Part shown: in pieces, positions 1-48,885 of the stretch
Position numbering within the stretch: position 1 is the stretch's first letter
Layout: each line of letters starts with the position of its first letter
Source of the DNA: Acidobacteriota bacterium
GTDB lineage: Bacteria > Acidobacteriota > Terriglobia > Terriglobales > Acidobacteriaceae
Assembly (NCBI GenBank): GCA_003225055.1
Contig: QIAU01000184.1
Coordinates: forward strand, 1 to 48,885
Direction of reading: 5' to 3'
Length of the DNA stretch: 48,885 nt
Position numbers and translations under genes: made by a program
Notes under the pieces: model-generated
What the model saw: only the letters and a program-made list of their open reading frames with translations
What the model was told of the DNA's origin: nothing
The model's database searches: none

Positions 1-43
1 GTGTTCGAGTTAGCGAAGATCGTGCTGTACTTTGCTATAGATC

Positions 44-763
44 CTACGACCTGCAAACTGCTGTTCTCCTGAGAGAAGGAAGCACTTCCCCAACAGCTAC
101 GGGAACCGAGGTCTTCTCGCCAAAGGCGAAGTACAAGCGCTGATAATTATCGAAGAGCTCTTCATACGCTGTGCGGCTTGATTGTTGAGGTTCGAAGGTT
201 TGATATTGAGGGCATAGATTGACTTGCGCCTCTAGGATGGTTTTGAAAGCACCGGCTGCAAGAAAGGCGAAGATCGCGGAACCGAGCGCGGTAACGAGCT
301 TTTCCCGTTTTTCTGGATGGTTTCGAAGCCAGTGAAGAAGTTTGGAGAATCCCCATTCGGAAGAATATCTTCCTCCGCACCAACGAATTGCTTCTACGTC
401 CATTTCCTCCGCGGTCCGAGTGATCAGTTCGGCTTCTCGCCAGGCCCGGTGGTCACACCACAAGTAGTAATCGTCAAGAGGCTCCAGCTTTTCTCCGACG
501 GGGACGACGCTGGAACCGGTGGTATCCGGAGCAATAGCGGCTACGGTTCTGCCGTCAATTCCGGCGGAGGCGATGGCCAGCATTACGGCTTCTAGCAATG
601 CCCTCATGTGGTCCGAGTGACTCTGGGTGGCATAGTCGGGATCTTCGCGTTTTCGGTGCGGCGGATAGGGCGCGATGCCGGATCCGAGCCGCCCCCTTTG
701 ACTGTCAAAGATAGAGGCACGCACACTGAGAGTGCCGAAATCTATTCCTGCGACAACGCTCAC
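44..763 (-). CDS. araB: Ribulokinase-like FGGY kinase with a large internal in-frame deletion
   Basis: Ribulokinase phosphorylates ribulose to ribulose 5-phosphate in the cytoplasm. Residues 1-160 match the N-terminal half of the family: the GIDFGTLSVR phosphate-binding start, the DPDYATQSH segment and SSEWGFSKLLHW. Residues 161-239 (GSAIFAFLAAGAFKTI onward) match the C-terminal end. The family is usually about 550 residues; this protein has 239, so about 300 residues including much of the ATP-binding half are gone, with the join near base 283 and the frame kept open. The start is GTG at 763, with GGGAG about 8 bases upstream. It lies 38 bases after the isomerase gene, so the two are probably cotranscribed. 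Identity of both ends is clear; activity is very unlikely. An assembly collapse is an alternative explanation. Confidence 0.8.
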   Translation of the reverse strand: MSVVAGIDFGTLSVRASIFDSQRGRLGSGIAPYPPHRKREDPDYATQSHSDHMRALLEAVMLAIASAGIDGRTVAAIAPDTTGSSVVPVGEKLEPLDDYYLWCDHRAWREAELITRTAEEMDVEAIRWCGGRYSSEWGFSKLLHWLRNHPEKREKLVTALGSAIFAFLAAGAFKTILEAQVNLCPQYQTFEPQQSSRTAYEELFDNYQRLYFAFGEKTSVPVAVGEVLPSLRRTAVCRS

Positions 764-801
764 CGTTTGCTCCCGATCAAACTATCGAACAGGGTTTCTC
801 T

Positions 802-2442
802 TCAGGGCGCTGGAACTGCATTGTGCAAACCAGTCCTTGCACCATCGGCTGTTAATTCGCAACCACAGAGGTATACCTCAATGCCCAGCTCTCGAAATGC
901 CACGGCTTTCGCCAGCATGGCCTCGTCCGCCGATCCGGCATCTCTTCCGTAGGCGACCTGGATATGATTCGATTTGTGCCGGGCCATAAGTTGATCGCGG
1001 CTCACGCCATGAAGTACGGCATTCATAATCGGCCATTGAGGTGTCGTCGAAGCCCAGCGTCGTTCAACTTCTTCGCGCGGCAACTCAACCACGGTCGCTC
1101 GTCCCAGATCGGCCTTAAGCTTGTTGGATTCCACAAAGATTCGGCTCCATACGATCTCGCCAGGTTTGCTGATCCCTTTCAATGTGCCCCCGCCAAGCGG
1201 GAAGTACATTGGTGGCTGCCGCTCGCTCACTGCTCCTCGATAACCGCCAATAAAGTGATTGGGCGGAGCAGCTCCGGAAATCTCAAGAACCCAGACGAAA
1301 TGGCCGTTATATTGTTCCCCGTAGCGAAGATCGTGCAGTGTGGTCTCCGGATCTAGATTAAGCTCGTTCCAAATGCGATTCGTAATCAGTGCATCGATTC
1401 CCGCGCATTCGTCGACTTCGTTGAAATGTGGCAAAGCACGGCCGTCATAAAGGATGCGGCCATTCCCGTTTTCGGCAACAGGAGGACGATCGGCATTGTT
1501 CAGCAGCCCTTCAACTAGATCGGACGCTGGAGTTAGATCTTTCAAACCTTGTTGATATTGAATACCAATGGCCGCACACCCGAAATCATCGGCAATACGT
1601 AAAGCGGCAATATACATCCGGCATTGATCCAGAATTTGGTCGTCTGTGAGATCGGTGGCCCCATTTGGACCAGTGCGAAACTTCATGCCTTTTTTGTTAA
1701 GCCATTCTCGAATCGACTGCGCCTCCGCAGCCGATACACGCTTCATAGCAGCATAGAGGGCTGACTGGCTCAGGCGTTCCTTAAAAATTCCCATTGGATG
1801 GAGCAGCTCGTCAGGAACAATGGCGTTGTACATACCCATGCAGCCTTCGTCAAAAATTCCCAAAACGGCTTTTTCACTGATGAGTTCGGCGGCCACTCTT
1901 TTTCCAACCATCTGAGGCCGCCCTGAAATCTGGTCCGAATCAAAGCGCTGTACATGGGAGAGGTCATGTTGGACTCGCTTGCCCTCAAGCCACATTTCAA
2001 GGCGATGCAAGAAGTATTCGTCGCGGAATTGTTCGCTCCACAGCGAGTCGTACTGGATCCCGGCCTTCGTGAGACAGGCATTCAGATTCAACATCCCAAC
2101 CAGACCTGGCCATTCGCCGCTCCAGTTTGCAACTGTCAGGATAGGACCTTTATGGTGATATAAACCGGCGAGGACATGGTGACTGTATTGCCAAACGGCT
2201 TCGGCCACGATGACTGGAGATTCTCTGGGAATCTGTCTGAATACGTCGATTCCATATCGCTGGCTATCTATGAATCCATGCTTCTTCTCTGGATCAAATG
2301 GGTGCGCTCGATGAACTTCGCGCCCAAAACTACGAACTGCGGCGGTCAAAGCCTCTTCCATACATGATTGAGCCGGCCAGCACTTTTGGTTTGCCGATAA
2401 CCGTAAATCTCCGCTTGCGACCAGGAAAACTTGAGAGGACAT
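802..2442 (-). CDS. L-fucose/D-arabinose isomerase family protein (FucI-like)
   Basis: A cytoplasmic metal-dependent aldose-ketose isomerase of the FucI fold, about 546 residues against 591 for E. coli FucI. The central segment FDEGCMGMYNAIVPDELL carries the acidic residue expected as a metal ligand, and the C-terminal SNHIQVAYG carries the expected histidine. FucI enzymes convert L-fucose to L-fuculose and D-arabinose to D-ribulose. The gene is followed by a ribulokinase-like gene, which points to a pentose (arabinose) or fucose route; the substrate cannot be fixed from sequence. The frame is open up to a GTG at 2466, but the ATG at 2442 has GAAAGGA 8 bases upstream and is preferred. Transcription is probably controlled by the palindrome at 2518-2529. 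Confidence 0.8.
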   Translation of the reverse strand: MSSQVFLVASGDLRLSANQKCWPAQSCMEEALTAAVRSFGREVHRAHPFDPEKKHGFIDSQRYGIDVFRQIPRESPVIVAEAVWQYSHHVLAGLYHHKGPILTVANWSGEWPGLVGMLNLNACLTKAGIQYDSLWSEQFRDEYFLHRLEMWLEGKRVQHDLSHVQRFDSDQISGRPQMVGKRVAAELISEKAVLGIFDEGCMGMYNAIVPDELLHPMGIFKERLSQSALYAAMKRVSAAEAQSIREWLNKKGMKFRTGPNGATDLTDDQILDQCRMYIAALRIADDFGCAAIGIQYQQGLKDLTPASDLVEGLLNNADRPPVAENGNGRILYDGRALPHFNEVDECAGIDALITNRIWNELNLDPETTLHDLRYGEQYNGHFVWVLEISGAAPPNHFIGGYRGAVSERQPPMYFPLGGGTLKGISKPGEIVWSRIFVESNKLKADLGRATVVELPREEVERRWASTTPQWPIMNAVLHGVSRDQLMARHKSNHIQVAYGRDAGSADEAMLAKAVAFRELGIEVYLCGCELTADGARTGLHNAVPAP

Positions 2443-2504
2443 GCTCTTATCCTTTCTTCGTGACACAAACGTTGGGCAGGATCTGCAGTTCCCGACGGCG
2501 CTTC

Positions 2505-2533
2505 ATTGTGCCACAAATGAATCGTTTCACAAA
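2505..2533 (-). promoter_or_regulatory. Promoter of the isomerase-kinase operon with an overlapping LacI-type operator (2518-2529)
   Basis: Read on the minus strand, TTTGTG (2533-2528) is followed after 17 bases by CACAAT (2510-2505), a plausible -35/-10 pair about 60 bases before the ATG at 2442. The 12-base element TGAAACGATTCA spans the -35 edge and spacer. The element and the following TGTGGCA-AATGAA stretch are nearly identical to the promoter of the LacI-family gene at 8851-8879, which argues for the same regulator at both. Confidence 0.6.
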
Positions 2534-2634
2534 CCAGGAAAAGTCTACACTTGCCCTGCCGAGATCGCAACGCAGCCTGAGCACAACGCCGCCTTGACAC
2601 TCGTTTTCTTGCGTGTTTAAATTCAACGGCTTAA

Positions 2635-2646
2635 TGAAACGATTCA
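2635..2646 (+). promoter_or_regulatory. LacI-type operator upstream of the DUF4380-symporter operon
   Basis: TGAAACGATTCA, the same 12-mer as in the isomerase promoter, lies 132 bases before the ATG at 2778. A weak promoter TTCAAC (2622) with TATACA (2647) would place the element in the spacer. The 2443-2777 interval holds nothing else that looks coding, so it is a divergent regulatory region with one operator for each direction. Confidence 0.55.
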
Positions 2647-2777
2647 TATACAGCAATCTGTACAGTTTATGAGAAGAGAAAGATCAGCAACTGCGATTGA
2701 ATACGGCACGTTCATCTGGATGTTTGCAGTGGAGAACTTCATAAATCATTTCGAACGGAAGCCCGGGGAGAAAGATC

Positions 2778-3761
2778 ATGTTTCGAGCAGTATTGCTGTT
2801 TTTTGTGGCTCTCAGTTTTGCGTTGCCGGTTCAGGCCGAGGTGAAAGTGGAAAAGACGGCATACAAAGGTTGGAACAATTGCTATCGCGTTAGTAATGGC
2901 GAAGTGGAGCTCATCGTGACCGGTGATGTTGGCCCGCGGGTGATCCGGTTCGGATTTGTTGGGGGCCAGAACCTCTTCAAGGAATTCACCGATCAAATGG
3001 GAATGAGTGGGGAGGAGAAGTTTCAATTGCGGGGTGGGGATCGAGTCTGGAAGGCCCCCGAAGATCCGATCGCAACGTGGGCGCCGGATAACGTACCAGT
3101 TGAAATCACTCCAACGGCTACAGGACTGATCGCGCGCGCCCCTGTCGAACCGCTTACCAATCTACAGAAAGAAATAGAAATAAGCATGCCGCCGTCAGGA
3201 ACGAGTGTGACGGTTTCGCACCGGATCACGAACCGCTCGCTTTTCGCGTTGGAATTCGCGCCTTGGGTACTCACAATGATGACGCCAGGGGGAAGCGAGA
3301 TTACAGGTTTTCCACCACGCGGTACTCACCCGGCCCATCTGGAGGCTACCAATCCATTAGTGATGTGGGCGTACACTAACCTGGCAGACAAGCGCCTGAC
3401 CTTCACAAAACAATATCTGGTGTTACGTCAAGATCCCATGAATTCTGAGGCGCAGAAGGTGGGGTTGTTTAATCGAAATACCTGGGCAGTTTACCTGCTG
3501 AACGGGGAAGCCTTTGTCAAGCGCGCAACCGCGGATCCAACCAAAACTTACACAGATTTCGGTTGTTCTTTCGAAACCTTCACCAATAACGAGTTTCTTG
3601 AGATTGAAACCCTAGGCCCGCTTACAAAGGTGGAACCTGGCCATACGGTCGAACAGGTGGAACAGTGGAGCCTCGCTCGTAATGTCAATCTAACTCAAGT
3701 GACGGACGATGCGATCGACGGTCTGGTGTTGCCACTGCTGAGGGCAGGACGGACACATTGA
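2778..3761 (+). CDS. Secreted DUF4380-type protein (galactose-mutarotase-like fold)
   Basis: 327 residues with a typical signal peptide (FRAVLLFFVALSFALPVQA). The mature part has the pattern of DUF4380 proteins: an early YRVSNGEVELIV strand followed by DVGPRVIRFGF, then GGDRVWKAPED, then a long beta-rich tail. Such proteins are predicted to adopt the sugar-mutarotase beta-sandwich; no reaction is established that I can cite. ATG 2778 follows GGGGAGAAAG, a good ribosome binding site. It precedes the sugar symporter, so it may bind or epimerise the imported sugar in the periplasm (inference). Confidence 0.7.
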   Translation: MFRAVLLFFVALSFALPVQAEVKVEKTAYKGWNNCYRVSNGEVELIVTGDVGPRVIRFGFVGGQNLFKEFTDQMGMSGEEKFQLRGGDRVWKAPEDPIATWAPDNVPVEITPTATGLIARAPVEPLTNLQKEIEISMPPSGTSVTVSHRITNRSLFALEFAPWVLTMMTPGGSEITGFPPRGTHPAHLEATNPLVMWAYTNLADKRLTFTKQYLVLRQDPMNSEAQKVGLFNRNTWAVYLLNGEAFVKRATADPTKTYTDFGCSFETFTNNEFLEIETLGPLTKVEPGHTVEQVEQWSLARNVNLTQVTDDAIDGLVLPLLRAGRTH

Positions 3762-3832
3762 CGTCCATCTTCTCGGCGATGCTCGCACGCACGTGGGCGC
3801 CGACATCTCTGATCGCGGCAGCTTCGCGGGTG

Positions 3833-5500
3833 ATGTCTCTCGGCGGCATCGATCTGACCATCATCACTCTCTACTTCTTTTTGGTTCTGGGGCTCGGTCT
3901 CTACCTGAAGAAGTTTACAAGCACTGGCGAAGACTTCTTCATGGCCGGCCGCGAGATGACCGCCTGGATCGCAGGACTTAGTTTCATCTCAGCAAATCTG
4001 GGCTCTCTCGAAATGATGGGCTACGCGGCGGCCACATATCAGTACGGAATTCTTGTTGGCCACGCGTATTGGATTGGAGCGATTCCAGCCATCTTATTTC
4101 TCGCGCTGGTGATGTTGCCGTTCTATTACATCTGCCAGACCCACTCCGTCCCCGGGTATCTTCAACTTCGATACGGCGAAGCGACGCGGTCGCTCTCAGC
4201 GATCTCGTTCGCCATAATGACGATCCTCATGAGCGGCATCAATATGTATGCCATGGCCGTGATTATGAAGGTCATTCTGGGCTGGAACATTCATTTCAGC
4301 ATCTGGGTTTCATCACTCACTGTAGCTTTCTACGTCATGGCCGGCGGGCTGCTTTCCGCGATCTTCAACGAGGTGCTGCAGTTTATGCTGATTTGGCTCG
4401 GCGCTCTTGTCATTCCCGTAGCGGGACTGATTGAGACGGGCGGCTGGGCAGGCATGGTTCGACGGATCTCTGAAAATTTCCCGGGTCAGGATTTCACGCA
4501 TATGTGGCGAACGCTGGGTTCGTTTACCGGCAATCCCATGGGTGTCCACTGGACCGGGATTGTCTTCGGTTGGGGCCTGGCCATCTCATTCGGCTACTGG
4601 ACCACCGATTTCTTGGTAGTGCAGCGCGTCATGGCCGCGAAGGACCTGCGATCGGCGGAGATGGGGACGATCATTGGCGGCTTGTTTAAGATGCTGGTGC
4701 CTTTGATCGTGATTCTTCCCGGATTGCTGGCTCTGGCGGTTCTTCCGTTCAAGCTCGTTCCTGAGACTATGGCCAACGTGCCGGGCGTCCACACCTACAA
4801 TGAGGCTCTTCCTCTCATGCTTGCCCGATACTGTGGCCCGGGCCTGCTTGGCCTGGGGGTGACAGCGCTGATTGCCGGTTTCATGAGCGGGATGGCTGGC
4901 AACGTAAGCGCGTTCGCCACGGTGTGGACCTACGACATCTACAAGCCGCTGATTCGAAAGCAGGCCAGTGATCAGCACTATTTAAGCATGGGACGGTGGT
5001 GCTCGCTGCTGGGCGTGGTCGTGAGCATCGGGACTGCTTATTTGGTCATGAATTTCTCCAGCATTATCGTGTACGCCCAAGTAGTATTCGTATTTTTCAT
5101 TGTGCCCATGTTCGGTACTGTGGTTTTGGGAATGATGTGGAAGCGTACTACACCGGCCGCCGGGTTCTGGGGACTGCTGGCGGGAATACTGGCATCTTTT
5201 GTTCTGTGGCTGTGCGTGAAGCTGGATCCCTCCGCGCTGCGTCTGGTTGCGTTTTCAAGTCACGCCAAGGACATGGCAGAGAACGTCTATCGGGCATGGT
5301 GGTCCTTGCTGGCCAATGTCGTTGTGACGATAGTTGTCACCCTCTTCACAAAACCGAAGCCTGAGGAAGAGCTCAAAGGGCTCGTCTACGGCTTGACCAC
5401 TCTACCTTCACTTGGGCAGCTTCCAATCTTCAAGCGACCGATCTTCTGGGCGGGAGCGGTTGCGATCGCATTTGTTCTGCTGAATGTCCTATTTTGGTAG
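3833..5500 (+). CDS. Sodium:solute symporter (SSS family), sugar-type
   Basis: A polytopic inner-membrane carrier with about 13-14 hydrophobic segments, beginning LTIITLYFFLVLGLGLY, then the SSS signature FFMAGREMTAWIAGLSF and the ANLGSLEMMGYAA segment of the first sodium-site helix. SSS proteins near isomerases and kinases usually import free monosaccharides with sodium. The frame is open from a TTG at 3758 that overlaps the stop of the preceding gene, but the residues before MSLGGIDL do not resemble the family, so ATG 3833 is preferred; its ribosome site is weak. It is followed 6 bases later by a small membrane protein. Confidence 0.85.
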   Translation: MSLGGIDLTIITLYFFLVLGLGLYLKKFTSTGEDFFMAGREMTAWIAGLSFISANLGSLEMMGYAAATYQYGILVGHAYWIGAIPAILFLALVMLPFYYICQTHSVPGYLQLRYGEATRSLSAISFAIMTILMSGINMYAMAVIMKVILGWNIHFSIWVSSLTVAFYVMAGGLLSAIFNEVLQFMLIWLGALVIPVAGLIETGGWAGMVRRISENFPGQDFTHMWRTLGSFTGNPMGVHWTGIVFGWGLAISFGYWTTDFLVVQRVMAAKDLRSAEMGTIIGGLFKMLVPLIVILPGLLALAVLPFKLVPETMANVPGVHTYNEALPLMLARYCGPGLLGLGVTALIAGFMSGMAGNVSAFATVWTYDIYKPLIRKQASDQHYLSMGRWCSLLGVVVSIGTAYLVMNFSSIIVYAQVVFVFFIVPMFGTVVLGMMWKRTTPAAGFWGLLAGILASFVLWLCVKLDPSALRLVAFSSHAKDMAENVYRAWWSLLANVVVTIVVTLFTKPKPEEELKGLVYGLTTLPSLGQLPIFKRPIFWAGAVAIAFVLLNVLFW

Positions 5501-5506
5501 TGCCAA

Positions 5507-5725
5507 ATGAAAACTAAAAACATGATTTCGATCTGGTTCTTTGTAGGCTGTCTGCTCGCGTTGTATGGAGCGCTGATCCTGGCAGCCGGCCTGCAAACGT
5601 ATTCGAATCGACGCAGCGCGAATATAGCCATGCAGAACCTGCACTTGCAGGGGTGGTGGGGTACCGGGTTGCTAGTAATCGGATTGTTCTACGTAATCCG
5701 GTTCCGACCTCGAAGATTGCGATAG
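5507..5725 (+). CDS. Small two-helix membrane protein (72 residues)
   Basis: Starts 6 bases after the symporter stop. Two hydrophobic helices, IWFFVGCLLALYGALILAAG and a second ending VIGLFYVIRF, are joined by a polar loop and followed by a basic tail RPRRLR. The length, tight spacing and orderly membrane topology support a real gene. I do not recognise a named family. Its place between a symporter and a secreted carbohydrate-active protein suggests an accessory role in the sugar operon. Confidence 0.65.
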   Translation: MKTKNMISIWFFVGCLLALYGALILAAGLQTYSNRRSANIAMQNLHLQGWWGTGLLVIGLFYVIRFRPRRLR

Positions 5726-5756
5726 CCGCCGATCAATTCTCAGCTTCGGAGGCAAC

Positions 5757-8147
5757 ATGGTCTGCGCCAAGACTCTTGTGAATCTTTTATTGCTGATTTC
5801 AGGATCAGTGATGACGATGGCTGCAGAAAAGCGGGGAAGCTTCATTCTGCAAACGCCAGAACGCGGGATGCGGGTGAAGATTGCGCGCAGCGGTAACGGC
5901 GTGGATGAACTCATTGAGATCAGTGAGCACGCCAAGCCTATGCGGCCATTATGGATAAAGCGCACAAAATGGCTACCGGTGTTGTCGGCTCGAGGATCGG
6001 TGACACGAGTGATCGCCGGTACGCCGGGTCAGCTCCAGACGTGCGCGCTTGAATCGATCGAGAAGAAAGAACATCCCGAAGAAATTGTTGTTCTCTCGGA
6101 CTGTGGGTCCGGTCATCTCAAGCAGACCCTAACTACAACCCAGGAGCCGGACGTCATCGCCGTCAGGGTGGATTTTTCACCCCATAGCACGATCGCGATT
6201 CGTTCCGTCGAGGATCGCTACACCTTCGCTCCTGGAAGAACCGAATCGAATACTCTCACCCAGGGCCCACTCGATTTTGTATGGAGCCAGAATCTCAAAA
6301 ATGAACCTGATGGACTAATGCCACAGTGGACGTTCAAGTCACCGGCAGTCATGCTCCAGCGGGGAAACATATTTGCGGCACTTATGCCGGACCTCAGCCG
6401 ATCATCGAAGCTTCCGCTTTCGTTTGACCTCGATGTGACATCCGAAGCAAAACCCTGGTTTTCATACGGCAGCGTGCCTTCCGAACCTTATGGACACAGT
6501 TACTTCCGTCGTGCTGCGAACGCAACTCTCTCATCCGACTCGGGAACAATCGAATATTCTTACGCGATTGTGGGTTCGGTCCAGCCGCTAAAGCTGGGCT
6601 ACCGGCGCGCGGTGCGCAGGCTCTGGCAAACGATGGGACATCCGGAGCTGTTGCAATCTCCAGACCTTCAGCGCAATGTGCGCCGTCCCGAGTTGGTACT
6701 GTTCGATGATTGGCGGCATGACGTCTGGGTGCGGTATGCGAGTCAGGTGTATCGCCATGTCGCTTGTAGGACTGACAATTGCGGCACGTTAATGAGTAAC
6801 CGCAATTACATGGGCGACTGGGACAGGACTGAAGAAGACGCGTGGTTCAACTCATGGTTTCAAAGCTTGCGGACGGCTTATGGTTGGTATCTCTATGCCA
6901 AGAGAACTAATGACAAGCAGATGGAGAAGAACGCCGAGGGAATCCTTAGTTTGGCACTGCAAAGTCCACAGCAGGAAGGGGCTTTTTCCACCATCTACCT
7001 TGTTCCCGAGCATCGCTGGATCCGAGATGATGGCTGGGCGGGCTTTGCTGAAGATTATCACGCCTTCTGCATGTCCTGGACTGCCTACTGGATGCTGAAA
7101 TGGGCCGAGGATCTTACGCCCAATCGAAGAAACGAAGTGCTTGCTTTCACGCGACGCTATGGCGGCTTTTTATTGCGCCATCAGTTGAAGTCCGGCGTGA
7201 TCCCTTCCTGGTATGACTCGGATCTCAAACCCCGCCCGGAATTTCGCGATCTGAATGCCGAGACCGCCGGCTCCGCACTTTTTCTGCTGGAACTTGGCGG
7301 AATAACGGGAGACAAAGCATACGTGGACGCGGCGACCCGTGCAATGGAATTCATTACCGGTGAAGTCCTTCCGCGGCAGCTCTGGTGGGATTTTGAAACC
7401 TTCAAATCATGCGCGCGCAAGAACTTCGATTTCTCCGATCCGATCACGGCGCAGTATCCGCAGAACAATCTCTCGACGATCCAGGCTGCTAAAGCTTATC
7501 TCAAGCTGTACGACATATTGAAAGATGGCAAATGGCTGGATCTGGGCACGAGAGTTCTCGACTATCTGTTACTCACCCAGCAGGTTTGGAGCCCGCCGTA
7601 TTTCGATCCGAAATTATTGGGCGGATTCACCACTCAGAATACAGATGCGGAATGGAGCGACGCGCGGCAATGCTATGCGGCTGTTTTGCTCCTGGACTAC
7701 TACAAAGCAACGGGAGAAATGGAGTACCTCGAACGGGCGGTAGCCGCAGCCCGGGCCACTTTCGCGGTTGCTCCGTGGGAAAATTGGGCGCACACCGGCT
7801 ACAAAGATGAACCGGGCGCCATGACCGGTTTTCACTGGGGGAGCGGTAGCGCGATGACTTCGATCGAGATCATGTCTGCGACTTTGGGCGACGCGTTCAT
7901 AGATCTTTCCCGGAGCCGGGGCGTCGGTTTCAATGCGAATTCGCTGCGCACTTTGAACGTCGTTGGCAGTCTGATCTCGTTTAACGTCAATGCCGTACCC
8001 GAGTTGAAAGGAGTGCATGTTCGCTTCGCGGCAGCGAATCCGAATGTTACTTACAGAATTATTGTTAACGGCCGGCAGCCGGTTACGGTGAACGGCGATG
8101 AGCTTTCTCACGATGGTTACGTACTCGATTTGGCTGCTAGCCAGTGA
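5757..8147 (+). CDS. Secreted (alpha/alpha)-barrel protein, probable carbohydrate-active enzyme
   Basis: 796 residues with an N-terminal signal segment (LVNLLLLISGSVMTMAA). Residues 20-280 look beta-rich. Residues 330-700 have the repeated helical hairpins, acidic loops and aromatic-rich turns of six-hairpin glycosidase-like toroids (RTEEDAWFNSWFQSLRTAYG; DDGWAGFAEDYHAFCMSW; QYPQNNLSTIQAAKAYLKLY). A small beta domain closes the protein. I cannot assign a GH family or catalytic residues. ATG 5757 is preceded by GGAGG with 6-base spacing. It ends the DUF4380-symporter operon. Confidence 0.6.
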   Translation: MVCAKTLVNLLLLISGSVMTMAAEKRGSFILQTPERGMRVKIARSGNGVDELIEISEHAKPMRPLWIKRTKWLPVLSARGSVTRVIAGTPGQLQTCALESIEKKEHPEEIVVLSDCGSGHLKQTLTTTQEPDVIAVRVDFSPHSTIAIRSVEDRYTFAPGRTESNTLTQGPLDFVWSQNLKNEPDGLMPQWTFKSPAVMLQRGNIFAALMPDLSRSSKLPLSFDLDVTSEAKPWFSYGSVPSEPYGHSYFRRAANATLSSDSGTIEYSYAIVGSVQPLKLGYRRAVRRLWQTMGHPELLQSPDLQRNVRRPELVLFDDWRHDVWVRYASQVYRHVACRTDNCGTLMSNRNYMGDWDRTEEDAWFNSWFQSLRTAYGWYLYAKRTNDKQMEKNAEGILSLALQSPQQEGAFSTIYLVPEHRWIRDDGWAGFAEDYHAFCMSWTAYWMLKWAEDLTPNRRNEVLAFTRRYGGFLLRHQLKSGVIPSWYDSDLKPRPEFRDLNAETAGSALFLLELGGITGDKAYVDAATRAMEFITGEVLPRQLWWDFETFKSCARKNFDFSDPITAQYPQNNLSTIQAAKAYLKLYDILKDGKWLDLGTRVLDYLLLTQQVWSPPYFDPKLLGGFTTQNTDAEWSDARQCYAAVLLLDYYKATGEMEYLERAVAAARATFAVAPWENWAHTGYKDEPGAMTGFHWGSGSAMTSIEIMSATLGDAFIDLSRSRGVGFNANSLRTLNVVGSLISFNVNAVPELKGVHVRFAAANPNVTYRIIVNGRQPVTVNGDELSHDGYVLDLAASQ

Positions 8148-8850
8148 CCTGTTGCCAAGAATCTCTTCTTTCTTCCCTCCCGTTTTTCTGATTTTCGCCA
8201 CTGCTGGGCATTTTCGTGGAAAAACACGGGCGGCTGAGGCAGCGATTCAAGGCGTCGAAGCACCGCTTCCAGATGGTGGCTGTGCCGCAGTTCAGCCCCA
8301 TGGCGGACGGTCCATCTCACAAACGTAGTCACTTTTCTAGGTCCGAGATCCCAGATCCGGCCAATTCCTCCAGTAAGTGATCGGGTTGTTGGCCTTCAGT
8401 CAGTGCGGTTCGCATCCGTCGCGCGAGGTTTATGCAGCGATTTTCCGTCCGGTGATTTCAGCGTCATACTGCGACCGGTTCGGTCCGTCAACTCCTCCAT
8501 TCTCGACAATAACGGTATCCACTGCGACAGTCAATTGCGATGACGACTGAATCAGCCGGATATTTCGCCCTTCCACGCCCTGATCTGCGCTGATGTAAGG
8601 AGTGCCAACCATGTTTTCGGGCAGGAATGTCCTACTATTCCCGAGCAGCGGGAATGCGGCATGGCTATTGGCCCTACGTTTGGCACATATTTCTGTGCTT
8701 GCCCAGAACGCTAAAGATCAACAGGACGAAACAACGCGGAGTGCCTCCCTGAACCCCTTAAGATCATCGCAGCACTCACCGATATTTACAGATTGCGTCA
8801 ATCCTGCTTCCAGGACATACATCATTTTCAACAATACCTGACTTTTCGGC
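8148..8850. other. About 700 bases without a convincing gene
   Basis: No frame here shows a recognisable domain. A minus-strand reading of about 90 codons (roughly 8432-8710) is open but has no start with a ribosome site and no family I know. The interval separates the end of the sugar operon from the regulator promoter. Confidence 0.4.
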
Positions 8851-8879
8851 TTTTGAATCGATTCATTGTGTGGCAGAAT
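8851..8879 (+). promoter_or_regulatory. Promoter of the LacI-family gene with a perfect palindromic operator (8854-8865)
   Basis: TTTTGA (8851) and CAGAAT (8874) are separated by 17 bases. The perfect palindrome TGAATCGATTCA sits between them, so a bound repressor would block the polymerase, consistent with autoregulation. The site ends 37 bases before the ATG at 8903. Confidence 0.65.
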
Positions 8880-8902
8880 GAATTCCAACTGCTCGGAGTC
8901 CA

Positions 8903-9952
8903 ATGTCAACCATCGTGGAAGTAGCAAAACGTGCGGGCGTTTCGGTTGGAACTGTTTCCAACGTCATTAGAGGAAATCCACGTGTCGGCCGTGAATTTCG
9001 AGAACGCGTCGAAGCCGCGATTCGCGAGTTGGATTACCACCCCAATGAAATCGCTCGCAGTTTGAAGGTGAATCAGACGTACATGCTCGGCATGGTGCTC
9101 CCAGACATCACTAACCCTTTCTTCCCGGAAATCATTCGCGGTGCCGAAGATCAGGCACTGCAACGGAGGTATTTGCTGGTGACGGCTAACACTGACGAAC
9201 ACATAGAACGAGAGCGAAGTATCGTCTCTGCTTTGCGCTCCCGCCGCGTTGACGGATTGTTACTGGCATCTGCCCCAGGAAAAGATAGTAGTCACATACG
9301 CAGAGTCATGGATGCAGGCACCTCGGTCGTTTGCTTAGATAGGGCCCCCGCCGGCATAAAGGTTGATACTGTGCTACTGGACAACGTTCGCGGGGCAGAG
9401 GATTGTGTCCGGCACCTGCTACGCGTTGGTTACCGCAAGATCGCCATTATCACAGGTCCCTTGGAACTGCAGCATGCGCGCGAACGATTGCGAGGTTATG
9501 AGAATGCTCTGCATGAAGTAGGCATCAAGGTCTCCGAGGAATTGATTCTAGAAGGAGATTTCCGAGAGGAATCTGGTCATCGTCTGGGAAAAGAATTGCT
9601 CCTTCGCCGAGTCCGTCCCTCGGCAATATTCGTGTGCAATGGCGTTATGACCCTGGGAGTGCTGCAGGCATTCGAAGAACTCGGGGTGCGGTACCCGGAA
9701 GACGTCGCGCTGGCTACGTTTGATGATCTCGCTGGTGACCGCTCGTTCTACCCGCGACTCACAGTTGTGGCGCAACCCGGTTATGAGATCGGCGCTCGCG
9801 CAGCTACTCTTCTGATGGATCGCATTGAAAATAAATTCAGCGGAAAAGCGGTGACGATACGAATGGCTCCGACTCTCATCGTTCGTGAATCGACGAGAGG
9901 GTCGGCGGTAGAACCCTCGAGGCCGCGCACGCACACACCTCTGTCCGTCTGA
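8903..9952 (+). CDS. LacI-family transcriptional regulator
   Basis: 349 residues. The N-terminal helix-turn-helix VAKRAGVSVGTVSNVIRG (residues 6-23) and the hinge segment NEIARSLKV are typical of LacI/GalR proteins; the rest is the periplasmic-binding-like effector domain (MLGMVLPDITNPFF near residue 60, TFDDLAGDRSF near residue 272). It would bind palindromic operators with a central CG as a dimer and release or bind them on sensing a sugar. ATG 8903 follows CTCGGAG. The matching palindrome lies in its own promoter and in three nearby regions, making it the most likely local regulator. It is convergent with the GH172-type gene. Confidence 0.92.
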   Translation: MSTIVEVAKRAGVSVGTVSNVIRGNPRVGREFRERVEAAIRELDYHPNEIARSLKVNQTYMLGMVLPDITNPFFPEIIRGAEDQALQRRYLLVTANTDEHIERERSIVSALRSRRVDGLLLASAPGKDSSHIRRVMDAGTSVVCLDRAPAGIKVDTVLLDNVRGAEDCVRHLLRVGYRKIAIITGPLELQHARERLRGYENALHEVGIKVSEELILEGDFREESGHRLGKELLLRRVRPSAIFVCNGVMTLGVLQAFEELGVRYPEDVALATFDDLAGDRSFYPRLTVVAQPGYEIGARAATLLMDRIENKFSGKAVTIRMAPTLIVRESTRGSAVEPSRPRTHTPLSV

Positions 9953-10001
9953 ACCGCGAGCGCAGTGCCCTCGCGATAATTCCTGCTGGCGCAGTGCCTG
10001 T

Positions 10002-12179
10002 TCATCTTGCCACTGGAAGCACGAAACAGTAAACCGTATACTTGATTTCGCTCCAGGCCTGCTCTGCCACGGGGTAGCCTGGAAACAGAGGGCGGGTGAC
10101 GGGAGTAAATTTTATTCTTATCCAGATCGAACGGCGGCCACGAGTGAGCTCACGTGAGATGAGGAATTCATCATCGCGGAACCGCCGGTTCGAGGTTTCC
10201 ACGTTGTGTTCTGTCGCTCCGAGCTCCTGCGCTGGATTCGAATAGACGCACGAATTCGATCCGGCGAGGTACCAAATTCCTGCAAGCTTCCAATCCGACC
10301 GTGTTTGATCTGAGACGTAAACCTCCGCTCTCTGGTCCGGAAAGGAATAGTCAAGTTTGCGTCGAAGCAACACTCCAAGGTTATCCGATCGAAGCTGCAC
10401 GTGAAATTCCGATGTTCCTTTGGTTACTCGTCCTGTATCGGTTTTGGCCGGATATATCTCTTTGCCGTTCAGAGTATCCACACCCCACTCGTAACGGGAC
10501 GTGAGCTCGTAGGGCGGCGACGCCTGCGGAGACGAGTAACCATGCGAACGCTCATCGGCCATATCGCCCACATGAAGTTGATCGGTTTCCACCAGCGAGG
10601 GCGAGGGGAGGCCGTACCAGTACGTCACAGTTTCGTAGTGTTGCTCGGAATCATCCATGCCTCCGTGCTCCAGGCGAATCTCAGCATTCTTGCCGAATGG
10701 CATGAGATCTGCCAATAAAAACCGGTAAGCGGATTCGATTTTGTCTTCATCACTGGATGCGGTCTCTAGGTTGCGCGCCCCGACGGGATGGCCAGCGAAG
10801 GGCAAGGTCATGTTTAGACCACCCCAATAATCGCCTCCTCCACCCCATTCTTCTGTTCCCGTACCTTGGGCCTGCGGAGTAAGGCTGTCGTCGAAGAAGA
10901 ACCGCGGATCGCCCTCCAGCGTGCCGAAATCCGCCTGGTGCGAGAAGATGAATGAAGTGCCTACAAAGCTTCCTGACCAGTCTCCCCCTCCCTCAGTGAT
11001 GCGCGTATCGAGCAGAACGAGATCGCGTCCCGGTATTGGCTGAGGAAAATCGTGGTACGTTGCATGAAAGTAGGAAACTTGGCTCGCGCGCTCATGCAGC
11101 GGAAAGTAGCGCAGGGTCCATTCAATTCCATTAACCGGTGGGCCCGCTGACCTGAGCTCGATTCGCGCGGATCGGAAGAAGGGCATCGGAAAGTAGCACG
11201 CAAGATACACATCATCTTCCGAGAAGCGTATGTTCACGGGAAAGGCTTTGACCAGGAATTCGCGATTGTCGCGGTTGTAGAGCGTTCCCGCTCCATAGAA
11301 AAGCGCGATTGGAGCATCGATGGAAGGTTGTTTCCTTCCATCCCAGGTCACGCGCAAGTGAGCTCGTTCGAAAGCGAGCGCCTGCTTACGAGGAATAGAA
11401 AACTTGAGCGTGGTGAGCACGGCCCTGGCCCTTACCTTCGCCACAGTCACCGTCTCTCCTGCCGCAAGATGAATCCTTCCACCTACTTCTTTCCCCAGAT
11501 TCGGAGCAATGTCACTTCCCGCTTTGGCGATTAGATCGAGCACGTCCCGAGCAGGCGCAGATTTCCCCTCCCAACTCTGCAGTGGATGAGTCAGTCGCGT
11601 GCCCGGCACGAAGCGGTCGAAGATGTAATATCCGGTGCCATAGTGGGTTCGCGTGTAGGCCATTTGCAAGCTTCGTTCGAAAGAAATTGGCGTCCAAATG
11701 AGGTCAGAGCCTTTTGTTGTTGTCCAAGTGAAATCCAGCGGTTGGGGAAACGGTAAAGATGGAAGGAATATGGAATCTGCCACAGGCTGCAAAGGATTTG
11801 CTGTGCTGGTCTCCTGTACCAGATGGTCGGTTCCATCTACAACGAAGTGCCATGGGCTGCCGTGCCAGTGATTGTAGCGGCTAAAAACCAGCATTCCGGG
11901 TCCTTCCAGGTCGAGGGTCACGTTGAATTCGTCAGAGAGTTGATACAAAAAATGCGCTGCATCCGCTCCCTCATTGCCGCCGCCACGATCGTAGGTGCTG
12001 CGCATGTATGCGCGCATGCCAATTCTTTGATCAGCCCAGTGATCCCATGATCGATATGCATCAAGTCCAATCGGTATTGCGCGGGGTTTTTCGGCCGAAT
12101 ACGCCAGTCCAGCCAGCGCAACAGCGCAAACCCAAGAATATAGATAGCGGACATTGCAGCTAAAGATGGCGGCTTTCAT
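10002..12179 (-). CDS. Large secreted GH172-type (DUF2961) glycoside hydrolase
   Basis: About 725 residues from ATG 12179, beginning with a signal peptide (YLYSWVCAVALAGLAYSA). The DUF2961 core includes YFPMPFFRSARIELRS, FHATYH and QGTGTEEWGGGG. GH172 enzymes are retaining furanosidases acting on alpha-D-fructofuranosides or D-arabinofuranosides. Two glutamates, E422 (LEGDPRFFFDD) and E443 (GTGTEEW), are 21 residues apart, matching the catalytic pair spacing I recall for the founding member. A C-terminal beta-rich region of about 180 residues makes it longer than its two relatives in this window. The frame extends upstream to 12287, but that part lacks a signal. Substrate unknown. Confidence 0.8.
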   Translation of the reverse strand: MKAAIFSCNVRYLYSWVCAVALAGLAYSAEKPRAIPIGLDAYRSWDHWADQRIGMRAYMRSTYDRGGGNEGADAAHFLYQLSDEFNVTLDLEGPGMLVFSRYNHWHGSPWHFVVDGTDHLVQETSTANPLQPVADSIFLPSLPFPQPLDFTWTTTKGSDLIWTPISFERSLQMAYTRTHYGTGYYIFDRFVPGTRLTHPLQSWEGKSAPARDVLDLIAKAGSDIAPNLGKEVGGRIHLAAGETVTVAKVRARAVLTTLKFSIPRKQALAFERAHLRVTWDGRKQPSIDAPIALFYGAGTLYNRDNREFLVKAFPVNIRFSEDDVYLACYFPMPFFRSARIELRSAGPPVNGIEWTLRYFPLHERASQVSYFHATYHDFPQPIPGRDLVLLDTRITEGGGDWSGSFVGTSFIFSHQADFGTLEGDPRFFFDDSLTPQAQGTGTEEWGGGGDYWGGLNMTLPFAGHPVGARNLETASSDEDKIESAYRFLLADLMPFGKNAEIRLEHGGMDDSEQHYETVTYWYGLPSPSLVETDQLHVGDMADERSHGYSSPQASPPYELTSRYEWGVDTLNGKEIYPAKTDTGRVTKGTSEFHVQLRSDNLGVLLRRKLDYSFPDQRAEVYVSDQTRSDWKLAGIWYLAGSNSCVYSNPAQELGATEHNVETSNRRFRDDEFLISRELTRGRRSIWIRIKFTPVTRPLFPGYPVAEQAWSEIKYTVYCFVLPVAR

Positions 12180-12330
12180 CGTGAATGCGCGGCGGATGCG
12201 CCGCGAACCATGAAATTTCAATGCACAATTGAGAGTCCTCTCCTCGGCATCATCGCAGTATTCGTCGCCAGAGATTCTACTCGCCAAAAAACCTTGACAG
12301 CCTCTTAACCCTGTGCTTCAATCCTTTCGC

Positions 12331-12342
12331 TGAAACGATTCA
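12331..12342 (+). promoter_or_regulatory. LacI-type operator between the GH172 gene and the first TonB operon
   Basis: TGAAACGATTCA, identical to the site at 2635. It lies 112 bases before the TonB receptor start (12454) and 152 bases before the divergent GH172 start (12179), so it could serve either or both. No strong -10 is visible in either direction. Confidence 0.55.
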
Positions 12343-12453
12343 TTCGTTTGATTCCTGGCAAATGTGCCCAAACAGTTAGCAATTCGTGAGCAATGATCGA
12401 CGTGGGCCTGAAAGGTTTCACCAACTTCCGGTCCAACGATCCAGGAGCTGATT

Positions 12454-15400
12454 ATGAAAACCAAATTGTTTTTCGTTCTGCTTCTTGCGCTCGCTATTGT
12501 TTCCATGCCGAGCCGCGTCCTCGCTCAGGCTGATCGCGGAGCGATCAAAGGCGAGGTCCAGGATGTGCAAAAAGCAAATGTGCCCGGCGCGCAGCTCACT
12601 CTGAAGAACGAGGCCACTGGAGTTTCCGCAAGCACAATCTCCAGCGCTTCGGGAGAATTCAATTTTCTCAATCTCGCGCCCGGCAGCTACACTCTCATGA
12701 CCGCGGCGAAGGGGTTCAGCACTGCGACGCAGGAGCATATCTCGGTCGCAGTAGGGCGCACCCTAGGAATCACGGTCACGCTACAACCGGGCTTGGTGGA
12801 GCAGACCGTCACCGTATCCGCAAATGCGGCCTCGATTGATACCCAGACTTCGGATATCGGAACGGTGATTACTCCCCGCGAAATCAAAGATCTGCCCGTG
12901 CCCCTCAGCGGCGATATGCGCAATCCGCTCAGCTTTGTCGTGCTTACGCCCGGGGTCAACGGATCTGTGCCGGGCGCCACGCCGGATTACCGGCTGCATA
13001 TCAGCGGATCCGCAAGTTTTTCCGACGAAGTTTACATCGATGGCATTCCGGTGTCGAATACGAACTTCACCGGTGATATCAGCAGCAATCATCCGCCGAT
13101 CGATGCGATCAGTCAGTTCAAACTCGTCAATAACAATGAGAGCGCACAGTATGGTCTCTCAAGCGGCATCGTGTCGTTCGCCTTCAATTCCGGCACAAAT
13201 GCATATCACGGGAGTTTATTCGAGTTTCTGCAAAACGACGCGCTAAACGCCGCGGGTGCTGTCTTTGATGCTTTGCGAGCTCGCACGGATTGCACCGTCA
13301 CGCCACAGCCGACGGCTTGCAAAAAACCTGGGCTGAAACAACATGAGTTCGGCGGTACATTCGGTGGTCCAGTATGGATTCCAAAAGTGTACAACGGTCG
13401 CGACAAGACCTTTTTCTTTGTGGACTTTACCGATTTCAAGTTTCGCCCTAGCGCAATCAACGGGAGCCTGACAACTATTCCAAATGCGTATCGCACAGGA
13501 GATTTTTCCCAAGCACTCGGCCCGCCGCTCACCGCCAATGGTCAGCCCGTCTTTGATCCTGCTGGGCGTCCGGTCTACCAAGGCGAGATCTTCAATCCCT
13601 TGTCGGTTCACACCGTCACAGGTCCGGACGGCAAGCCGTACCAGATACGTGACCCATTTCCAGGAAACATAATTCCTCCTGGTTTTGCCGGCCTAAGTAA
13701 GGTTTCGCAGAACGTGCTGAAATACTTTCCCATGGCGGACAACAATGCGATCTTTAACAATCTTGTGCGCAAGCAAGGATCAAAAATCGATCAGTACCGA
13801 ATGGTCGTCAAGATCGACGAACATATATCGGAAAAGCATGCGCTATCCGGCAGCGTGTTCACGGGAAATTCCAATTTCAGCAACAATGGCGGTTTGAATT
13901 TGCTGGATGCTGTTTCCACGGTCACTCCCAGCAAGCAAATACGCTTTACCTATAACTACGCCCATTCTCCAACTTTGGTTAACAATCTCAATATTGGACT
14001 TCTTCGCGATGAAGGCTTCAATGGACCCCTTCAGGCGGGGCCCGGCTTTGCCGCTTTAGGAATCTCCGGCTTAGCGCCGCTTCAGAGCAGCAGCCCATTT
14101 CCTCAGATCGGGCTCGGCACCCTTATCAACGGTATTGGTTCCACAACGGGAGGAGCTTTGGCCGATGCGGAGAATCGGTTCATTGAGAACGATAATCTGA
14201 CGATGGTTCGCGGCAATCACACGTTCAGCTTTGGCGGGGAGTTGCGGCGACTGCAGCGCAACAATAGCGGTATCGCCAGCGGCAGTTTTGTCTTCGAGCC
14301 CACTCAGTCGGCTCTGAACGGAACTGGCTTCATCAATGGCAATCAAGCGGTCTCGATGCCGGCGGGCACCGGAAATCCAGTCGCCAGTTTTCTTTTCGGC
14401 GGCCCTGATTACATCCACATTGATTATCCCATTGCGCAGTATTACAGATGGTTGCAAGCTGGCGCTTATGTTCAAGATGACTGGAGGGCGCGACCGAATC
14501 TGACCTTAAATTTTGGACTTCGCTACGATGTCCAGGTACCACGGACAGAGATCCGTGGAAATGTTTCAAGTATGGAGCCGACGCTGGCTAACCCTGTCGC
14601 CGGGGGTCTACCGGGAGCATACAGCTTCTTCGGCAGCGGCCCCGGGCGCAACGGAGAGCCGCGCATCGGCAACACCTATGCCTTGGGATTTCAACCCAGA
14701 ATCGGGTTTGCATATTCTCCGGGAGCCCAACACAAAACTGCCTTTCGCGGCGGCTTTGCTGTAACCCGGCCAATCGGCAACGATAATATGCAGTCGGGCT
14801 TTACAGGTGGGTACAATTTCGGTTTTGCCGGGATCGCAAATGCCGTACGACCTCAGGACGCGGTAGGCTCCCCTGCCTATTTTTGGGACAATCCTTTTCC
14901 TGCGAATGGGGTCAGCGGCGCGAATCTTAATCCGGGACTTCTTGTTGGCAATGACAATCCTGTCTGGATCGGGTCGAACGTAGGCCTGCCTCCGACACAA
15001 CTTTACTGGTCGGCGCAGGTCGAGCACCAGCTTTCGAGCAGCATAGTGGCAAACATAGGGTATGTGGGGATGCATACTTACCACATTGGCATCTGGTCGA
15101 AACCAAACGAAGTGAATCCAGCCCTAGCACAACAGAAATTTGGTGCGGCCGCGGCGGGTGCAGGATTGCCATTGAACGAATTTCTAGCGTTGCCAATTAC
15201 GGATCCGAGGGCGGTAGCTGCGGGTGTTACTCCTCCATGGCCAGGCTTTGTTCCGACTTTAGGAGCGGCAGCTACGGTGGGCCAGTCCATTCGACCGTTT
15301 CCACAGTATGGCAGTGTCGATCACCCCGAAAATCCAATCGGCAGCATCTCCTACAACGGCCTGCAAACGAGTTTGCAAAAGCGATTCTCGCAAGGACTGA

Positions 15401-16230
15401 CATTTCTCGTTGCTTACACGTTCTCGAAGACGATCGGTGACGTCGATAGCAATATCAGTTACGACGCCGGGGCAGAAAATGCCATATTTGCCGGCTCTTT
15501 CTTCCAGGATCATTACAATCCCCAAGCCCAACGCTCCGTCACCAGCTCCGACATTCCACACGTGGTTTCGCTCAGTTACACCTACGAACTCCCATTTGGA
15601 CCGGGGAAAACCTTCTTGAATCGGAGTGGCGTAGTGGGGAAGATCGTCGGAGGCTGGTCCGTCAGCGGCATTCAGAAATATCAGAGTGGCCGCCCTATTC
15701 ACATTGAGTATGACGCCTTTGGCAGCTCCAATCCCTACAATGCGCAGGATGGTTTCAGCTTTCGTCCAAACATCGTTCCTGGTCAGCCGTTCAAGAATCC
15801 TGACTACAATCCAAGCTGCTCGGGTCCGGTGCAAACCACCGCAGGCCGTAATCCCTGCCAGTTTTACATAAATCCCGCGGCTTTGGTGGCTCCCCCTCCC
15901 GGTCAGTTTGGCGACGCTCCCAACTTAATTTCGGCGCTGCGCATGCCTGCATACCTGAATGAGGATCTATCCCTATCGAAGCGAATTCCGCTCGCGGAGA
16001 GTGTGGGTTTGCAGTTTCAGGCAAACCTCTTCAATGCCTTCAACCGGGTCGTCTGGTCCTCCGCGGGGCAAGCGGGATCACAGGGCAACGCGCAAACCTT
16101 CATCTTCAATGCAGCTCCGGCGAACCTAAGTCCGGCGTCTCTGGCAAATTCCAATACCATCTTTGGGATCTTTACTTCCCAGCAGAACGGGCCGCGAATT
16201 ATCCAGTTCGGTCTGAAGCTGGAGTTCTGA
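12454..16230 (+). CDS. TonB-dependent receptor, Oar-like, with carboxypeptidase-regulatory-like N-domain
   Basis: 1258 residues. A signal peptide (FFVLLLALAIVSMPSRVLA) is followed by a beta-sandwich of the CarboxypepD_reg type (GAIKGEVQDVQKANVPGAQL, residues ~28-115), a plug domain (ISGSASFSDEVYIDGIPV) and a beta-barrel ending in an aromatic residue (LKLEF), as expected for outer-membrane insertion. Such receptors import oligosaccharides or peptides with TonB energy; in Acidobacteriota they are greatly expanded. ATG 12454 follows CAGGAG. The TPR gene begins 4 bases after the stop. The LacI-type operator at 12331 lies upstream. Confidence 0.9.
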   Translation: MKTKLFFVLLLALAIVSMPSRVLAQADRGAIKGEVQDVQKANVPGAQLTLKNEATGVSASTISSASGEFNFLNLAPGSYTLMTAAKGFSTATQEHISVAVGRTLGITVTLQPGLVEQTVTVSANAASIDTQTSDIGTVITPREIKDLPVPLSGDMRNPLSFVVLTPGVNGSVPGATPDYRLHISGSASFSDEVYIDGIPVSNTNFTGDISSNHPPIDAISQFKLVNNNESAQYGLSSGIVSFAFNSGTNAYHGSLFEFLQNDALNAAGAVFDALRARTDCTVTPQPTACKKPGLKQHEFGGTFGGPVWIPKVYNGRDKTFFFVDFTDFKFRPSAINGSLTTIPNAYRTGDFSQALGPPLTANGQPVFDPAGRPVYQGEIFNPLSVHTVTGPDGKPYQIRDPFPGNIIPPGFAGLSKVSQNVLKYFPMADNNAIFNNLVRKQGSKIDQYRMVVKIDEHISEKHALSGSVFTGNSNFSNNGGLNLLDAVSTVTPSKQIRFTYNYAHSPTLVNNLNIGLLRDEGFNGPLQAGPGFAALGISGLAPLQSSSPFPQIGLGTLINGIGSTTGGALADAENRFIENDNLTMVRGNHTFSFGGELRRLQRNNSGIASGSFVFEPTQSALNGTGFINGNQAVSMPAGTGNPVASFLFGGPDYIHIDYPIAQYYRWLQAGAYVQDDWRARPNLTLNFGLRYDVQVPRTEIRGNVSSMEPTLANPVAGGLPGAYSFFGSGPGRNGEPRIGNTYALGFQPRIGFAYSPGAQHKTAFRGGFAVTRPIGNDNMQSGFTGGYNFGFAGIANAVRPQDAVGSPAYFWDNPFPANGVSGANLNPGLLVGNDNPVWIGSNVGLPPTQLYWSAQVEHQLSSSIVANIGYVGMHTYHIGIWSKPNEVNPALAQQKFGAAAAGAGLPLNEFLALPITDPRAVAAGVTPPWPGFVPTLGAAATVGQSIRPFPQYGSVDHPENPIGSISYNGLQTSLQKRFSQGLTFLVAYTFSKTIGDVDSNISYDAGAENAIFAGSFFQDHYNPQAQRSVTSSDIPHVVSLSYTYELPFGPGKTFLNRSGVVGKIVGGWSVSGIQKYQSGRPIHIEYDAFGSSNPYNAQDGFSFRPNIVPGQPFKNPDYNPSCSGPVQTTAGRNPCQFYINPAALVAPPPGQFGDAPNLISALRMPAYLNEDLSLSKRIPLAESVGLQFQANLFNAFNRVVWSSAGQAGSQGNAQTFIFNAAPANLSPASLANSNTIFGIFTSQQNGPRIIQFGLKLEF

Positions 16231-16234
16231 GCAG

Positions 16235-17689
16235 GTGGCTATGCTCGCAAAATTATTCGCGTTTTTTAGCATAGCCTTGCCTCTGCTCCTCTGTGCCCAA
16301 CCATCTCCCCACGAGATCGCTGCACACGCAAAGGCGGCACAGGCAGCGGAACAGCGGAACGACTTTTCGACTGCCGTCCATGAGTACGAATTTGTGGCAA
16401 AGGCCCTGCCCCAGAACGCGGAAATGCAAAGCAATCTGGGGGTAGCGCTGTACTTCAACCATGATCTCAAGCAGGCCATCCGCATCTTTCGAAGAGCGAC
16501 AGCGATGAATCCGAGCTTGCTTGCGCCACATCTGTTCGCCGGGTTGTCATCGTACCGATTGTCTGATCCGAACGCGGCGGTACAGGAGCTGGAAAAAGCT
16601 GTGCAAATCAATCCAGCCGATGTCATCGCTCACACCTGGTTAGGGTATGCCTATACCGCACAAAGCCAATATGAAGCGGCTTTAAAAGAGTTTCAGGCAG
16701 CCCGCCGTCTCGAGCCCGGTAATATTGATGTCTGGTATTCGCTGGGAGAGACTTATCTGCAAATCGGGAGAGAGGCGACACTGGAGTTGATTGCTGTAGC
16801 TCCAGATGGAGGCAGAACCTGGCAGCTGGCGGGAGAGCAATCGCAGCTGAAGGGCGACCCTCAGGAGGCGCTCGAATGCTACAAGATGGCGCTGGAGCGT
16901 CGCTCCGACATCCCGGAGCTGCGCTCACTCATAGCCGACTTGGGTGGAACCGCTGCGTCCGCTCTGGGCCCCTCCCAAAATGGAACAACACGGGAAGATG
17001 AGATTTATCGAAGAGCCCATGATGCGGAGCAGGAGTCGCGGGCAGCTTTTGAGCACGTAGTCCAGATGGCACCGGATTCGTACCGCTTCCACCAAATTTT
17101 GGGCGATGCCTTTACGGCCGAAGAAAAGCAGTCTGAAGCAATCGAGGAGTATCGAACAGTATTGCTATTGAAGCCAGACTTGCCGGGTATCCACGAAGCA
17201 ATTGGCAATAATCTGCTGCGCAGCGGCAAACCGGCGGAAGCTCTTCCGGAATTTGAGGCAGAACTTCAGCTGCAACCCTATTCCGCCAGCGCATACACGG
17301 ATCTCGGACAGGTGTTTCTGATCATGGGCAAGGACGAAGAAGCTGCCAACATGCTTAACAAGGCACTGCAGATGGATCGACCACCCATCGAAGTTTACCG
17401 CCTTCTGGGAAAGGTAGAGTTGCATCGCAAACAATTTCAATCAGCCGTAGAAAACTTCACCCGTTATGTGTCGGTCAGGAGTAGCGACTCGAGCGCTTAT
17501 TACCTGCTCTCGCAGGCTTATCGAGCGTTGGGCAAAAAAGACCAGATGAATCAGGCACTGCAACAGTTTGAGAAAACTTCGCAGGACGTGAAGGCCAGGA
17601 GTAAGGCGCAAGCAAGGCTTCAGGCGCTAAATCGTCAAGGCGAAGTTACCGATGAAGCCAGAGAAGTCGAGCCTAAGCAAATCCACTGA
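16235..17689 (+). CDS. Secreted TPR-repeat protein, partner of the TonB receptor
   Basis: 484 residues, with a signal peptide (LFAFFSIALPLLLCA) and then about ten tetratricopeptide motifs, for example VHEYEFVAKALPQNAEMQSN, AVQELEKAVQINPADVIAHT and ALKEFQAARRLEPGNIDVW. It begins 4 bases after the receptor stop (GTG 16235, or ATG 16241). A protein of nearly the same length sits in the same place in the second operon (33973-35421). SusD, the usual receptor partner, also has TPR-like helices, so a ligand-delivery role is plausible, but this is inference. Confidence 0.85.
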   Translation: MAMLAKLFAFFSIALPLLLCAQPSPHEIAAHAKAAQAAEQRNDFSTAVHEYEFVAKALPQNAEMQSNLGVALYFNHDLKQAIRIFRRATAMNPSLLAPHLFAGLSSYRLSDPNAAVQELEKAVQINPADVIAHTWLGYAYTAQSQYEAALKEFQAARRLEPGNIDVWYSLGETYLQIGREATLELIAVAPDGGRTWQLAGEQSQLKGDPQEALECYKMALERRSDIPELRSLIADLGGTAASALGPSQNGTTREDEIYRRAHDAEQESRAAFEHVVQMAPDSYRFHQILGDAFTAEEKQSEAIEEYRTVLLLKPDLPGIHEAIGNNLLRSGKPAEALPEFEAELQLQPYSASAYTDLGQVFLIMGKDEEAANMLNKALQMDRPPIEVYRLLGKVELHRKQFQSAVENFTRYVSVRSSDSSAYYLLSQAYRALGKKDQMNQALQQFEKTSQDVKARSKAQARLQALNRQGEVTDEAREVEPKQIH

Positions 17690-17727
17690 ATCGGAACGAA
17701 GCCTAAGATTCGCACGAGTGCGATGCT

Positions 17728-18951
17728 ATGCACTACATCTGTGATTATCACGGCGTGATCGCGGGAACGCCGGGTATCGATTTGCTGCGTGAACCCTTCG
17801 CCGACGGTGACATTGGTTTCACTAACCCGAAGAGGGTCGATTGGTGGGAGCAGCAGTTGCGAGAGATTCTCATCGACTACAGCTTCGATGGGTGGATGGA
17901 AGATTGTGGCGAGTGGGTAGCCGACACCGATCGCTTCTTCTCTGGCAAAACTGGTCGCCAGATGACAAATCTGTATGCGTTGCTCGATCACGAAATTAGG
18001 TGTGAAATCTGCCAACGAGCGAAACCGCATGAGGTCGGATTTGTTCGCTCTGGTTACGCTGGGTCCCAAGGCTATACGCGGGTAGCCTGGGGAGGCGACC
18101 CTTCGGTAGTTCCGGCCGGCGTGACGGCGGGGCTTTCCGGCTTTGCGGTGTGGGGACCCGGTATTAATGGAAACGGCTACTCGAAGGAACTCTGGATTCG
18201 CTGGCTGGAATTTGGTGCGCTGAAGCCAGTCATACGCGATGATCCTTGGGATAAGCCTGCTGCCGCCATTAACCTTTGGTACGACTCCGAGACGCTCGAT
18301 CTGTTCCGACGCTACGCCGGCCTGCACATCTCGTTATTCCCTTACTTCTATACTTATGCTGGTGAAGCAGCGAAGACGGGATTGCCAATCATTCGACATC
18401 CGATGCTCGAGTTTTCGGAAGATCCACAGGCATACAAGGCGGAAGAAGAGTACCTGCGCGTGAAAAAGTTATTAGTCGGTCCTGTCGACTACTGGGCTGG
18501 GGAGCTATTTACCGGTGGCGGCGACATTAGAATGCCTGCACCTCTCGACCAAATCCCCATACTGATGCGAGCGGGCAGCATCATTCCCATCATCAGCGCG
18601 GAAACTCAGCCATTGGCAGCGGATACAGTAGAGGGAAGTTCAACCTTGGCAGGAAGCTTGACTTGGAGAGTATTCCCTGCACCGCAGCCGTACCGTGACG
18701 CTTTTGCCCTGTGTGACGGCGCAGTCGCAACCGTCTACCAGGATGCATCCATGATCACAGTCCAGGTCAAGAACTCCCCTGTGGCTCACGATTATGAGGT
18801 GATTGTGCCGGCAACAGAGTCACCTCGGGAAGTCCATGCGTCAGGCAAAACTCTTCAGAAGATCGATTCAAACGATCATCGAACTCGCGAAAGTGGATGG
18901 TGGATGGACCCGAAAGATAACACAGTGCGGGGTGCGGTTGTCCGCAGGTGA
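17728..18951 (+). CDS. GH31 glycosidase fragment lacking its N-terminal half
   Basis: 407 residues matching only the C-terminal part of a GH31 alpha-glycosidase, a family usually 650-800 long. The nucleophile motif FDGWMEDCGEW (D59) and the acid/base region ending VAWGGDPS (D124) are both present, as are the end of the barrel (SLFPYFYTYAGEA) and the C-terminal beta domain (DQIPILMRAGSIIPI). The N-terminal beta-sandwich, the first barrel strands and any signal peptide are missing. The preceding TPR gene ends only 38 bases upstream, so the loss is a clean 5' deletion. The GWMxDxGE form resembles the sulfoquinovosidase-like branch. Probably not functional. Confidence 0.75.
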   Translation: MHYICDYHGVIAGTPGIDLLREPFADGDIGFTNPKRVDWWEQQLREILIDYSFDGWMEDCGEWVADTDRFFSGKTGRQMTNLYALLDHEIRCEICQRAKPHEVGFVRSGYAGSQGYTRVAWGGDPSVVPAGVTAGLSGFAVWGPGINGNGYSKELWIRWLEFGALKPVIRDDPWDKPAAAINLWYDSETLDLFRRYAGLHISLFPYFYTYAGEAAKTGLPIIRHPMLEFSEDPQAYKAEEEYLRVKKLLVGPVDYWAGELFTGGGDIRMPAPLDQIPILMRAGSIIPIISAETQPLAADTVEGSSTLAGSLTWRVFPAPQPYRDAFALCDGAVATVYQDASMITVQVKNSPVAHDYEVIVPATESPREVHASGKTLQKIDSNDHRTRESGWWMDPKDNTVRGAVVRR

Positions 18952-19008
18952 TTTCGTAATCGATATCTCACGCTAGGTACTTCGCAAGGTGAGACGAGCT
19001 GGTGGCAC

Positions 19009-20760
19009 ATGGATGATCTCAGCTTTAGGTCGCCGCGTCCCAGACGTAGGTGCGACGCAAGTACACAGATTATGCTCCTCAGTCTTAGAGTCCCGCGTGG
19101 GTTACTCACAGGGGGTGTAGGCCTTCTGCTGGTAATGAGTATCGGCTGCTCCAAACGAGCAGTGTCGCGGCGCCCTTCTGTCCCGGTGCCTTCGGCGGCG
19201 ACGCAAAGACTCGCTCCTGCCCAGAGTACATTTTTCTCGACCGCTGCAGAGGAGTCCTATTCGACGTACCAGCTTGCCGGCGATGGGGATCTATGGCCGT
19301 CCTGCTGGGCCGACGACGATAACTTGTACACGGCGAATGGAGACGGCAAAGCTTTCAACGGAGGCTCACGACTCTACGACATGGCCGTGAGCCTCGTCTC
19401 CGGTATGCCTCCGAACTTGAGCGGAAGGACCTTGGCAACCGACGTAGGCACAAATTGGAGCGGTCGGCACTACAACCGCAAACCCACGGGAATGCTGTGT
19501 GTGGATGGCGCCATCTATCTCGCATTCCAAAACTTGCAAAAGCGCCATTTTGATGACGCCCCTGCAGCATCGATCGCCAAATCTACCGATCACGGGGTCA
19601 CCTGGACGTGGGATCGTACCGCTCCGATGTTCGGCGCATCGCGGCGCGCGAGCGATCCAGCAGCCCATAAGTTTACGACCATATTTTTTCTCGATTACGG
19701 CAGGAACTACGGCAATGCGATCGACGGCTTTGTTTACGCCTACGGCCTGGATAACAATTGGCGAGACCAGCAGGATCTCTATTTGGCGCGCGCGCCAAGG
19801 CGCAGCATCCTTGATCGCCGCGCTTGGGAATTCTTTGCCGGAGTAGATTCGAGCGGGGTCCCTGCCTGGTCAAGCGATATCGGAAACAAAAAGCCCGCGT
19901 TGACGGACAACCGCTCGCTGTATCCGGTGGTATTCGGACACGGATGCCCCCACAAGCAGCATGTCATCGCTCAGGGTGGCGTGGTTTACGACGCTCCCCT
20001 GCACCGCTACATCTTTGCCTCGTGGTCCTGCGCGACGCAACAATTTTATGAGGCGGCGAATCCGTGGGGGCCTTGGAACCTATTCCTATCTGACGATTTC
20101 GGTCCATTACGCCTACCTCACAACTATGGACAATATGGCACTAGCATTCCCTCGAAGTTCATCAGCACCGATGGCTTGACTCTATACCTACAGAGCAATG
20201 TGTGGGTCCACGCGTACACTTTTTCTTTGCGCAAATTGTACTTGCAGACGTATAGCCCGGTAGGCCCGGCCAACCACCTGTCGGACGTCGATCTCACGCT
20301 CGCACCCGGAGCCAGAGCAATCAGCAAGAGCACTCATTTTGGATCTCTATGCGCGTTGAACTGCGCCGATCAGATCAGCGGCAGCAACGGAAACAAGAGC
20401 GAGGACGACTTTGACGAAGAGACAAAGACGACGGACTGGTGGGGCTACATCTGGCCTCAGACATACACGATAAACACTGTCATATACAGGACCGGAAGCA
20501 TGTTTCCGAGAGGCGGCTGGTACGCTCGCACTCTCCGAGTCCAGGTACGCCAAGACTTTCGTTGGATCGATGTGCCGGAAGTTACTATAAGTCCCTCGTA
20601 TCCCTATGACCGCAGAGCAGGAGATTACTCTACTTATACCTTTACCTTTAAGGCGGTGTCGGGAGACGGCGTGCGCATTATCGGAACGCCGGGCGGGGAT
20701 TCTCATTTCACTTCGATCAGTCACCTTGCCGTCTATTTCACTCAGCGTGGCCCTTTATAG
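19009..20760 (+). CDS. DUF4185-like beta-propeller lipoprotein with C-terminal discoidin-like domain
   Basis: 583 residues. A lipoprotein signal ends LLLVMSIGCSK. The central region has the spacing of DUF4185 propellers: GDGDLWPSCWADDDNLYTAN, MAVSLVSGMPPNLSG, KPTGMLCVDGAIYLAF, STDHGVTWTWD, DGFVYAY and EAANPWGPWNL. The last ~150 residues look like an F5/8-type carbohydrate-binding beta-sandwich. DUF4185 includes the endo-D-arabinanases now placed in GH183; assignment to that activity here is inference. The start could be ATG 19009 or 19072; neither has a strong ribosome site. A GH172-type gene starts 16 bases after the stop, so the two are surely cotranscribed. Confidence 0.65.
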   Translation: MDDLSFRSPRPRRRCDASTQIMLLSLRVPRGLLTGGVGLLLVMSIGCSKRAVSRRPSVPVPSAATQRLAPAQSTFFSTAAEESYSTYQLAGDGDLWPSCWADDDNLYTANGDGKAFNGGSRLYDMAVSLVSGMPPNLSGRTLATDVGTNWSGRHYNRKPTGMLCVDGAIYLAFQNLQKRHFDDAPAASIAKSTDHGVTWTWDRTAPMFGASRRASDPAAHKFTTIFFLDYGRNYGNAIDGFVYAYGLDNNWRDQQDLYLARAPRRSILDRRAWEFFAGVDSSGVPAWSSDIGNKKPALTDNRSLYPVVFGHGCPHKQHVIAQGGVVYDAPLHRYIFASWSCATQQFYEAANPWGPWNLFLSDDFGPLRLPHNYGQYGTSIPSKFISTDGLTLYLQSNVWVHAYTFSLRKLYLQTYSPVGPANHLSDVDLTLAPGARAISKSTHFGSLCALNCADQISGSNGNKSEDDFDEETKTTDWWGYIWPQTYTINTVIYRTGSMFPRGGWYARTLRVQVRQDFRWIDVPEVTISPSYPYDRRAGDYSTYTFTFKAVSGDGVRIIGTPGGDSHFTSISHLAVYFTQRGPL

Positions 20761-20776
20761 ATAATGGAGGAACAAA

Positions 20777-21907
20777 ATGGCGCGGTTCACACTGCTCAGC
20801 ATACTTGTTTGTAGCTTTATGCTTTCTGCTTATGGCCAGACTTCGGGTTGGCAGCCAGATCTCAGCCGACAGCAAACGTATGTGGCGCACCGGGCCTCGA
20901 GCGCCGACCCGACGGGGGCGAATGCAGATTTCCGTTCAGTTGCGCCGGGTACGACTCTAACCGTGTTAGATGTCGATGGTCCGGGTACGATCTCGCACAT
21001 TTGGTTCACGATTGCGGATTCCGAGCCCTATCACCTGAAGCGCATCGTACTGCGCATTTATTGGGACCAAGAACAATCACCCAGTGTGGAAGCCCCGATC
21101 GGAGACTTCTTTGGACTTGGACTTGGCTATTACTATCGCTGGCAGTCCGAACTGCTCTCGGTCGGGAGCGACAAGAGCTTAAACTGCTTCTTCCCCATGC
21201 CGTTCCAGGGTCACGCGCGGATTACCGTTACCAACGAAGGCGAGCGGCCCATTGGGAGCTTCTACTACAACATTGATTACCGGACAGATTCTCATCCATT
21301 CCCTGCTGACATTGTGTACTTCCACGCGCAATATCAGCAGGCGCAGCCGAATCGCGGTTGGACGAACTCCTGGACGAATAACCAGGATCCGTCCGTGAAT
21401 AATCGCACCAATTTGAGCGGGCAGGGCAACTATGTATGGATGGAGGCGAAAGGGCATGGGCAGTATGTCGGAGTAACCATGTCGGTGCTGCAGAATCAGG
21501 ACTTCTGGTGGGGAGAAGGGGACGACATGTTCTTCATTGACGGAGAAACGACGCCCTCGATTGTGGGAACCGGATCGGAAGATTACTTTCTAGGTGCCTG
21601 GGACTTCGGCGGCAAGCCGTTTTCCTATCAGTTGTACGGCGCCCCCGTTGTAGGGGAGGAGTTGGCGGGCAGCAGGTCGAGCGTGTATCGCTTTCACCTG
21701 GATTCTCCCATTCCCTTCCATCAATCATTCAAAGCGACGATCGAGCATGGGAATGCGAACCACCGCTCCGACAACTATTATTCTGTTGCGTACTGGTATC
21801 AGGCCGAACCTCATCAGCCGTTTCCGCCGTTACCGCCTGTTGCGCAAAGATTGCCGGCGCTGCAGATGGTAGGAGGGCCGGGCAATGGTCCGGCTCACTC
21901 CGAGTAG
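20777..21907 (+). CDS. Secreted GH172-type (DUF2961) glycoside hydrolase
   Basis: 376 residues with a signal peptide (LLSILVCSFMLSAYG). Family hallmarks appear in order: GPGTISHIWF (~69), LRIYWDQEQSPSVEAPIGDF (~92), CFFPMPFQGHARI (~137), YFHAQYQQ (~181), DFWWGEGDDMFFIDG (~242) and GTGSEDYF (~264). E247 and E268 are 21 residues apart, as in the catalytic pair recalled for GH172. The start ATG 20777 follows TGGAGGAACAAA. It forms a pair with the DUF4185-like gene. The last residues (GPGNGPAHSE) and stop coincide with the apparent 3' end of an antisense group II intron, so the tail may have been altered by the insertion. Confidence 0.88.
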   Translation: MARFTLLSILVCSFMLSAYGQTSGWQPDLSRQQTYVAHRASSADPTGANADFRSVAPGTTLTVLDVDGPGTISHIWFTIADSEPYHLKRIVLRIYWDQEQSPSVEAPIGDFFGLGLGYYYRWQSELLSVGSDKSLNCFFPMPFQGHARITVTNEGERPIGSFYYNIDYRTDSHPFPADIVYFHAQYQQAQPNRGWTNSWTNNQDPSVNNRTNLSGQGNYVWMEAKGHGQYVGVTMSVLQNQDFWWGEGDDMFFIDGETTPSIVGTGSEDYFLGAWDFGGKPFSYQLYGAPVVGEELAGSRSSVYRFHLDSPIPFHQSFKATIEHGNANHRSDNYYSVAYWYQAEPHQPFPPLPPVAQRLPALQMVGGPGNGPAHSE

Positions 21908-22010
21908 AGGAGACCCGGTGAGCGGTAGGTGTTCTTTGGCTGTGTCCGCCGTTTCCAGCTTCGTGCCCGAATAAGTCCACCATGGCTCGCCGGGGAGCTC
22001 CCCCCTCACG

Positions 22011-22043
22011 GATCCCGCCGTGCAGATTTTCCGCAGCGGGTTC
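22011..22043 (-). ncRNA. Group II intron domain V (catalytic RNA hairpin)
   Basis: On the minus strand GAACCCGC pairs with GCGGGATC, and an inner stem TGCGG/TCTGCA closes an A-rich loop, separated by a CG bulge. The 33-base size, the position directly after the maturase stop codon and the following CCGTGAGGG are typical of domain V. Confidence 0.7.
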
Positions 22044-22044
22044 T

Positions 22045-23355
22045 TCAGGCGTGACTCCCTGCGCCCGCCCAGGCATGTGTGATCCTCGGTCGCAACAGCG
22101 GGTACTGACGTAGGATTTCCGCATATCGCTCCCACGTCAGTGGCCGCCCACGGGTGCGGCGACTCAGCCATTCTCGCCAGATACGCCGGACCCTCCGGTA
22201 GAACTGCCATAGACTGCAGTAGTTCGTCGGGCGACCGTAGTACTGGTAGTGGCCGCGGAGCTTGGCGTTGAGGGTTTTCTGCTGCTCGTTCACCGGCTCG
22301 TGGCGGTGCTGTCTGCACCACTCGGAGACCGCCATCAGCCCTCTGCGGAGCCGTTTCGCGATCGTCCTCACGTGCACGGTGAACTTCCCCTTTCGACTGC
22401 GGGCGCATATATGTGAGAAGCCGAGGAAGTTGAAGGTTTCGGGTTTCTTCCCCTGCCGCTTCGCGTTCCTCGCCGCATTGCGCCCGAATTCAATCAGCCG
22501 CGTCTTTTCCGGATGCAGTGTCAGACCGTACTTCTCGAACCGTTTCGGCAGGACACTGAGCACCTTTTCCGCGTCCTCCTTGTGCTGAAAGCACAGGATG
22601 GCATCGTCGGCGAAACGGATCTCGTAGGCTTCCCCTTTCAAGCGGGGCTTCACGACTTCCTCGAACCATTGGTCGAGAATGTAGTGAAGATAGGTGTTGG
22701 CCAGGAGCGGACTTATTGGTTGCCCCTGTCCCGTCCCTGTTTCGCTCACGAGCAGTCTGCCGTTGTCGATGGCTCCCACCTTGATCCATTTCTGGATCAG
22801 GCGAAGCACGCTGCCGTCGTTTACGCGTCTCTCGATCATCTCTACCAGGGCCGATCGGACTATGGAATCGAAGTAGGCGCGAATGTCAATTTCCAGGATC
22901 CATCCCGTGGGCCGGGTACAGATAACCCTTCCCACTTCGTCCAGGGCTTGGTGTTGCCCACGTCCGGGCCGAGACCCGTAGGAGCACTGGAGAAAATCCT
23001 GCTCGTAGATGGCATTCAGCAGGTCAACCACCGCCTTCTGCACCAGCTTATCCTCAAGAGCCGGAATCGAGATCGGCCTCTGTTTCCCGTCCTCTTTGGG
23101 GATATAGACCCGGCGCAGCGGTTGTGCCCGATACTTGCCTTCTTTGAGCCGCTGATGGAGTTGACGGATATTCTCCTCGACGTTCGTCTCGTACTGTTCG
23201 TACGTGACCCCGTCGATCCCTGCACTGGCATCCTTTCGTAGACTCCGGAATGCCTCCTCCAACTTCTCCACTGTGATCAGGTGAGCGATCGATGAGAATT
23301 GTCGCTTCGAATCGTCCTTAGCGAGTTCAGCTATTCTGTCGATGTCTGTGGACAT
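22045..23355 (-). CDS. ltrA: Group II intron reverse transcriptase/maturase
   Basis: 436 residues from ATG 23355. Reverse transcriptase blocks are visible: GIDGVTYEQYE (~47), RRVYIPKEDGKQRPISIP (~81), GSRPGRGQHQAL (~127), DIRAYFDSI (~157), GTGQGQPISPLLANTYLH (~207) and the active site RFADDA (248-251), followed by the thumb and the maturase domain (LRGHYQYYGRPTNY). No HNH endonuclease domain is present. It helps splice its host intron RNA and reverse-splices it into DNA. The frame is open further upstream to 23625, but those codons lie in ribozyme sequence and do not resemble the family. The catalytic motif is intact. Confidence 0.92.
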   Translation of the reverse strand: MSTDIDRIAELAKDDSKRQFSSIAHLITVEKLEEAFRSLRKDASAGIDGVTYEQYETNVEENIRQLHQRLKEGKYRAQPLRRVYIPKEDGKQRPISIPALEDKLVQKAVVDLLNAIYEQDFLQCSYGSRPGRGQHQALDEVGRVICTRPTGWILEIDIRAYFDSIVRSALVEMIERRVNDGSVLRLIQKWIKVGAIDNGRLLVSETGTGQGQPISPLLANTYLHYILDQWFEEVVKPRLKGEAYEIRFADDAILCFQHKEDAEKVLSVLPKRFEKYGLTLHPEKTRLIEFGRNAARNAKRQGKKPETFNFLGFSHICARSRKGKFTVHVRTIAKRLRRGLMAVSEWCRQHRHEPVNEQQKTLNAKLRGHYQYYGRPTNYCSLWQFYRRVRRIWREWLSRRTRGRPLTWERYAEILRQYPLLRPRITHAWAGAGSHA

Positions 23356-24199
23356 AATAGTTCGAGCTCTGAGTCTCGTTATGTCTCCTTTCAACAGATT
23401 CGTACGCCTGCTTCCCCCTTCCCTCCAGTGGATCCTGTGGCCGCCCCTTGCGGGAGCCCTGCAGTTCTCCACCTTCCTCGGTAATATGGGGTTGTAAGAC
23501 GGCTCGACCATCCGTCCGTGCTTCCTCCGGTCGACCCTCGGTTGCACATACCTCCCGACCCCATTCCAGAGGCAGTCCTCCTGGTGTGAGAGGAGATGGA
23601 GAGCCCTCTTCGGTTCCTGGGCCATCCCTTTGGAGCCTGCCCTGGGCTAGGGACACCGCCGATCCCAGCACGACCTCGCAATAGCGGTCGCTGCCGGATG
23701 CTGCCTTCCGCTAGGCTAAACACGTTGGCATCGGGACGATATTAGATTTCGGTGCTGAACCCTCACGGCCTGCTACCTTGTTGTCTACGCTTCGCACCCA
23801 CCAGTCGCCCGGTGAATGGCAAGACTCACTACTGACCTGTCTGCTCGACTTTGATCAGGCGGGATTTGCACCCGCTGGATGACATTAAGAGGTTTCACTA
23901 ATTCATCGTCAGATCCTCCTCTTCCAAGCTTTTCCGAACGCGATAGCCTGCTAATTGATATCGTTGCCATTGAAGGTGCTCGTCCCGATTTCTTGCCAAC
24001 TTCCTCGTTACGTCAACTCAATGAGCGGACATGAGAAGACAGCTGCTCCTTTCGCACATTTGGCAGCCATTCAGATGCGGCATCGACTGACGGAGTGCAA
24101 GACATCTCAGTAGATGAGACTGTCTGGAAACTGAAGGACTAGCGTTTGCTGTCGGGAGAAATTAAAGAAGCGTTGATTTCTGTTGCCTTCGGATCGATG

Positions 24200-24720
24200 C
24201 TGTTTGCCATTTCGAAGGTGTTGCACTCACAGTCAGCCTCCGGCCGGGCGGCCGATGGCCGACTCGCGTCTCCTGTGCGAAGGCAGGTCGTGGGAGGCGA
24301 ATCGCCGTGCTGAGAAGGCAAGCGACGGTGCAATTCCGATCCCGGCAAATTTCGTAGATGTGACTTCGTCAAGCGGAGTGCAATTTGAATATCTTTAGTC
24401 CGCACACATCGAAAAAATATCTGCTTGAGACAATGGGGGCTGGCGTGGCGCTTTTCGATTGCGACAACGATGGACGCGTTGATGCGGTGGTGCCAGCAAC
24501 GATGGACCCATTCACATATTGCCCAACAAGACTCGAACTCTAAACCATTGGGTTACATTAGAACTCGTCGGTCACCGGAGTAATCGTGATGCGATCGGAG
24601 CGGAAGTCAATCGGAGCACAGCGAAGGGCTCGCAGTACGCGACTGTGAAACGGCGCCGGCAGCTATCGGTCTTCCAGTGACAAGCGAGTACAATTTGGCC
24701 TTGAGCTTAGCTTAGGAATG
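24200..24720 (+). pseudogene. Remnant of a CRTAC1/UnbV-ASPIC type secreted protein
   Basis: Three pieces of one family are found in order but in different frames. ANFVDVTSSSGVQFEYL ends at a TAG near 24398. KYLLETMGAGVALFDCDNDG continues in another frame after an A-run near 24415. NHWVTLELVGHRSNRDAIGA (from ~24542) and GSYRSSSDKRVQFGLEL (~24658) belong to the C-terminal UnbV/ASPIC domain, again in two frames. The FG-GAP propeller of several hundred residues normally lying between the second and third pieces is absent. The protein is therefore broken by a large deletion and at least two frameshifts. The stretch between the intron (24057) and 24200 shows nothing clear. Confidence 0.75.
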
Positions 24721-24796
24721 AATAATCTATGATTGCGAAATCCAAAATGTGAGGAATGAAGACGAGCAGTGCCTTTCTGAATAAGCTCGAGGTTTG

Positions 24797-24808
24797 TGGA
24801 ATGATTCA
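24797..24808 (+). promoter_or_regulatory. Degenerate LacI-type operator upstream of the SDR gene
   Basis: TGGAATGATTCA differs from TGAAWCGWTTCA at two positions. It is preceded by TTTG and followed by TT, as in the isomerase promoter, and lies 20 bases before the SDR start at 24828. It may be a decayed member of the same operator set. Confidence 0.3.
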
Positions 24809-24827
24809 TTGCGAAGTTGAGAATCAC

Positions 24828-25331
24828 ATGAACTTAAGCCTGGAAGACAAAGTTATTTTGATAACCGGGGTGCTCACGTCTTTGCAGCGCAACCTTGTGC
24901 ATTACTATGCTGTCACGCAAGCGGTGTTGCCGTTTCTCAGGCAATCGCAAGGTTGCATCGTAAACATTGCCTCAAAGGTGGCCATCACAGGACAAGGCGG
25001 CACTTCTGGGTACGCTGCGGCTAAAGGAGCGGTTTTGGCACTCACTGAAGACTGGGCGGCAGAACTGTCGGCATTTGGAATTCGCGTAAACGCTGTTGTG
25101 CCTGCGGAGGTCATGACGCCGCAATATAAAAGATCGGTGTCGCAATTCCCAGCATCTGAGGAGAAATTGCGCAGCATTGCTTCCAAGGTCACTCTAGGGC
25201 AGCGCATGACTGAACCTGACGAGATCGCGTTCATGGTTGCTTTCCTCTTGTCGGGCAAGTCTGCGGGTGTCAACGGACAGTCGCTCTTTGTGGACGGCGG
25301 GTACGCTCATCTGGATCGTCGTTTGAGTTGA
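24828..25331 (+). CDS. Short-chain dehydrogenase (L-fucose dehydrogenase-like) lacking its cofactor-binding part
   Basis: 167 residues from ATG 24828; the family is usually about 255. The N-terminus LSLEDKVILITG is the first Rossmann strand, but the glycine-rich motif, the next two strands and NNAG are missing: the sequence jumps at about base 24870 to TSLQRNLVHYYAVTQAVLPF. The rest is intact, with IVNIASK (catalytic Ser), SGYAAAKG (Tyr-x-x-x-Lys), RVNAVVPAEVMTP and the C-terminal SLFVDGGYAHLDR. The parent looks like an SDR that oxidises fucose or a related sugar in non-phosphorylative catabolism. Without the NAD(P) site it should be inactive. The frame remains open across the deletion. Confidence 0.75.
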   Translation: MNLSLEDKVILITGVLTSLQRNLVHYYAVTQAVLPFLRQSQGCIVNIASKVAITGQGGTSGYAAAKGAVLALTEDWAAELSAFGIRVNAVVPAEVMTPQYKRSVSQFPASEEKLRSIASKVTLGQRMTEPDEIAFMVAFLLSGKSAGVNGQSLFVDGGYAHLDRRLS

Positions 25332-25631
25332 GGCTATGATCGAATCTTCTTCTTCGCGGCATTGCGGCCGCATGCGAGCTCGCAGCTCAGTTGAAATTGT
25401 CCTGCCCGCTATGACTCAATGCCACGCAATGACGTTTCCAAGCGGAGAAATAAGCAGGGACGACGGCGCTCAAATAAGTTGACCTGAGTTCTTCTCGGAT
25501 TTAATTGATCCCATCCATTCACAGCAGGGAGAGAAGAGAACTTTTTCCCCAGCGGTTGGTTGGTTTTGATTAAGAGTGGGCTGCTGGAGGGTAAGAGGAG
25601 AATGCGGGGTTATGACGGAGGGCGGGGAACA

Positions 25632-28250
25632 ATGGGGGCTATGAATTACACGGCCAGGCGATTTGCCGTAGACTGCATGCTGGCGCTCGCATTACTTCAA
25701 CATCCTGCCGTTCTCCGGGGACAGGGAATCCCCCATTTTGATCTGGATGCCGGCGATTTGAAACTAAGTGGGCCAGCGGAGCCGTGGCGTTTCGTCGATG
25801 CCGTGGGAGAAAAGGCCGGTGTATGGGGATTTGAGAGCGGGGTTTTGGAGGGATGGGTTTACCCTCTGAAAGTGTTCCATGATTTCAGTCTTGCCTTCCA
25901 GATTGAAGGATCACCGACGATCTATCCTGCAGAACACCTGATCCGTAGTGTGCGAGTTCGTCCTCAGAGTGTCGACTTGCAATATTCTGCGGAGCGCTTT
26001 ACGGTCACGGAGACCCTCTTTACCCCGCGCCACGAGGCTGGCTTCGTGATTTTGCTGGAGAGCAAGAGCTCGGCTCCTCTGCGAGTGTTTGTGCGGTTCA
26101 GACCCGACCTCAATCTCATGTGGCCCGGCTCTGTCGGCGGCCAGATAGTTGCTTGGAATCAAGAAAAAAGATGGATGGAACTCAGCGAGCCCTCAGGCAA
26201 TTTCTCCGCTCTCATCGGCTCACCAGTGGCGATGGGGGCGACAGCAGTAGGATATCACCCCTACTTGACCAACGATCAGCCGTATGAGCAGATCGAACTG
26301 CGCCTTGACGTGAAGGATGCGCGGCGAGCATACGTACCTATCATTGTCGCAGGCGGTATCCGCAACCTATATCAGCCCGCCGCGACGTACGACCGCATCC
26401 TTGGACATGTTCAGGAACTCTATGCAGAGAGCGTGAAGCACTACGCGGATCTCGATGCTAACGGGTCACAAATAGACACGCCCGATACCGTTGTTAACTC
26501 GGCCTTGCGCTGGTCGCGGATCTCGCTTGATCAGTTGAAGGTATGCAATCCTTATCTCGTTTGTGGTTACGTTTCCGGGTACGGTTCCTCCGGTACGGGG
26601 ACACGTCCCATGTATGCGTGGTTTTTTGATGAGCCGAACATCAGCGAGCGGGCATGGCTCGACGTTGGCAGTACAGAAAGCGTACGCGAAGCCTTTCGAT
26701 TCATTCAGAAATACCAGCGCGCCGATGGACAAATTCCGCATGAGATTTCGCAGAGCGCGGGTGTGATTGATTGGTTCAAGAAATACCCATATGCCTATAT
26801 CCACAGCGACAGCGCTCTCTGGTATCTGATCGCGATGGGCCATTTCTACCGTTTCACTGGGGACCGTGCCTTTCTCGAGGAGAGCTGGCCATCAATACGG
26901 AAGGCTTATGGTTACTGTCTTTCGATGCTGAATGCAGACAATGGTCTCCCACAGATTCCACCGGAACATTGGGGATCGATGGAGACAGCCGGTGTCGCCG
27001 TTCAGGACTCGGCCATGGCAGGCGAGTGGATTGCGGCCCTGCGTGCAGTGGCCGAGTTGGCCCCGGTCATGGATGATTCGGCCCTCGCACAAGAGTCCAA
27101 GACGCGCGAGAAACTCGCCTCGGACTCGCTGGAGAAAATGTTCTGGAACCAGACGCTCGGATATTACGACTATGGGGTGGGAAAGTCCGGGGACAAGGTC
27201 ACATATTTGAATCCGGCGATTGCGTACAGCGCCTGGTTCGGGAGCCTGCCGCAGGAACGCGCCCGGGCAGTGCTGGAGCGATTGGCGACGGCAGAGTTTC
27301 TTTCCGACTGGGGTGAGCGGAGCATTTCGCTAGAAGACTCGCGCTACGACGAGAACTCTTACCAGGTCGGTTCGGCGTGGCCGTTCTTTACGGCGGCTCC
27401 CATGCTTGCCGACTATCGCTATCACAATGCAGTGCAGGGTTTCATCACGTGGATGTCGATGACTTGCCTACGCTCGTTTAGCGCGCTTGGAGCAATGCCG
27501 GAATCGCTGTCGGGATCCTATTATCGGCTGCTCGACAATGGAGTGCCGCGCCAGATGTTTTCCGAACTGGTGGCCATGCCAGGCTTAATTGAGGGAGTGC
27601 TGGGAATGGACCCCGACGTTCCTAGCGCAGTTCTCCACCTGACACCTCACATGCCGCCGAGATGGCCAGATGTTGCAATTCGCCAATTCCCCTTTGGACA
27701 AGGGAAGGTGACCTTCGAACTGCATCAGGAGCCAGAGCGGCTGACTGCTGACCTCACGACTCGCGGCACCTCGCCGTTGGTATTGGAATACTCGCCGGCA
27801 TTACCCTCAGGAGCGAGAGTTGACTCGGTCATGGAAAATGGGAGAACGGTACCTTTTCGAACGGAGGATAACGGCAGTGACGTTCACGTCCATGTCAAGT
27901 TGACATCCGTGACTAGGGCGCACATCGAGGTGCGCTATCATGGCGGGGTTGGCGTGGATGTCCCCTGGCAGCCGAACCTTGAGGGAGACCAGAGCCGGAA
28001 TCTTCACGTTCTCAAGACTTCCTATCACAACGGTCAATTTCAAATGATCGTGGAAGGGCGCCCGGACCTTAAGTATGAGATCCGACTGTGGACCCCATGG
28101 CAAGTCGCCGGAGCGACTTCCGCTGAGGATATCAGACAAGCAGGTAACTGGAAGACTTTGCGCGTTGCTGCACCTGCCAATGTCAGGGAGCATCTCGATA
28201 AAGTGGGGTATGTGAAGTGGACCGTGGTGGCTGCGCTGAAACCGGACTGA
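25632..28250 (+). CDS. Secreted glycogen-debranching-enzyme-like glycosidase ((alpha/alpha)6 barrel)
   Basis: About 872 residues. The N-terminal hydrophobic segment (RFAVDCMLALALL) suggests export. An N-terminal beta-sandwich (~30-270) is followed by an (alpha/alpha)6 barrel of the amylo-alpha-1,6-glucosidase/GDE C-terminal type: YAWFFDEPNISERAWLDVGS, KYQRADGQIPHEIS, HSDSALWYLIAMGHFYRFTG, AGEWIAALRAVAEL and DSRYDENSYQVGSAWPFFTA, with acidic residues in the expected loops, then a C-terminal beta domain. The exact GH family and substrate are not clear. ATG 25632 is preceded by GGGCGGGG; ATG 25641 is an alternative. It is convergent with the second operon. The ~300 bases before it (25332-25631) hold no gene I can see. 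Confidence 0.72.
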   Translation: MGAMNYTARRFAVDCMLALALLQHPAVLRGQGIPHFDLDAGDLKLSGPAEPWRFVDAVGEKAGVWGFESGVLEGWVYPLKVFHDFSLAFQIEGSPTIYPAEHLIRSVRVRPQSVDLQYSAERFTVTETLFTPRHEAGFVILLESKSSAPLRVFVRFRPDLNLMWPGSVGGQIVAWNQEKRWMELSEPSGNFSALIGSPVAMGATAVGYHPYLTNDQPYEQIELRLDVKDARRAYVPIIVAGGIRNLYQPAATYDRILGHVQELYAESVKHYADLDANGSQIDTPDTVVNSALRWSRISLDQLKVCNPYLVCGYVSGYGSSGTGTRPMYAWFFDEPNISERAWLDVGSTESVREAFRFIQKYQRADGQIPHEISQSAGVIDWFKKYPYAYIHSDSALWYLIAMGHFYRFTGDRAFLEESWPSIRKAYGYCLSMLNADNGLPQIPPEHWGSMETAGVAVQDSAMAGEWIAALRAVAELAPVMDDSALAQESKTREKLASDSLEKMFWNQTLGYYDYGVGKSGDKVTYLNPAIAYSAWFGSLPQERARAVLERLATAEFLSDWGERSISLEDSRYDENSYQVGSAWPFFTAAPMLADYRYHNAVQGFITWMSMTCLRSFSALGAMPESLSGSYYRLLDNGVPRQMFSELVAMPGLIEGVLGMDPDVPSAVLHLTPHMPPRWPDVAIRQFPFGQGKVTFELHQEPERLTADLTTRGTSPLVLEYSPALPSGARVDSVMENGRTVPFRTEDNGSDVHVHVKLTSVTRAHIEVRYHGGVGVDVPWQPNLEGDQSRNLHVLKTSYHNGQFQMIVEGRPDLKYEIRLWTPWQVAGATSAEDIRQAGNWKTLRVAAPANVREHLDKVGYVKWTVVAALKPD

Positions 28251-28263
28251 GGACTTGCTTGGC

Positions 28264-29412
28264 TCAATTAATTTCCAATTGGTCTTTTGCGGGCAGTTTC
28301 GGAAAAGTCGCGTGAGGCTCGGTTTGGTACCAGAATGCGACAGAAGAGATGTCGTCTGTCAGGGGCAAATACCTCCCACCGCTTCTCCATCCCAGCGCCT
28401 GGATGGTCACGCGCAGATCAGACACGAAGCGAATCGGGTCAGGGATGTGCCAGCGGTAAAGGCCAAATCTCTGCTGCGACTGGTAAAGTCCGTCGGGCTT
28501 GATAACCTGCACTAATCCGGAATAAGGGCTGGTGAATTCTTCGTACTGATGTCTCTCTGAATTCTCAAAATCGTAGGATCCATTAAAGTAGTCTTCCGTG
28601 CCCGTTCCGTTGATGGTGGGGTACTCCCGGTCTCCATCCAGGTAAAACTTGATTTCTCCTTCTCCCCACCAGCCGTTGTTGTGTACACCCCAGGCCATAT
28701 AGGTTCCGACGTATTGGCCCCTACCCTTGATGCCGTCAAGAATCGTGTAGACCTGCTTATAAGGAAGAGGATTCACTCGCCGAAACTGGGCGTGGAAGTA
28801 AGCTGCATCTGCGGGCACCGACGATAGCGCGTAGTCCACCTGGTAAAAGAGAGTTATGGCTTTGTCGTCGAGATTCTCGATGGTGATTCTGGCCTCCTGT
28901 TGGAACGGCATGGGCCAATAAGAGTTGAAGGCGCTGCCCGGATTCACACAGACTGCCAGGGAAGAAATCCTGGCATACTTTCCCCAACCCATGGCAAAGA
29001 AATCACCCAGCGGCACTTCGACAGACGGCTCCTTTTCACCATCCCAGTACATGCGCAGAATGGAGAATCGCCAGTTGCCGGTCGGCGTCATCCAGATGTG
29101 CTGAATTGCGCCGGAGCCACGGATCTCGGCTACCGTGTACGTCGCTCCCGCAGCAATGTCCACCGATGGGCTGATTTTCCAGCCTTTGCCCAGATCACGC
29201 GCGGCCTTCGCCCCGGTCCCCTCCGTTAGAGTGCCGCCTTTGCCCTTTTCTCCGGTAGGGTTCTCCGGGCTGATGGACAAGGTTTTGGCATTGGAAAGCC
29301 GGTAGAGACTGCTCAAGTGATTGTCGAGCCCGCTGTAAGACGTTTCTTGGGCGATGGCAGTAAACGGGATCGAGAGGACCAGCACTGCAATAAAACACGG
29401 ATTCGTTCTCAT
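28264..29412 (-). CDS. Secreted GH172-type (DUF2961) glycoside hydrolase, last gene of the second operon
   Basis: 382 residues with a signal peptide (FIAVLVLSIPFTAIAQ). Family motifs in order: GSGAIQHIWM (~99), LRMYWDGEKEPSVEVPLGDF (~119), YWPMPFQQEARITIEN (~165), YFHAQFRRV (~205), GWWGEGEIKFYLDG (~247) and GTGTEDYF (~269). E251 and E273 are the likely catalytic pair, here 22 apart. The start lies one base after the stop of the GH127 gene (TGAGATG), so the two are translationally coupled. Coupling to a GH127 arabinofuranosidase fits action on furanose sugars; the exact substrate is unknown. Confidence 0.88.
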   Translation of the reverse strand: MRTNPCFIAVLVLSIPFTAIAQETSYSGLDNHLSSLYRLSNAKTLSISPENPTGEKGKGGTLTEGTGAKAARDLGKGWKISPSVDIAAGATYTVAEIRGSGAIQHIWMTPTGNWRFSILRMYWDGEKEPSVEVPLGDFFAMGWGKYARISSLAVCVNPGSAFNSYWPMPFQQEARITIENLDDKAITLFYQVDYALSSVPADAAYFHAQFRRVNPLPYKQVYTILDGIKGRGQYVGTYMAWGVHNNGWWGEGEIKFYLDGDREYPTINGTGTEDYFNGSYDFENSERHQYEEFTSPYSGLVQVIKPDGLYQSQQRFGLYRWHIPDPIRFVSDLRVTIQALGWRSGGRYLPLTDDISSVAFWYQTEPHATFPKLPAKDQLEIN

Positions 29413-29413
29413 C

Positions 29414-31474
29414 TCACAAGCTCCTGTTGGCGGCTACGACAGACGCGGTTTTCTGTATCAGTGTGCCGCTGCAACTGGTTTGTTGGAACTTGGGTTCAGC
29501 GCCGCATGTGACAGTCTCCTCGGGCGAAGAACTCCGCACAGGGCTCTTCGGTAAGGGGCCGGCTGAGCCGTCAACCGCCTGCCATTCTGGAACGAGACGT
29601 GCCCGCATGATGAGTTCGACGGGCGGCGCACTCTCCGAAAACGGATACCCCCCGATAGGGCCCTCGACCACCTTGATCGAGCCCGTTGGATGGGCAGCAT
29701 CCACCACCAAGCCATAATTCCAAGGAGTTGTCGGCCGTACTTCCCAATCGGGCGCGAGAGCATCTTCGTCCAGCTTGGTCCAGTTCTCGCCTATTTTTAA
29801 CGAGAAAACGAGGGGACCGCGTTCGATGGCGATGGAATTGTTTTCCCAGCGCGAAATACGAGGTGCCATGGGAAACTTCGCCTCCACGCGATCGCCTTGT
29901 CTCCATTCTCGGTTGATAACGAGATACGAGCCGCTGCGTACGTCATTAACCGCAGTGCCGTTGACTGCAACCGTTGCCCCCGTGGCCCAAGAGGGAATCC
30001 TCAGCTTGAGAGGAAACGTTATCGCATTCTCTGGGTTTACCGTCAGTTGCACGCTTTCGCGAAAGGGATACTCGGTATCCTCGGCGATCCGGACTTTGGC
30101 GCTTTCGCCCAAGATCGCTTCGACTTCGCTGGGCGCGTAAGCGACGGCGGCCAATCCGCCATCTGCCGTGCTCATCCACAAGCTTGACACCAGCTTGGGC
30201 CAACCCTGATGCATGTTTGCCGTGCAGCAGCCGAATTCGGGGGTGAGCCCATACAAATTCGCATCCACGCCGTTGGTGGACCAATGACGCGGCCGGCGGG
30301 TGCAGGCGATCTGGTTGGGCTGTTGGTCGTATTGATGGGCCCACATGTCATCACGGAAGGTGCCGGGCAGTGCATTGAAAGCAACTCGCTCCAAACGATC
30401 TCCAAAGCTAGGATCACCCAGGTCAGCTGCGATAAGTTCATAGGAAAACATGGACTCAACTACAGCGCACAACTCAATTCCTTGCGAAGGGTCCGTTCCT
30501 GCAATGTGTTCATCTGCGCTGAACATGCCATTGGGAATTCCGTGGTACGTATCCAGCATCTTGATTTGCTGATAGATCGCGTTTCGATCTTCCTCCGAGC
30601 CTGAAACCATGAACCACACGGGGGACATCTTCAGCGCCATCGCGTTGTTGACACCATGAGTTTGCATGGCAGGATCGGGGAGCCCGCTGCCCCGCCCATT
30701 CAGAATCGAGCGATTCGTCTTGCTTGTGTATACAAAGTGTTCGAATTGCTGCTTCCAATCGTATCCCTGACCATGCAAGACCCTGGCCAAGTTCAAAAGA
30801 GACGCGTCGCCGGTCCGGTTGTACAGCCAGAGGATGCTCACGAGTTCATCCTGCCAGCGGTATTTGCCCCAATCCTGTAAAGGCCGTTTCGGGAGTTCTC
30901 GGGCCTGAAAGGCAAAGTAGCGCTGCATCAAAGGGATGACCCGGGGATCACCCGTTGCGTCCTGGTACTGGGTCAGGGCTTTTAAAATGATCATTCGTGG
31001 CCACCAGTCCTGATTCGCGGCTGGACCGATGGAACCGTCCGCGCCCTGGTGAGTCAGCGTCCAATCGACCCACTTCTGCACCTTGGCTTTCAGTTTTGCG
31101 TCGTCCAACAGGTACGCGAGCGGGACGAGGCCATCTAGAAAATACGGCCCGCGCTCCCACGCCTCGCCGGTTCCGCCCAGCCACGCGCTGTTAGGGCCGA
31201 CGTCAGACCACAACTCGTCGAGGTGACCACTCAGGCCATCCGCCTGAATCCGCAGTTGCCGTTCAAGCCAGCCTCTTGGCCGGATCGACGTGAGCGGCAA
31301 CAAATACATGGGGGTCGCTTGCAGAGGAGGACGATTCCTAAAGACTTCGTGCCTGTTTCCTTCTTGAGGAATCCGTCGCGGCGCCGATTCGAGGTAGTCC
31401 ATTTGCAGGGAGACACACGGTGCGCACAGAAGAACGAGGATCAACAACCAGCACGGCAACTGGCATGATTCCAT
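29414..31474 (-). CDS. GH127-type beta-L-arabinofuranosidase (DUF1680), exported
   Basis: 686 residues with a signal segment (LPCWLLILVLLCAPCVSLQ). It has the GH127 (alpha/alpha)6 barrel and C-terminal beta domains. The zinc-cysteine centre is complete: E334 and C336 in IELCAVVE, C416 and C417 in EFGCCTAN, with the likely acid/base E322 in SADEH, close to the positions known for Bifidobacterium HypBA1. The enzyme releases terminal beta-L-arabinofuranose or similar residues using cysteine as nucleophile. The last 30 residues (from TVTCGAEPKF) do not look like the usual ending, so a small indel near 29510 is possible. It starts 17 bases after the GH63-like gene. Confidence 0.88.
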   Translation of the reverse strand: MESCQLPCWLLILVLLCAPCVSLQMDYLESAPRRIPQEGNRHEVFRNRPPLQATPMYLLPLTSIRPRGWLERQLRIQADGLSGHLDELWSDVGPNSAWLGGTGEAWERGPYFLDGLVPLAYLLDDAKLKAKVQKWVDWTLTHQGADGSIGPAANQDWWPRMIILKALTQYQDATGDPRVIPLMQRYFAFQARELPKRPLQDWGKYRWQDELVSILWLYNRTGDASLLNLARVLHGQGYDWKQQFEHFVYTSKTNRSILNGRGSGLPDPAMQTHGVNNAMALKMSPVWFMVSGSEEDRNAIYQQIKMLDTYHGIPNGMFSADEHIAGTDPSQGIELCAVVESMFSYELIAADLGDPSFGDRLERVAFNALPGTFRDDMWAHQYDQQPNQIACTRRPRHWSTNGVDANLYGLTPEFGCCTANMHQGWPKLVSSLWMSTADGGLAAVAYAPSEVEAILGESAKVRIAEDTEYPFRESVQLTVNPENAITFPLKLRIPSWATGATVAVNGTAVNDVRSGSYLVINREWRQGDRVEAKFPMAPRISRWENNSIAIERGPLVFSLKIGENWTKLDEDALAPDWEVRPTTPWNYGLVVDAAHPTGSIKVVEGPIGGYPFSESAPPVELIMRARLVPEWQAVDGSAGPLPKSPVRSSSPEETVTCGAEPKFQQTSCSGTLIQKTASVVAANRSL

Positions 31475-31490
31475 TTCGCGCTTACCCCCT

Positions 31491-33917
31491 TCAGACTTCG
31501 GAAATCCCTGCGATCCGCATTAAATATTGCCGGTGGTTTGTGCCCTCAAACTGCCAAGCCGAGCCTGCGCTTTCGAGAGAAACGTGTGCCCCCTCTGCAT
31601 CCTTCACGGCAACACTCCTAATCGATCCCGACCATATCCCCTCTATTCGTACTCGCTGCGAATCCAAAACATGAATTGCCAATTCCAAAAGCGCTCCCCG
31701 GTATTGCAGGTTCGATACCCGATATGTCCGGCCGCTCGCCAAGAAGGAGTTCGGGAGATTGGGGGACAGGAGCAGCTCATCGGGCTGTCGCGGATCCCGG
31801 AAGCCGATCAGATTGCGAATGATGTGAGCTGGAAGCACAGCGCCCCAGCCATAGCCTTCGCCGCCGTATGCGCCCTGCCCTCCCCAGACTTCGCAACTTA
31901 TGCCGGGCCAGCCTAGTTTTGGAGCACTGGCGAGGTGCTTGCTCTCGGAAGATGGATTTGCCGGAGAACTCCGATCCGTGCTGCTGTAGACTCGCTCCGC
32001 AATGTTATGGATTACCTCAGAAGCGAGCTCCAGCTCCGCTGCCGACCAAAGGGACTCAATGTAGGGCAGCACCAGAGACGACCAATGTAGCCCGTCGCGC
32101 CAGTCTTCGGTCCCGGCTGGTGACGCATGCCCTGCCCGGGAATCGGCAAAGAACTTGCGAAGCGCAGGCCGCATCTTTTCTTTCTGCTCATCATTCGCAA
32201 TGCCGCAGAAGAGGGGAGCGACCTGGCCCACATCGCGGCCAACTGACGTGACAAGTTGGCCATTTCGGGTATCGAAGTCGTAAAACCAGTCTTCCTTCCA
32301 CAATGCCTGCGTTTTCTCAGCAAACACTTGCTGAGTCTTCCGCCAATCTTCTCGGGAGTTTGTGTCTCCTAACGCCTCTGCAAACTGCAGCATGATTCCA
32401 GCCGCCTGAGAGGTGGCCGCCTGCAATTCGACTATTCGCAGGAATTCGATCAATTCACCCCCGGTGGGTTGCTGGATGAGGAATCTTGTAGAGGCATCCA
32501 TCCCAGTTTCCCAGCTACATTTCCCGATGACAAAGCCGTCAGCGTCGGTGCGATTCTGCACCGTCCAGCGCAGAAATCGTGCCAACAGCGGGTAGAGTCT
32601 AGACAACCATTGCTTATCAGCGCTGCGCGACCAGATGGAGGCAGCGCAGAAGAATGGATAGCACCATGAGATGGAAGTGCCACATTCGGTGCCATCGGCG
32701 GCCACCATGTTCATTTCTCCGTCCTCGCGGGAGCACGGAATACCCTCCGACGGAGCATTTGCGAAAAGTCCGTAGAGCACCTCCTTTGCGGTAGCTGGAT
32801 CGGCATAACTCAGAGCCCACATATCAATGGAACTCTCTGCCAGCACCGTCCGAGGTGCCTGAATTTGCATGGCATCCCAGCTGTGTTTGTACATGCCTAT
32901 CGGGCGCCGCACCATCATCCGTAGCGTTTCCAAGTCATAGACCCATCCATGCTTCCAGTAAGTCGGCCAGTCACCTTCCAATCGTGGAGCAGCACTCCAA
33001 AACGCTGCATCTTCGGTCACTTTAGTCATCCGTTCGTCTTGGGTCTTGGCCATCGCGTGGCGAGCCTCCTCACCTGCCAAAGCTGAGTTGTCGGCTCGCG
33101 CCAGAACGATAGTGTGCTCAGCCCTGGCACTGGGACGAGCATCGATATTGAACAGCAGAGCAGCCCGCAGCGGCTTAGGGTAGTAGCTGAGTCCTTCTTC
33201 TATCTTGGAAGGTGAGACCAACCAGGATTGAAGATCAGCTTCTTCCTGCCCAACAAAATGCGCTTCGCTGGAGAAGTCACTTACCAGTGTAAATACCTTC
33301 CCGGCGGCGAAAGACCTTATCCAGACAGAGTCGCTGGCCTTGTCGTAGCCCCCGACGAGTCCGTCCCGACCCCACCAGACAGCTCCTCCCAATTTGCAGT
33401 CGAGGAGCGCCATGAGCCGAACGGTCTGGGGCCGCGTGCCCTGCACCGCAACATTGGCTGCCACCGCATTCTCGCCCACCTGAAGAAACGTACTCTCTAC
33501 CCTGGTGCCGTCTTCCGCGAATGCAAAGGTGAGCAGGTTCTTGCTGTGATACGGAGAAGTTAATTGGCCAGGCCGAAAATCTTCCGGCGTCCAAAACCGC
33601 TGTCCATTGATCAGAAATCCCAACCGGAGATGGGCTTCATAGACTCCGTTCTTTGCGAAATCGAAATAGCCTCCGGGTCCGGCCGGGAAATAGAAACCGA
33701 GGCCTATACCCGGCGATGAGCGCAGCACGCCGCTGCGATGCAGGTTCCAGCTATGGAACGGATTGTCCAAGTAGCCATAGGGCGTGTATTCACTCAGCGG
33801 GAAACTGCCCTTCGCTTTCGCAGTTTCGGTTCCTGTCGCAGCAACCGTGAGCTTTAGGCTAGACGCCAACACGGGCACGCCCAAGATGCTCATACAGAAA
33901 TCGCGGCGATTGAGCAC
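31491..33917 (-). CDS. Tat-exported GH63/MGH1-like glycoside hydrolase
   Basis: 808 residues. The N-terminus LNRRDFCMSILGVPVLASS is a twin-arginine signal, implying folding before export. The catalytic (alpha/alpha)6 barrel shows family markers: YKHSWDAMQIQAPR, CSWETGMDASTRF (the GH63/GH37-like substrate loop with the probable acid), ADSRAGHASPAGTEDWRDG and GGQGAYGGEGYGWGAVLP near the C-terminus, where the catalytic base is expected. These enzymes invert alpha-linked glucosides, mannosylglycerate or related sugars; the substrate is not determined here. It lies 55 bases after the TPR gene and just before GH127. Confidence 0.72.
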   Translation of the reverse strand: MLNRRDFCMSILGVPVLASSLKLTVAATGTETAKAKGSFPLSEYTPYGYLDNPFHSWNLHRSGVLRSSPGIGLGFYFPAGPGGYFDFAKNGVYEAHLRLGFLINGQRFWTPEDFRPGQLTSPYHSKNLLTFAFAEDGTRVESTFLQVGENAVAANVAVQGTRPQTVRLMALLDCKLGGAVWWGRDGLVGGYDKASDSVWIRSFAAGKVFTLVSDFSSEAHFVGQEEADLQSWLVSPSKIEEGLSYYPKPLRAALLFNIDARPSARAEHTIVLARADNSALAGEEARHAMAKTQDERMTKVTEDAAFWSAAPRLEGDWPTYWKHGWVYDLETLRMMVRRPIGMYKHSWDAMQIQAPRTVLAESSIDMWALSYADPATAKEVLYGLFANAPSEGIPCSREDGEMNMVAADGTECGTSISWCYPFFCAASIWSRSADKQWLSRLYPLLARFLRWTVQNRTDADGFVIGKCSWETGMDASTRFLIQQPTGGELIEFLRIVELQAATSQAAGIMLQFAEALGDTNSREDWRKTQQVFAEKTQALWKEDWFYDFDTRNGQLVTSVGRDVGQVAPLFCGIANDEQKEKMRPALRKFFADSRAGHASPAGTEDWRDGLHWSSLVLPYIESLWSAAELELASEVIHNIAERVYSSTDRSSPANPSSESKHLASAPKLGWPGISCEVWGGQGAYGGEGYGWGAVLPAHIIRNLIGFRDPRQPDELLLSPNLPNSFLASGRTYRVSNLQYRGALLELAIHVLDSQRVRIEGIWSGSIRSVAVKDAEGAHVSLESAGSAWQFEGTNHRQYLMRIAGISEV

Positions 33918-33972
33918 GGGGATTATTGTCCTTTAGGCTTATTAGGTACACGAGCGCAGAGAACCAGCCGGC

Positions 33973-35421
33973 CTATCCTCCGGGTCTGGTGAGCCCGACC
34001 TGCTCAAACTCTCGGCTACGCTGCTCCATCTCCTTGAGCTTGTTAAGCATCTGGCTCGCTTTTTGCGGCTGGTTCAGTTTTCGGTAGTCCCTGGCGAGGT
34101 GATAGTAAGAGGAGGGATCGCGGGGACCGAGAACTGCCGCCTTTTCGAAAAGAGGAATCGCCTCAACGATTTTCCCCTCCTGCTCGTACATCTTCCCTAG
34201 CTCGATATAGGGATACGGCAGCTTGGGATCGAGGCGGATCGCTTTTTGGAAGACGCCGCGAGCCTCTGTATATTCTGGACTGCCAGGCCGAGCACCTCTG
34301 CGAACCAGCGACGAGCCGAGCAGGTAGCACAAGATTGCACTATCACCCTTCTGCTTCAAGTTACGACGCAGTTCCTGGAGGACGTCGTTGTGGCCGTTTT
34401 GTTGGATGTCCGCCAGTTCCAAGGCAGCCACGGGAAGATCTTTCCCTGGAGCCAGTTTCCCAGCTCTGCGGAATTCGGCTCGAGCCAGATCAAATTCGCC
34501 AGACAGTGCGTGCAACACGCCAAGTTGAAAGAGCAGCTTCTCGCTCCCGGGTCGTGATTTCAGACCAAGTTGTACAATTTCGATCCCCAACGGGTAGGCA
34601 TTGTGGTCAATACAAATCGTGGCGAGATCGAGATAGTTGTTTTCATCGGCAGGGAAAAGAGTAATCGCTTCGCGGAGCCGGTCAATCGCAAGCTGGGTTT
34701 GCTGATTCTTCTCGTAGGCTTGAGCCAGCAAGTTCAGATTATCCACGGAATGTCCATGCGCCTCGGCTTCCTCCAATGTGTGGATCGCCTCCTCGTAATT
34801 TCCAGCCAAGTAGTGGGCTAGTCCCAAATTATAGGTTAACGTGGGACTGTGACCGCCCTGCGCCGCGATGTCCTGGTACACCCGAGCCGCCCGTGAATAC
34901 CGGCCACTCGTTCCTAACAAGTAGGCCAAACGCATTTCGATTTCAGGAGGCATGCGTGAAATGGCATTGCCGGCAATATCGAGATGGTGGTTAGCGGCGG
35001 AAGCATTCCTCCTTTGCAGGTCAAGCAACGCTGCGTAGGCATTCAGAACCGGGTCTCGCGGTTCTATCTTCAACGCTTGCTCGGTATGTTCAGCAGCCGT
35101 GGGTTTCTTCGTCTCCCATTCAAGAACAACCAGGTTTTTCAGCGCTGGGAAAAAATCCGGATGCGCCTGAAGAACTTGTTGAAAGACCAAGGCGGCTCGG
35201 TTTGCGTCTCCGCTGCCGAGCAGGGCCAGTCCCTCCAAGTTCCCTACCTTAGGATTCCCCGGATATTGCTTTCGCAGGAGTTGGATTTCGTCTAGTGCCG
35301 CAGTCCAGCGCTGCTCCTGAACTAGCTGCACGGCCAGACTGTACTCGGGCGGATCCTGCGCAGGCAGATCCACCGGAACCAGCAGTATCAGGATGCAGAA
35401 AGTAAGCACCCGGAGCAGCAT
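33973..35421 (-). CDS. Secreted TPR-repeat protein, partner of the second TonB receptor
   Basis: About 482 residues, with a signal peptide (LLRVLTFCILILLVPVDLPA) followed by TPR motifs over the whole length (AALVFQQVLQAHPDFFPALK; AIHTLEEAEAHGHSVDN; AIPLFEKAAVLGPRDPSSYY). The ATG at 35421 shares its A with the receptor stop TGA (TTTTGATG), so translation is coupled. Position and length match the TPR protein of the first operon, which supports a conserved receptor-TPR module. A role as a surface or periplasmic ligand-handling partner is inferred. Confidence 0.85.
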   Translation of the reverse strand: MLLRVLTFCILILLVPVDLPAQDPPEYSLAVQLVQEQRWTAALDEIQLLRKQYPGNPKVGNLEGLALLGSGDANRAALVFQQVLQAHPDFFPALKNLVVLEWETKKPTAAEHTEQALKIEPRDPVLNAYAALLDLQRRNASAANHHLDIAGNAISRMPPEIEMRLAYLLGTSGRYSRAARVYQDIAAQGGHSPTLTYNLGLAHYLAGNYEEAIHTLEEAEAHGHSVDNLNLLAQAYEKNQQTQLAIDRLREAITLFPADENNYLDLATICIDHNAYPLGIEIVQLGLKSRPGSEKLLFQLGVLHALSGEFDLARAEFRRAGKLAPGKDLPVAALELADIQQNGHNDVLQELRRNLKQKGDSAILCYLLGSSLVRRGARPGSPEYTEARGVFQKAIRLDPKLPYPYIELGKMYEQEGKIVEAIPLFEKAAVLGPRDPSSYYHLARDYRKLNQPQKASQMLNKLKEMEQRSREFEQVGLTRPGG

Positions 35422-38400
35422 CAAAATTCCAATCGGGCCCCAAGTTGAATCGATCGGGGCGTGAACACTCCAGTAGCCTTGCCGAAGGTTCCGCTCGTGA
35501 CGTCGCCATCGAAGGTGTTCAAGTTGACGCGGTTGAACAGGTTGTACACTTCCGCCCGAAATTGAAAGTTGGCGTGTTCACGGAACCAGGGAGTCTTGAA
35601 GTTCTTCAGAATTGAGAGGTCCACCTGCGCCATGCCCGGTCCGTGAACGGTATTCCGCCCGACGTTGCCCTCTTGTCCCAAGGGGGGAGCCGGGAAAGCC
35701 GATGCGGGGAACAGACCCTTGAAGTAGTCCGAGCGGCTGTAGCTCGTATTCAGACTGAAAGAAGGTCGCATGGGCAAGTCATAGGTGTTGCCATCGCCAT
35801 TGTAATCGCCGCCAGTGTTTCCAATCACCTGGCAGCTTGCCGCCAGAGTGGTCACACAGTTGGGGTCGTTCCACACCGGCACGAAGCTCGCGCGGGTAAA
35901 GATCGTTGCTGGCAAGCCGCTCTGGAAGATGGCCAGGCTGCTCGCCTCCCAGCCGCCGAACACCGCCCGGACTGGAGCCATCAAATTGCTTAGGGAAGGA
36001 AGGTGAGCCACAAAATTGAGCGCCACTTTCTGGCGAACATCGTTGGGAGAGAGCCCCCGCTGGGCAGCGACGTTATAAGCGTCGATCACTTCGCCATATA
36101 CCGCTCCGGAACCGGGGCCGACGGCATTCACGTCATCAGTGGCCTTACCCACAGTATAGGACGTCTGGAACGTGTAATTCCTGCTGAAGATCTTTCGCAC
36201 CGACATGGTTGCGCCGTTGTAGGTTGAGCTTGCGCTGTTATCGCCATAATTGACCGTCGCAAAATAGGGATTCCAGCGATGCAAGGTATCCTGATTCTGT
36301 ATCAGGTCTCCAGCGAAACGGTTCCGGTCGATAACCGTATACAGATGCTTGCCCCCGGACCCCACGTAGTCCCCTTCGACGACCCAGTCGGGCAAGGGGC
36401 TGTACTGAACCCCGAGAAACCAGTTTTCGGCATAGGCGTACTTGATCCCTTGATCGACTCCACCCACCGACGCAAGATAGCCGGTTGGACCCCCAGCAGG
36501 ATTCAATCCAGGAATGATCGGGGGATAGACGAAGCCGTATGGCGCGGTGTCGGTCGTTCCAAGGGCGTAGACGGGCTGCGGTCCGCTTGGATTTAGCACA
36601 GAAGCCGTAGCGGAGGCAACAAACGGAGGATTGTTGCGGGTCGCATCGCTCCATACCTTGTTCGGCCAACGGTCGAAGAACACACCGAATCCGCTTCGCA
36701 CAGAGATCTTTCCCCGGCCAGTCGGGTCCCATGCAAATCCCACACGCGGAGCAAAATAGGCTTTTCGGGAATCTGTGAACATGCGCTTCACGCGGATAAT
36801 CCTGGCACCGGCGATCCGTTCCGCCAGCGTGGAACCGGAGCCCAGTTGCAGGTTGGTCATATCTCCGTTGGCCTCGGTTGGGTTCCCGGAGAAGTCCCAG
36901 CGCAAGCCCATATTTAACGTCAGCGTTCGCCGAACCCTCCAGTCATCCTGCACATAGAACCCAAACGTAGTCGACCGGTACCCAAAATTTTGGAATGGCA
37001 ACCCGCCGGTTTCCGCGTTGAAGTTGATACCGATCTCTTCGAACGGCTTATCGGTCGCAAAGTCGAACGCGTTATGAAAATTGAAGGTTGGCCGGTACAG
37101 CGGACCTGTGAAAGGAGCATTGTCCTGGTCTCGGTAAATATCAAATCCGAACTTAAACGACTGGGAGCCCCGGTTGTAGGACAACATGTCCCGCCAGTGG
37201 AAATCGTTCTGGACAAAACCCGCCGGCCCCCATCCTGCACCGAACCCACTCATGCCAGTCACGTTAATGGCGGGAACACTGGGATGCTCGACCGGCGAGG
37301 CACCATAATCCAGCATGAAACCCATGGCCGCTTCGTTTACCAGGGTGGGCGAGAAGACGTGTGTAAAGTTCAGGCTCGCGTAGTCAGCCTCTGCAGGCGG
37401 ATTAGTGTTGAACGCCGGACGTGAACCCGGGCTGCTCTGGCTGGCCGTCATGCGGAAAACGTTGGCATAAAGGCGATTTGATCCGTTGCCGAAAATCTGG
37501 TCTACACGCGCGTTCCATTGAATGCCGTTGCGTGGAGTGCTGATCGAGAGCACACCCGGCTGAAACAGCGGCATGCTGCATGGCATACCAATCGAGTTTG
37601 TCCCGGTGCACGTCCCCAAACCAAGTACCGTCATCTCAGCTGCCACGGTAATCGGGGAGCCGCTCGCCGCCACAGTTGCCGGATAGCTGGTCAGCAGATG
37701 TGTCGCAATGTTGTTGGGAAAGTTTGTCTTCATGAAGCTGGTAAAGTCCGGAGTTTCGACTGTGTATCTGGCGGTAAAGGCTTGAGCGGACTTCAACTGG
37801 TCGTAACTGCCGAAAATGAAGGTGTGGTCCTTACGGATGGGGAAACCCAGAGATCCCCCGAACTCGTTCCGTCGAGAAACCGGGACTATCCGCCCGCTAA
37901 TGGGATTCGGAGAATTCTGGAAGACGTTGCGCGCCGTAAGTTTATTGTCCGTGTGGTACTCGAACAAGCTACCGTGGAACTCGTTGGTTCCAGATTTAGT
38001 GGTGATCTGCGTCAAAATCGAGCTATTGCGGCCATACTGCGCCGAGTAATTGTTCACCGACACTCGTACTTCTTGAATCGAGTCTGGGTTGGGAGAAAGT
38101 TTGGCACTACCTCCATCCGGGTTGTCGTTCACAGAAGTGTCGTCCACATAGAAACCGTTGGACGATCCACGCTGGCCGTTGGCCGTGACCGAAGGCGCGT
38201 TGGCCGCATTGAAAATATCGTTGGCTCCCGCACGGTCTGAGACCAGGCCGCTGCCGGTGACTCCGGGCGTTTGCGCGATTACGTTGAGGGCATTGCGCCC
38301 CTCAAGGGGGAGGGCAAGCACTTCCTGCGCTGTCGTGACCTCTGAGATATGCGCCTCGGATGTTTCTACTAGCGGGGGCGCCCCGGTCACCTCCACCTTT

Positions 38401-38786
38401 GTGCTGACCTGGCCGACTCTCAGTTGGAAAGGAACTGCCTGAACTCTCGCAACATCAACGACGACTCCCGATTGTACAGCGGTATCGAACCCCTCCTTAG
38501 AGGCTTCCACCCTGTACTTCCCGGCCGGTAGCGTGGGAACGTGGTAATATCCCGTCGCGGATGTCTTAGTAACAAATACAAGACCAGTAGCCTCGTTCGT
38601 TACTCGAATATTTACATCCGCCACAACGGCGCCACTTGCGTCCGCGACGGTCCCGTCAATGGAGCTGCTGAATTGTGCGAACGCAGGTGTGCTCGTCGTG
38701 AGCGAGAGCAACAAAATCCAGCAAAGCATGCCCAAGAATGAGAAGGCAAGACAGAACGAACGAAATACGCCCACCTGTCGGTTCAT
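35421..38786 (-). CDS. TonB-dependent receptor, Oar-like, second operon
   Basis: About 1121 residues from ATG 38786, which has GAGG ten bases upstream. A long signal peptide (FSFLGMLCWILLLSLTTSTPAFA) is followed by the CarboxypepD_reg-type domain (SIDGTVADASGAVVADVNIR), the plug (NGQRGSSNGFYVDDTSVNDN) and a barrel ending LGARLEF. The frame is open upstream to 38984, but those codons have no signal-like start. It probably imports products of the enzymes encoded downstream. Upstream lies a 255-base gap and then the two-component genes on the same strand, which may activate it. Confidence 0.9.
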   Translation of the reverse strand: MNRQVGVFRSFCLAFSFLGMLCWILLLSLTTSTPAFAQFSSSIDGTVADASGAVVADVNIRVTNEATGLVFVTKTSATGYYHVPTLPAGKYRVEASKEGFDTAVQSGVVVDVARVQAVPFQLRVGQVSTKVEVTGAPPLVETSEAHISEVTTAQEVLALPLEGRNALNVIAQTPGVTGSGLVSDRAGANDIFNAANAPSVTANGQRGSSNGFYVDDTSVNDNPDGGSAKLSPNPDSIQEVRVSVNNYSAQYGRNSSILTQITTKSGTNEFHGSLFEYHTDNKLTARNVFQNSPNPISGRIVPVSRRNEFGGSLGFPIRKDHTFIFGSYDQLKSAQAFTARYTVETPDFTSFMKTNFPNNIATHLLTSYPATVAASGSPITVAAEMTVLGLGTCTGTNSIGMPCSMPLFQPGVLSISTPRNGIQWNARVDQIFGNGSNRLYANVFRMTASQSSPGSRPAFNTNPPAEADYASLNFTHVFSPTLVNEAAMGFMLDYGASPVEHPSVPAINVTGMSGFGAGWGPAGFVQNDFHWRDMLSYNRGSQSFKFGFDIYRDQDNAPFTGPLYRPTFNFHNAFDFATDKPFEEIGINFNAETGGLPFQNFGYRSTTFGFYVQDDWRVRRTLTLNMGLRWDFSGNPTEANGDMTNLQLGSGSTLAERIAGARIIRVKRMFTDSRKAYFAPRVGFAWDPTGRGKISVRSGFGVFFDRWPNKVWSDATRNNPPFVASATASVLNPSGPQPVYALGTTDTAPYGFVYPPIIPGLNPAGGPTGYLASVGGVDQGIKYAYAENWFLGVQYSPLPDWVVEGDYVGSGGKHLYTVIDRNRFAGDLIQNQDTLHRWNPYFATVNYGDNSASSTYNGATMSVRKIFSRNYTFQTSYTVGKATDDVNAVGPGSGAVYGEVIDAYNVAAQRGLSPNDVRQKVALNFVAHLPSLSNLMAPVRAVFGGWEASSLAIFQSGLPATIFTRASFVPVWNDPNCVTTLAASCQVIGNTGGDYNGDGNTYDLPMRPSFSLNTSYSRSDYFKGLFPASAFPAPPLGQEGNVGRNTVHGPGMAQVDLSILKNFKTPWFREHANFQFRAEVYNLFNRVNLNTFDGDVTSGTFGKATGVFTPRSIQLGARLEF

Positions 38787-39041
38787 GGCTCTAATCCTCA
38801 GGGTTTTTGAAGACTCCCGTCGTGGAGGTTGCTTGCGGGCCAATACCTGCAAATGAGAACGTAGGCTAGAGCGTAACGTCTGTCGCGTGTTAAACAGACT
38901 ATTGACATGGCCAACAAGGTTCCATAGAATTCGTCCCCCTTCCGCGAGGAAATCAGATGCTATTCCGTTTCTGCAGTAGACCAAAAGGGGGAAGAAGTCT
39001 TTTTATTGCGCAAGCCTGCTGGATCGTCCTAGAGAGGGGTG
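38787..39041 (-). promoter_or_regulatory. Upstream region of the second TonB operon
   Basis: 255 bases between the response-regulator stop and the receptor start. No LacI-type TGAAWCGWTTCA site is present, unlike the first operon. A pair of inverted CCCCCTT/AAGGGGG segments (about 38936 and 38985) could be a terminator remnant or a binding site. No strong promoter is recognised. Confidence 0.35.
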
Positions 39042-39671
39042 TTAGCTGTTCGGAACAACAATACCCCGCTGTAACGCGGCACTCACCGCCTCGGCCCGAT
39101 CGCTCACGTATAACTTGGCAAAGATGCGAATCGTATGATTGCGAACCGTGTTCTCACTGTTACCGAGAACCTTAGCAATTTCCCGGTTGGTGAGACCGCG
39201 AACCAGCAACTTGAGCACTTCCAACTCCCGGGGTGTCAGTTCGTGGCGGTCCTCGCGGCTAGCGAGAATTGGCTGAATACACGGCTGGATCCACTCCCGG
39301 CCGGCATAGACCTGACGGATGGCGCCGGTGAGTTCATCCCGTCCGACATCCTTGAGGACATAGCCGGAAGCACCGGCCTGCAGCGCCTGATAGACCTCTT
39401 CCTCACTCGCATAACTGGAGAGAACTAAGACTTTGGCGTCGCTACGAGCCTCGCGCACCCCAGCGAGGGCAAGCATACCCCCTCCATCGGGCATGCGCAA
39501 ATCGAGCACCACCACGTCAGGCCGCAGAGCTCTAAATTTCTCGATGGTCTGGGCGCCGGTCATTGCCTCTCCCACAACCGCGATGTCCGGTTCGTTGTTG
39601 AGCAAGCTTTTGAGTCCCATTCGAAAAATGAGGTGATCGTCGGCGATCAGCACACGAATTACCGCGGCCAT
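39042..39671 (-). CDS. NarL/FixJ-family response regulator
   Basis: 209 residues. The receiver domain has acidic residues D11/D12 (IADDH), phosphoacceptor D57 (VVLDLRMPDG), the conserved Ser (VLSSYAS) and Lys (VLKDVG). The C-terminal LuxR-type helix-turn-helix is LTPRELEVLKLLVRGLTNRE with NTVRNHTIRIFAKL. The histidine kinase gene ends 21 bases upstream on the same strand, so the two form a pair. The likely target is the TonB operon that follows. Confidence 0.92.
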   Translation of the reverse strand: MAAVIRVLIADDHLIFRMGLKSLLNNEPDIAVVGEAMTGAQTIEKFRALRPDVVVLDLRMPDGGGMLALAGVREARSDAKVLVLSSYASEEEVYQALQAGASGYVLKDVGRDELTGAIRQVYAGREWIQPCIQPILASREDRHELTPRELEVLKLLVRGLTNREIAKVLGNSENTVRNHTIRIFAKLYVSDRAEAVSAALQRGIVVPNS

Positions 39672-39692
39672 AATGTCTTCCCATCCTCGCTT

Positions 39693-41858
39693 TTATCGCG
39701 AGAGCCATGATCTTAGCGGTTGCCCGATTCGCTGAGTCCACGGAGGCGCTAATTTCCACAATTGCATACGGCGGGGAGGAATTGGCACAACCAACGTGAC
39801 TTTAGTCCCGTGATCTGCGGAAGTGATCGTCAAATGGGCGTTCATACTGGCGGCACGCTCGCGCATTCCGGTAATGCCGAAATGACCATCCTCAAATGCA
39901 GGTGCCGTTGAAACTTCAAACCCGCGACCGTCGTCTTCGACTTCCATTCCTAGTTTTCGTTCCTCAAACACCAGTCGCACGGAGATCCGCGATGCCATGG
40001 CGTGCTGAATTGCATTGGCCACGGCTTCCTGCGCTATGCGCAATATTTGTCCTTCAGCTTCGCCTGACAAACGCTGCGGCGTTCCGTGACTGGCAATCGA
40101 CAATTTCACGTGACTTTCCGAAATCAGGGGCCGGAGGACCTTCCGGAGCATGTTCTCCAAGGATTGGTCGGTGTGCAAGGTGCGCAGCGCCGCGATGGAG
40201 CGATGTGCCTCACGCCGGCTTTGGCGAGCCATGTTAAGAGCCATAGCGACCGGTGCGCTCTCGACATCTGACCGTGGCCCGTGCAGGGCGGACTCCAGTT
40301 GCAGCACAATGCCAGCAAAACTCTGGGCTAGTGTGTCGTGAATCTCACGCGCCATGCGCGATCGCTCTTCCGCCACAGCGCTCATCCTCCATTGCTCGGC
40401 GCGAAAATAGATAAATACGGCGGCCATCAGTAGGATCACCAGGGCGAACCCGCCCTCGACGAGGTGGCGCGTATCCCACCAGGGCGGTCCCGCCACGATG
40501 CCCATATCTTCGCTGGACCGCAGAAGCAAGGCGAAAGACGTCAAATTCTCCGTAAAGGCGGGGTCCGCGACGCAAACCCCTTTCAATCGCAACAGGCTAT
40601 TCGGTTGAAGCCGGTCAAACATGAGATCCTGACGCGCGCCGTGTAATATGGCGCGGAACGCCTGATGCCCGCTTTGCAGATCAAGCACCACCGATCGTCC
40701 TTGCACGCGACTCTTGCCCAGCAGACGGCCCTCGATTTCGACAAGCATCCCGTCAAATGCACCGGTTGCCGCTTGCGAAGCTGTCACTGAAAGTGGCGGC
40801 GCCGGCCCTCTCGACCAGAGAAGGCGTAGAGTCGTGTTTCGTAACCTAACCCCTCCGGGACGGGCATCGACGACTCCGGTGACCTGCAATTCATCGCCGA
40901 TCTTTACCGGCGAGCTTTGTGGCAACTCCACGGCAACTCCGCCTGAAGAATCTTCGATGTAAAGAACTGGGGCTGTCAGCACAACGCTTCCTCGAACGGT
41001 TACAGGCGACGCTTGAATATCCGACACGAAACGCAAGCTACCCAAGGGTGGAGTGTGAATATTCATGGCCGGACCGTTGGAAGAGGAATCCGTCGGCCCG
41101 ACTGCCTTGCCGCTATAGGGAAGCAGTGAATTGAAACCTTGTTCCGTCTGCAGTCGTTCAGGGGAATCCGCAACTTGTGTCCTGTCGACGATTGCAGCCA
41201 GATCTGCTGAAACAGCAGGATTAGCGCGAACATTCTTCCACAGGCCACCCGAGGAATAAGAACGCAGTCCGATTCGTCCTTTTCGCGCGCAATCGTTCTC
41301 GACCATGGCAACGGCGGTTTCCTGCTGGCTTTCCGGATCTAGAGCTGAGGCAGCGATCTCGCATCCGACTGCGATCACTTTGAGGTGATACCAGTGAAAC
41401 GGATGAATGGAATCTTTCACAGGCACGGCTTGATATTCCATCCAGCCGTGGTCGGCACGCCCGATGACCATGGTATTGTTGCGATCGCGCAGGCCTACGT
41501 AGTAGCCGCTGTAGGCGTCGACGCCCTCTTCCTCATCGCTCGAGCGCACAATCAGCCCGGCGTCTCCATTTTGTCCGAGCAATAGCACGTCGGCCTCCAC
41601 CGTGTAATTGCTCCATTGTGAAGAACCGGTAATGAGCTTGGCCCCACGCTCGTCTGAGTTGTTCCGAATCGCGCCCCCGTAGGAGTCCCAGCTGCCTCCG
41701 TAGGCGTGCCATTCCGCAGTTTTTCCGGAGCCAAAAGAGTCACGATAGTGAGGTTCTGGTGGGTTACGAAACAATAGCGCAATCACGAAGAAAACGGCTA
41801 TTAGGAAGAAACACAAAGGCGCAGCGAACCCCCTATCGATCTGACCCAGCCACCTCAA
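39693..41858 (-). CDS. Sensor histidine kinase with extracytoplasmic lectin-like and OB-fold-like regions
   Basis: 721 residues. TM1 (FFLIAVFFVIALLF) is followed by a region resembling concanavalin/LamG-like domains of the 3-keto-disaccharide hydrolase type (WHAYGGSWDSYGGAIRNN; YTVEADVLLLGQNGDAGLIV), then an OB-fold-like segment (VRGSVVLTAPVLYIEDSSGG), a second TM (FALVILLMAAVFIYF), the HisKA_3 dimerisation segment REIHDTLAQSFAGIVLQLES with the phospho-histidine, and an ATPase domain (EAVANAIQHA; VEDDGRGF). The start is TTG 41858, overlapping the stop of the binding-protein gene. A carbohydrate-binding sensor region fits sugar sensing. Confidence 0.85.
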   Translation of the reverse strand: MRWLGQIDRGFAAPLCFFLIAVFFVIALLFRNPPEPHYRDSFGSGKTAEWHAYGGSWDSYGGAIRNNSDERGAKLITGSSQWSNYTVEADVLLLGQNGDAGLIVRSSDEEEGVDAYSGYYVGLRDRNNTMVIGRADHGWMEYQAVPVKDSIHPFHWYHLKVIAVGCEIAASALDPESQQETAVAMVENDCARKGRIGLRSYSSGGLWKNVRANPAVSADLAAIVDRTQVADSPERLQTEQGFNSLLPYSGKAVGPTDSSSNGPAMNIHTPPLGSLRFVSDIQASPVTVRGSVVLTAPVLYIEDSSGGVAVELPQSSPVKIGDELQVTGVVDARPGGVRLRNTTLRLLWSRGPAPPLSVTASQAATGAFDGMLVEIEGRLLGKSRVQGRSVVLDLQSGHQAFRAILHGARQDLMFDRLQPNSLLRLKGVCVADPAFTENLTSFALLLRSSEDMGIVAGPPWWDTRHLVEGGFALVILLMAAVFIYFRAEQWRMSAVAEERSRMAREIHDTLAQSFAGIVLQLESALHGPRSDVESAPVAMALNMARQSRREAHRSIAALRTLHTDQSLENMLRKVLRPLISESHVKLSIASHGTPQRLSGEAEGQILRIAQEAVANAIQHAMASRISVRLVFEERKLGMEVEDDGRGFEVSTAPAFEDGHFGITGMRERAASMNAHLTITSADHGTKVTLVVPIPPRRMQLWKLAPPWTQRIGQPLRSWLSR

Positions 41859-42940
41859 TGCGGCATTCTCCAGTTAACCGACAGCATTCTTTGAACTTCA
41901 TCCTTATCAATATTTACCTTGGTCACCAGCACCGGCTTCAACTCGATCTTGTCAGGAACAGGCTCTCCACGCTTTTGTGCTGCAATCGCTTGAATGGCAC
42001 GGAATCCCATTTCATACGTGTTCTCGGCGATGACCGAATCAATGTCACCGTGTCGGATGCCCGCCATCAGATCCAGTTCTTGCTCGCATCCTATCAATTT
42101 GACCCGTTTGCTTATCCTGAGTGCGGCCAAGGCCGCCCATGTTCCCTCTGTGGCGGTTACATCGAGGGTAATTATGGCATCAAGGCTCGGCTTTTCAGTA
42201 AGAATCTCCTGTGCGATTTGTTGAACCTCGCCGGTGTTTGAGGATCCTGACCTTTTTTCTACGACGGAAATTTTGGGGAAGCTTTTTGCCAGCTCCACTT
42301 CGATGGCTCGGGCTCGCAGAATACTTGTTGGTCTTGAGGGGTCCAGGCCAAGCACCGCAACCTGCCCTTTGCCTGCCAGCAGCATGCCGACGCGCGTGGC
42401 CGCTAGGCGGCCGGTCTCCTGGTCGTCGTTCAAAATATAGGAAAGCCCTTGTCCGGGCGGGATAGGTAGGGAGGATCGGATGACTACCGTGGGAATGTGC
42501 TTGGACAGCGCCTGCCGGACTGAGCCGACGAGCGCCAGGTAGTTGGTTGGAGCGACTACCAGGCCAGCATACTCGGCGTCAATTGCCCTCTGGACCAGCG
42601 CAATCTGCCTTTCGATATCGTCTTCTCGCGTTGGCGCATTCCAGTAGATGCGAAATCCGGTTTGGCTCCCAGCGGCTTCCGCTCCGCCATGCGCGGCTTC
42701 CCAAAACTCAGTGGCTGTCGTCCCCGGAATCACAGCAATCGTCCGCGAACTCTGGGGGTGGCAGGCACACGTGACCAGACAAAAGAACATTGTGAAAGCC
42801 AGGCAACATGCGACAGGATTGAGTCTGGCCCAGAATCGATAAAGAACCCACCGTTTTTCCCAAGGTTTCGTTTTACGCGTCGTAAAATCATGAAACCGAT
42901 GGCTGCGGACTTTATCCTCGTTTTGTCGTATCTCGCACAC
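41855..42940 (-). CDS. Ribose-type periplasmic sugar-binding protein (Peripla_BP_4), probable lipoprotein
   Basis: A binding protein with the RbsB-type fold: TIAVIPGTTATEFWEAAHGG, then DAEYAGLVVAPTNYLALVG, LNDDQETGRLAATRVG, DAIITLDVTATEGTWAALAA and VIAENTYEMGFRAIQAI. A lipobox-like signal LVTCACHP follows a hydrophobic stretch. There is no ABC permease or ATPase next to it; instead its stop overlaps the start of a sensor kinase, so it probably serves as a sugar-loaded co-sensor. The start is uncertain: the frame is open to 43114, but that would run into the divergent gene's ribosome site; GTG 42940 is chosen, and no in-frame start lies closer to the signal. Confidence 0.75.
   Translation of the reverse strand: MCEIRQNEDKVRSHRFHDFTTRKTKPWEKRWVLYRFWARLNPVACCLAFTMFFCLVTCACHPQSSRTIAVIPGTTATEFWEAAHGGAEAAGSQTGFRIYWNAPTREDDIERQIALVQRAIDAEYAGLVVAPTNYLALVGSVRQALSKHIPTVVIRSSLPIPPGQGLSYILNDDQETGRLAATRVGMLLAGKGQVAVLGLDPSRPTSILRARAIEVELAKSFPKISVVEKRSGSSNTGEVQQIAQEILTEKPSLDAIITLDVTATEGTWAALAALRISKRVKLIGCEQELDLMAGIRHGDIDSVIAENTYEMGFRAIQAIAAQKRGEPVPDKIELKPVLVTKVNIDKDEVQRMLSVNWRMPH
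42871..42887. promoter_or_regulatory. Inverted repeat TTTTACG-N3-CGTAAAA
   Basis: A perfect 7-base inverted repeat around CGT. It lies at the beginning of the binding-protein gene, where the correct start codon is unclear. The size and central CG would suit a LacI-type or similar dimeric regulator, but it could be chance. Confidence 0.3.
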
Positions 42941-43083
42941 AAGCAGTTTCTCGATGTTTTCAGGCCGTATGGGGAAAAATAATTGTCGTTGATGAGAGTA
43001 AATAGTTGACACCAGACAACCTTCGGAGCAATTTACTAAGCCGCACTGAATCGAGTTTGACTCTTTCCTGCAGGAGGTGAGCA

Positions 43084-44022
43084 ATGAGACATATACTTGG
43101 TGCGGCATTCGCACTAGCTCTAAGCTTTTCCATTCACGTGACAGCTCAGACCTTCTCTCAGTCTAAGCACAATATTAAGACGGTCTTCATCATTTTGATG
43201 GAGAACCACAATTGGACGGGCACCCAGGACGCCACCTCGATTGAGGGTAGCCGCTACGCACCTTACATCAACCATACTCTCTTGCCGGTGGCCTCTCACG
43301 CGGAACAGTATTTTAATCCTCCGGGTATCCATCCAAGTCTGCCGAACTATCTTTGGCTCGAGGCAGGTACGAACTTCGGCATTCTGGATGACAATCCGCC
43401 CAGCCTTAATAGCCAAACCACAACCCAACATCTGGTCACACTTCTGAATAAAGCGACGATTTCCTGGAAGGCGTATCAGGAAGACATTAGCGGCACGGTA
43501 TGCCCTCTGACGAATACAGGGCTGTACGCGGTCAAGCACGACCCATTTGTCTATTTCGATGACGTTACTGATAACCAGAATCCGAATTCCGCCTATTGCA
43601 TTGCACACGTGCGCCCGTTTTCGGAGCTTGCTGCCGACCTTCAGAAGGGTACGGTAGCTCAATACAATTTTATTACTCCCAACCTTTGCGATGATATGCA
43701 CGATAAATGTAAACCAATTGAAAACCCGATCGAGCAAGGTGATATCTGGCTATCGCAAAACGTGCCGGGGATCCTCAATTCCGCGGCTTACAAAAAGGGT
43801 GGTGCTCTGTTCATTACATGGGACGAAGCAGCCTCCGGAGACGGACCAGTCGGCCTGATCGTCCTCTCTGCCTTTGCGAAAGGAAATGGATACGAAAACT
43901 TTATCTACTATGATCACGGATCTACACTCCGCACATTGGAAGAAATCTTTGGGGTGTCGCCGTTTCTCAATGACGCTGGCAACCAGAAGGATCTCAGTGA
44001 TTTATTTGCAGTTTTTCCTTAG
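43084..44022 (+). CDS. Secreted phosphoesterase family protein (acid phosphatase/phospholipase C type)
   Basis: 312 residues with a signal peptide (LGAAFALALSFSIHVTAQ). The phosphoesterase pattern is clear: VFIILMENHNWTGT near the start (metal-binding E and N), PSLPNYLWLEAGT, FITPNLCDDMHD, FITWDEA and NFIYYDHGSTLRTLEEIFG near the end, supplying the acidic and histidine metal ligands. Such enzymes hydrolyse phosphomonoesters or phospholipids outside the cytoplasm. A very strong ribosome site, AGGAGGTGA, precedes ATG 43084. It stands alone, divergent from the binding-protein gene. Confidence 0.88.
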   Translation: MRHILGAAFALALSFSIHVTAQTFSQSKHNIKTVFIILMENHNWTGTQDATSIEGSRYAPYINHTLLPVASHAEQYFNPPGIHPSLPNYLWLEAGTNFGILDDNPPSLNSQTTTQHLVTLLNKATISWKAYQEDISGTVCPLTNTGLYAVKHDPFVYFDDVTDNQNPNSAYCIAHVRPFSELAADLQKGTVAQYNFITPNLCDDMHDKCKPIENPIEQGDIWLSQNVPGILNSAAYKKGGALFITWDEAASGDGPVGLIVLSAFAKGNGYENFIYYDHGSTLRTLEEIFGVSPFLNDAGNQKDLSDLFAVFP

Positions 44023-44032
44023 GTGACAGTGG

Positions 44033-44098
44033 TCGGGTAGCTCAGCCATTCAGCTTCGCCCTCACAGATCCGTACGTGCGGCTTTCCGGTGCGCTCGC
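44033..44098 (-). mobile_element. 3'-terminal remnant of a group II intron
   Basis: On the minus strand, CGCACGTACGGATCTGTGAG is the 3' half of a domain V followed by its usual GTGAGGG. A short domain VI with a bulged A then ends in GCTACCCGAC, a typical intron 3' terminus. The 5' half of domain V is partly lost and no maturase is nearby. It starts about 10 bases after the phosphoesterase stop, in antisense. Confidence 0.65.
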
Positions 44099-44742
44099 TA
44101 AGCCCCTTGCCAGTCAAGCATTGGCAGCCGCTATGACGGAACATCGATCTCTTTACGACGTTGGGTCAGAGCGCCGCCGTAGCGGAGCGAAGCCCCTGCA
44201 CAGCGCAGCGGAGCCGGCGCCACACACAGCTTCAATCTTCTGAAGCAGCGGCGCTCTTTCATAATGCATTGATAACGGGGTTTCGATTTGTGAGCTGGGT
44301 TTGTTTTCATGCCAATTTCAGTGCTGGAGCCCGACACAGCCTACCGTGTCATAAACGGTCCCTGCTGTCGTCATCGAATGCGTCGAGGCGGCCATCTCGC
44401 AGCATTCCTCAGGCACCTCCGTGCTTTGTTTTCTCGGCAAGTGGTTGATGTCATATGATTTGAAACGAAATCTCGGCCTTAAGCCAACTAATCGGCATTT
44501 TACCGGCCAATCTTCTGTAGCCATGGCAGTGAGAGTTATCCTTCTGTAGCTGAGATCGAGCAGGAAGGAGAAAGGCTCTCTTTTGAGCCGGCAGTACGCT
44601 TCGGGCATTTTGAGCCTGATCGAGAGATCAACAACTTGCCGCTAGACAAGCCCGCACGGAAACATACGAATTCAGGTATTGAAAACGCGTGTTACCAAGC
44701 ATGGGCGCGAGGCGCACGCCACACTGGCGGCACACCGTTAAG
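44099..44742. other. About 640 bases with no intact gene
   Basis: No frame longer than about 95 codons is found and none shows a known domain. The segment follows an intron scar and may contain further worn mobile-element sequence, but nothing can be named. Confidence 0.4.
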
Positions 44743-46392
44743 CTAGAAGCGTCCCAACCGCACGCGGATCACTTCAGGTTTGTCGTGGAAACAAAGACCG
44801 CGGTCTGTCTCGTCGCCATTCCATAGCTTTTGCGGCTTCCACTCACTATTCCGATAGACCCCCTGTTCCGCGGTGATGATCTCGCTGCGCATCCACGGTA
44901 ATTTTCCCGGCTGATGGAAACTGACACTCGCGTCTACTCCGGTGACTAGGAACTCATCCGGGCCCAACTGAGCGACCAGCGCGGCACCATGAGCATCTTT
45001 GGTACCTGGAGCTCTGCGGCCATCGGGTTGCGGAAACCCAAAGGCCACGGTTGCCTGCCATTGCCCGAAATCCACTTCCTGCGCGGTTTGCCCTGCTTCT
45101 TCAACGGCGGTCTTGAGCTTGCCCTCAAACTCCAGTTGAGCAATCTCGCGGCTCATGGGCGCGATCAGAGCAAAGTTGCGCGCGTGTGCCTTCCGTGGCT
45201 CGTCCCCCAGGATGTTCCAGCCTGACTGGTCTACGCCGAACGGGGAAAAGCCGATCGCCCCCTCTCCCAAAGCGTAGAACAAGAACTTCCCAAAGCTGTC
45301 GCTACGGCCGGTTTCGGGAATCCATAGAGGATTGTCAGCACGGTGATACGCGCGCATCGTCTCGCGATAGAACGCGGAGTCATCGGCATAGATATCCGGC
45401 CCAATCATGTCGATCGAGGGCGCCAGCGCACGCCACAATCCCACCAACTTCTGCACCGCGCCGCCGCTGGGATACGCGATGCCGGGCATGTCCACTTGGC
45501 GTTGGGGCAGTTCGGCAGCCGGATAATCGAGCCACACGTTGATGTAATAAGGAATCGGGAACTCGGCCTTACCTGCGGCGGCGATTTCATTCATGTACTT
45601 TGCCTGGTGGTAGAACTGAAACATTTCGTCCGCATCGGCGCCGAAAACTTGACTCCAAGTCCCCGGTTGTTTGTGCGTGGCCACCAGGAGGTCGGAAGGA
45701 ACAGCTCCTGCAAATTCGCGATTGGCCTCTGCGGAATTGTCCCGTACGCTCCCGATATTGCCGGATTCATTTTCCACCTGAATCAGGAGAACGGTGTGCG
45801 GTTCGTTGTCGATCTGCTTCAAATGCCGCATCAATGTCACGAAAGCAGTTTTGTCCGCTTCGAGCGTATTGCGCGAAATCGGTGAAAGCACGTCGATCGG
45901 CTCGCCTTCGGGACGGACGACACGTGGAAAACGATTTGTATCAGTCTTCACCCACGCTGGCACATAGTGCATGTTGCCGTTCTTCCAGGTGCCAAACCAC
46001 AGCAGCACCACGCGGAGATTGTGGGAGCGAGCACCCTTCACAATTTCGTCCACATTGGTGAAGTCAAAACGCCCCTCCTGAGGCTCCAACTGCTCCCAGT
46101 AGACCGGCGCCTCCACTGTGTTTGCGCGTAGAGCAGCCATCGATTCCCATACTTGTGGGAGTTCGATAGGCCACGCACTGGAGTTGTGAATCTGACCACC
46201 GAGGATCAAGTACGGACGACCGTCAACCATGAGGGCGTAACGCCCATCCTTCTGTATGAGTTTTGGAGCTTCCGCAGCGAAGGAATTTGGAAGCAGAGTA
46301 AATGACACGAGAGTCGCAGCAATGACTCGGTGAAAATACGCTTGGTACACTCTGCAGGAAGTATCGCGGTTGGGCGACGTTTTCTCTGTCAA
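44743..46392 (-). CDS. Secreted GH35-type beta-galactosidase-like protein (DUF5597 type)
   Basis: About 549 residues from TTG 46392, which has GGAGG 4 bases upstream. A signal segment (VIAATLVSFTLLPNSFA) is followed by a TIM barrel: YALMVDGRPYLILGGQIHNS, NTVEAPVYWEQLEPQEGRFD, the acid/base motif IQVENESG and the nucleophile region LWIPETGRSD. A C-terminal beta domain follows, as in GH35 proteins with DUF5597. Such enzymes remove beta-galactosyl or related residues; specificity is not known here. It starts 19 bases after the racemase-family gene, so the two are probably cotranscribed. Confidence 0.82.
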   Translation of the reverse strand: MTEKTSPNRDTSCRVYQAYFHRVIAATLVSFTLLPNSFAAEAPKLIQKDGRYALMVDGRPYLILGGQIHNSSAWPIELPQVWESMAALRANTVEAPVYWEQLEPQEGRFDFTNVDEIVKGARSHNLRVVLLWFGTWKNGNMHYVPAWVKTDTNRFPRVVRPEGEPIDVLSPISRNTLEADKTAFVTLMRHLKQIDNEPHTVLLIQVENESGNIGSVRDNSAEANREFAGAVPSDLLVATHKQPGTWSQVFGADADEMFQFYHQAKYMNEIAAAGKAEFPIPYYINVWLDYPAAELPQRQVDMPGIAYPSGGAVQKLVGLWRALAPSIDMIGPDIYADDSAFYRETMRAYHRADNPLWIPETGRSDSFGKFLFYALGEGAIGFSPFGVDQSGWNILGDEPRKAHARNFALIAPMSREIAQLEFEGKLKTAVEEAGQTAQEVDFGQWQATVAFGFPQPDGRRAPGTKDAHGAALVAQLGPDEFLVTGVDASVSFHQPGKLPWMRSEIITAEQGVYRNSEWKPQKLWNGDETDRGLCFHDKPEVIRVRLGRF

Positions 46393-46411
46393 GCGTCCTC
46401 CTCTTTCGTGG

Positions 46412-47128
46412 CTAGCCAAATGTATGTGCTGTTCGACCGAGCAGCACGTCAACGATGGCTTCGACGTGAATCACGGTCGTATCGAGAAACTCGATATCCG
46501 GAGTGCCGGAGTCGCGCAAGAGCAGCGGGAGTTCCGTGCCTGCGAGGACTAACGCTTCGATGCCATCTTCGTTCTTCATCCTTTGCGCAATGCTCAGAAT
46601 CTCCGTCTTGGTTTCCGGCAAAAATCGATTATTCAGCAGTTCATCGATGTACTTCCTGTGAATGAATTCCCGTTCCGATTCCTTTGGTCGTACCAAAGTG
46701 ATCCCCGCCCGCTGGAACTCCTCCGGGTAGAAGCTCGCCTGCATGGTAAATCCGGTTCCAAACAGGCCCACCTTCTTCAGGCCGAGTGCCTTTGCGTAAT
46801 CAGAACTGGCGCACACGATGCTGACAAGAGGGATCGACGAACGGCGCTGGACCTCGTCGAAGACGAGATGTGGGGTGTTGGCCGCGATAAAACCAAAATC
46901 CGCACCTGCGCGCACCAGCAACTCCATGCCCGCCGCAAGATAATCGGTCAAGTCGTCTAGCCGCCCAGCGTCAAGCATGGCGATGCCCTTATCGATGTCG
47001 AGGCTATTGATGATGACCTGCGGATATCCACCATTCGGCCTTCGGGCGCGGAAGCGCGCGATGATTGAGCGGTAATAGTCGATAGTGGACTCAGGCCCAA
47101 GCCCACCGATCATTCCTGGGGTTCGCAT
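46412..47128 (-). CDS. Aspartate/glutamate racemase-family protein lacking both catalytic cysteines
   Basis: 238 residues, with the family start MIGGLGPESTIDYY and the two pseudo-symmetric halves. The first active-site motif, normally CNTxH, reads AANTPH (A83), and the second, normally GCTE, reads AGTELPL (G197), so neither cysteine is present. Cofactor-independent racemisation by two thiols is therefore not expected; this looks like a subgroup with another or no racemase activity. It is the first gene of a pair with the GH35-like gene. Confidence 0.82.
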   Translation of the reverse strand: MRTPGMIGGLGPESTIDYYRSIIARFRARRPNGGYPQVIINSLDIDKGIAMLDAGRLDDLTDYLAAGMELLVRAGADFGFIAANTPHLVFDEVQRRSSIPLVSIVCASSDYAKALGLKKVGLFGTGFTMQASFYPEEFQRAGITLVRPKESEREFIHRKYIDELLNNRFLPETKTEILSIAQRMKNEDGIEALVLAGTELPLLLRDSGTPDIEFLDTTVIHVEAIVDVLLGRTAHTFG

Positions 47129-47732
47129 CTTACGAGGAACAGATGCCTGTCGGGCAGCGTAGGATTCGAGTACAACCGCCCGACAAATCTTTGGACCTTA
47201 CTACAGCAGCATAGGAGCATGCTTCAAACGGCCGCCGGCAGGGCGTGATTAGCGTTCATAGTCACGCGACGGCGCTCGTTCGGCCCACACCAGTGACTGC
47301 GACTGGGATGTTACGCCAATGGCCGGCTAGTGCTGGTTTCCGAATGGCCGACACATTAGTGTTTCACTGCGGATGAACTACGTGCCCCCTTTGGATTGGG
47401 GGACACCGGAGGGTTCATCGCAGCATAGCCTGCATAAGCTTCGGGGCTATCCCGGACGACGCGACCAAATTGTCGGATCGGCTGGTCGCATGACAGTCAT
47501 TCGGTTCTTCACAAGGTTCGGATGCACTTTGATGAGTTGTTGCAGCGCCCAAGCAGGGCGGCTGGGAGTTCCGAGTTCTGAGTGAAATCTTGATTTCGAC
47601 AGCTATTCCACGCCACACCATCCGCTATCGGCAGTGTCTGAATTTGCAGATTGCGACACTACCCCGCTATCCTCACTATCGCCGCGGTTGCAAGCCGGTA
47701 CCGTGTATGAGATCATAAAGTAGTGAGGTAAG
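47129..47732. other. About 600 bases without a recognisable gene
   Basis: Only short frames without family resemblance or good ribosome sites are seen on either strand. The right end leads into two hairpins before the SRPBCC gene. Confidence 0.4.
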
Positions 47733-47757
47733 GGCCGGACTGAACTCCGGCCTTTTT
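47733..47757 (+). terminator. Intrinsic terminator or attenuator hairpin
   Basis: GGCCGGA and TCCGGCC form a perfect 7-bp stem with a 6-base loop, followed directly by five T. There is no gene upstream on this strand for at least 600 bases, so it may end an unseen small RNA or act as an attenuator in the leader of the SRPBCC gene. Confidence 0.65.
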
Positions 47758-47774
47758 CTATTGCGGCCAAATCC

Positions 47775-47807
47775 GGCTCGCGCTTCTGGCGCGGGCCATT
47801 TTCTTTT
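47775..47807 (+). promoter_or_regulatory. Second leader hairpin with T-rich tail just before the SRPBCC gene
   Basis: GGCTCGCGC pairs with GCGCGGGCC (9 bp, one G-T), loop TTCTG, followed by ATTTTCTTTT and immediately by the GGAGG ribosome site at 47808. The hairpin could terminate transcription or control access to the ribosome site. Confidence 0.5.
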
Positions 47808-47820
47808 GGAGGACAAGAGG

Positions 47821-48309
47821 ATGACCGAATTTCGAGGAAAACGCGTCACTCACGAATACACGCAAACCAATGCCGCCTCCCCGGCGGAGGTTTTCCCGTT
47901 GTTATGTCCGGTGCGAGAGACCGACTGGGTTCCCGGATGGCAATACCGGATGATCTATTCCCTTTCCGGAGCCGCGGAAGCCGACTGCGTTTTCACAACC
48001 CCGAATGAGGACGGCTCGGAGACAATCTGGACGGTCACGGAGTACGATCCCACCGCACTACGCGTCGCCTTCGCCTGGGTGAATCCGGGCTGGGTGGCAG
48101 CACGGATCAGAATCTCGTTAGTCGGCAACTCGCGAGGCACGACGGACGCAAGCATCTGCTATTTCTACACTGGACTGTCGGAAGCAGGCAATCGAGAGGT
48201 GGAGCGCTATAACCAAGATTGGTTCGCTCACAAAATGCAAAGCTGGGAAGAGGCTATCAACTACTATTTGAGGACGGGAAAGCTGCTCGATGCTGCTGAG
48301 TGGGAATAG
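47821..48309 (+). CDS. SRPBCC-family (START-like) small protein
   Basis: 162 residues from ATG 47821, preceded by GGAGG at 8-base spacing. The pattern is that of polyketide-cyclase/START-like folds: NAASPAEVFPLLCPVRETDW at the first helix, a run of alternating beta strands (CVFTTPNEDGSETIWTVTEY; VAARIRISLVGN) and a long C-terminal helix (KMQSWEEAINYYLRTG). No signal peptide, so cytoplasmic. These proteins bind hydrophobic ligands in a cavity; the ligand here is unknown. Confidence 0.75.
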   Translation: MTEFRGKRVTHEYTQTNAASPAEVFPLLCPVRETDWVPGWQYRMIYSLSGAAEADCVFTTPNEDGSETIWTVTEYDPTALRVAFAWVNPGWVAARIRISLVGNSRGTTDASICYFYTGLSEAGNREVERYNQDWFAHKMQSWEEAINYYLRTGKLLDAAEWE

Positions 48310-48465
48310 CAAGGACTTTGTGGCTTCATCGGAACTGATTTGGAAACCAAAGGAGTTCAGTTTTCCGTGCAGAACGGAGCTGCCCGTGGTTGTTGGTGTA
48401 ATAATGGCCTGTTGCGTCAGTTATCGCCGTGTGCGATTATCTGGCAGTTCTACGCCCAAGTCAGA

Positions 48466-48547
48466 CACCCGCAAAGCGGGTGGCTTGATGAGTGGGGCCG
48501 CCTCAAAGGCGGTTGCCCTGTTCCTTAAGTCGTCGCGCTAAAGCGCG
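48466..48547 (+). repeat. Cluster of three short GC-rich hairpins (REP-like)
   Basis: Three hairpins with 3-4 base A-containing loops lie within 82 bases: CACCCGC-AAA-GCGGGTG (48466-48482), CCGCCT-CAA-AGGCGG (48498-48512) and CGCGC-TAAA-GCGCG (48534-48547... stem ends at 48547). This resembles REP sequences acted on by REP-associated tyrosine transposases. The rest of 48310-48885 shows no gene that I can recognise. Confidence 0.5.
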
Positions 48548-48885
48548 CCTCCGTTGCTGGTTTAAAACTGTCCGCCTGTTCCATCCGCGTTTTCTTGTTC
48601 GCGGATGTATTGGCGGGACTTGTTCCAGTTCAAATCCGACCGTGGACAGGGCGTAACCGCGTGCCAAGTGGAGCCAACAACCATCTCTGCTTAGGTACAC
48701 AAAGCACAGAGCGCAGACACCCGAACTCGCTGATGCTGCTAATCCCCACCTTTTGGTCCAGCGAGGGCTACCGAGGAGATGGTTGGGAACGACCATCGAA
48801 ATTGGTCTTATATGGGGAACGCTAGTGCATCACGTACTTGCGGGCACTCTTGCAAGAATCGCCCTTCAACTCCTGACCGAACGTC

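Follow-up and report, generated by a model that had tools for sequence, protein, structure and literature searches.

A TonB-linked gene cluster of a soil-type acidobacterium with GH172 enzymes and a divergent DUF4185 protein: a candidate utilisation system for D-arabinan

The window, by which we mean the whole analysed stretch of 48,885 nucleotides, probably encodes a TonB-fed utilisation system for a polymer of alpha-D-arabinofuranose, most likely the D-arabinan of actinobacterial (mycobacterial-type) cell walls. D-arabinan is found mainly in the arabinogalactan and lipoarabinomannan of mycobacteria and their kin, and the enzymes known to us to cut it are few. The cluster is best read as the acidobacterial version of a known D-arabinan pathway, GH183/GH172/FucI, in which the endo-enzyme would come from an uncharacterised branch. 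The gene content was established directly (Table 1), and every hit of a profile search of the genome, one DUF4185 gene and three GH172 genes, lay inside the window. The preliminary description had centered on the three genes between 17728 and 21907, and their layout was given correctly, all on the + strand and the last two 16 bases apart. The GH172 call for the third gene was likewise right, the match covering the whole PF11175 profile.

TABLE 1. Genes and operators of the window, with the evidence for each assignment.
Feature	Position	Strand	Evidence
Ribulokinase (FGGY), in-frame internal deletion	44..763	-	ribulokinase model matches; probably inactive
LacI-type operator	2518..2529	-	upstream of FucI
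FucI-like isomerase, candidate D-arabinose to D-ribulose	802..2466	-	PF02952 28.5 bits, below cut-off
LacI-type operator	2635..2646	+	upstream of mutarotase/SSF genes
Mutarotase-like protein	2778..3761	+	TTE1925 family, 285 bits, below cut-off 550
Sodium:solute (SSF) transporter	3758..5500	+	Pfam
Large protein, no family match over cut-off	5757..8147	+	downstream of SSF gene
LacI-type operator, perfect palindrome	8854..8865	.	upstream of lacI
LacI-family regulator	8903..9952	+	Pfam
GH172c, long divergent DUF2961 protein	10002..12287	-	PF11175 134.9 bits
LacI-type operator	12331..12342	+	between GH172c and TonB receptor
TonB-dependent receptor with carboxypeptidase-like regulatory domain	12454..16230	+	Pfam; 64% identity in KBS 83
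TPR protein	16235..17689	+	Pfam; 59% identity in KBS 83
GH31 remnant (second half of the enzyme)	17728..18951	+	matches residues 432-852 of 866-aa relative
DUF4185 propeller, divergent GH183-like branch, candidate endo-D-arabinanase	19009..20760	+	PF13810, 47.5 bits
GH172a, candidate exo-alpha-D-arabinofuranosidase, signal-peptide-like start (by eye)	20777..21907	+	PF11175 270.8 bits
GH172b, ExoMA1 clade	28264..29412	-	58.6% identity to ExoMA1; PF11175 321.4 bits
GH127-like protein, one base from GH172b	29414..31474	-	Pfam
Six-hairpin-like glycosidase	31491..33917	-	Pfam match below cut-off
Second TonB-dependent receptor, upstream of GH172b genes, same strand	35421..38984	-	Pfam

We infer the substrate, the endo- and exo-roles, the localisation of the proteins and the flow of sugar as follows. 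The DUF4185 propeller, probably located at the surface, would make internal cuts in D-arabinan, and the pieces would be imported through the TonB receptor. In the periplasm, GH172a and GH172b would trim the alpha-D-Araf ends. D-arabinose would then enter via the SSF transporter and be converted by the FucI-like enzyme to D-ribulose, which a ribulokinase would turn into D-ribulose 5-phosphate. The first half of the window would be controlled by a LacI repressor acting on TGAAWCGATTCA operators. These operators were observed directly: exact copies occur at four places, all upstream of genes, and 5 strand-matches were counted against 0.05 expected, with a maximum of 3 in 100 shuffles. Copies stand ahead of both the FucI/ribulokinase side and the TonB/DUF4185/GH172 side, as the preliminary description had stated. 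The operator was sought at the KBS 83 and G057 loci and was absent there, and the LacI helix-turn-helix sequences differ between the window and its relatives.

Judged by sequence, the strongest marker of D-arabinan is GH172b, which lies outside 17728-21907. It is identical at 204 of 348 positions to ExoMA1, a proven exo-alpha-D-arabinofuranosidase (PMC10509167), and was placed in a 10-row clade (98/94) that also contains ExoMA1 and the single GH172 found in a genome of Nocardia brasiliensis. GH172a, with 37-41% identity to characterised enzymes, fell into a separate clade made up of four acidobacterial rows (98/99). This clade appears to hold no enzyme of established specificity and has no firm placement relative to DgGH172c and alphaFFase1; GH172a is a candidate exo-enzyme. 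The tree omits L001, which is cut, and L021, a twin of L022. At the two catalytic columns, alphaFFase1 270 and 291, both GH172a and GH172b have Glu, while position 299, which is Gly in the fructosidase, is Asp in both. No characterised enzyme in the comparison has Asp at this specificity position. Gly was also seen there in two Microlunatus rows of the ExoMA1 clade and in one G057 row of the GH172a clade, and in these alignments the residue does not sort cleanly by clade, which takes a little from the D-arabinan reading.

These residues bear on whether the cluster could instead serve a fructan (alpha-D-fructofuranoside) or L-arabinan, which we consider improbable. With 243.2 bits, just above 4kq7, the best-scoring enzyme for GH172a was alphaFFase1, which works on difructose dianhydride, but both GH172a and GH172b have Asp in place of the fructosidase Gly, and GH172b belongs with ExoMA1. 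GH127 is by its Pfam name a beta-L-arabinofuranosidase family; against this, no match to GH32, GH43, GH51 or AraA was listed among the 27 window ORFs scanned with Pfam, and another cluster, for some pentose, is present on contig C104. The preference for D-arabinan, expressed before with fructan and L-arabinan as alternatives, was thus supported, also by the finding that two Microlunatus and the acidobacterium G057 have relatives of the FucI-like protein (59-68% identity) close to GH172 genes of the ExoMA1 type.

Several further genes were considered for the D-arabinan system. The 25560-28250 product was rejected as a GH116 or beta-D-arabinofuranosidase; its DUF608 match was partial (35.5 bits), its best Pfam match was MGH1-like, and no chain named arabinofuranosidase was among its 17 PDB matches. 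A strong DUF608/GH116 match on contig C228 (448.7 bits) has about 24% identity to the Microlunatus GH116 and was left unassigned. No counterpart of the GH116 enzyme ExoMA2 was identified. Nor was the GH127-like protein taken as a beta-D-Araf enzyme, as GH127 and six-hairpin queries had no match in the neighbour loci compared. The six-hairpin-like product had no PDB relative at E 0.01.

The DUF4185 protein belongs, from its alignments, to a divergent GH183-like branch. The profile search supported the family assignment, which had been proposed by eye (PF13810, cut-off 39.5 bits), with a match spanning only positions 75-222 of the 309 in the profile. HHalign of the branch against a canonical GH183 profile gave 98.1% and an E of 5e-13. 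Asp94 and Asp112 correspond to the nucleophile Asp33 and the acid/base Asp51 of EndoMA1, with a spacing of 18 in both proteins; the pair is kept in all 23 branch members of the alignment, and HHalign paired the same residues. A canonical GH183 it is not, since Gln322 occupies the position of EndoMA1 Glu243; all 23 branch rows have Gln here and all 9 canonical rows have Glu. Glu243 is essential in EndoMA1, where it orients the Arg responsible for subsites -3 and -2 (PMC10509167). Arg252 pairs with Arg198 of EndoMA1 (subsites -3, -2) by HHalign and another alignment, and is offset in the larger alignment. Glu348 is invariant in the branch and missing from canonical GH183 rows. Tyr376 was dropped as a mark of the branch because its position differs between two alignments. 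Branch counts and tree omit L004 and L041, near twins of L003 and L032; L005, which is close to L003; L091, a C-terminal piece; KBS 83, whose frames are split; the weak or redundant L036, L045, L062, L064-L068 and L072; and L069 and L070, which had no match there. Five Pseudonocardiaceae-type rows (L075, L077, L078, L080, L082) were hand-cut to the catalytic domain in the branch alignment.

In comparisons of the predicted structure, EndoMA1 was the top Foldseek match, and VIA-align with the model gave it a Z of 22.8 (3.2 A, 276 residues), the next other protein reaching 16.8; the EndoMA1-like five-bladed propeller was found in a model with a mean pLDDT of 63.1. AraH2, the second solved GH183 structure, had a Z of 15.9, level with GH43 enzymes. 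The AF2 models were mediocre (mean pLDDT 57.8, and 63.1 for the trimmed catalytic domain), with pLDDT <50 in the stretch carrying the Asp pair. No relative of the protein was found by phmmer against the PDB (E up to 1), and an F5/8-like domain at its C-terminus scored 17 bits, below cut-off. By eye, an alternative start was noticed at 19072 and a Cys47 in an atypical lipobox.

Members of the branch occur in actinobacteria, Paenibacillus and acidobacteria. In the genome scan, 6 of 8 branch loci were actinobacterial, 3 of these from Nocardia; no relative was found in the viral contigs searched. A GH172 gene is directly beside the branch member in Paenibacillus and, within Gandjariella's family, in 5 of the 19 genomes, and no GH172 was found within 10 kb of it in the Nocardia and Microlunatus loci. 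These loci bear on a rather unlikely alternative, in which the substrate is another alpha-D-Araf glycan, for instance the arabinan of O-antigens or glycosylated pili on Gram-negative neighbours, and the change from Glu to Gln reflects another chain or linkage. D-Araf is present in the pili of P. aeruginosa PA7 and mentioned in a few LPS structures (PMC10115798), and the branch departs from canonical GH183 at the very residue that positions the subsite -3/-2 Arg (PMC10509167); most branch loci are nevertheless actinobacterial, and Nocardia belongs to an order with D-arabinan walls (PMC10509167). Tentatively, the branch could be a sister family of GH183 in which the retaining Asp/Asp pair is kept and the third site rewired (Glu243 to Gln, plus Glu348) to cut D-arabinan in another region or at another decoration, or else some other alpha-D-furanoside chain, with GH172 as a recurring partner and passage between actinobacteria, Paenibacillus and acidobacteria.

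The proposed D-arabinan system resembles known ones in part. In PUL42 of Dysgonomonas gadei, DgGH172c (02479) is accompanied by a fucose isomerase and by two GH183 genes, 02480 and 02481 (PMC10115798). The window is like it in DUF2961/GH172 adjoining DUF4185, a fucose isomerase gene (FucI-like in the window), three GH172 genes and a Gram-negative host. The two locus-tagged DUF4185 genes of PUL42, beside GH172, are proven GH183 (PMC10115798), whereas the window has one divergent DUF4185; PUL42 has a putative GH116, while the window has a LacI regulon and GH31 and GH127-like genes and comes from another phylum. With the D-arabinan PUL of Microbacterium arabinogalactanolyticum (EndoMA1/2, ExoMA1, ExoMA2) the window shares the similarity of GH172b to ExoMA1, a putative isomerase and kinase, and the modelled DUF4185 fold. 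That PUL differs in having an ABC transporter, exo-enzymes without signal sequence, a conserved Glu243 and the GH116 ExoMA2 (PMC10509167). MFS-GH172-DUF4185 sets, present in Gandjariella and two of its relatives (L106, L101, L103), likewise pair a member of this DUF4185 branch with a neighbouring GH172 gene and begin with a sugar transporter; in them GH172 precedes DUF4185 and groups on the DgGH172c side in the tree, and the sets are uncharacterised.

The FucI-like protein missed the Pfam Fucose_iso_C cut-off of 29.3 bits just barely, its relatives scoring 31.1 (L096), 31.0 (L050) and 22.4 (KBS 83), and phmmer found no relative of it in the PDB (E up to 0.1). Its identity was 68% to G057, 60% to KBS 83 and 59% to two Microlunatus. 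In G057, homologues of FucI, SSF, mutarotase and GH172b stand in a row; the Microlunatus loci also have LacI, and GH116 in the one scanned. KBS 83 has the same genes, with full-length kinase and GH31 and a sugar transporter, and its DUF4185 gene is broken into three frame segments.

Some genes of the window are truncated, and a decaying relic, homologous to a D-arabinan system and non-working in this strain, has to be weighed; we regard this as a slim chance. The kinase of 239 aa is not a full-length FGGY protein: what remains are stretches that match 1-160 and 442-520 in a relative of 529 aa, and it lacks the 281 internal residues that would correspond to 161-441 in the kinase of KBS 83. GH31 lacks its first 431 residues, an SDR gene its first half, and a group II intron lies directly behind GH172a. 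The genes for DUF4185, GH172, TonB receptor, FucI and transporter are, on the other side, long open frames, catalytic residues are kept, and a full-length ribulokinase on contig C104 might replace the kinase. As the local kinase is broken, this step would have to come from elsewhere; a role for the C104 enzyme is a guess because it has a FucI-family neighbour of its own. A search for repeats at the deletion points gave one 13-base pair in 1-900 and none in 17500-17900. The GH31 half-gene, the ribulokinase deletion and the closeness of GH172b to a proven D-arabinan enzyme were not mentioned in the preliminary description. Its FucI/ribulokinase logic stands as to the gene families but meets a kinase gene with an internal deletion, and its D-arabinan system was supported in families, operator and pathway logic, but not in a canonical GH183, an intact kinase and GH31, or a known specificity clade for GH172a.

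In the literature searched, mostly outside subscription journals, no D-arabinan system of Acidobacteriota was among the papers listed, which in one search were 20 of 163, and no paper joining GH172 with Acidobacteri was found. The cluster gives a candidate enzyme branch for arabinogalactan analysis, and a GH183-like active site with Gln for the essential Glu poses a mutational question. It also suggests that acidobacteria may be consumers of an actinobacterial wall polymer in soil.

The three open reading frames at the core of the D-arabinan utilisation system proposed in the preliminary description, with their spacing, and the positions of the TonB receptor, the LacI gene, the FucI-like gene and the kinase were all recovered. 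Pfam agreed with the assignment of the central pair to DUF4185 and GH172, and identified the preceding frame as GH31. Across the source genome (7.4 Mb in 301 contigs, completeness 98.73%), DUF4185 was matched once and GH172 three times, each time within the window. The operator TGAAWCGATTCA has exact copies at four sites; one each precedes FucI, the mutarotase/SSF pair and lacI, and the fourth separates GH172c from the TonB receptor. Its five strand-matches compare with 0.05 expected, and five were reached in none of 100 shuffles. The second half of the window contained no exact copy.

Features of the window with their coordinates
Feature	Coordinates	Strand	Remarks
Ribulokinase	44-763	-	
FucI-like gene	802-2466	-	
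796-aa protein	5757-8147	+	First half of window; no family match over cut-off
GH172c	10002-12287	-	
GH31	17728-18951		Second half only (Pfam)
DUF4185	19009-20760		Pfam 47.5 bits, cut-off 39.5, profile 75-222 of 309
GH172a	20777-21907	+	Pfam DUF2961/GH172, 270.8 bits
Group II intron with reverse transcriptase	22045-23868	-	Directly behind GH172a; Rfam RF02005, 121.7 bits at 23643-23868
SDR gene	24756-25331		Beyond the intron; first half lost
GH172b	28264-29412	-	
Histidine kinase	39693-41858	-	N-terminal 3-keto-disaccharide-hydrolase-like domain (PF06439); adjoins LuxR-type response regulator and sugar-binding protein

A pattern scan of genome contigs gave eight relatives of the DUF4185 protein, members with it of what is here called the branch: three Nocardia records, two Microlunatus, Gandjariella, Paenibacillus and Acidobacteriaceae KBS 83. 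Against Pfam DUF4185, the canonical (GH183-type) proteins of two Nocardia genomes scored 190-402 bits and the branch members 32-37. HHalign of the canonical versus the branch profile gave 98.1% (E 5e-13, 289 columns). EndoMA1, the GH183 endo-D-arabinanase of Microbacterium arabinogalactanolyticum, was the top Foldseek match for both predicted models of the window protein and came first in VIA-align (Z 22.8, 3.2 A, 276 residues), followed by 4hbs (16.8), GH43 enzymes (approximately 16) and AraH2, also GH183 (15.9); the models are mediocre, with pLDDT <50 in the stretch carrying the Asp pair. This pair, Asp94/Asp112, corresponds to Asp33/Asp51 of EndoMA1 with the same spacing in 23/23 branch rows; the two columns likewise hold Asp in 9/9 and 8/9 canonical rows, and each does so in 12/13 intermediate acidobacterial and other rows. 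At the column of Glu243, described as needed in EndoMA1 (PMC10509167), all 23 branch rows have Gln, versus Glu in all nine canonical rows. Because this one defining residue fails, the protein was not filed as a GH183 member. Glu348 is invariant across the branch, at a column without Glu in canonical rows. Judged by modelled fold and Asp pair, the window protein would be an endo-enzyme working like GH183.

In a 45-row DUF4185 tree the canonical rows split from all others with support 100/100, while the branch was not cleanly closed, its 26-row set taking in three intermediate rows. The window row has a long end branch and groups with Nocardia and most rows from Gandjariella's family in a set of 18 rows (97/85), a placement which hints at transfer from actinobacteria. 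Matches occurred in four of 100 relatives: the own genome, G041 and, weakly, G057 and G095. G041 was treated as one with KBS 83 (G105), because the two agree both in their matches and in the coordinates of these. In a sample of 396 Acidobacteriota genomes, whose matches do not include KBS 83, 18 had any match; only the window's own was near-full-length (860 bits), and the next best reached 115.7 bits. In Gandjariella's family a branch member was present in 19/297 genomes at E 1e-40.

GH172 directly adjoins the branch member in Paenibacillus and in five of these 19 genomes (G104, G599, G712, G756, G771; matches <160 bases apart). The two are about 3 kb apart in G555 and 9 kb apart in G618; the remaining 12 genomes lack GH172 or have it at a great distance or on a different contig. 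The Gandjariella-family pairs have GH172 first, then DUF4185, their GH172 falls on the side of Dysgonomonas gadei DgGH172c in the tree (96/94), and an MFS sugar transporter precedes it in 3/3 loci scanned. In the window the order is reversed, with DUF4185 ahead of a GH172 from a different lineage, and the pairing therefore appears to have arisen at least twice. In D. gadei, locus tags place DgGH172c (02479) beside DgGH4185a/b (02480, 02481) (PMC10115798). Against the pairing counts that no GH172 was found <10 kb from the branch member in Nocardia and Microlunatus loci; in two Microlunatus the nearest lies approximately 36-50 kb away.

GH172b, missed in the preliminary description, is identical in 204/348 residues (58.6%) to ExoMA1, the GH172 exo-alpha-D-arabinofuranosidase of M. 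arabinogalactanolyticum. Its ten-row clade in a 29-row tree (98/94) includes ExoMA1 and the sole GH172 detected in a genome of Nocardia brasiliensis, which should be NocGH172, assayed as an alpha-D-arabinofuranosidase (PMC10115798). By position, GH172b is part of a minus-strand operon that also encodes a GH127-like protein, an unassigned six-hairpin-like one, a TPR protein and another TonB receptor; the histidine kinase is a possible sensor of this operon. GH172a is 37-41% identical to characterised GH172 enzymes and falls apart from them in a clade of its own (four rows, all acidobacterial, 98/99). Fructofuranoside binding has been ascribed to Gly299 of the difructose dianhydride enzyme alphaFFase1, and its exclusion to Asn253 of ExoMA1 (PMC10509167); both share one alignment column. 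It holds Asp in GH172a and GH172b, Cys in DgGH172c, Asn in Nocardia and ExoMA1, and Gly in alphaFFase1, GH172c and several rows of Paenibacillus, Microlunatus and the acidobacterium G057. Since Gly rows also fall inside the clades of ExoMA1 (two, Microlunatus) and GH172a (one, G057), we treat this residue as a hint, not a rule.

The cluster of KBS 83, from the same family, runs TonB receptor (64%), TPR (59%), full GH31 (866 aa), FucI (60%), ribulokinase, MFS transporter, GH172a (77%) and LacI (67%). Its ribulokinase is full (529 aa; NCBIfam 514 bits, cut-off 428), while the window kinase is without the part matching residues 161-441. The KBS 83 DUF4185 gene (L047 7849-9552), divergent from the TonB receptor, lies in three frame segments with identities of 57-61% to the window protein; the split is a sequencing error or recent decay. 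Beside the cluster (L046 4703-10159) are SIS-domain, PfkB kinase and amidohydrolase genes and a 681-aa protein with no Pfam match at E 1e-4; our guess is that these might act on an amino-sugar decoration. G057, also of this family, has homologues of FucI, SSF, mutarotase and GH172b one after another (68, 83, 71 and 75% identity). Its contig C10 (L050/L051) carries four GH172 genes in approximately 15 kb, one of them of ExoMA1 type and next to FucI, SSF and mutarotase, and is a larger acidobacterial system. In two Microlunatus, an ExoMA1-type GH172 and a LacI gene are located some 5 kb from a FucI homologue (59%); the Pfam scan of one of these loci (L096) showed a GH116 gene in between. On contig C104 of the own genome, a kinase related to that of KBS 83 (66%) adjoins a further isomerase of the FucI family. 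This second pentose cluster (L111) comprises an SSF 68% identical to the window's, a fucose-isomerase-family protein, a full ribulokinase, an aldose-epimerase-like protein (by eye) and a receptor fragment. The same sugar-pathway logic is described for published D-arabinan clusters (PMC10115798, PMC10509167). The best reading of the window is a D-arabinan-type system, with D-arabinan as the probable substrate and with predicted enzyme activities.
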